The notes beneath the pieces were generated by a model that did no database searches, had not been told where the DNA came from, and worked only from the letters and a program-made list of their open reading frames with translations. A stretch of 21,833 nucleotides of DNA from a virus. Where the stretch lies: the IMG/VR virus record IMGVR_UViG_3300025168_000775, positions 1-21,833 of that record; one strand, written 5' to 3'. The position numbers were made by a program, and so were the translations under genes. This document shows, in pieces, positions 1-21,833 of this stretch; positions within the stretch are counted from its first letter, which is position 1; the number at the start of each line of letters is the position of its first letter.

Positions 1-1
1 T

Positions 2-736
2 AAAGAGCTAAAAGAAAAAGCTAAAGATGATGATTTTTATTATGGACACTTAGGCAAGTATGCCTTTAGTTCGTCAAATCTAAAACTTTTACTACAATCA
101 CCTAAAACATATAGAAACGTATTAAAATATGGTAACTCAGAAAATCAAGCACTAAGAGACGGATGGTTGTTTCATACTTGTGTTTTAGAACCTCACGTGT
201 TTGATGCACAAATTTATGTTGATGTACAAAGTAAGAACACAAAGAAATATAAAGAAGCAGTTGCTGAACATGGTAAGGTGTTTACTATGAAAGAAAAAAA
301 TGATGCTGAAAGATTAACCGATGCTTTGTTACGTAATGAAATGGTATTGCAAAAATTAAGTGGAGCAGAGTTTGAAGTTCCTGAGATAGGGACTGTTATG
401 GATTTTCCTTTTAGAGCAAAAGCAGATATATTAAAACCAGGCGAAGCAATGTACGATCTTAAAAGTACAAGTGCAATACAAGGATGGAAGTATGCTGCTG
501 ATAAATATGGTTATGATGTACAATGTTATTTATATTGTGAGCTATTTAATATAAAGCCAGAGAACATGGGATTCATAATAATAGACAAAGGCTCATTAGA
601 TATTGGATATGCAGAAGCAAATATAGATTTCTATAAAAGAGGAGAGATGAAAGCATTAAAAGCATTGAAAACTTTTCAAGAATGGTTCATGCAAGAATCT
701 GATCTTGATCAATATTATATAAATATAGAATTATGA
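2..736 (+). CDS. PD-(D/E)XK exonuclease, RecE/Cas4-like (5' end outside window)
   Basis: The reading frame is open from base 2, so the gene starts outside the window; 244 residues are visible. The N-terminal part has the pattern of phage RecE-like/DUF3799 nucleases: an S-S-x-L-K-x-L-L-x-S-P segment near residues 24-34, then G-W-L-F-H-x-x-V-L-E-P (54-64). The catalytic PD-(D/E)XK signature follows as D142, then D152-L-K154, with a Q-x-Y-L-Y motif at 174-178. Such enzymes degrade one strand of duplex DNA from the end, usually to feed a single-strand annealing protein. No annealing protein is visible, though one may lie upstream. A downstream TTG at 167 could be taken as a start, but that would remove the conserved N-terminal helix, so I reject it. 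The stop overlaps the next small gene as ATGA. The family is confident; the exact recombination role is inferred. Confidence 0.82.
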   Translation, partial: KELKEKAKDDDFYYGHLGKYAFSSSNLKLLLQSPKTYRNVLKYGNSENQALRDGWLFHTCVLEPHVFDAQIYVDVQSKNTKKYKEAVAEHGKVFTMKEKNDAERLTDALLRNEMVLQKLSGAEFEVPEIGTVMDFPFRAKADILKPGEAMYDLKSTSAIQGWKYAADKYGYDVQCYLYCELFNIKPENMGFIIIDKGSLDIGYAEANIDFYKRGEMKALKALKTFQEWFMQESDLDQYYINIEL

Positions 737-879
737 AGACTACATACAAAGCAACACAACAAGATATTAATATGCCAGTAGATAAAGATCTGGTAAATAG
801 AATATTAAAGTATTACTTCTACAGTTTAGGTATAGGAACTTTTTGGTTAATAATGCTTATTAATTTTATTATGTCGTAG
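733..879 (+). CDS. Small single-pass membrane protein, 48 aa
   Basis: The ATG overlaps the TGA of the exonuclease gene as ATGA, a coupling arrangement used repeatedly in this genome. The product has a charged, polar N-terminal half (residues 1-23, with several Lys and Asp) and a hydrophobic C-terminal half (about 28-48, rich in Tyr, Phe, Leu, Ile and Trp) that would form one membrane helix. I do not recognise a family. It could be a small inner-membrane effector or a non-functional short ORF. The overlap and lack of any other use for this interval favour a real gene. Confidence 0.5.
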   Translation: MKTTYKATQQDINMPVDKDLVNRILKYYFYSLGIGTFWLIMLINFIMS

Positions 880-915
880 AAAGGTATTATATTGCAGTTG
901 AAAAACACTACAACA

Positions 916-1179
916 ATGAATATTTTAAGAGAGGCAGACAGGATAGTTAACAAACGTTCTGACGAAAAAGAAAGGCAGTACGGACCATTTGAAGAAGGAA
1001 TGGAAAGATGTGCAAAGATTGCAAGCGGTATGACTGGTAAAGATCTGAAAGCATCAGATTGTTATGCTGTAATGGTAGCACTAAAACTATCAAGACATAG
1101 CTATAAATATAAAGAGGATAATTTGTTAGATGCGGTAGCATATTTAGGATCGCTTAATAACTACAAACAAAAGATCTAA
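916..1179 (+). CDS. DUF6378-like all-alpha phage protein
   Basis: The 87-residue product starts M-N-I-L-R-E-A-D and carries R-x-x-x-Y-G (near residues 20-23), a D-C-Y-A-V-M-V-A-L-K-L-S-R-H segment in the middle and a D-N-L-L-D-A-V-A-Y-L-G segment near the C-terminus. This is the pattern of small phage proteins now grouped as DUF6378, which look like relatives of the all-alpha NTP pyrophosphohydrolase (MazG-like) fold. The function is unproven; nucleotide-pool housekeeping is a guess that fits the neighbouring nucleotide genes. A TTG eight codons upstream (892) would also open the frame, but the ATG at 916 is preferred because the extra residues look like non-coding sequence and do not fit the family start. 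Confidence 0.6.
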   Translation: MNILREADRIVNKRSDEKERQYGPFEEGMERCAKIASGMTGKDLKASDCYAVMVALKLSRHSYKYKEDNLLDAVAYLGSLNNYKQKI

Positions 1180-1195
1180 CATTTAAAGATATAGT

Positions 1196-2119
1196 ATGAG
1201 AACTGCAATAATAAACTTATTAGGAAATGTACCTGTAAGGAAAAACTCACACAGTGCTGGTTGGAATTATGTTATAGCCAGTATCATAGAAGATAGATAT
1301 AAATCTTATCCAGACTTTATCAATAAACCACCTACTGATCTTAACAAGTATGATCTTATAGTTATTAATAATGGAGTTAATTACAAATCAAATAAGTTTA
1401 ATTTTTTTGGTGGTGTTCAACAAGGGACTATAGACAAGTTAATAGCTTTATCAAACTACAAGAATAAGCTAATATCCTTTAACGAGTCAGTAGATTTTAA
1501 ATACCTACTAAAACGTAAAGAGATAACAACTATACCTAATAGAGAGGTCGAGACAGCTTATACAATTAAAGATAAAATGATAGTCGGTGATTCTCATAGC
1601 GTGTCTATTTTTAAGAAAGGTAATGGCATACTTAGAATAGATGGAAAGACTTTACATGGATTTTTAAAGGACCCTTATAGTTACGTTAATTTTGATGAAC
1701 TAAAAGAGGTTACTTTATACTTTGGTAATATTGATGTAAGGTTTCATCTGTGTAGACAAGAGAATCCGGTAGCTGCAACATATAAATTAATAGATAAATA
1801 CGTAGAGTTTATAGGTAAACTAACAAGCGAAGGTAAAAAAGTAACAGTACAAGGTTTACTACCAATTGAAGATGTCTCTAGAAAAATACCTAATACAGGA
1901 CTTTATAACAACAGACCATTTTATGGTACACAAGAACAGAGAAATTGGCTAAGAGAAGAAATTAACTTTGAGCTAAGAAGACAAGCAACAAATCACAATT
2001 ACGAATATCAATCGATGTGGTTAAATTATCCATTAGAGTTTTTTATGATGGAATCAAGACAATCCGTACATATTTGTCCTGACTGGTATCTTAATAAAGA
2101 TTTTATAAATGTTGAATAA
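1196..2119 (+). CDS. SGNH/GDSL-hydrolase-like protein in the DNA-modification block
   Basis: This 307-residue protein is not recognised with confidence. Visible features are a G-D-S-H-S motif at 131-135, preceded by a hydrophobic strand (M-I-V) as in block I of SGNH hydrolases; a G-N-I-D-V-R segment at 177-182 that could correspond to the oxyanion block (G-x-N-D); and a C-terminal S-V-H-I at 290-293 that could carry the catalytic His. The order and spacing fit an SGNH fold preceded by a roughly 125-residue N-terminal domain of unknown type. The usual Asp two residues before the His is not obvious. Its stop overlaps the next gene by 11 bases and it opens the run of coupled genes that ends in the hydroxymethylase-like enzyme. 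A role in trimming, acylating or deacylating a base modification is inference only. Confidence 0.5.
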   Translation: MRTAIINLLGNVPVRKNSHSAGWNYVIASIIEDRYKSYPDFINKPPTDLNKYDLIVINNGVNYKSNKFNFFGGVQQGTIDKLIALSNYKNKLISFNESVDFKYLLKRKEITTIPNREVETAYTIKDKMIVGDSHSVSIFKKGNGILRIDGKTLHGFLKDPYSYVNFDELKEVTLYFGNIDVRFHLCRQENPVAATYKLIDKYVEFIGKLTSEGKKVTVQGLLPIEDVSRKIPNTGLYNNRPFYGTQEQRNWLREEINFELRRQATNHNYEYQSMWLNYPLEFFMMESRQSVHICPDWYLNKDFINVE

Positions 2120-3020
2120 ATTTAAGCAATACTACAGTAAAGCTAAGATGAATCAAGAAAGATTATATCAAGGCTACACTTGGACAAAAGAAGATATAGA
2201 TGATGATCTAATTTATAACGTACCTATATATGATGTAGTCAATAGAAAGTACGCAGCCTTTAGTTCATTGTTAGAAGCAATAAAAAAGAAAGACGATGAC
2301 CCAAAAGAAAATGGTAAATACTTCAATGATCATGAAATTAGTGATATTGATTTTATGTATATGTGTTATTTATTCCGTCTATGTGGTAGCGGTATTAATT
2401 ATAAGCCTAAGGAATCTGTTCCGTTTTATACACACGGTTTTGGAAACTTTTGGATAGTAGACTTATTAAGGTTAAGAATCTTTGACAAAGAAAGATGGTT
2501 AGAGAATATACCAGCCAAAAAATACTCAGACAATAAAGGTTACTTATTACCTATGATACCAGGAGGATTAAGAGATTTTATTTTAAATGAATCTTTAACT
2601 TTGTTTTATTGGATGCATAGCTGTATGGATAACTTAGAGATATTTGAATTAGTAGATCTAGGTAATGACTATCTACAACAGTTAGGTTATAAAAGACAAA
2701 ACTTCGTGTTGACTGCTTTCGCTATGGATATGGCAGAATATTATCCTAACAAAGTGAAAAGAGATAGCAAGGTATATATCGGAACTAACGCAAAGAAATG
2801 TCTAAAAGAAATATATCCAAATGTTAAAGGCATAGGAAGTAATTTAAATGTAACTAATGATTTGTTAGATCAATTGTGTAATTTAACAGGAGATTTCAGT
2901 TACAAGTATGACATGGAAGATGTAGCATGTGATTTTATTAGATATAAAAATAACTTCCAGAGTCCACATCACATTAGAATGAATAACGGAATTAAATACT
3001 ATAACAATGTTTTTAAATAA
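2109..3020 (+). CDS. aGPT-PPlase / HMUDK-helical-domain-like DNA base hypermodification enzyme
   Basis: The 303-residue product matches by eye the helical family that includes alpha-glutamyl/putrescinyl thymine pyrophosphorylases and the helical domain of 5-hydroxymethyl-dU DNA kinases. Landmarks are R-L-Y (18-20), Y-T-W-T-x-x-D (23-29), N-V-x-x-x-D-x-x-x-R (37-46), R-L-C-G-S-G-I-N-Y (90-98), H-G-F-G-N-F-W (109-115) and a C-terminal M-E-D-V-A-C-D-F-x-R-Y (269-279). In known phage pathways (for example ViI, M6 and phiW-14 types) such enzymes displace pyrophosphate from activated 5-hydroxymethyl-uracil in DNA and attach an amine or amino acid. No P-loop kinase domain is fused here. It overlaps the upstream gene by 11 bases and the PLP-enzyme gene by 14, which suggests coordinated translation. 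The family call is from remembered motifs, not a profile search. Confidence 0.6.
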   Translation: MLNKFKQYYSKAKMNQERLYQGYTWTKEDIDDDLIYNVPIYDVVNRKYAAFSSLLEAIKKKDDDPKENGKYFNDHEISDIDFMYMCYLFRLCGSGINYKPKESVPFYTHGFGNFWIVDLLRLRIFDKERWLENIPAKKYSDNKGYLLPMIPGGLRDFILNESLTLFYWMHSCMDNLEIFELVDLGNDYLQQLGYKRQNFVLTAFAMDMAEYYPNKVKRDSKVYIGTNAKKCLKEIYPNVKGIGSNLNVTNDLLDQLCNLTGDFSYKYDMEDVACDFIRYKNNFQSPHHIRMNNGIKYYNNVFK

Positions 3021-3903
3021 ACAAACAGATGATTTTAACTTAGACTACTTCCCTAGTAAAAGAAGCTCATTGTTTCATTACTTAGATATGACTAAAAACT
3101 TTGAATCATCTTTTAGAGACATGATAACAGTTAATGTTGATGGCTACAATGTTATAGATGAAAGTAGATCTAATCCTTATGGTGCGAAGTCAAGATTTGG
3201 TGAATACATGGTTCAAAACGTAAAAGAAAAAGAGATAGTTTACGTACAACCTAGAGTGGGGTTTGCAGGAATTAGCTTATCTTATTTATGTAAAAAATAT
3301 AATAAGAACCTAACGCTAGTGATGCCATCTAGTAAAGAAGCAAGTGAACATCAAAGGTTGTGCATAGAGATGGGAGCTAAGCCATTGTTTTGTAGAATAG
3401 CAGCAATGCCTAATGCAAATAGAATAGCAAAGCGATATGCAGAAGAACGTAATGCTTTCTTCGTGCCACTTGGATTAAAGCATGAACATGTAACTGCAAA
3501 TGCTGTAAGATCGATACATGATTATTTTAAAGATAAAGAGAAACCTAAAAGAATGTGGAGTGTAATAAGTACTGGTGTACTTACTAGAGCTTTACAAATA
3601 GCTTTACCTGATACAGAATTTTTTGCTGTAGCTGTTGCTAGAAATATACAACAAGGTGAATTAGGTCGTGCAAAGTTTTATTCTTATCATAAAGCATTTA
3701 CAAGTGAGTCAGACGTTGTGCCACATAAATTTAATAGTGAAAGATGTTACGATAGTAAAGGATGGGATTACATGCTAAGATATGGTCAAAAAGGTGACTG
3801 GTTTTTTAACGTAGCAGGCCAAGCACCAAAGACAAAGATAGAAGCAAAAGATATAGACTCTTATAGAGATTGGAATGACTTAAAAGATTTTAATGGATTT
3901 TAA
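3007..3903 (+). CDS. PLP-dependent fold-type II enzyme (cysteine synthase / threonine synthase superfamily)
   Basis: The 298-residue protein has the core of the tryptophan-synthase-beta superfamily. E-S-R-S-N-P-Y-G-A-K-S-R (52-63) corresponds to the E...NPTGSFKDR block, making Lys61 the likely Schiff-base lysine. P-R-V-G-F-A-G-I-S-L (82-91) stands where the S-G-N-x-G loop normally is. M-P-S-S-K-E-A (106-112) and E-M-G-A (121-124) match the Rossmann-like strand and the E-x-G-A turn. S-T-G-V-L-T-R-A-L (188-196) replaces the Gly-rich phosphate-binding loop. The altered S-G-N and G-S-G-G loops suggest a diverged substrate. In this position it could build or rearrange an amino-acid-derived side chain on DNA, as PLP enzymes do in other hypermodifying phages. 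It overlaps the downstream gene by 11 bases. The substrate is unknown. Confidence 0.72.
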   Translation: MFLNKQTDDFNLDYFPSKRSSLFHYLDMTKNFESSFRDMITVNVDGYNVIDESRSNPYGAKSRFGEYMVQNVKEKEIVYVQPRVGFAGISLSYLCKKYNKNLTLVMPSSKEASEHQRLCIEMGAKPLFCRIAAMPNANRIAKRYAEERNAFFVPLGLKHEHVTANAVRSIHDYFKDKEKPKRMWSVISTGVLTRALQIALPDTEFFAVAVARNIQQGELGRAKFYSYHKAFTSESDVVPHKFNSERCYDSKGWDYMLRYGQKGDWFFNVAGQAPKTKIEAKDIDSYRDWNDLKDFNGF

Positions 3904-4525
3904 TAATGCTAATGACGCTTTTAAAGTGTTGTACGAAAAGATACATAGAACAGGTAAAGTTGTAGATAACACTATGGCTTTATTTAACATAGGATTTAAT
4001 ATAATTAAACCTTTAGATAATGTTATAAAAACAGACTGGAGAAACTGGAACAAAGATTATGCTGATTATGAATGGCAATGGTATTTGTCAGGAGATAGAT
4101 CTGGTAAAGATATAGCAAAGAGAGCAAAGATCTGGAATAATTGTATGGACAAAGATGGCAATGTGAATTCTAATTATGGTTATCATTGGAAACAAAACAA
4201 TCAGATAGAATATGTCATAAAAGAATTAAGGACTAATCCGAATAGTAGACGTGCTAGTATAAGTATATACAATGCAAAAGATAGGCATAACTTTGAAAGA
4301 GACACACCATGCACTTATGCTATTAACTTTAGTATATATAATGATAAACTTAATATGAGTGTTCTAATGCGCTCTAACGATCTGTGGTACGGTTTCTGCA
4401 ATGATCAATATTGCTTTAGTAAACTACAAGAGAAAATTGCAAACTCATTAGATAAAGAAGTTGGTTACTATTATCACTTCGCACAGAATTTACATTTATA
4501 CAATAACTTTTTAAATAAGAAATAA
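3893..4525 (+). CDS. Thymidylate-synthase-superfamily pyrimidine (hydroxy)methylase
   Basis: At 210 residues it is shorter than E. coli ThyA (264) but keeps the core. R-T-G (19-21) corresponds to the phosphate-binding start, E60-W-Q-W-Y-L-S-G-D to the HELLWFLxGD block, Y-G-Y-H-W (95-99), N-S-R-R (117-120), P-C140 as the catalytic Cys, R160-S-N-D163 and H201-L-Y203. An ungapped alignment from Cys140 puts Asp171 at the position of E. coli Asn177, the residue that selects uracil over cytosine. T4 dCMP hydroxymethylase has Asp there, so dCMP is a plausible substrate, although dUMP cannot be excluded. The residue after the catalytic Cys is Thr instead of His. The gene lies inside the coupled modification block and its TAATG junction runs into the MazG-like gene. 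A simple dTMP-making role is less likely. Confidence 0.78.
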   Translation: MDFNNANDAFKVLYEKIHRTGKVVDNTMALFNIGFNIIKPLDNVIKTDWRNWNKDYADYEWQWYLSGDRSGKDIAKRAKIWNNCMDKDGNVNSNYGYHWKQNNQIEYVIKELRTNPNSRRASISIYNAKDRHNFERDTPCTYAINFSIYNDKLNMSVLMRSNDLWYGFCNDQYCFSKLQEKIANSLDKEVGYYYHFAQNLHLYNNFLNKK

Positions 4526-4818
4526 TGAATATATACGAATTAATAAGATCTTGGGCAAAACAACGTGGCATATATGACTCAGGAGATCCAAAGACACAGT
4601 TAGTAAAATTAGTAGAAGAACAAGGAGAGCTTGCAGAAGCAGTACTTAAAAATGACCCTGTAGAAATAGAAGACGCAATTGGAGATATGATAGTAGTGTT
4701 AACAAACTTAGCTTACTTTTATGATCTTAAAGTTGAAGACTGTATTGAGAGTGCATACGATGAAATAAAAAACAGACAAGGTAAAATGATTAACAATACA
4801 TTTGTTAAAGATGAGTAG
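4525..4818 (+). CDS. MazG-like nucleotide pyrophosphohydrolase
   Basis: The 97-residue product is a single MazG-type domain. E31-E32-x-x-E35 (E-E-Q-G-E-L-A-E-A) on the second helix and E49-D50-A-I-G-D54 on the third form the Mg2+-binding acidic set of all-alpha NTP pyrophosphatases, and a fourth helix ends near residue 85. The enzymes cleave (d)NTPs to monophosphates. Next to a hydroxymethylase-like gene, a likely job is to clear the unmodified triphosphate or supply the monophosphate substrate; this is inference. The start codon overlaps the previous stop (TAATG). The length is typical for phage single-domain members. Confidence 0.85.
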   Translation: MNIYELIRSWAKQRGIYDSGDPKTQLVKLVEEQGELAEAVLKNDPVEIEDAIGDMIVVLTNLAYFYDLKVEDCIESAYDEIKNRQGKMINNTFVKDE

Positions 4819-5227
4819 GATAGCTACACTAGTAAAAGAAGTAAATATGCTTACTAGGTTAGATGTGTTTAAAAATACAAGAAAGAGAGAATACGTAGAA
4901 GCTAGATCCTTATTAATGACTGTACTTAAAAGATATTTCAAATACAGACTAATGGATATAGAAGAAGTATTTAAACAATTTGGCTACCCTGTAACTCATG
5001 CTACTATTATACATGGACTCAAATCTTTTGACATGTACTTAAGTTATAGCGAAGATCTTAAAGAGTGGTATCATGCGATAGTACTTGACTTATCTAATGA
5101 TGTAGGTGAAGCAAGAATTGATTTTATAATTCCTAAATTAAAGTATTTATCCGATGATGATCTGCTAGTTCTTACTAATCAAGTAAAAGAAATGTATGAA
5201 GATGCTATTATAAACATGAAGGATTAA
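4811..5227 (+). CDS. DnaA C-terminal-domain-like DNA-binding protein
   Basis: The start chosen is the ATG at 4811, giving 138 residues and an 8-base overlap with the MazG-like gene (ATGAGTAG). A TTG at 4802 is possible but unnecessary. Residues about 24-74 resemble domain IV of DnaA, a TrpR-like helix-turn-helix: R-K-R-E-Y-V-E-A-R-S-L-L, then I-E-E-V-F-K-Q-F-G, then the signature-like T-H-A-T-I-I-H-G-L-K-S, where DnaA has D-H-T-T-V-x-H-A. There is no AAA+ ATPase domain. The C-terminal 65 residues are acidic and unfamiliar. It probably binds DnaA-box-like sequence, either as a replication initiator accessory factor, a regulator, or a decoy for host DnaA. The domain call is fairly good; the role is open. 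Confidence 0.68.
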   Translation: MSRIATLVKEVNMLTRLDVFKNTRKREYVEARSLLMTVLKRYFKYRLMDIEEVFKQFGYPVTHATIIHGLKSFDMYLSYSEDLKEWYHAIVLDLSNDVGEARIDFIIPKLKYLSDDDLLVLTNQVKEMYEDAIINMKD

Positions 5228-5236
5228 TTACACAAA

Positions 5237-5434
5237 TTGTACATAAATTCAGCAAAAAAGGGAATATTGATTATAATTGCGCTTGTATTTACGTCTTGCT
5301 TTACAATAAAAAGCACGGTAGTAAACAAGTTAGATAAGACTTTTCCTATGTCAAAATACACAATCAAAAAGATAAACAAAATAAAAGATTCGTTAATCAA
5401 AAGAGAATGGCAAAAGATAAAGATCAATTTTTAG
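5237..5434 (+). CDS. Small putative lipoprotein, 65 aa (TTG start)
   Basis: The product begins with a short basic stretch (S-A-K-K), a hydrophobic core (I-L-I-I-I-A-L-V-F) and a lipobox-like F-T-S-C ending at Cys21. This is a typical signal peptide for lipidation and retention in the envelope. The mature part of about 44 residues is very basic (many Lys) and ends with K-I-N-F. The only usable start before the signal peptide is TTG at 5237, since the next ATG lies after the lipobox. The gene overlaps the terminase small subunit gene by 28 bases. A role in lysis (spanin-like) or superinfection exclusion is conceivable but unsupported. Moderate doubt remains because of the TTG start. Confidence 0.5.
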   Translation: MYINSAKKGILIIIALVFTSCFTIKSTVVNKLDKTFPMSKYTIKKINKIKDSLIKREWQKIKINF

Positions 5435-5745
5435 AAGTGTTTGCTAATAAATTAGGGAATGTAAGTAAAGCATGTGAAGCTACAGATATATCTCGTAGAA
5501 CATTTTACAATTGGCTTAAAGAAGAAGACTTTAGTAGCAAGGTAGAAGACGTTAGAGAAGGTCTAATAGACTTTGCTGAAGCACAGTTGTTATCTAACAT
5601 AAAAGAAGGAAAGACGGCAGAGATATTATTCTATCTAAAAACAAAAGGTAAGAAGAGAGGATACATTGAAAGACAAGAAGTAGAGACTGTAGGAGAGAAT
5701 CAGTTTGAAGTTAAGATAGTAAAGAATGAAACAGATACAGACTAA
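5407..5745 (+). CDS. Terminase small subunit-like HTH protein
   Basis: The 112-residue protein has an N-terminal helix-turn-helix (about 17-37: N-V-S-K-A-C-E-A-T-D-I-S-R-R-T-F-Y-N-W-L-K), then helices around D-F-A-E-A-Q-L-L and T-A-E-I-L-F-Y-L-K-T-K-G-K-K-R-G-Y. That last segment is characteristic of phage small terminase subunits of the Gram-positive/Bacteroidota type. The small subunit recognises the packaging site and hands DNA to the large subunit. It lies immediately upstream of the large-subunit gene with a 20-base overlap, which supports the call. The C-terminal 20 residues are polar and acidic and may contact the large subunit. Confidence 0.75.
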   Translation: MAKDKDQFLEVFANKLGNVSKACEATDISRRTFYNWLKEEDFSSKVEDVREGLIDFAEAQLLSNIKEGKTAEILFYLKTKGKKRGYIERQEVETVGENQFEVKIVKNETDTD

Positions 5746-6883
5746 CATTGTATTTGAAGAACTAGAAAGAATATCAGATTCCAAAATACGTGTTTTTCAA
5801 GGAGGAAGTAGAAGCGGTAAAACTTTTAATATTTTACTATGGATTATATTTAGCTACTGCTATAAAAACAAGAATAAGACTATATCTATATGTCGTAAGA
5901 CTTTACCTAGTTTAAAAGCTTCAGTACTACGAGACTTCTTAGAAATATTAAGATCTAACGAATTATATAGTGAGATATATCATAACAAGACTTCTAATGA
6001 ATATTGGTTAAATGGTAACTTAATAGAATTCTTTAGTCTTGACATGGGTTCTAGAGTAAGAGGTAGGAAAAGAGATCTGCTATTTGTAAACGAAGCAAAC
6101 GAGATAGACTACGAATCATGGTCTCAGTTGTTATTTAGAACAGACGGAGGTATAATCATTGACTATAATCCTCATGATCAGTTTCATTGGATATACGATA
6201 AAGTCTTAGATCGAGACGATTGCCAACTACATATATCTACTTACATAGATAATCCATTTATAAGTAAGACACTAAAAGATGAGATAGAAAGATTAAGAAT
6301 AACAGACCCACAATATTGGAGAGTATATGGACTAGGACTACGAGGTCAGAATAGATCATTAGTGTTTAAGTTTAATATAACAGATAAGATACCAGAAGAA
6401 GCAAAGCTATTAGCATACGGTTTAGACTTTGGATTCAGTAACGACCCAAGCTCGATGTGTGCGACTTACGTGTTAGGAGATGACATGTATGTTAAGGAAC
6501 TTCTATATAGTACAGGATTAACTAACCAAGACATTAGTAGAGAGTTTGACAAATTAGGTTTAGATAGAAGAGATGAGATCTTTGCTGATAGTTCAGAACC
6601 TAAATCAATTGAAGAACTACATAGAATGGGATGGAATGTAAAAGGCAAAAAGAAATATGAGATTAACTACGGTATAGATCTTATAAGAAGATACAGATTA
6701 AACGTGACTAAAGATAGTACTAATGCTATAAAGGAATTAGAAAGCTATAAGTTTATAGAGGATAAAAATGGTAACCCTACAAATAAGCCATTAGACAAAA
6801 ACAATCACTTCTGTGATAGTCTACGTTATTCAGTAGTACATAAATTGTCTTATCCTAATTACGGTAGATACGCTATTAAATAA
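5726..6883 (+). CDS. terL: Terminase large subunit
   Basis: The 385-residue packaging motor has the ATPase and nuclease halves in order. Walker A is G-G-S-R-S-G-K-T (26-33) and Walker B is L-L-F-V-N-E-A-N-E (118-126) with Glu catalytic. D-Y-N-P-H-D-Q-F-H-W (146-155) is the usual motif after Walker B. The RNase-H-like nuclease acidic residues are Asp234 (G-L-D-F-G-F-S-N-D-P), Asp288 (F-A-D-S-S-E-P) and Asp364 (H-F-C-D-S-L-R-Y). It translocates DNA into the prohead using ATP and cuts concatemers. The length is slightly short but complete. The gene is the last plus-strand gene before the minus-strand island; a weak hairpin with TTTT at 6919-6957 may end its transcript. Confidence 0.96.
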   Translation: MKQIQTNIVFEELERISDSKIRVFQGGSRSGKTFNILLWIIFSYCYKNKNKTISICRKTLPSLKASVLRDFLEILRSNELYSEIYHNKTSNEYWLNGNLIEFFSLDMGSRVRGRKRDLLFVNEANEIDYESWSQLLFRTDGGIIIDYNPHDQFHWIYDKVLDRDDCQLHISTYIDNPFISKTLKDEIERLRITDPQYWRVYGLGLRGQNRSLVFKFNITDKIPEEAKLLAYGLDFGFSNDPSSMCATYVLGDDMYVKELLYSTGLTNQDISREFDKLGLDRRDEIFADSSEPKSIEELHRMGWNVKGKKKYEINYGIDLIRRYRLNVTKDSTNAIKELESYKFIEDKNGNPTNKPLDKNNHFCDSLRYSVVHKLSYPNYGRYAIK

Positions 6884-6910
6884 AAAAAGGAGGGAAGTCC
6901 TAAGACCTCC
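6882..6910 (-). terminator. Rho-independent terminator for the leftward unit ending at 6976
   Basis: Read on the minus strand, GGAGG (complement of 6906-6910) pairs with CCTCC (complement of 6889-6893), with a 12-base loop that contains a further GTC/GAC pairing. Seven T residues follow (complement of the A-run 6882-6888). It sits 66 bases past the stop of the leftward gene. On the plus strand it lacks a T tract, so it should act mainly leftward. Confidence 0.65.
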
Positions 6911-6918
6911 ACTCCTAT

Positions 6919-6957
6919 CACGAAACACACAACCGATCAAAGTGAGTATCGTGTTTT
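6919..6957 (+). terminator. Weak terminator-like hairpin after terL
   Basis: CACGAAAC (6919-6926) and GTATCGTG (6946-6953) can form an 8-pair stem with one A-A mismatch around a 19-base loop, followed by TTTT (6954-6957). It lies between converging transcription units, where a rightward terminator for the terminase operon is expected. The short T tract and large loop make this tentative. Confidence 0.4.
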
Positions 6958-6975
6958 ACTAAACAAGTTATAAAA

Positions 6976-7167
6976 TCAGACCTCGATCGGAATACTGAAT
7001 TCTAGACCACCTTCAGGTGCTACGTCAGGATATTTATCAATTGCATTTAAGAAGGTAATATTTTCTTCTACTAACTTTTCAAAGCTTCTAATAAAAAGTG
7101 ACGATGTACACCAAAAATGGTGATTCTCTTTGTAGCAATATACTACGTAACCTTTTTTATTTTTCAT
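6976..7167 (-). CDS. Unknown small protein, 63 aa, minus-strand island
   Basis: The product begins with a basic tail (M-K-N-K-K-G) followed by strand-like Y-V-V-Y-C-Y, and ends with G-G-L-E-F-S-I-P-I-E-V. The middle holds H-H-F-W-C and a helix around F-I-R-S-F-E-K-L. I do not recognise a family. Its ATG overlaps the stop of the upstream leftward gene (TAATG), so the two are translationally coupled and share a transcript that ends at the terminator at 6882-6910. It could be a small regulator or an anti-host factor; the sequence does not say. Confidence 0.55.
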   Translation of the reverse strand: MKNKKGYVVYCYKENHHFWCTSSLFIRSFEKLVEENITFLNAIDKYPDVAPEGGLEFSIPIEV

Positions 7168-7412
7168 TATGATCTATTTAAAAAGTCATCCACTAGATCT
7201 TGCGGAGTTAGGTTAGGTCTATCTACTATTTCTAAAAAGTACTTAGCATCTCTTTTAAGTATAAGAAGGTAGTTATACCTATTATGTTCAATCTCTGTTA
7301 AAGAGTGCAATGTGTTTGCTTTTAGTGCACCAAAGTTGAAAAATATGTCCGATGTTTCAATATCTACTTTAGACTTAAACATCGTTGTTGAAGTTTGTGT
7401 TTGTGTTTTCAT
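7167..7412 (-). CDS. Unknown protein, 81 aa, minus-strand island
   Basis: The start chosen is the ATG at 7412-7410, not the TTG at 7427, because the ATG lies in the same place inside a 20-base leader that also surrounds the start of the other leftward gene (7990). The N-terminus is Thr/Gln-rich (K-T-Q-T-Q-T-S-T-T), followed by a mixed alpha/beta body with I-F-F-N-F-G, Y-N-Y-L-L-I-L-K-R and an acidic end (Q-D-L-V-D-D-F-L-N-R-S). There is no recognisable family, signal peptide or membrane segment. The next gene is coupled to it by a one-base overlap. Confidence 0.6.
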   Translation of the reverse strand: MKTQTQTSTTMFKSKVDIETSDIFFNFGALKANTLHSLTEIEHNRYNYLLILKRDAKYFLEIVDRPNLTPQDLVDDFLNRS

Positions 7413-7425
7413 ACAGCTAATATAC
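7406..7425 (-). promoter_or_regulatory. Shared leader motif, copy B
   Basis: The plus-strand sequence TTTTCATACAGCTAATATAC covers the start codon (CAT at 7410-7412) and 13 upstream bases of the leftward gene. The second copy at 7984-8003 differs at one base. Both copies have AAATT(G/T) a few bases further upstream and another AATTGT about 40-50 bases before the start. It may be a promoter/5' leader or an operator controlling both units. Confidence 0.5.
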
Positions 7426-7456
7426 AATTTTTTTTATTAATAATACAATTTTAAGC

Positions 7457-7486
7457 AAAAAAAAACCTACTAATTAAAGTAGGCTT
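7457..7486 (-). terminator. Rho-independent terminator after the 7990-7508 gene
   Basis: On the minus strand AAGCCTAC pairs with GTAGGTTT (one G-T wobble) around the loop TTTAATTA, and the stem runs into a T tract formed by the nine A residues at 7457-7465. It lies 22 bases beyond the stop of the leftward gene and separates it from the second leftward unit. Confidence 0.8.
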
Positions 7487-7507
7487 AATTTTAAATATAA
7501 ATAAATT

Positions 7508-7990
7508 CTAAAAATTAGGGTCTTGATAACTACAAGCAGAGCCAAAGTGTAAATGTACTCTACATGATCTTTTCTTATATACAGTATAACCTTCTAAATT
7601 TTTTCTTTCATCGTACATAAGATCGAAACATTTTTTACCTATTTCAGTAGTACGAGACCAATCCCAAGTAGAACCATATTTTTCAATGATCTGATCTTGT
7701 ACTTCTGGAATCCAATGAACTTCATGGTAAACTTTCTTGAAACAAGGATAACCTTTATACGTACCCATTTCAATAACCATCTCTTGTCCGTTAACAGTAG
7801 ATTTAAAAGTATGTTGTTGATTGCTGTAATAATCTGAATCAGCAGTTGGTATAGCTTTAAGCTCTCTAATTCTAATTCTCTTACTTGATATGTTCTCAAT
7901 AACTTCGTAAGGGTATCGATCTGAACCGACACTTTTAGTAATACCTGTACCTACAGGATAGTCGTTTAAATTTATTTGTGTGTTTTTCAT
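7508..7990 (-). CDS. Unknown 160-aa protein with SDRYPYEVIE motif, minus-strand island
   Basis: The N-terminal 45 residues hold G-T-G-I-T-K-S-V-G-S-D-R-Y-P-Y-E-V-I-E and then R-I-R-I-R-E. This resembles a small beta-barrel-like module seen in scattered phage and plasmid proteins (G-x-x-x-x-S-D-R-x-x-x-x-V), which I cannot name. The middle carries T-V-N-G-Q-E-M-V-I-E-M-G and a Trp-rich stretch (V-H-W-I-P, S-T-W-D-W-S-R). The C-terminus has two Cys and R-V-H-L-H-F-G. It is a single-gene unit with its own leader (7984-8003) and a strong terminator (7457-7486). A moron-like accessory role is inferred from layout alone. A 97-codon ORF inside it in another minus frame is a shadow. Confidence 0.65.
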   Translation of the reverse strand: MKNTQINLNDYPVGTGITKSVGSDRYPYEVIENISSKRIRIRELKAIPTADSDYYSNQQHTFKSTVNGQEMVIEMGTYKGYPCFKKVYHEVHWIPEVQDQIIEKYGSTWDWSRTTEIGKKCFDLMYDERKNLEGYTVYKKRSCRVHLHFGSACSYQDPNF

Positions 7991-8003
7991 ATAGCTAATA
8001 TAC
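7984..8003 (-). promoter_or_regulatory. Shared leader motif, copy A
   Basis: The plus-strand sequence TTTTCATATAGCTAATATAC covers the start codon (CAT at 7988-7990) of the 160-aa gene and its upstream bases. It matches copy B at 7406-7425 with one difference. On the minus strand, TAAATTTA lies just upstream and is one base off the Bacteroidota -7 consensus TAnnTTTG. Confidence 0.5.
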
Positions 8004-8053
8004 TAAATTTATAATACACCGAACAATTTTTATAAATATTTTTTTAGTAAAGT

Positions 8054-8061
8054 TATTTTTG
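8054..8061 (+). promoter_or_regulatory. Bacteroidota-type -7 element upstream of the virion operon
   Basis: TATTTTTG fits TAnnTTTG exactly and lies 13 bases before the ATG at 8075, in the divergent gap between the leftward island and the rightward virion genes. About 20-25 bases upstream is T-rich sequence, with no perfect TTTG -33 box. This is the most promoter-like site in the gap, and transcription of the long rightward gene set is expected to begin near here. Confidence 0.42.
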
Positions 8062-8074
8062 TTATTATAACTAT

Positions 8075-8746
8075 ATGAATATAAGAGTTAAAGTGCCTAC
8101 TAAATTATCAGAGCTTACATTATCTCAGTATCAAAAGTATTTAAGAATACAAGCAGATAATAAAGACACAACGTTTGTAGCACAAAAGATGGTAGAGATA
8201 TTCTGCGGCTTAAGTTTAGATCAAGTTGTTAGAATGAAATGGAGAGACGTAAAAGAAATAACAGAAGAGTTAGGAGACTTATTCGATCTAGAGTCACAAT
8301 TTATAAAGAAGTTTACTTTTAATAATACTAACTACGGATTTATACCTAACTTAGATGAAATTAGTTTTGGAGAATTTGTAGATCTAGATTCATGTTTACA
8401 AGATTGGCAAAAGATGCACCATGCTATGCAGATATTATATAGACCTATTGACATACAAGTAAGAGGTAGATACAATATAAAAGACTATGATGGTGTGTTA
8501 GATGATACAATGAAAGAAATACCATTAGATGTAGCTTTAGGATCGGTTTTTTTTTTATTGAATTTAGGGAAAGAGTTGTCGGAAGTTACGATGGACTATT
8601 TCAGCAAGGGGATTCTAACGGAACATTCTCAAGTGAAGGAGGATTTAATGCCAAATGGGGTTGGTACAACAGCTTTTTTCAGGCAAGTCAAGGAGATCTT
8701 AGGGTCTTTGAAGATATTTCCAAACTCGGGCTACATAAAGTATTAA
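8075..8746 (+). CDS. Tail-assembly-chaperone-like protein, zero-frame product (223 aa)
   Basis: The N-terminal 160 residues are helical with typical phage codon use (A/T third positions). They contain L-S-E-L-T-L-S-Q-Y-Q-K-Y (12-23), I-F-C-G-L-S and a repeated acidic helix pattern, and end in P-L-D-V-A-L-G-S-V-F-F. I associate this with the small tail proteins at the start of the tail block in Bacteroidota phages. From codon 161 the zero frame runs on for 63 codons (L-L-N-L-G-K-E-L...K-Y) with atypical codons such as GGG, GAG, AAG and TCG, while the -1 frame there has normal third positions. A T TTT TTA heptamer lies exactly at the switch, so two products with different C-termini are likely. 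The chaperone role is inferred by analogy with lambda G/GT. Confidence 0.7.
   Translation: MNIRVKVPTKLSELTLSQYQKYLRIQADNKDTTFVAQKMVEIFCGLSLDQVVRMKWRDVKEITEELGDLFDLESQFIKKFTFNNTNYGFIPNLDEISFGEFVDLDSCLQDWQKMHHAMQILYRPIDIQVRGRYNIKDYDGVLDDTMKEIPLDVALGSVFFLLNLGKELSEVTMDYFSKGILTEHSQVKEDLMPNGVGTTAFFRQVKEILGSLKIFPNSGYIKY
8551..8557 (+). promoter_or_regulatory. Programmed -1 frameshift site T TTT TTA
   Basis: The heptamer is in the correct phase: zero-frame codons are TTT (8552-8554) and TTA (8555-8557). It is embedded in a run of ten T (8547-8556). U UUU UUA is a classical -1 slippery sequence. A -1 slip enters a frame that stays open for 86 more codons and ends 11 bases inside the next gene. No strong downstream hairpin is evident; a weak GTC...GAC pairing lies about 20 bases on. 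Confidence 0.7.
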
Positions 8747-8817
8747 TGTATTTAGAATATATAACAGAAAAAGCAATGTTAGAAAATCAAAGATTAAAAA
8801 GAAACCATGGCAGATAA
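8554..8817 (+). CDS. -1 frame C-terminal extension of the tail-chaperone-like protein (fusion 247 aa)
   Basis: There is no start codon of its own that makes sense; it is read as a continuation of the 8075 gene after slippage. The 86-residue extension starts I-E-F-R-E-R-V-V and contains F-N-A-K-W-G-W-Y-N-S-F-F-Q-A, G-D-L-R-V-F-E-D-I and L-G-L-H-K-V-L-M-Y-L-E-Y, and ends with a charged helix (E-K-A-M-L-E-N-Q-R-L-K-R). The K-W-G-W-Y block followed by a helical H-x-x-L-x-x-L-x-Y segment looks like a conserved tail-protein module. Its TAA overlaps the next gene by 11 bases, the same overlap seen at two other junctions here (2109 and 3893), which supports this as the true gene end. The alternative explanation is a homopolymer length error in the assembly. 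Confidence 0.68.
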   Translation, partial: FIEFRERVVGSYDGLFQQGDSNGTFSSEGGFNAKWGWYNSFFQASQGDLRVFEDISKLGLHKVLMYLEYITEKAMLENQRLKRNHGR

Positions 8818-9277
8818 AGCACAAAGAGGATTTTACTTAATTACCGAAGCAATAAAAACAGAATTAATATCAAATCAAGGTATTAAGACTTGTACTTTTG
8901 GTGATATATCAGATATAGACTTACAAAAACAGACTATGTTTCCTTTAGGACATGTAATAATAAACAATGTAACTAATCTTGAGAAAGTATTACAATTTAG
9001 TTTTACAATTCTTACAATGGAACAAATTGACTCTGTCGATGAATACGTGGATGATCTATGGACAGGTAACAGTAACATGCAAGATATATTAAATACTCAA
9101 TTAAGTGTGTCTAATAGATTAATGGCTAAATTAAAAAGAGGACAATTATATGCAGATGGATATGAAGTAGTAGGGAACGCAACTTGTGAACCGTTTTTTG
9201 ATAGATTCGAAAATATATTAGCAGGATGGGCAACTACTTTTACAGTGCAAATGTTTAACGATACAAGTGCTTGTTAA
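8807..9277 (+). CDS. Tail terminator / tail-completion-like structural protein
   Basis: The 156-residue product starts with an amphipathic helix (R-G-F-Y-L-I-T-E-A-I-K-T-E-L) followed by beta-type segments C-T-F-G-D-I-S-D-I-D and F-P-L-G-H-V-I-I-N-N, and a strand F-S-F-T-I-L-T-M. It then has an acidic loop, a helix (D-I-L-N-T-Q-L-S-V-S-N-R-L-M-A-K-L) and a final strand W-A-T-T-F-T-V-Q-M. The helix-strand-helix-strand layout and size resemble tail terminators (lambda gpU-like), and the next gene looks like gp10. The start is fixed by the 11-base overlap with the frameshift extension. The role is inferred from fold pattern and place, so other tail-joining roles are possible. Confidence 0.5.
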   Translation: MADKAQRGFYLITEAIKTELISNQGIKTCTFGDISDIDLQKQTMFPLGHVIINNVTNLEKVLQFSFTILTMEQIDSVDEYVDDLWTGNSNMQDILNTQLSVSNRLMAKLKRGQLYADGYEVVGNATCEPFFDRFENILAGWATTFTVQMFNDTSAC

Positions 9278-9798
9278 TGGATTTTAAAAGAACAAAAGAA
9301 ACTTTAATAGAATTTGCAACTAAAGTTGTTAAGCTTGCTAAAAGAAATGCAAGAAAGAAAAAGGCAAGTGGTAGTCTACAAAGATCTATAAGATATAACT
9401 TACATGAAAGTACAAATTCAATGGAGTTAGATTTCTTAATGAATGACTATGGTAAATATGTAGATGCAGGTGTAGATGGTAAAAGTAAGAAGTATGGCAA
9501 AAGAAAATTTGGATTAAAAACATATAGTTATAAAGATAAGATGCCGCCAACAAAGAAGTTAGATAAATGGGTGGTTAGAAAAAACATTAAAGGAATAAGA
9601 GACGCGAAAGGAAGATTTAAAAACAGACAATCAATACTATTTGCTATAGCTAAAAGTATTTTTGCAAAAGGATTTAAACCAACCTATTTTTTTACAGATG
9701 CATTTGAACAAGAATATAAAAGACTGCCAGATGAATTTTTAGACGCATACTCTTTAGACGTAATTGATTTTTTAGAACAAACAACAAAGACACAGTAA
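9277..9798 (+). CDS. HK97 gp10-like tail completion / neck protein
   Basis: The start is taken at the ATG at 9277, which forms a TAATG junction with the previous gene; the TTG at 9271 adds only two residues. The 173-residue protein is very basic. A-K-R-N-A-R-K-K-K-A-S-G-S-L-Q-R-S-I (about 25-42) followed by S-M-E-L-D-F-L-M-N-D-Y-G-K-Y-V-D-A-G-V-D-G is the pattern of gp10-like proteins (T-G-x-L-x-x-S-I ... Y-G-x-Y-V-E-x-G). A K-D-A/G-R-F region and a helix with F-F-T-D-A-F follow. These proteins help join head and tail or complete the tail. The match is good in the N-terminal half. Confidence 0.66.
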   Translation: MDFKRTKETLIEFATKVVKLAKRNARKKKASGSLQRSIRYNLHESTNSMELDFLMNDYGKYVDAGVDGKSKKYGKRKFGLKTYSYKDKMPPTKKLDKWVVRKNIKGIRDAKGRFKNRQSILFAIAKSIFAKGFKPTYFFTDAFEQEYKRLPDEFLDAYSLDVIDFLEQTTKTQ

Positions 9799-9799
9799 C

Positions 9800-10813
9800 A
9801 TGGCAAATTATTTAGCAAGACTTAGATCTCCATTTTTTATAGAAGAAACCTCAACAGCTGCAACAGTAGGATCTGCGGATGTAACTATTACAATCAACTC
9901 AGTAGTTGTGTATGTATTATCTAAAGATACAATAAGTAAAAAAGTAACAATAGAAGTTGCTGAACTTATACGAGATTATGTAGACACAAAGTGGGATGGA
10001 GTCTTTCCTTATTCAGCTTCTGTTTTAGCAAGTCTTACGATCTTAGCAGCAATTAAAGTAGAATTTTACGTAAACAATAAAAAAGTAAGAGCAACAAACG
10101 CATTAGCAGGAACAGCAGATTCACCAATAGGTGGTCAAACAGTTAATCATAATATATACGGATTTGATGCATACTCTGAGTATCTAGAAGGAGTAAACCA
10201 TCAATTAAGTTATGGTCAATTATTACAATCAGCAACAACAATGTACTTGCCTGAAACTGGAAATGCATATATTCCTAAAATAATAAACACAGCTAATCCA
10301 GTTCCTGCCGCTTCAGTTGAATATGTTACAGTAGCTCCTACGGATACTGTAAAAACTATTGGAGGGATTCAAGTTAATATTGTAAGAATATGTGAACCGA
10401 TCTACGATATTATTAGAGTTGTATTTATGAATAAGTTTGGAGCATTACAAGAATTTAGCTTTAATAAAAAGAATGTATTATCATTAGAGACAGTCCAAGA
10501 AAATTATGAATCAATGTTAATGGGATCTCAATTAGATTACTTGTCTAACAACTTACCACATCAAAAATACGTTTACAATAAACAAGGAAGAGAAACGTTG
10601 CAATTAAATACTGGATACGTAGATGAAGGGCAGTTTGAAACTATAAAACAATTAATGTTATCTGAAAAAGTATGGGCACAAATAGATAGCACTGTTTATC
10701 CTGTTAATATAAATACGAGTTCACTTACTAAAAAAACCAAAATAAATGATAAATTAGTAAACTATTCTTTAGATTTTACTTTTGCATTTGATATAGTAAA
10801 CAGCGTGAGATAA
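9800..10813 (+). CDS. Phage tail structural protein, 337 aa (baseplate/distal tail candidate)
   Basis: The N-terminal 100 residues are beta-rich (A-D-V-T-I-T-I-N, K-K-V-T-I-E-V-A-E-L-I-R-D-Y). The middle is Gly/Asn-rich. The C-terminal 80 residues carry R-E-T-L-Q-L-N-T-G-Y-V-D-E-G-Q-F and L-M-L-S-E-K-V-W, then V-N-I-N-T-S-S-L-T-K-K-T-K and L-D-F-T-F-A-F-D. This C-terminal block recurs in Bacteroidota phage tail proteins as I remember them. It starts one base after the preceding stop and its own stop shares a base with the ATG of the giant tail gene, so the two are likely made together. The exact position in the tail is unknown. Confidence 0.5.
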   Translation: MANYLARLRSPFFIEETSTAATVGSADVTITINSVVVYVLSKDTISKKVTIEVAELIRDYVDTKWDGVFPYSASVLASLTILAAIKVEFYVNNKKVRATNALAGTADSPIGGQTVNHNIYGFDAYSEYLEGVNHQLSYGQLLQSATTMYLPETGNAYIPKIINTANPVPAASVEYVTVAPTDTVKTIGGIQVNIVRICEPIYDIIRVVFMNKFGALQEFSFNKKNVLSLETVQENYESMLMGSQLDYLSNNLPHQKYVYNKQGRETLQLNTGYVDEGQFETIKQLMLSEKVWAQIDSTVYPVNINTSSLTKKTKINDKLVNYSLDFTFAFDIVNSVR

Positions 10814-13800
10814 TGAGCAAATTCCAATTATACATAGGTAGCCAAAGAGTTGAGTTATTTAAAGATGAATCAGTTAGCTTAACTGAAACAATCCAAGATA
10901 TAAAAGATGTATCAAAAGTGTTCACAGATTTTACAAAACCTTTTACACTACCAGCAAGTGATACTAATAACAAGATCTTTAAACATTACTATAAATTTAA
11001 TATTGCACAAGGTTTTACATTTGACGCTAGGAAAAAGGTAAGTGCTAAGATCGAATTAAATACTGTACCTTACAAAGATGGTAAAATTAGACTAGAAGGC
11101 GTAGATCTAGAAAATGGTAAACCTAAATCATATAGAATTACTTTTTTTGGAAACACAGTTAACTTAAAAGATATACTAGGAGATGATTTAATTAACGGAC
11201 TAAGTTGGCTTTCAAATTTTAATTTAACTTATAGCGCTAATAAGATAGAGGAAGTTATGACAACTTCTACAGGTTATTCTCCTACTATAGGTGGTGTACA
11301 ATATAATAAAGCTATAATAGTTCCATTAATTTCTAACACGCAAAGATTATATTATAGCACAACAAATAGAATACCTTATAATAACGCAGATGGAACGATA
11401 AATTCTGCACTAGGTGGAAACTTATACCCTACAGATAATGGCTCAGGAACTAAAACAACTGACGATATACACGGAGTTTTATTTGAAGATCTAACATACG
11501 CTATACAAATAGATCTAATTGTAAAAGCAATAGAGGAAGAATATACTGATATTAAATTCAGCGATGACTTTTTTAATTTAACTAATGGACCTGATAGTTA
11601 TAAAAAACTATACATGTTGTGTCAGAAAAAAGAAGGTAGACCATTCGAAGACATGTCTGTAGGAGAGAGATTAATAACAGGATTTAGTACAGGTATAAAT
11701 AATAACATAGTAACATCGTTTGCAGGTATAAGCGTATTTGGATTAAACCCTAGTCAATTTATAACTGCTAAATGGACTTTAACAACTGGACAAGCTCACC
11801 CTACTTTTACGGCAGTATTAAGAGAAGGTAGTGAAGAAGTACTAAGAAGAAAATTTATTGGAGGTACTAGTTCTACAGCTATTATAACTCAGTTTCTAAC
11901 TAATTCAGAACAAGGATATAATTTAACTATAGAGACAGAGTCTGCGTTTGATATTACAAGTGTGTTGTTTGAAGGTTCTACACCTAGTGGTAATACTTTA
12001 TCATCACAGATAAACACAACAATAGCAGTGGAAGTACAAAAAGAGTTTGTAGTTCAACAACATTTACCAAACATGAAAGTTGTAGATTTTCTTACATCTC
12101 TTTTTAAAATGTATAATCTTACAGCTTTTGAGCTTGATGGAATTATACACGTTAAGACATTAGAAAGCTTTTATTCGAGTGGTTCTTTAAGAGATATAAC
12201 AGAATTTGTAGACCCTCAAACATTACAAATAGATAAAGCTTTACCTTATAGAGAGATTGAGTTTAAATATGATGACACAGAAACAACATTAGCTAAGCAA
12301 CATTTTGAATCAAATGGAGTAAGATGGGGAGCAGCAAAATATATAGAGACAGGTAACTTAAATAGTAACGATCAAAAGTTTGACGTAGTATCTAATTTTG
12401 CACATTTAAAATACGAGAGAATAGTCAGTTCTATAGGTTCTAATACAGATATACAATGGGGATTTTTAGCTAATGAAAAGAATGAACCGTTTTTTCAAAA
12501 CGCAGTTGTGTTTATAGGAGACTTTGTAACACTACCTACAGGTAATACTTTAAGATTTTTAAGTGGTACAACTTCTGTAGGTGAGATACACGATGTAACA
12601 GAATATTGGATGCCATCAAATACAGTTGAACGAGATTCGACAGTTAGCAAAGAAAGTATACATTTCAGCGTAGAGCTAAGCGAATGGGATTCGACGGCGT
12701 CATTTACAGATACTTTGTTTAATAAGTATCATAGATTTTATATTGCAGGCTTATTTAATTCTGCAAAACGATTAAGTAAGATAAAAGCAAGACTACCTAA
12801 AAAGTTTATGCTTAACTATACACTAGCGGATACTGTTATTATAAATCAAGATAGATATAAAATAAATAGTATAACAACTGATTTGTTAAGTGGGTCAAGT
12901 CAATTAGAATTACTTAATGAAACAATAAACGACGCAACTATAACACAAGATGATACTGGTGGAGAGGGTGGTCAAACAGGAGTTGCATTAACAAACGTGT
13001 TAACTTTATTTCAATGTGCAGCTCCTAATTCTACATTTGAAAGCACATTAACATTAGCTGATTTAAATTTAGCAGTAAACATTAGAGTAGAAGATGCAGC
13101 AGGAAACACTTATAGAGTTACAGGTAATAACGTTCCAAATACTCATACAACAAAAGCAGTAACATCAACTGGAGAAACTGGATGCCCTTCTGGAACTACA
13201 CCACCTCCTACTAATTATTATGGATTAAGAAGATGTAGTGATGGAGCAACAAACTTGAGGACTTCTACAGCTGTAGGATCTCCTTCATATCAAACGACAC
13301 AACAAGTCTTTGATTCAAGTTCAGTAAAATACGTGATTGAAAATTCATCAACCGCAGATACTGTACCTAGTATAACTATAGCTTCAACTCCAAGTCCAGT
13401 TCAGTTAACATGTTCTGGAAATTCATCAGGTGGTACAACTCATAATTACTCGTTGACTCCTTGTTGTGGTGGTACAGTTTTATTTGGTTTTAGTTCAAGT
13501 AACTCGTTATCAGGTATTAGAATTTATCAAAATCAAAGTTACACTTTAGCTGCTTCTAATACTAGCGGAGCTATAAATATAGATCTATTAAACTCTGGTT
13601 CTTGTCCTATTAGTTACTATAGTTTAAATAGTTGTTCAGACGGATCCTTTCAGCATCATGCTCGAAGTGTATGTAGTAATTTAAACAACACGCAATTAAC
13701 TTATAACGGAACTTGTTATTCAGTACAAAATTCAACAAACACAACAGGGACCGTGAATTTAGATACACTAAACTCTTGTACTTGTAGCAATCCAAATCCA

Positions 13801-15207
13801 ACGTATTATCTTTTAAGAGATTGTGCTACTGTTACTATAGTTAGAACCTCTACAACAACAACCGATCTAACTTTAAATGTAAGTTCTACATTAGCTAATG
13901 CATCTAGAGTGCAAGATACAAATACAGGTAAATGTTACACAGCTAATTCTACTACACAAGATACAGTAACTTATCCAACAGCTATAGGAGCAGTAACATC
14001 TCTTGGAGTTAATGATTGTCCATCTACACCTTGTACCACAACTCAATACTATAATTTACAACAGTGTTCTACAGGTAACACAGGATTTATTAGTGCACAA
14101 ACAACTGATCAAATAGCTTTATCAGTAAATGATATGGTGACTTCAGGCTCAACAAATGGACCGTTATATAAAGTGTTAGGAAATGCTACGAGTGGAAATT
14201 CTGTTGGAACTGTTTTTGCAAATGCAGCTACTGCTTGTCCTGCTTATTACACTTTGACTCAATGTTATACGAATCAGACAGGGTATAGAACTGATAACAC
14301 AACTACAGAAATTACATTATCAAATGGACGAAGAGTACAAGGTCCTAATGGTATGCCTTATACAGTTACAGGGACAGTAGGGTCAGGGTTAGCAAATATA
14401 GGTACAGTAACAGATACAGGTCAAACAGGTTGTCCAACAATTACAGGATCTACTCAATATTATCAATTAGAAAGATGTTCAGATAGTGTTACTGGTTTCT
14501 TATCACTACAAACAGTTAATGATATAAATTTAAGTACAAATGATGTAGTAGGTTTAGGTAGTGCATCAGGAGTTACATATCAAGTAACAGGTACTGGATT
14601 AGCAAATACAGGTACACAAGTTGGAGTTGTTGCAGATACAGGAAACACTAATTGTTTAACACCTGTTACACCACCAGTTGTACCGGGTACTACAACTTAT
14701 GCTAGATTTATATCATGTGACGATCCTACAGGTGCTATTATTAGTGTATCTAGTACACAATCTATAGGAACTTGGTGGGTTATTTCAGAAGTTGGTCAGT
14801 TTGAATGTTATAGATGGTTAGATAATACACAAGGAGTAAATCCTATTGAGTTAAATAGTTCTAACTTTAATTTTTACACAGTAGAGTCTACAGCTGGTGC
14901 TAATTGTAGTGACTGTCAATCTGTAGTTCCTCCTCCAGCTCCAGCACCTAGACCTCCATCACAAACTTGTTTTACGTTAAGTTTATTAAGATCGTCTACT
15001 GCTTTAAATCTATGTGATGTAGTTCCTACTACAGTGTATGCTAATAATTCTACACTTGCATCAGCATCAATTATATATTCTAATAGTGATTGTACTACTT
15101 TAGAATCAGTAGATAGGTATTTAGCATCTAGTATTGGAGCAGGTTATTACTTTTGGAACGCATCTGCACAAACATTAACAGGTTCATTTACTTTAAACTG
15201 TCCATAA
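10813..15207 (+). CDS. Large tail/adhesin protein with about ten Cys-containing C-terminal modules
   Basis: The largest gene in the window encodes 1464 residues. The first ~730 residues look like a baseplate or central tail protein: beta-rich with V-F-T-D-F-T-K-P-F-T-L-P-A (36-48), then a long mixed domain ending near E-L-L-N-E-T-I. From about 732 the protein changes to tandem modules of 55-90 residues, each opening with Y-Y-x-L-x-x-C (near 801, 879, 935, 998, 1079, 1145, 1216; variants at 1296 and 1386) and usually closing with a T-G-x-x-x-C-P-like turn. Thr, Ser, Asn and Cys are enriched. A Pro-rich linker (P-P-P-A-P-A-P-R-P-P) precedes the last module. The modules are probably receptor-binding or glycan-binding domains. 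Its stop overlaps a prolyl-hydroxylase-like gene. Tail location is confident by context; receptor binding is inferred. Confidence 0.75.
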   Translation: MSKFQLYIGSQRVELFKDESVSLTETIQDIKDVSKVFTDFTKPFTLPASDTNNKIFKHYYKFNIAQGFTFDARKKVSAKIELNTVPYKDGKIRLEGVDLENGKPKSYRITFFGNTVNLKDILGDDLINGLSWLSNFNLTYSANKIEEVMTTSTGYSPTIGGVQYNKAIIVPLISNTQRLYYSTTNRIPYNNADGTINSALGGNLYPTDNGSGTKTTDDIHGVLFEDLTYAIQIDLIVKAIEEEYTDIKFSDDFFNLTNGPDSYKKLYMLCQKKEGRPFEDMSVGERLITGFSTGINNNIVTSFAGISVFGLNPSQFITAKWTLTTGQAHPTFTAVLREGSEEVLRRKFIGGTSSTAIITQFLTNSEQGYNLTIETESAFDITSVLFEGSTPSGNTLSSQINTTIAVEVQKEFVVQQHLPNMKVVDFLTSLFKMYNLTAFELDGIIHVKTLESFYSSGSLRDITEFVDPQTLQIDKALPYREIEFKYDDTETTLAKQHFESNGVRWGAAKYIETGNLNSNDQKFDVVSNFAHLKYERIVSSIGSNTDIQWGFLANEKNEPFFQNAVVFIGDFVTLPTGNTLRFLSGTTSVGEIHDVTEYWMPSNTVERDSTVSKESIHFSVELSEWDSTASFTDTLFNKYHRFYIAGLFNSAKRLSKIKARLPKKFMLNYTLADTVIINQDRYKINSITTDLLSGSSQLELLNETINDATITQDDTGGEGGQTGVALTNVLTLFQCAAPNSTFESTLTLADLNLAVNIRVEDAAGNTYRVTGNNVPNTHTTKAVTSTGETGCPSGTTPPPTNYYGLRRCSDGATNLRTSTAVGSPSYQTTQQVFDSSSVKYVIENSSTADTVPSITIASTPSPVQLTCSGNSSGGTTHNYSLTPCCGGTVLFGFSSSNSLSGIRIYQNQSYTLAASNTSGAINIDLLNSGSCPISYYSLNSCSDGSFQHHARSVCSNLNNTQLTYNGTCYSVQNSTNTTGTVNLDTLNSCTCSNPNPTYYLLRDCATVTIVRTSTTTTDLTLNVSSTLANASRVQDTNTGKCYTANSTTQDTVTYPTAIGAVTSLGVNDCPSTPCTTTQYYNLQQCSTGNTGFISAQTTDQIALSVNDMVTSGSTNGPLYKVLGNATSGNSVGTVFANAATACPAYYTLTQCYTNQTGYRTDNTTTEITLSNGRRVQGPNGMPYTVTGTVGSGLANIGTVTDTGQTGCPTITGSTQYYQLERCSDSVTGFLSLQTVNDINLSTNDVVGLGSASGVTYQVTGTGLANTGTQVGVVADTGNTNCLTPVTPPVVPGTTTYARFISCDDPTGAIISVSSTQSIGTWWVISEVGQFECYRWLDNTQGVNPIELNSSNFNFYTVESTAGANCSDCQSVVPPPAPAPRPPSQTCFTLSLLRSSTALNLCDVVPTTVYANNSTLASASIIYSNSDCTTLESVDRYLASSIGAGYYFWNASAQTLTGSFTLNCP
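13006..15204 (+). repeat. Coding tandem repeat: YYxLxxC modules
   Basis: About ten diverged modules are visible at the protein level. The best conserved three (starting near 14047, 14245 and 14458) share Y-Y-x-L-x-x-C, then T-G-(F/Y)-x-(S/T), a strand with (I/L)-x-L-S, V-x-G/x, Y-x-V-x-G and G-T/V-V-x-x-x-G-x-T-x-C. At the DNA level the copies are clearly diverged, so the array is old or under strong diversifying pressure and is not a fresh duplication. Confidence 0.7.
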
Positions 15208-15821
15208 TGAAAGAAATAGATAACTTTATTTCACTTGAAGAGTCAAAATACTTAATAAATATGATTAATAAGTATGCAACTAAGTCTATGGTTGTTGGAA
15301 ATGGACAAAAATATACAGATTATAGTAGTCAAAGAACATCATACACATCTAATTTAGTATCAGATGACCCTACAGTTGAGTCTATACAGCTAAGAATTGC
15401 TAGATATTTAGGTATACCAGTTACAAAAGGTGAGGCTTTACAAGGTCAAAGGTATGAGAAAGGCCAATTTTTCAAGCCACATGTTGATTATTTTAGTAAG
15501 GATAGTTATGATAAGAACTGTTTAGCTAGTGGAAATAGAACATTTACTTTTATGTTATACTTAAATGATGACTTTACAGGTGGTACAACTAAGTTTCCAC
15601 ATATAAATCTAGAAATACAACCAAAAAAATGTAAAGGAGTGGTTTGGAATAATTTACAAAACGGAGTTATTAATGAATACATGCAACACAGCGGAGAAGA
15701 AGTAACTAATGGTGTAAAGTATATCATAACATCTTGGTGGCGTGAGAATATATGGAATAATAGTGAAGATCAAAAGGAATACGAAAAAAAACTAAAAAGT
15801 AGTCAATTAAGTATTATATAA
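15207..15821 (+). CDS. 2-oxoglutarate/Fe(II) oxygenase, prolyl-4-hydroxylase-like
   Basis: The 204-residue enzyme has the full set of family residues: G-Q-R-Y-E-K-G-Q-F-F-K-P-H92-V-D94 (the H-x-D iron pair), F-M-L-Y-L-N-D-D-F-x-G-G-T-T-K-F-P (115-131), distal His161 and Lys171 (V-K-Y-I-I-T-S-W-W-R), which should bind 2-oxoglutarate. These enzymes hydroxylate Pro or other residues using O2. The start is the ATG at 15207 in a TAATG junction; a TTG at 15153 would run back through the upstream gene. Its place directly behind the Pro/Thr/Asn-rich tail protein suggests that protein as substrate. That is inference; phage 2OG oxygenases also act on nucleic acid or host proteins. Confidence 0.85.
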   Translation: MKEIDNFISLEESKYLINMINKYATKSMVVGNGQKYTDYSSQRTSYTSNLVSDDPTVESIQLRIARYLGIPVTKGEALQGQRYEKGQFFKPHVDYFSKDSYDKNCLASGNRTFTFMLYLNDDFTGGTTKFPHINLEIQPKKCKGVVWNNLQNGVINEYMQHSGEEVTNGVKYIITSWWRENIWNNSEDQKEYEKKLKSSQLSII

Positions 15822-15825
15822 GTAT

Positions 15826-15978
15826 ATGTTAAACAATATAATTGATTTATTGCAAATAGTAAATGGTGAAACCGAGAACATAAAGTTTGCACAAGGCTCA
15901 AAATATCTACCTGATAATTGGAAAGATGGTTTAAAAATGGCTAAGAAAGCAGCTAAATGGGAATTAGATAAAAAATAG
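15826..15978 (+). CDS. Small unknown protein, 50 aa
   Basis: An ATG-started frame fills the gap between the oxygenase and tape measure genes with four and two bases to spare. The product has an N-terminal helix (N-N-I-I-D-L-L-Q-I-V), a G-S-K-Y-L-P-D-N-W-K-D-G-L segment and a Lys/Ala-rich C-terminal helix (M-A-K-K-A-A-K-W-E-L-D-K-K). There is no family I recognise. Codon use matches the neighbours and the spacing is gene-like, so it is probably expressed, perhaps as a minor tail or assembly factor. Confidence 0.6.
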   Translation: MLNNIIDLLQIVNGETENIKFAQGSKYLPDNWKDGLKMAKKAAKWELDKK

Positions 15979-15980
15979 AT

Positions 15981-17636
15981 ATGGCAAGAGAAAAGGATAT
16001 AGTATTAAAAGCCACCTTAGACAGTGAACAAGCTGAACAAGGTTTAAAAGACTTATCTCAAGATACTAAAGCGTTAGAAACAAACATGGATGAGCTAGAT
16101 GGTGCTGCTGATAAAGCCACTGGCGGAATGATTTCTGGTTTTACTAATGCTAAAAAAGCTATTGTTGGAGCTGTAAAGAGTATTAATACATTTGGTAAAG
16201 CAATTAAAGCAGCAGGAATAGGATTACTAATTGCAGGAATAGCAGCAGTTGCAGCAGCTTTTACTAATTCAGAAGAAGGACAAAACAAGTTTGCAAAATT
16301 AATGACACAAATAGGTGTTATTACAGGTAACGTGTTAGATATTATGGAAGATCTAGGTAAATCTATTTTAAGCCTAGGTAAATCATTTGTAAAATTAGTA
16401 AAGGGAGATTTTGCAGGTGCAAAGGAAGCTTTTAGTGAAGTTACAGAAAGTATTGGAGAAGCAATCGATGGAGTTAAGAACTTTGGAGAAGAAACAAGAA
16501 AAGAAATAAAGATAGCAGGCGATTTAGCAGATGCTAGAGCTAGAGCAGATAAGATTGAAAGAAGATTAATAGTTGATAGAGCTAAAGCAGATAAAGAAAG
16601 AGCTGACTTATTAGAAAAAGCTGTTGATAAAGATAAGTTTACAACAGAAGAACGTATTAAGTTTCTAGAGGATGCTAGTAAATTAGAAGAAGAAATTACT
16701 GATAAAGAAATTAATCTAGCTAAAATTAGATTACAAGCAAGAGTACAGGAAAATAAGCTATCAGGTTCTACTAAAGAAGATCTACAAGAGGAAGCAGAAC
16801 TAAGAGCACAGGTTATTCAACTAGAAACCTCTAGATTAACAAAGCAAAAGGAAGTAACGTCTCAAATTATTGGTTTAAGAAACGAAGAGAAGACAGCTAA
16901 AGAGACATTTATAAATGCAGAGCGAGAAGCATTAGCACAAAGTGAAGATGAGAAGATTGCTTTATTAATATTAAAGGAGCAAGAAAAATTTGATGAACTA
17001 GTTAAAAAAGCAGAAGAACTTAAACAGCCAACTGAAGATCTAGAAAAAGCTAAATTAATATCAATTCAGAAAATAAAAGACGAAGCTGCTGCTGTAGCTG
17101 ATAAGAAACAAAAAGAAGCAGATCAAAAGATGTTAGATCAACAACAAAAGACTGCAGATCTAGCAAAGAAGATAGAGAAGTCTAAATTAGATGCAGCAAT
17201 AGAGTTATCAGCATTAGGAATTGGTTTAATGGTAGAAGGATCTAACGCAGCTAAAGCATTAGGTATAGCAAATGCAATAATATCCACTTATTCAGGTGCA
17301 GCACAAGTTTTAGATGACACAGAACTACCTTTGTTTGCTAAGATAGCAGGAGTTGCAACTGTATTAGCTACAGGGTTTCAACAAGTAAGAGCAGTACAAC
17401 AAACACAAATACCAGTACTAAACGTAGGAGGTGTAACAGCTGGTGGAAATAGTGCACCAGTACCACAAATACAACCACCAAACTTTAATGTTGTAGGAGC
17501 ATCACCAATAAATCAATTAACTGCTGCAATATCTAGTCAGCAATCACAACCTATAAGAGCTTACGTTGTAGCTAATGATGTTACTACTGCTCAAAGCATT
17601 GATAGAAACATAATAAAAACATCAGGACTAGGATAA
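15981..17636 (+). CDS. Tail tape measure protein
   Basis: The 551-residue protein has the usual tape-measure composition. An N-terminal helix set (L-D-S-E-Q-A-E-Q-G-L-K-D-L-S...) is followed by a Gly/Ala-rich hydrophobic segment at about 73-95 (K-A-A-G-I-G-L-L-I-A-G-I-A-A-V-A-A-A-F). A long charged coiled coil runs from about 170 to 400, a second hydrophobic segment lies around 402-470, and the Gln/Pro-rich tail is less structured. It sets tail length and may cross the host membrane on DNA ejection. Using roughly 0.15 nm per residue, it predicts a tail of about 80 nm, which suits a siphovirus-like particle. The frameshift chaperone-like gene is 7 kb upstream instead of adjacent. Confidence 0.85.
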   Translation: MAREKDIVLKATLDSEQAEQGLKDLSQDTKALETNMDELDGAADKATGGMISGFTNAKKAIVGAVKSINTFGKAIKAAGIGLLIAGIAAVAAAFTNSEEGQNKFAKLMTQIGVITGNVLDIMEDLGKSILSLGKSFVKLVKGDFAGAKEAFSEVTESIGEAIDGVKNFGEETRKEIKIAGDLADARARADKIERRLIVDRAKADKERADLLEKAVDKDKFTTEERIKFLEDASKLEEEITDKEINLAKIRLQARVQENKLSGSTKEDLQEEAELRAQVIQLETSRLTKQKEVTSQIIGLRNEEKTAKETFINAEREALAQSEDEKIALLILKEQEKFDELVKKAEELKQPTEDLEKAKLISIQKIKDEAAAVADKKQKEADQKMLDQQQKTADLAKKIEKSKLDAAIELSALGIGLMVEGSNAAKALGIANAIISTYSGAAQVLDDTELPLFAKIAGVATVLATGFQQVRAVQQTQIPVLNVGGVTAGGNSAPVPQIQPPNFNVVGASPINQLTAAISSQQSQPIRAYVVANDVTTAQSIDRNIIKTSGLG

Positions 17637-17652
17637 AATACATTATACAATT

Positions 17653-18498
17653 ATGAAGATCATAGAATTAATATTAGATGAGAATTTAGAATTTAATGGA
17701 GTTGACGCAATATCAATTGTAGAAAATCCAGCTATACAAAGTAATTTTGTAGCATTAAAAGACGAGCAAGTAAGATTAGCGGAAATATCAAAAGATAAAA
17801 GAATGTTATTAGGAGCAATACTAATTCCTAACAAACCTATTTTAAGAAACGGAGAAGAAGAAGACTATTATATTTATTTTAGCAAAGATACTGTTGAAAA
17901 AGCAAGTCAAATGTATTTAAAAGAAGGCAATCAACACAATGCATCTTTAGAACATGAGTATTCATTAAAAGGATTAACGTTAGTAGAGAGCTGGATAGTA
18001 CAAGATGGTGTGCATGATAAGAGTAGGTTGTATGATAATACAAAAGACGTGCCAATTGGTACATGGATGGGAGCAATAAGAGTAGATTCAGATGAAGTAT
18101 GGAAAGATTACGTAAAAGAGGGTGTTGTAAAAGGTTTTTCAATAGAAGGTTATTTTGCAGATAAAGCCGATTCACCAAATGAAACAATAAATGACTTATT
18201 AGCTGAGCAACAGTTGAGTAATATAAAGAATTTATTAGTAGAGTTAGAAACAAAAGTAATAGATGATGAGTTTGCTATTATAGATGATAGGTTAGCTTAT
18301 AGTTCAGAGGATAAAGCTATACTAGTAGCTTCTAATATAGGATGTGAAGGTGTACATGAACATGAAGTTGAAGGGAAAACATGGTACATGCCTTGTGAAC
18401 AACATGAATTAAAGAAACCTTGCTATGATGGATACGAAATGTATGGTTGGAAAATGAAAAACGGTAAAAAGGTCCCTAACTGTATACCACAAAAATAA
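17653..18498 (+). CDS. XkdF-like prohead protease with Cys/His-rich C-terminal extension
   Basis: The 281-residue product starts with I-E-L-I-L-D-E-N and S-I-V-E-N-P-A-I (21-28), the standard opening of XkdF-like phage serine proteases. Candidate catalytic parts are His95/His101 (Q-H-N-A-S-L-E-H-E-Y-S) and Ser163 in V-V-K-G-F-S-I-E-G-Y-F, after G-T-W-M-G-A-I-R-V (136-144). It would mature the scaffold and capsid. Beyond residue ~220 is an added region: C231-E-G-V-H-E-H, W-Y-M-P-C248-E-Q-H, then C257-Y-D-G-Y-E-M and G-K-K-V-P-N-C277. The Cys/His spacing looks like a metal-binding knuckle. It lies upstream of scaffold and capsid genes, fitting the role. Confidence 0.78.
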   Translation: MKIIELILDENLEFNGVDAISIVENPAIQSNFVALKDEQVRLAEISKDKRMLLGAILIPNKPILRNGEEEDYYIYFSKDTVEKASQMYLKEGNQHNASLEHEYSLKGLTLVESWIVQDGVHDKSRLYDNTKDVPIGTWMGAIRVDSDEVWKDYVKEGVVKGFSIEGYFADKADSPNETINDLLAEQQLSNIKNLLVELETKVIDDEFAIIDDRLAYSSEDKAILVASNIGCEGVHEHEVEGKTWYMPCEQHELKKPCYDGYEMYGWKMKNGKKVPNCIPQK

Positions 18499-18502
18499 AA
18501 TA

Positions 18503-18640
18503 ATGGCTAAAAAATTCTACACTGCCGCGGAAATACTTAAAAAAAAAGTAACAAGGAAAGGTGTGCATGCTAAAACTAAAACAAGTAAGTTAAAAGCAAG
18601 CAAGCATTATAAAAAAACTTATAAAGGTCAAGGAAGATGA
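18503..18640 (+). CDS. Small basic protein, 45 aa
   Basis: The product is almost all Lys, Arg, Thr, Ser and Gly: an opening F-Y-T-A-A-E-I-L-K-K-K-V, then R-K-G-V-H-A-K-T-K-T-S-K, then S-K-H-Y-K-K-T-Y-K-G-Q-G-R. I associate the K-G-V-H-A-K-T-K-x-S-K ... Y-K-G-Q-G-R pattern with tiny proteins near capsid genes of Bacteroidota phages. It may bind nucleic acid or help capsid assembly; no function is known to me. Its TGA overlaps the next ATG as ATGA. Confidence 0.66.
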   Translation: MAKKFYTAAEILKKKVTRKGVHAKTKTSKLKASKHYKKTYKGQGR

Positions 18641-18786
18641 AAAAAACTAATAGAAAAAATCCTTATCCATCTTACTCTAGTCCTATAAGATCAACGAGAG
18701 GATGTTTGTGTGATGATAATACTTACCATCCTAGATGTTGCGATGGTACAATTTGGGCTCAAGGAGTAGGAAGAACTGAAACCTAG
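18637..18786 (+). CDS. Small Cys-cluster protein, 49 aa (CLC...CC motif)
   Basis: The product has a basic N-terminus (K-K-T-N-R-K-N-P-Y-P) and a compact core R-G-C-L-C-D-D-N-T-Y-H-P-R-C-C-D-G, followed by W-A-Q-G-V-G. Four Cys in C-x-C and C-C pairs within 14 residues, plus a His, suggest a zinc knuckle. I have the impression of similar C-L-C...C-C-D-G...A-Q-G-I-G peptides next to capsid genes in Bacteroidota phages. The gene is coupled to the basic protein by ATGA and sits between protease and scaffold. Function is unknown. Confidence 0.66.
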   Translation: MKKTNRKNPYPSYSSPIRSTRGCLCDDNTYHPRCCDGTIWAQGVGRTET

Positions 18787-18827
18787 TCTAAAAACATAAA
18801 AAAAAAACTATATAATATTATAAAGAT

Positions 18828-19412
18828 ATGAAAGCAATTGATACAATTACTAAAATCAAAACTTTGTTAGGCATGGAATTGTCTGAGAACAAAGCTGCAG
18901 AAGTAGAAGTTAAAGCTGAAGAAGTTGTTTTAGCTACTATGAATCTGGAGAACGGTACCGTACTAGAAAGCGAAGAGTTTACTAAAGGCAATGAAGTTTT
19001 TATTGTTACAGAAGACGAACGAGTTCCTGTACCTATCGGAGAATATCAGCTCGAGGATGGTAGAATGCTAGTTGTTACTGAAGAAGGAATCATTGACAGT
19101 TTAACCGAAGCAAATGAAGAAGAAGCTAAGGAAGAAGAAAAAACTGAAAATGAAGAATTAGGTAACGAGTATCCTACAAAAGAAGAGTTTGACGCATTAG
19201 TTAAAAGAATAGATGAACTAACTTTAAGTTTATCAGAATCTAAAACTAAACACGAGGAAGAAGTAACTGAACTAGAGACTCAGTTATCTGAGTTACCAGC
19301 AGCTAAGCCTATTACACATAGTCCTGAAGCTAAAGCTAAAGAAGTAGAGTTTCAATTTAGTTCAAATAGAGCAGAAACTTCTCTAGATAGAATAATGAAA
19401 AAATTAAGTTAA
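18828..19412 (+). CDS. Capsid scaffolding protein candidate
   Basis: This 194-residue acidic protein has a beta-type middle (V-L-A-T-M-N-L-E-N-G-T-V, G-N-E-V-F-I-V, V-P-V-P-I-G-E-Y-Q-L-E-D-G-R-M-L-V-V). A Glu/Lys-rich linker (about 94-112) and a coiled coil (about 116-155) follow, and a C-terminal basic helix ends R-I-M-K-K-L-S. An acidic coiled coil with a basic terminal helix immediately upstream of the capsid gene and downstream of the protease is the classical scaffold arrangement. The L-x-N-G-T and G-x-Y-x-L-x-D-G-R blocks recur in Bacteroidota phages as I recall. It would be cleaved and expelled during head maturation. Confidence 0.7.
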   Translation: MKAIDTITKIKTLLGMELSENKAAEVEVKAEEVVLATMNLENGTVLESEEFTKGNEVFIVTEDERVPVPIGEYQLEDGRMLVVTEEGIIDSLTEANEEEAKEEEKTENEELGNEYPTKEEFDALVKRIDELTLSLSESKTKHEEEVTELETQLSELPAAKPITHSPEAKAKEVEFQFSSNRAETSLDRIMKKLS

Positions 19413-19437
19413 TATAAATTTTTAAAATAAAAATAAA

Positions 19438-20361
19438 ATGAGTAAACCTACAATTACAACAACCTATGCCGGACAAAGCGCGAAAAAATATATAGCGGCG
19501 GCATTACTTTCAGGAACTACACTAGATAATGGTGGAGTAACTGTTATGCCAAACGTAGCACATAAAAGTGTTATACAAAAGGTAGCCGCATCTGGCTTAA
19601 TAAAAAATTCCACTTGCGATTTTGACGATCAAGGAACTATTGCAATTACGGAAAGAATTCTTACAACAGAAGAATTTCAAGTTAACGTTAAATTTTGTAC
19701 AAAACAATTTGTTGATTCTTGGGAATCAGCTGAATTAGGAGTTAGTGCATTTACAAATATGCCTTCAAGATTCTCAGACTTTATTATTGCAAACTTTGCA
19801 GATCAAATTGCTGCTTCAGTTGAAACTAATATATGGACGGGGACCAACGGAAACGCGGGAGAAATTGATGGGTATGAAACATTATGGGCTGCTGATGGTG
19901 ATGTTATTGATGTAGCAAACCCTGCTGCTATTACTGCTGCAAATGTTGTAGCAAAAATGGGAGCAACTGTAGATCTATGTCCTAACACTATTTATGGTAA
20001 GGATGATCTTAAGTTATATGTTTCTAAAGATGTAATGAAGAACTATATTAGAGCTTTAGGTGGTCTTGCCTTAGGTTTTGGTGGTGGTTACGAAAACAAA
20101 GGACAAATGTGGTATGGCAATCAACAATTAACGTTTGATGGAATTCCTATCTTTATGGCATCAGGTATGTCTACAAACACAATGGCTTTAGCTCAAACTT
20201 CAAATCTTTACTTTGGTACTTCAGTACTAAGCGATATGAACGAAGTTAGAGTTATTGATACTTCTGAGACGCTAGGAGATAGAAATGCAAGATTTATTTC
20301 TAGATTTGCTTACGGCATTCAATACGGTTTAGGAGCTGAAATAGTTCTTTATAACGCATAA
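19438..20361 (+). CDS. Major capsid protein (HK97-fold)
   Basis: The 307-residue protein has the flow of an HK97-type capsid: a short N-arm, an E-loop-like region around F-D-D-Q-G-T-I-A-I-T-E-R-I-L-T-T-E-E-F-Q-V-N, and a long spine helix (M-P-S-R-F-S-D-F-I-I-A-N-F-A-D-Q-I-A). A P-domain strand pair follows, and the A-domain includes K-L-Y-V-S-K-D-V-M-K-N-Y and L-T-F-D-G-I-P-I-F-M-A-S-G-M, the latter typical of capsids. The terminal segment is G-L-G-A-E-I-V-L-Y-N. Third codon positions include more C and G than the neighbours, as expected for a very highly expressed gene. The A-rich leader before the ATG (AAAATAAAAATAAA) is the strong type for Bacteroidota. Confidence 0.85.
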   Translation: MSKPTITTTYAGQSAKKYIAAALLSGTTLDNGGVTVMPNVAHKSVIQKVAASGLIKNSTCDFDDQGTIAITERILTTEEFQVNVKFCTKQFVDSWESAELGVSAFTNMPSRFSDFIIANFADQIAASVETNIWTGTNGNAGEIDGYETLWAADGDVIDVANPAAITAANVVAKMGATVDLCPNTIYGKDDLKLYVSKDVMKNYIRALGGLALGFGGGYENKGQMWYGNQQLTFDGIPIFMASGMSTNTMALAQTSNLYFGTSVLSDMNEVRVIDTSETLGDRNARFISRFAYGIQYGLGAEIVLYNA

Positions 20362-20380
20362 TTAAAAGAGTTAATAATCC

Positions 20381-20415
20381 AAGTAAAAAGGAGGTGTAAA
20401 AGCCTCCTAATACTT
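20381..20415. terminator. Intergenic hairpin between capsid and tail-tube-like genes
   Basis: AGGAGG (20389-20394) pairs perfectly with CCTCCT (20403-20408) over an 8-base loop, and the outer AAGTA (20381-20385) pairs with TACTT (20411-20415) across a small internal loop. Rightward transcripts have no T tract after it, so it may attenuate or protect capsid mRNA. Read leftward it is followed by five T, which would make a working antisense terminator. Confidence 0.55.
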
Positions 20416-20431
20416 ACAAAAATTAAAAAAT

Positions 20432-20965
20432 ATGGCTTGTAATTTAACTACAGGAAGAATAGTACCATGTAAAAATAAATCTGGATCGATAAAGACAGTT
20501 TTCTTTGCTGACTTTGGAACATTAGGGACGATAACAGAATCTGCAGGATTAATATCTGCTTTTTCAGCTACACCGGTGTTTTTTAAGTATAGTGTAAGAG
20601 GAACTTCTAACTTAGATACAGTAGTTACGTCTTCAAGAGAGAATGGTACAACTTTCTATACAGAGACATTAACGCTACAATTGCAATATTACGATAGAGC
20701 AACAAGTGAGCAAATCAAATTATTAGCTGTAGGTAGACCTCACATAGTTGTGGTTGATGCAGACGATAATTACTTACTAGTTGGTAAGGTGAATGGAGCC
20801 GATCTCACAAACGGGAACTTTACTGTTGGAGCCAATATGGGAGACTTTAACGGGTTTAACTTAACTTTTGAAGCTTTAGAGACTGCACCTCCTACTTTTG
20901 TAACAGGTTCAGTGATAGAGGCTTTAGATAGTGCTACTCTAATAAACACATTCCCAACAGCATAA
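20432..20965 (+). CDS. Tail-tube-like structural protein
   Basis: The 177-residue beta-rich protein starts M-A-C-N-L-T-T-G-R-I-V-P-C-K and carries K-T-V-F-F-A-D-F-G-T-L, then a strand-rich region Y-S-V-R-G-T-S-N-L-D and S-S-R-E-N-G-T-T-F-Y. A helix (S-E-Q-I-K-L-L-A-V-G-R-P-H-I-V-V) and the closing N-G-A-D-L-T-N-G ... M-G-D-F-N-G-F-N-L-T-F-E-A-L-E follow. The G-D-x-x-G-F-x-L-x-x-x-A-x-E ending is reminiscent of tail tube proteins. The ends are well defined by a strong terminator 22 bases past the stop. It could instead be a head decoration protein given its place after the capsid gene. Confidence 0.5.
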   Translation: MACNLTTGRIVPCKNKSGSIKTVFFADFGTLGTITESAGLISAFSATPVFFKYSVRGTSNLDTVVTSSRENGTTFYTETLTLQLQYYDRATSEQIKLLAVGRPHIVVVDADDNYLLVGKVNGADLTNGNFTVGANMGDFNGFNLTFEALETAPPTFVTGSVIEALDSATLINTFPTA

Positions 20966-20986
20966 TAGTTTAGTGTTTTTCTAATT

Positions 20987-21017
20987 AAAGGGGATCTATT
21001 TAGGTCCCTTTTTTTTT
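20987..21017 (+). terminator. Strong Rho-independent terminator
   Basis: AAAGGGGA (20987-20994) pairs with TCCCTTTT (21005-21012, one G-T wobble). The stem can extend inward by a T-G wobble and a C-G pair, leaving TATTTA as loop. A run of nine T (21009-21017) follows. It ends the transcript carrying capsid and tail-tube-like genes and implies a separate promoter for the genes beginning at 21069. Confidence 0.85.
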
Positions 21018-21068
21018 AAATAAAAGTGTACACAATATAAAAAAACTTAAAAAAGATATTATATATAT

Positions 21069-21572
21069 ATGATATACTTAAGTACTGCTACTTCACAGCA
21101 AACTTTTACGTTTATTCCTAGAGAATTTGCTATAAATGTAAAGTTAGAAGTGAGAGATGAGCAAACAGGTGAAAAGCAAACACAAAATTTACCATTAGGT
21201 AGCTTAAGCGGTTTTAGTTCATTAACAGTTGCATTAAATCTAATAGAAGGTAGATTTTATGAGTTAAGTATTACTTCTATAGGTAGTAACTGGGATAGCG
21301 TTACACAGTTTTGGAATCTATTAACTATTGATTGGGAGCAAGGAATTACTAGATCAGGAGCTGCATGGAACTTTGCAACAAATGATTGGAATAACACAAC
21401 AGGAAATTGGGATACAGTAAGACAAGCTAGAGATTTAATTATATATAAAGATAGGATATTTTGTACTAATCAAACAATCTCGCAAGGAGCTAATGAATAT
21501 TACGATCCAATAAAAGGTGTGTACAAAGTAGATACATCTAGAAATAATAAATATAAAGTTTATAACGCATAA
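21069..21572 (+). CDS. Structural protein with tryptophan-heptad insert, 167 aa
   Basis: Both ends look like a Bacteroidota phage structural family: the N-terminal M-I-Y-L-S-T-A-T-S-Q-Q-T-F-T-F-I-P-R-E, and near the C-terminus I-Y-K-D-R-I-F-C-T-N-Q-T-I followed by a Tyr-rich tail. Between them sits an insert (about 73-115) with Trp at 75, 82, 89, 100, 107 and 114, so two sets of three exactly seven residues apart. Each Trp is usually preceded or followed by Asn or Asp. The gene stands after a strong terminator, in AT-rich leader DNA, and just before the portal gene. It could be a portal-adjacent, fibre or decoration protein; the function is not known. Confidence 0.6.
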   Translation: MIYLSTATSQQTFTFIPREFAINVKLEVRDEQTGEKQTQNLPLGSLSGFSSLTVALNLIEGRFYELSITSIGSNWDSVTQFWNLLTIDWEQGITRSGAAWNFATNDWNNTTGNWDTVRQARDLIIYKDRIFCTNQTISQGANEYYDPIKGVYKVDTSRNNKYKVYNA

Positions 21573-21574
21573 TT

Positions 21575-21833
21575 ATGAGTAGACAACACAGGAGACCAAA
21601 AGTTGCAGGTGATATAAGAGTAGTAGAATTAAATAGCTACGTTGCACCTAAGATCATAGAGGACTCAAGAAAAGAATTTGTAATGTATGGTGAAGATAAC
21701 AACTATTATCAATATTTAATAGACATGTATAACTCATCTCCTACAAACCATGCTTGTATCAACGGTATAAGTGAAATGATATTAGGTAAAGGATTAGATG
21801 CTACTGATTCTAACACAAAATTAAATCAGTACG
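21575..21833 (+). CDS. Portal protein, N-terminal part (gene runs past the window)
   Basis: Only the first 86 codons are present. After a basic start (S-R-Q-H-R-R-P-K) comes F-V-M-Y-G-E-D-N-N-Y-Y-Q-Y-L-I-D (about 43-58). M-Y-N-S-S-P-T-N-H-A-C-I-N-G-I-S-E-M-I-L-G-K-G-L follows. This opening, with Y-G-x-D-N-x-Y followed by the S-P-T-N-H-A-C-I-N-G helix and G-K-G, is characteristic of portal proteins in Bacteroidota phages. The portal forms the dodecameric DNA channel at one capsid vertex and docks the terminase. The gene is at the far end of the head block from terL, which is unusual. Confidence 0.75.
   Translation, partial: MSRQHRRPKVAGDIRVVELNSYVAPKIIEDSRKEFVMYGEDNNYYQYLIDMYNSSPTNHACINGISEMILGKGLDATDSNTKLNQY

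Follow-up and report, generated by a model that had tools for sequence, protein, structure and literature searches.

A predicted phage operon for hypermodification of 5-hydroxymethylcytosine that pairs an SGNH-like protein with a helical protein of the ADDT/aGPT-PPlase fold

A recurrent six-gene core

The window analyzed here comprises positions 1 to 21,833 of the IMG/VR virus record IMGVR_UViG_3300025168_000775 and, like the related loci described below, is a genome fragment. Its plus strand carries a core of six genes. The first encodes a 95-aa DUF6378 protein (positions 892 to 1179; Pfam PF19905, 1.7e-12), which probably starts at an internal ATG near position 916. It is followed by genes for an SGNH-like protein of 307 aa (1196 to 2119), an all-helical protein of 303 aa, referred to here as HEL (2109 to 3020), a fold-type II PLP enzyme of 298 aa (3007 to 3903), a thymidylate synthase (TS)-family protein of 210 aa, P0004 (3893 to 4525), and a MazG-like NTP pyrophosphohydrolase of 97 aa (4525 to 4818; Pfam MazG, 9.4e-8; PRA-PH, 9e-5). 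An earlier note on this DNA described four coupled genes with a MazG-like gene directly after them, and the ORF coordinates bear this out: the SGNH, HEL, PLP, and TS genes overlap by 11, 14, and 11 bases, respectively, and the MazG-like gene shares one base with the TS gene. The DUF6378 gene, overlooked in that note, is part of the same unit.

The core is found in about 137 virus loci from many metagenomes, and its gene order is conserved across these loci, which are not independent of each other. In a less redundant set of 41 loci, likewise not fully independent, each core gene is present in 37 to 41 (DUF6378, just upstream of the SGNH gene, in 37 and MazG in 38), and the next-commonest family is present in 15. 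The dN/dS ratios of the SGNH, HEL, TS, and MazG genes, the four for which they were computed, are 0.06 to 0.08 (with locus L004 as the reference), so these genes are under purifying selection. Given this selection and the gene order kept in some 137 loci, the arrangement is not a chance one. The SGNH and HEL genes overlap or lie within 20 bp of each other in 122 loci and encode a single fused protein in 4.

The distance of the TS gene from the PLP gene exceeds 100 bp in 25 loci, and the TS gene is sometimes moved. This would fit an ordinary 5-hydroxymethylcytosine (5hmC) phage in which only the hydroxymethylase and MazG matter and the SGNH, HEL, and PLP genes are unrelated neighbors. However, the co-occurrence of all six genes in 37 to 41 of the 41 loci, compared with 15 at most for any other family, and the purifying selection make such a reading very unlikely. 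A known antiphage defense system was ruled out as well, as none of the six core proteins matches any PADLOC model.

The TS-family enzyme and the predicted base

P0004 belongs to the TS superfamily (Pfam, 1.6e-27), in agreement with the earlier note, and its closest relative in the PDB is the dCMP hydroxymethylase of phage T4. Enzymes of this family that hydroxymethylate are marked by an Asp at the third position ahead of the catalytic Cys, together with a Ser that is followed two residues later by a Tyr (PMC6400193). This signature is complete in P0004 and consists of D137-x-x-C140 (codons at 4301 to 4303 and 4310 to 4312) and S93-N-Y95. Among 31 sequences, S93, Y95, and C140 are invariant and D137 is conserved in at least 90%; Cys140 is also kept in 124 of 124 relatives. 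Asp171 (4403 to 4405) corresponds to position 179 of the T4 enzyme and position 177 of Escherichia coli TS, where an Asp serves cytosine recognition, and this residue is an Asp in all 124 homologues in which the position could be resolved. In a functional screen, Asp177 in phage TS-family enzymes marked contigs with modified cytosine, and TS and PRA-PH domains co-occurred (PMC8670742). On these signature residues, P0004 is strongly predicted to be a dCMP hydroxymethylase that acts on cytosine, and hence the starting base would be 5hmC rather than 5-hydroxymethyluracil (5hmU).

The same residues bear on the 5hmU (thymidine) route of the M6/ViI type, which was implied in the earlier note. Like the window, M6/SN1-like thymidine cassettes (PMC9476957) bring together genes for a pyrimidine hydroxymethylase, a phrog_7093-family PLP enzyme, and a protein from the aGPT-PPlase/ADDT fold group. 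However, the hydroxymethylases of M6 and ViI are of the dUMP type with Asn177, whereas every relative of P0004 combines Asp177 with the T4-type signature. Further, the window cassette has no match to PF18724 or PF18723 in the records searched, and it contains an SGNH protein instead of an M6-type kinase. As the earlier note stated for the window, there is no P-loop 5hmU DNA kinase: no relative of the M6 and Pam3 kinases was found in the window or in the 137 partial loci. A thymidine cassette is rejected on account of the universal Asp177, and its probability appears to be very low indeed. Since the kinase search covered enzymes of the M6/Pam3 type in genome fragments only, a kinase or a glycosyltransferase may be encoded elsewhere in these genomes.

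Known decorations of 5hmC in phages include the glucosyl-5hmC of T4, the arabinosyl-5hmC of RB69, and carbamoyl-5hmC (PMC8670742). Like these phages, the window encodes a dCMP hydroxymethylase that carries the signature residues of T4. It differs from them in that its conserved core yielded no glucosyltransferase or carbamoyltransferase and comprises SGNH, HEL, and PLP proteins instead.

The SGNH, helical, and PLP proteins

The SGNH-like protein has no sequence match in Pfam, NCBIfam, or PDB. Nevertheless, the GDSH and GNIDxRxH motifs and His292 are invariant in its divergent relatives, which accounts for the GDS, Asn, and His blocks of the SGNH family, and its fold matches a protein of a T4-like Aeromonas phage and, weakly, SGNH esterases. 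The motifs and the fold thus support the SGNH-like identity proposed earlier, although Pfam does not. The codons of Ser133 and His292 are at positions 1592 to 1594 and 2069 to 2071. The Asp of the D-x-x-H block is not conserved, and the position three residues before His292 is occupied by Q, R, or K across the relatives. Because of this variation, neither a classical triad nor membership among the catalytic hydrolases is claimed for this protein, which might use a Ser/His dyad or have a nonhydrolytic role. The earlier note found such a partner unfamiliar from known pathways and, in line with this, no paper describing an SGNH protein in phage base modification was found in the open literature searched.

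HEL has no relatives in GTDB genomes or GenBank phages, and PDB searches by fold and by sequence gave no match. Its AlphaFold model (pLDDT of 88.5) is similar in Foldseek searches to ADDT-domain proteins (8.7e-10 and 1.3e-4), aGPT-PPlase clade 1 (2.9e-3), and HMUDK_hel (0.026), with a probability of 1.00. This supports, at the level of the predicted fold, the assignment of HEL to the ADDT/aGPT-PPlase/HMUDK_hel group. Sequence comparisons place it outside this group: hmmscan searches with 30 HEL members yielded no match to HMUDK_hel (PF18723) or ADDT (PF18724), and hhalign comparisons with these two families were nonsignificant and, when the deepest alignments were used, scored no better than column-shuffled controls (column-shuffle z of 2.3 with one alignment set and -0.45 with the deepest). 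The earlier note had named such a profile result in advance as evidence against its aGPT-PPlase/HMUDK-like assignment; the result was judged to be outweighed by the fold match, so that this claim stands for the fold and fails for the sequence profiles. HEL is accordingly not counted as a member of either Pfam family. By eye, its motif order (WT..D, followed by an ending of the form C-D/E-F-x-x-Y) resembles that of HMUDK_hel and ADDT; this likeness is not significant, which is why the claim for HEL is limited to the fold.

The third protein matches phrog_7093 (5.6e-27) and, below the Pfam gathering cutoff, the PALP domain (1.4e-6), confirming that it is a fold-type II PLP enzyme. The PLP protein of phage M6 matches the same phrog_7093 (2.2e-159) and hence belongs to a common family with it. 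The Schiff-base Lys61 (codon 3187 to 3189) lies in a conserved N-terminal motif, aligns with that of cysteine synthase, and is present in 134 of 134 sequences. A profile of the PLP family found no match in phages 44RR, 25, PTm1, and M6; since even the known M6 enzyme was missed, this negative result, including the lack of a PLP partner in 44RR, is uninformative.

Proposed pathway and related clusters

Taken as a DNA-hypermodification cassette, as first suggested in the earlier note, the six-gene unit with its dCMP-hydroxymethylase signature, ADDT-type fold, and M6-family PLP enzyme is probably a phage operon that hypermodifies 5hmC in DNA without an M6-type kinase. The TS-family enzyme would convert dCMP to 5hm-dCMP. 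The MazG-like enzyme, perhaps with DUF6378, would clear dCTP, by analogy with gp56 of T4, so that 5hm-dCTP is used in replication. The SGNH protein and HEL would then work as a single enzyme whose substrate is the 5hmC of the DNA, a joint action that is supported by their fusion, overlap, and recurrence. In a division of the chemistry that we infer, HEL, with its fold resembling amino acid:DNA transferases, would handle the DNA and the base, and the SGNH part, a likely Ser/His catalyst, would activate, acylate, or trim the 5-hydroxymethyl group. The PLP enzyme would make or reshape an amino-acid-derived group, as is thought for its M6 relative in the thymidine pathway, and an M6-type kinase would take no part. 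The modified base would shield the DNA from host nucleases.

Alternatively, the SGNH, HEL, and PLP proteins might act on 5hm-dCMP or 5hm-dCTP, with the finished nucleotide then being polymerized. The operon does contain two genes for nucleotide-acting enzymes, the hydroxymethylase and the MazG-like protein, and a DNA-binding domain in HEL is not proven. However, the fold of HEL is that of annotated amino acid:DNA transferases, and the best-known relatives decorate DNA that has already been replicated (PMC6449724), which makes this route improbable.

DNA hypermodification is a known kind of system; what differs in the predicted 5hmC operon is the SGNH-helical pair in the place of the kinase. 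If the prediction is true, amino-acid-type hypermodification extends beyond thymidine and can skip the kinase step, hitherto taken as the entry point. The pair would also be a candidate decorating enzyme in those 5hmC phages, T4-like Aeromonas phages perhaps among them, for which none is known. New DNA bases and their enzymes provide useful tools and account for restriction resistance.

Relatives of the SGNH protein adjoin HMUDK_hel-type proteins, or are fused with them, in other hmC phages, including the T4-like Aeromonas phage 44RR. ORF233c of 44RR2.8t consists of an SGNH domain homologous to that in the window (tblastn, 2e-28) and a helical domain that is closer to HMUDK_hel (PF18723, 8e-4, below gathering) than to the HEL family; gp42 of this phage is of the D177 type. 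Among cultured phages, Aeromonas phages 44RR2.8t, 31, and 25 encode the SGNH-helical pair or an SGNH protein alone. Among 80 broader SGNH loci, an HMUDK_hel-like gene is found near the SGNH gene in 62 and a D177-type dCMP hydroxymethylase in 21. At locus L251, the helical partner of the SGNH protein matches PF18723 (1.7e-16), and the two genes overlap by one base.

These neighborhoods also bear on the possibility that the operon serves small-molecule synthesis, or RNA or surface-glycan modification. The solved relatives of P0004 include the CMP hydroxymethylase MilA of mildiomycin synthesis, and pathways of this sort commonly involve SGNH and PLP enzymes. However, P0004 is closer to the T4 dCMP hydroxymethylase, and the SGNH homologues of hmC phages lie beside DNA-modification proteins of the HMUDK_hel family, so that a role of this kind is quite unlikely.

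A broader and more speculative proposal, somewhat less probable than even, is that an SGNH protein and a helical protein of the aGPT-PPlase fold form a general, kinase-independent installer of varied small molecules on the 5hmC of phage DNA, amino-acid derived here and inositol or sugar derived elsewhere, and that the product of the window is a previously unseen amino-acid-type cytosine. Viral contigs L174 to L253 encode an SGNH protein and a helical partner, in many cases together with DUF6378 or a dCMP hydroxymethylase of the D177 type, but differ from the window in that an Ino1-like (inositol-phosphate-synthase-like) enzyme replaces the PLP enzyme. The open literature searched yielded no paper on an inositol-phosphate synthase in phage base modification. 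These Ino1-like clusters often include additional HAD, FkbM, or C5-methyltransferase-like genes.

Composition and conservation of the cassette

The earlier note described four coupled genes, and the ORF reading places all of them at the positions given there, with overlaps of 11, 14, and 11 bases. They encode a 307-aa SGNH-like protein (1196 to 2119, plus strand, as are all genes of the cassette), a 303-aa all-helical protein (HEL; 2109 to 3020), a fold-type II PLP enzyme (P0003; 3007 to 3903), and a TS-family enzyme (P0004; 3893 to 4525), whose gene shares 1 base with the MazG-like gene (4525 to 4818). While the genes stand, the extent of the cassette does not: judging from the conserved order, dN/dS, and frequencies in 41 less redundant loci, the four genes are the middle of a six-gene core, consisting of DUF6378 (892 to 1179; 37/41), SGNH (41/41), HEL (41/41), PLP (40/41), TS (40/41), and MazG (38/41). 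The commonest family outside this core is found in 15 of the 41 loci. Gene order is identical across the loci compared, and dN/dS relative to locus L004 is 0.06 to 0.08 for SGNH, HEL, TS, and MazG.

HEL has 180 relatives in IMG/VR in a scan with the 303-aa protein and 213 in a wider scan, with none in GTDB genomes or GenBank phages. Among 137 loci, HEL and PLP are each present in 136, SGNH in 128, and TS in 127, many of the missing genes reflecting contig ends; as the loci are non-independent samples, these counts measure association, not probability. SGNH and HEL overlap or lie within 20 bp of each other in 122 of these loci and form a single ORF in four (L112, L113, L122, and L146, with L112 and L146 representing one shared contig). 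A second, weak match to the HEL profile (17 bits) is seen at L145:3535-4437, on a contig that carries the full cassette.

The window (21,833 bases, a virus fragment from IMG/VR) has a GC content of 32%, and its terminase is nearest to those of Flavobacterium and Bacteroides phages (<60% identity). It also encodes a 2OG-Fe(II) oxygenase (15201 to 15821; 2e-14), which lies amid structural genes, and a 1464-aa ORF (10813 to 15207), probably a tail or surface protein, whose second half consists of repeated Cys/Thr/Ser-rich segments.

The predicted hydroxymethylase and its base

The best relative of P0004 with a solved structure is the T4 dCMP hydroxymethylase (2.2e-16). P0004 has the full signature of that enzyme, with residues as named in PMC6400193: an Asp three residues before the Cys, a Ser and a Tyr two apart, and the cytosine-recognizing Asp. 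All 124 resolvable relatives carry Asp177 and Cys146 (in E. coli numbering), and 122 carry Thr147; Asp177 also marked contigs with modified cytosines in an independent functional screen (PMC8670742). The complete T4-type signature, the universal Asp177, and that screen all point to 5-hydroxymethylcytosine (5hmC) as the predicted base. On this point above all, the earlier note, which implied 5-hydroxymethyluracil, needs correcting. Its proposal of a hypermodification cassette is supported, with cytosine as the predicted substrate. The unit of six genes is evident from sequence, as is the signature of a dCMP hydroxymethylase. The cassette is genuine and occurs widely; it represents a type, predicted to hypermodify cytosine, for which the open literature searched holds no description.

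HEL, the PLP enzyme, and the kinase step

The suggested likeness of HEL to the aGPT-PPlase/HMUDK-helical group is seen in the fold but not in sequence profiles. Pfam matches are absent in 30 members, and hhalign comparisons with the HMUDK_hel (PF18723) and amino acid:DNA transferase (ADDT; PF18724) alignments give no significant score; the score of the deepest alignment lies within the column-shuffle range, and one smaller set reaches a z of 2.3. The AlphaFold model, of high confidence (pLDDT 88.5), is all helical. In Foldseek searches of predicted viral structures, the top match is a relative at 61% identity, followed by an ADDT-domain protein (E 8.7e-10, TM 0.79), a second one (1.3e-4), aGPT-PPlase clade 1 (2.9e-3), and an HMUDK_hel protein (0.026); each of these four has a probability of 1.00. 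On the strength of this model, HEL is considered a fold-level relative of the ADDT/aGPT-PPlase/HMUDK_hel group, assigned to neither Pfam family.

P0003 matches phrog_7093 (5.6e-27), which includes the PLP enzymes of phages M6 (2.2e-159) and Pam3, and its Schiff-base lysine, K61, aligned with cysteine synthase, is present in 134/134 relatives. This PLP family also belongs to the thymidine hypermodification cassette of M6-like phages, whose other components are a pyrimidine hydroxymethylase, aGPT-Pplase1, a nucleotide kinase, rSAM, and aGPT-Pplase2 (PMC9476957). In the thymidine pathway, 5hmU is activated by a kinase (PMC6449724), whereas for the P-loop kinases of M6 and Pam3 no relatives were found in the window, as previously noted, or in the 137 loci, which are partial contigs. 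PF18724 was likewise not found in 19 records, nor PF18723 in 10, again partial contigs. The SGNH protein may take the place of the kinase. In the proposed scheme, MazG would remove dCTP, SGNH would serve as a Ser/His catalyst at the hydroxymethyl group, the PLP enzyme would make or shape an amino-acid-derived group, and HEL would be the transferase handling DNA; the modified base would protect against nucleases.

In L083:2326-4764 (Erythrobacter phage ZS04; also R6L in L082), an 812-aa protein combines ParB-like, N6/N4-methyltransferase, and M6-type PLP (phrog_7093) regions.

SGNH proteins and their helical partners in other phages

The GDSH and GNIDxRxH motifs and the late His of SGNH are invariant down to relatives at ~20 to 34% identity; the Asp normally found in the last SGNH block is not conserved in these relatives. 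The structural model (pLDDT 87) weakly matches SGNH esterases. By tblastn, 43 phage records contain homologues; they belong to T4-like Aeromonas phages, Stenotrophomonas phage IME13, and Tenacibaculum phages PTm1/PTm5. In the T4-like Aeromonas phage 44RR2.8t (44RR), the homologue is ORF233c (L164:7001-9388; 795 aa, annotated as hypothetical), whose C-terminal part matches HMUDK_hel at 8e-4, under the gathering score. Gp42 of 44RR and phage 25 carries the dCMP-type Asp, and this SGNH/HMUDK_hel-like fusion is a candidate decorating enzyme for the 5hmC of 44RR. In Aeromonas phage 25, SGNH is a gene of its own. It comes second after one for a UDP-galactopyranose mutase (L165:4776-5840; GLF 5e-54), with a 358-aa ORF between them, an arrangement that hints at a galactofuranose-type modification.

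A scan with a divergent SGNH alignment yielded 80 loci, ranked with a bias toward 44RR-like ones, in which the genes near SGNH include HMUDK_hel-like (62 loci), Ino1-like (inositol-3-phosphate synthase; 72), C5-methyltransferase-like (23), and D-type dCMP hydroxymethylase (21) genes. Representative HMUDK_hel-like genes score 1.7e-16, 2.3e-13, and 8.4e-10 against HMUDK_hel, and one of the Ino1-like genes scores 2.7e-87 by NCBIfam; in L227, L239, and L251, the HMUDK_hel gene shares 1 base with SGNH. From these counts, overlaps, and fusions, it follows that SGNH beside or fused to a protein of the helical fold group recurs in unrelated phages, in many cases with a dCMP hydroxymethylase, while the third gene varies (a PLP enzyme here, Ino1-like there). 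That SGNH and HEL work jointly, and that the system concerns 5hmC, is well supported. Clusters of SGNH, Ino1-like, HAD, FkbM or C5-methyltransferase-like, and HMUDK_hel genes (L198:7655-12416, L204:7219-13400, L239:2903-9657, and L251:3758-9678), some of which also hold a dCMP hydroxymethylase, possibly produce an inositol-related modified cytosine. The Ino1-type cluster of L204 encodes a CysK-like PLP enzyme (8989 to 9864; PALP 8e-68) directly after SGNH, a second context in which a fold-type II PLP enzyme adjoins SGNH. In Brevibacterium phage LuckyBarnes (L095:1-1131), an HMUDK_hel-like gene overlaps one annotated as beta-glucosyl-HMC-alpha-glucosyltransferase.

Follow-up and report, generated by a model that had tools for sequence, protein, structure and literature searches.

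A phage gene with a conserved run of at least nine T's appears to be kept readable in two frames past its predicted slippage site

The tail genes G and T of phage lambda give two proteins, gpG and gpGT, which share a single stem and acquire different C-termini by a −1 shift. In lambda the commoner product coats the tape-measure protein and the rarer one recruits tail subunits; these roles are used here as given in the part of PMC5009743 drawn upon, where lambda-type cases are described as ribosomal. Two products from one gene are also generated by transcriptional slippage on runs of 9A or 9T, as in Thermus dnaX and IS elements, and according to the portion of PMC1088944 used here, selection against slippery runs emerges at a run length of 9 across a large share of bacterial genomes. 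A related gene is found in the Nonlabens phages P12024S and P12024L, where it is annotated as two hypothetical genes, 40 and 41.

The window analysed here is the whole 21,833 nt stretch of the IMG/VR virus record IMGVR_UViG_3300025168_000775 (positions 1 to 21,833), from a phage with relatives among the viruses of marine flavobacteria. Taken together, the data are best explained by one gene that would give two proteins of probable tail assembly through a slip at a run of ten T's, with both tails readable, and we place the probability of this reading at roughly 0.78. Both proteins would have a common stem of 161 residues. The majority of translation would stay in the zero frame and yield a 223-aa product, whose tail would prolong the last helix of the stem and then look flexible, and a minority would go one base back at the T10 and end in a KWGWY module, giving a protein of about 247 aa. 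The two products would have roles like those in lambda. Comparison among relatives shows the two-frame layout, a run that never falls below nine T's, and selection acting on the overlap in both frames; the occurrence of slippage, its ratio and a gpG/gpGT-like action are inferred. The unusual feature is that the DNA past the slip appears to be kept readable for both versions.

The locations of the features are shown in Table 1. The zero frame reads GTT TTT TTT TTA across the run (8546–8557), and the preliminary description was correct in placing a phased T TTT TTA heptamer inside the T10 and an 86-residue module in the −1 frame behind it, the sense codons of which end at 8814, before a stop at 8815–8817. 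The T10 is the sole run of nine or more T's or A's within the genes of the window, the remaining runs of this length (7457, 18539, 18798 and 21009) being intergenic. The end of the module overlaps the ATG of the downstream gene by 11 bases. This had been called the usual overlap of the genome, which is true only in part: two further gene pairs overlap by 11 (2109–2119 and 3893–3903) and the rest by other lengths.

Table 1. Positions of the predicted slippage gene and of neighbouring genes in the window.
Feature	Position	Strand	Basis
Terminase small subunit match	5407		Profile match
Terminase large subunit (TerL) match	5726–6883		Profile match
Zero-frame product ('G-like', 223 aa)	8075–8746	+	ORF translation; 39-row alignment; phrog_32199 E 3e-18
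T10 putative slippage run with two in-phase heptamers	8547–8556	+	Letters read; runs of relatives
Heptamer T TTT TTT	8548–8554	+	In phase with zero frame
Heptamer T TTT TTA	8551–8557	+	In phase with zero frame
−1 frame module, 86 aa, KWGWY ('GT-like' tail)	8557–8817	+	Module shared by relatives
Zero-frame tail, 62 codons after the TTA and stop; double-read stretch	8558–8746	+	Openness, substitutions, composition
Next gene, 156 aa	8807–9277	+	phrog_30964, function not assigned in that family
Tape-measure protein, weak match	15981		Profile match
Head maturation protease match	17653		Profile match
Virion structural protein match	19438		Profile match
Portal protein match	21575		Profile match

Three other features of the window were recorded. 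Small inverted ORFs lie on the minus strand between the terminase and the slippage gene (6976–7990), Cys-bearing repeats of the YYxLxxC type were seen by translation between 13000 and 15000 in the C-terminal half of a 1464-aa product, and a 2OG-Fe(II) oxygenase-like gene (phrog_61, 15201–15821) is situated amid the tail genes.

Searches of IMG/VR with the module recovered 66 loci with the single protein as query, and an alignment query gave 503, the best 80 being kept; three bacterial contigs also matched. The 120 loci analysed were the window, L004–L069, 51 of the 80 alignment-search loci and two bacterial contigs (L149 and L150). The remaining alignment-search loci were on contigs already in the single-protein set, L071 being scanned but removed as redundant; L002 and L003 repeat contigs of the single-protein set, L151 was handled with the chromosomal set and L022 contains N. 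The run was T10 in 85 loci, T9 in 33, T11 in one and T12 in one, and in 119/120 the module was found in the −1 frame behind a run of T9 to T12, which supports the earlier proposal of recoding at the T run where coding passes to the −1 frame. The isolate P12024L has T9 and a KWGWY module in the −1 frame; its zero-frame tail stops after about 24 codons, and the long tail is therefore not universal. The bacterial contigs L162 and L163 also carry T9 with a −1 module, in the gene order of the window from the terminase and slippage gene onward. The L162 locus is a prophage-like region within a chromosome.

The stretch downstream of the slip was expected to be richer in G and C than its surroundings, and this was confirmed: the G+C content is 39.7% in the overlap, 30.7% in the upstream part of the gene and 31.8% in the window, and 1.9% of 189-nt segments are equally GC-rich. 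The overlap exceeded the upstream part in all 47 non-redundant sequences. Openness of the zero frame was assessed by replacing −1 codons with synonymous ones at local usage and scoring zero-frame length. A zero frame as long as that of the window arose by chance with p = 0.002, in agreement with the suggestion that 62 open codons is unusually long, and p was below 0.05 in 34/47 non-redundant sequences. No excess of openness was found in clade C (L051–L069, with tails of 39–40 codons; p 0.22–0.39). Across the 47 sequences, which share ancestry so that the counts are not independent trials, no zero-frame stops were observed in codons 0–20 and 20–40, where 51.3 and 10.8 were expected; from codon 40 to the stop the count is zero by definition. 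Beyond the zero-frame stop there was no avoidance, with 210 stops observed and 181.7 expected.

Substitutions were compared in 31 disjoint pairs. Upstream of the run, zero-frame positions 1, 2 and 3 changed at 0.099, 0.059 and 0.255, whereas −1 positions 1, 2 and 3 of the overlap changed at 0.121, 0.060 and 0.096; the dominance of the wobble position upstream is thus absent from the overlap, both at −1 position 3 and at −1 position 1, which is the zero-frame wobble. The alignment of homologues with a check on synonymous sites, proposed previously, gave a −1 frame pS in the overlap that was 0.40 of that upstream (bootstrap 0.33–0.48) and 0.66 of that in the module after the overlap (0.52–0.84), but as pS after the overlap is already 0.61 of upstream, overlap explains only part of the reduction. 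Within group A, conservation is stronger for the zero frame in codons 0–20 (pN/pS 0.27 vs 1.16 in the −1 frame) and for the −1 frame in codons 20–40, around KWGWY. The constraint in group C is mainly on the −1 frame, with slight conservation of the zero frame, and conservation of the −1 peptide partly accounts for zero-frame motifs such as NGDG and LKISLN. Both overlapping tails nevertheless look to be under selection, and the stop avoidance and substitution pattern in relatives support the suggestion that both frames encode functional tails here.

The gene was also detected in bacterial chromosomes using a query from a Dysgonomonas contig, in 3/295 genomes of the order with the single protein and 5/393 by profile search, and a profile search of the genus placed the slippage gene in 20/25 genomes. 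Profile comparison links the Dysgonomonas-type and phage stems (E 6.6e-15). All 23 Dysgonomonas-type loci with a profile match in the order and genus searches have exactly T9 and keep the −1 layout, at G+C contents of 27–46% by locus. Among 21 distinct genes of this type, FF is preceded by GCT, AGT or GGT and followed by TTG or TTA; in comparable upstream columns a single third base was kept in 0/8, and Leu columns were all TTR in 0/3. Across three parts of the overlap, −1 position 3 changed at 0.21, 0.15 and 0.16, vs 0.433 after it (10 disjoint pairs). On these comparisons the Dysgonomonas-type genes are an independent lineage that repeats the T run and the dual coding.

Genes for terminase, portal, DUF6712, a tail-tip-like protein and the slippage product are interspersed with host genes in three Dysgonomonas-type genomes (G001, G022 and G136), spread over ~185 kb in G136 and ~52 kb on one contig in G001; in G673 a stretch of 10 kb takes in the terminase, portal and slippage genes. 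With several of the genomes in fragments, a gene on another contig is not always distant. Terminase was found in 23 and portal in 22 of the 25 genomes of the genus, and in most genomes the phage-type genes are present, mostly as single copies and often scattered between host genes (loci L151, L154, L155, L159–L161, L164–L166 and L168–L211). The Dysgonomonas set resembles a dispersed gene transfer agent and is a candidate for one. No gene transfer agent of Bacteroidota was found in an incomplete coverage of the literature that included part of PMC12946183.

A role as a tail chaperone is suggested by the layout of the recoding, by the surrounding genes and by weak matches to profiles and folds. 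No family in Pfam or NCBIfam scored above the cut-off for the slippage gene; weak profile matches to tail or chaperone families were PF10109 (E 0.15, below cut-off) and the tail protein family phrog_166 (E 0.02). Matches in BFVD were mostly unnamed viral proteins, apart from a weak fold match to A0A8S5V8Z8, annotated as a tail assembly chaperone (E 0.025, TM 0.40/0.45). Fold searches of the PDB gave nothing convincing, and a second look with VIA gave Z of at most 3.3. The AlphaFold model of the zero-frame product (pLDDT 71.5) has a helix at residues 151–177 that spans the slip and is extended by the first zero-frame residues past it (LNLGKELS..MDYL), while residues 179–223 score below 50; a model of the fused product (from L007) was poor (pLDDT 47) and was set aside. 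A stem, a −1 extension and a slippery site, as in genes of the G/GT type, are kept in relatives, but the gene is not in the G/GT-type position between the major tail protein and tape-measure genes. In the window, and likewise in L162, TerL is followed by the slippage gene, several more genes and then the tape-measure-like gene. Alignment to lambda G and T with hhalign found no sequence relation. The term 'G/GT-like tail chaperone' used earlier consequently stands as an analogy, for layout, tail-gene neighbourhood and weak matches: the gene may work like lambda G/GT, and membership of that family is not claimed, because no sequence relation was found and the tape-measure gene does not adjoin it.

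An error in the homopolymer, the true run being T11 and the frame single, would account for L007, in which the module is fused in frame behind T11 and whose identity to the T10 locus L009 is 99.8%. This is the only fused homologue among the 120 loci, a finding that had been named in advance as telling against a frameshift; the −1 phase is shared by the other 119 loci and by isolate and chromosomal genomes with T9, and such an error is extremely improbable. L007 may itself reflect a miscounted homopolymer or natural variation in run length, and was excluded from the substitution tests, codon tables and third-frame stop count. Hardly more credible is a module that forms a separate gene with its own start, as the annotators of P12024L supposed in placing a second gene there, since the module frame of the window contains no ORF of at least 50 aa starting with ATG, GTG or TTG; the module is, for the same reason, probably made solely as a fusion. 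A better case, though still an unlikely one, can be made for selection on the −1 module alone, with the zero-frame tail a passenger left open by chance. Clade C, the short tail of P12024L and the dependence of part of the zero-frame motif on the −1 peptide would all fit a passenger. Against it, groups A and B and the Dysgonomonas-type genes avoid stops and change little at the −1 wobble position, and the first 20 codons of group A are better conserved in the zero frame than in the −1 frame.

Given a dual-coded gene with two products, the same pair could be produced by ribosomal −1 slippage, as in lambda, through tandem tRNA slippage on T TTT TTT or T TTT TTA. Such slippage is possible because the run holds two in-phase heptamers, and for that reason the constant T9 could also serve it; an in-phase heptamer is present at every locus, and one clade (L100, L123 and L124) has a stable hairpin downstream of the run (z −3.5 to −5.5). 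Downstream RNA structure gave no general signal across lineages, however, being absent from most, and an Rfam search of the window gave no match. A run of at least nine identical bases is kept in phage-type and Dysgonomonas-type relatives, and in the latter nine T's are held at both ends, even where neither heptamer alone requires both. Ribosomal slippage is accordingly given a little less than an even chance. RNA polymerase slippage, in which a U would be added, is at least as well supported at about even odds, and the constant minimum of nine T's, the run length at which the selection described in PMC1088944 emerges, leads us to favour it slightly. An early stop in the third frame was tried as a mark of transcriptional slippage and rejected as non-discriminating: it falls within four codons past the run in 119/119 phage-type loci (without L007), with ~85% expected within five codons from the −1 codons alone, and it is found in 2/23 Dysgonomonas-type loci.

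A fuller account is offered tentatively, at odds well short of even. In it, RNA polymerase slipping on an obligatory stretch of nine or more T's would fix the ratio of a tail-chaperone-like protein pair, both tails would be functional, and the switch would have persisted as the phage genes were dispersed over Dysgonomonas chromosomes to form a system like a gene transfer agent. The locus would be a natural case, many times replicated, of long same-strand dual coding past a slip site, and would allow a clean test of whether RNA polymerase slippage, and not ribosomal slippage alone, serves phages in balancing their tail-assembly proteins.

In comparison with lambda gpG/gpGT, the gene shares a single stem with two C-termini by a −1 shift and a location among tail genes. 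It differs in its site, a homopolymer of T9 or more, in the absence of sequence similarity, in its separation from the tape-measure gene and in the extent of double reading, which is 62 codons here, whereas the lambda G and T annotations overlap by 19 nt. The Nonlabens phage genes 40/41 have a homologous stem (29% identity) and, in P12024L, the same kind of run and module, but a much shorter zero-frame tail. With the transcriptional slippage genes, the locus shares a run of at least nine identical bases predicted to give two products; it differs in that slippage is predicted here from sequence, and in that the cases in the parts of PMC5009743 and PMC1088944 used here include no phage tail gene.

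Follow-up and report, generated by a model that had tools for sequence, protein, structure and literature searches.

A predicted tail-tip hub protein with a probable distal fibre of cysteine-paired modules in an IMG/VR virus record

The tail hub and its known counterparts

The adhesion devices of phages are usually built of FNIII/Ig domains and beta-helices. The tail hubs of phages lambda and T5 carry two FNIII domains directly after the hub (PMC10721106), at the junction position that in the protein described here is taken by an array of small modules. In lambda, the fibre and the receptor-binding domain come after the FNIII domains (PMC11101478). Disulfides are known from phage Milano, the virion of which has an extensive disulfide network (PMC10811340).

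The window analysed is the whole stretch of 21,833 nucleotides of the IMG/VR virus record IMGVR_UViG_3300025168_000775 (positions 1-21,833). Its array gene, an open reading frame at 10813..15207 on the plus strand, encodes a protein of 1464 aa composed of a tail hub and a C-terminal module array, and orthologs of the same architecture are present in IMG/VR. The gene sits inside a tail gene cluster, with putative tail genes at 8075-10813 and a tape-measure-like gene at 15981. The terminase large subunit gene starts at 5726, and the capsid gene (19438) and the portal gene (21575) were assigned by reading their translations. The gene order in 5726-21833, i.e., terminase, tail hub, tape-measure-like gene and then capsid and portal, is unlike the usual order, in which the head genes precede those of the tail.

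The N-terminal hub core (10813..12936, plus strand; residues 1 to about 708) matched phrog_38559 in the PHROG database with an E-value of 1e-66, and its relatives were found at more than 500 IMG/VR loci. The AlphaFold2 model of residues 1-718, built from 46 sequences, had a pLDDT of 83 and a pTM of 0.79. The comparison of residues 1-708 by VIA-align gave Z scores of 10-11.8 to about two dozen hubs, among them the baseplate initiator of cyanophage A-1(L) (11.8) and the hubs of Milano (11.7) and HFTV1 (11.6), as well as T5 pb3 (11.1), VgrG (10.6) and Mu gp44 (10.1); phage 7-7-1 and diffocin matched as well (Z about 10-12). In Foldseek, hubs were also top-ranked, but with modest scores (E 5e-5, low TM-score), and the assignment therefore relies mainly on the VIA-align ranking. 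Based on this computed resemblance, residues 1 to about 708 are well supported as a predicted tail-tip/baseplate hub of the gp27/gp44/pb3/gpJ/VgrG type, which sharpens the preliminary description of the product as a tail protein. Presumably the hub would be trimeric and sit where the tail tube ends. A jelly roll resembling those of TNF, C1q and BclA (VIA Z 8-8.7) is inserted in the core at residues ~283-393.

As in lambda gpJ and T5 pb3, an N-terminal hub fold is directly followed by tandem small beta domains and a variable distal part. Unlike in these two proteins, the place of the FNIII domains, the helical shaft and the beta prism is taken by apparently unrelated modules with predicted disulfide pairs, and the sequence of the window protein revealed no tip like that of gpJ. 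The same hub core is found in phrog_38559, a family of unknown function that includes proteins of Nonlabens phages P12024L/S (26% identity with 97% of the query covered in tblastn); these proteins are ~750 aa long and carry no array.

The repeated modules and the search for their family

The two halves of the protein differ sharply at about residue 720. Residues 1-720 contain one Cys and 6.4% Lys, whereas residues 721-1464 contain 30 Cys and 0.5% Lys, which bears out the earlier claim of a Cys-rich, modular C-terminal half. T, S, N and G are abundant in the array, and His makes up 0.5% of it. Previously placed at 13006-15204, it was confirmed, with its start corrected to aa 728 (nt 12994), slightly before the former position. 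Ten modules, all on the plus strand, were delimited with boundaries placed by eye. Family A comprises M1 (12994..13212, aa 728-800, Cys 735/791) and M2 (13213..13440, aa 801-876, Cys 808/867), both recognised by profiles, M5 (13801..14043, aa 997-1077), and M6 (14044..14241, aa 1078-1143, Cys 1085/1142), M7 (14242..14454, aa 1144-1214, Cys 1151/1207) and M8 (14455..14694, aa 1215-1294, Cys 1222/1281), the last three recognised by both profiles and the model. M3 (13441..13611, aa 877-933) and M4 (13612..13800, aa 934-996, five Cys) form a subfamily. M9 (type B; 14695..14958, aa 1295-1382; Cys 1302, 1332, 1365 and 1368) has a Pro-rich linker, and M10 (type C; 14959..15204, aa 1383-1464; Cys 1386, 1401, 1427 and 1463) is the tip domain.

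The homology of the modules was computed with leave-one-out profiles, in which M1, M2 and M5-M8 outscored each of their 1000 shuffles, M3, M4 and M9 were marginal (their scores were reached by 26, 13 and 23 of 1000 shuffles, respectively) and M10 was negative; nine segments of the N-terminal half scored like shuffles. Likewise, the profile-profile comparison of ortholog alignments grouped M1, M2, M5, M6, M7 and M8, most pairs at 87-99%, with weaker values for M2-M1 (71-87%) and M2-M5 (47-60%). In the same comparison M3 and M4 formed a pair at 99%, with a weak link to the others (M4-M5, E 5e-4), and M9 and M10 stayed outside family A. For M6-M10, the AlphaFold2 model based on 35 orthologs had a mean pLDDT of 86, with family A blocks mostly between 82 and 94. 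The order of five predicted strands is identical in M6, M7, M8 and M9, while M10 is modelled as a different C-terminal domain. The profile tests and the model together point to eight related modules, with M9 sharing only the strand order and M10 being a different tip. The repeat reported in the preliminary description was thus recovered, and the structure prediction suggested there as a check yielded a repeated five-strand unit. The count of about ten Y-Y-x-L-x-x-C modules did not hold: the signature is exact in six (M2, M4-M8), deviates in M1 (LTLFQC), M3 (NYSLTPC) and M9 (YARFISC) and is absent from M10.

No significant match for the array or its modules was found in Pfam, NCBIfam or PDB, and no Pfam family was returned for the array at E-values up to 10. 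The 11 module sequences that were searched gave only weak Pfam hits, with neither FN3 nor Ig among them. The M6-M10 model had no fold match in the PDB (best VIA Z 3.5, Foldseek E >1), which neither proves a new fold nor speaks against an architecture like that of the lambda gpJ family, with FNIII domains, a central straight fibre and an Ig-like receptor-binding tip. PHROG scans of single modules gave weak matches only; phrog_27805, a family of unknown function with 73 positions, matched part of a module from locus L107 (E 1e-4) and is too short for the module to be filed under it. These results agree with the earlier remark that no named family was known for the repeat, and no well-known domain family emerged from the three databases. 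It is very unlikely that the modules represent an ordinary Ig/FN3-type family diverged too far for profile searches: although some relatives do carry FN3 at the same junction, no FN3 match was found by Pfam in the window protein, the canonical module has only ~62 residues with five strands predicted at high confidence, and both the permissive Pfam search and the structural comparison came back negative.

Among 50,697 records of isolated phages, no module was found with either the window array or the more regular L107 array as the query; a weak match in a Microcystis phage was rejected, as the protein lacks the module pattern. Five entries of the viral structure library matched below 1e-3, all of them unnamed multi-domain phage proteins. 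One module-like shape in a Sulfitobacter phage protein (rmsd 2.7) is without the Cys pair and the signature and was set aside as a common small-barrel shape. The module was not found in the profile search of bacterial genome contigs or in 395 phylum-level Bacteroidota genomes, and the 397 family-level Bacteroidota genomes gave a single match (E 4e-4), to a frame of 58 aa that contains a stop; in virus records, the same profile matches at 1e-28. The module is essentially absent from the ~790 sampled Bacteroidota genomes and is taken to be phage-specific. The array may resemble the Cys modules of cyanophages and giant viruses, a resemblance on which no conclusion here is based.

Pairing of the cysteines

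The total number of cysteines was even in all 37 non-identical arrays (30, 32 or 36). Every variable Cys column has exactly one partner with an identical presence pattern, with zero discordant sequences. The pairs computed in this way are 885/954 (M3-M4), 1041/1074 (an extra pair in M5), 1179/1274 (M7-M8), 909/929 (M3 of the sister clade) and one pair inside an insertion, while columns 991/992 merely shift against each other through the alignment. Two of the co-varying pairs, 885/954 and 1179/1274, span neighbouring modules; position 1179 of M7 is Cys in 11 of the 37 orthologs, always together with Cys 1274 of M8. Taking the tree into account left six independent Cys-pair comparisons, few but all in the same direction. 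The pair change in L149 comes with an altered M8, and so it may be a recombinational swap of that module. In each of 42 canonical modules on second-core and other arrays there are exactly two Cys. In M9, by comparison, all four Cys are invariant, and two of them form a CxxC.

This paired and even pattern is better explained by disulfides than by metal in all domains except possibly M9. Disulfide formation, one of the roles proposed earlier for the array cysteines, is well supported by their gain and loss in pairs and by the even counts. Binding of a metal such as zinc in place of disulfides is highly improbable for the array. Zinc sites would fit a reducing cytoplasm, and the four invariant Cys of M9 with their CxxC could provide one, but two Cys ~57 residues apart in a canonical module, together with the scarcity of His in the array and the strict change of variable Cys in twos, across modules too, argue against it. 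Of the earlier suggestion of metal binding, what is left is a possible site in M9, and for the canonical modules such binding is unlikely. The disulfides would presumably form after lysis or release, and the paired Cys changes predict specific bonds between modules.

Extensive disulfides in a tailed-phage virion are shared with Agrobacterium phage Milano, those of the window protein being predicted only. Unlike the bonds highlighted in Milano, which join separate sheath, tube and baseplate subunits, those predicted here would be confined to a single chain, where they also connect adjacent modules.

Exchange of modules and the proposed distal fibre

Most relatives of the hub terminate where the hub ends (~680 aa). 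Others continue with an FN3 domain (L098, E 2e-11; L079, E 0.0016), a lengthy extension lacking Cys (L048), PT-rich linkers together with domains of types B and C (L045), PKD-like domains and a single module (L053, L074), a module pair (L122) or some ten modules (L118), and DUF285 (leucine-rich-repeat-like), FN3 and PKD domains occur at comparable places in relatives. The hub junction is a fusion point. Since FNIII domains stand at the same junction in lambda and T5, followed in lambda by the fibre, the array is read as a distal tail fibre.

Throughout the window's own clade, the module architecture is constant (8 + 1 + 1). The family A module recurs on three unrelated phage proteins in 0 to ~10 copies, with tips swapped; thus, the earlier suggestion that modules vary in number holds across phages but not within this clade. 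The second module-bearing core is ~750 aa long and unrelated to the window hub. On second cores with N-parts 91-98% identical there are 6 or 7 family A modules, and the last 150 residues are mostly unrelated, while more distant relatives have 0, 1 or 3 modules. One relative of the second core is gp22 of Cellulophaga phage phi39:1 (24.7% identity over 22% of the query), a virion protein verified by mass spectrometry and located after the tape measure gene. Phage phi39:1 itself is without the module, and the modules sit on second-core relatives in uncultured phages. The third module-bearing protein (~500 aa; L146:4975-6441, L159) also contains three other repeats of ~70 aa with the pattern SPSTYQSGxxTYTANITVP, for which no family is known. 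The arrays of L113:6844-7590 and L115 end in a PKD-like plus DUF285 tip that is not related to those of their relatives.

Swapped tips and module numbers on cores 91-98% identical are the pattern expected under host-recognition selection. In addition, M10 varies more than any other part of the array, with a mean pairwise identity of 0.53 as compared with 0.60-0.72 for M1-M9 and 0.68 for the core. Both observations speak against the array being mainly a structural or protective extension that gives length, stiffness and protease resistance, with modules that bind nothing and another protein binding the receptor. Such a role, which we consider unlikely, would agree with the conservation of M1-M9 being about equal to that of the core, with the fixed module number in the window's clade and with the many relatives that consist of a hub without any array. 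The modules could also bind glycans, their avidity along the whole length loosely tethering the phage to cells coated with polysaccharide or to algal gel; the tip would then be incidental. The tandem copies, the adhesion-type composition (T, S, N and G rich, few Lys) and the FN3, PKD and DUF285 domains at comparable places in relatives are in line with this rather doubtful option, whereas no carbohydrate-binding family was matched in Pfam or PDB.

We prefer the reading in which the protein is probably a siphovirus-type, gpJ-like tail hub with a central or distal fibre of new, phage-specific, disulfide-stapled domains, the host being probably a member of marine Flavobacteriia. Residues 1 to about 708 would fold as the hub closing the tail tube, and the distal fibre would consist of eight small beta modules in a row, followed by the B module, the proline-rich linker and the variable tip. 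Each canonical module would be closed by one disulfide from the first strand (YYxLxxC) to the end (xxCP), and extra disulfides would staple neighbours, M3-M4 in the window and M7-M8 in other members. Synthesis in the host would yield the reduced protein, and its bonds would form in oxygenated water after lysis. Once oxidised, the array would take the place of the FNIII domains and fibre of lambda gpJ/T5 pb3 as a stiff arm that resists proteases. The array most likely serves to reach and bind the host cell; the tip, and perhaps the module faces too, would presumably bind the receptor on its surface.

More tentatively, the modules may constitute an undescribed, phage-specific family of small beta domains, each copy being closed by one disulfide and some being stapled to their neighbours. 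Tandem cassettes of them, with interchangeable tips, would pass between unrelated tail proteins of Bacteroidetes phages and would serve as a general fibre kit oxidised after lysis. The mechanism as such is familiar, but the libraries searched seem to contain no description of the module, of its cross-links or of its transfer from one core to another. If true, this would extend phage adhesion devices by a disulfide-based domain family and offer a sequence-based approach to host recognition among uncultured Bacteroidetes phages of marine origin.

A 2OG-Fe(II) oxygenase gene (15207..15821, plus strand; PF13640, E 2e-14, 54.6 bits against a curated cut-off of 27) shares a TAATG overlap with the array gene, to which it is coupled, and its product might hydroxylate the proline-rich linkers of the array protein. 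This gene accompanies large-array hubs and was seen next to none of the 43 naked hubs or of the 9 hubs whose tails are short or of another kind; the one- and two-module hubs (L053, L074, L122) are likewise without it. Two array loci listed without the oxygenase were duplicates, and their copy of the enzyme had been dropped because its sequence was identical. As the large-array phages are related to one another, shared descent may account for the co-occurrence.
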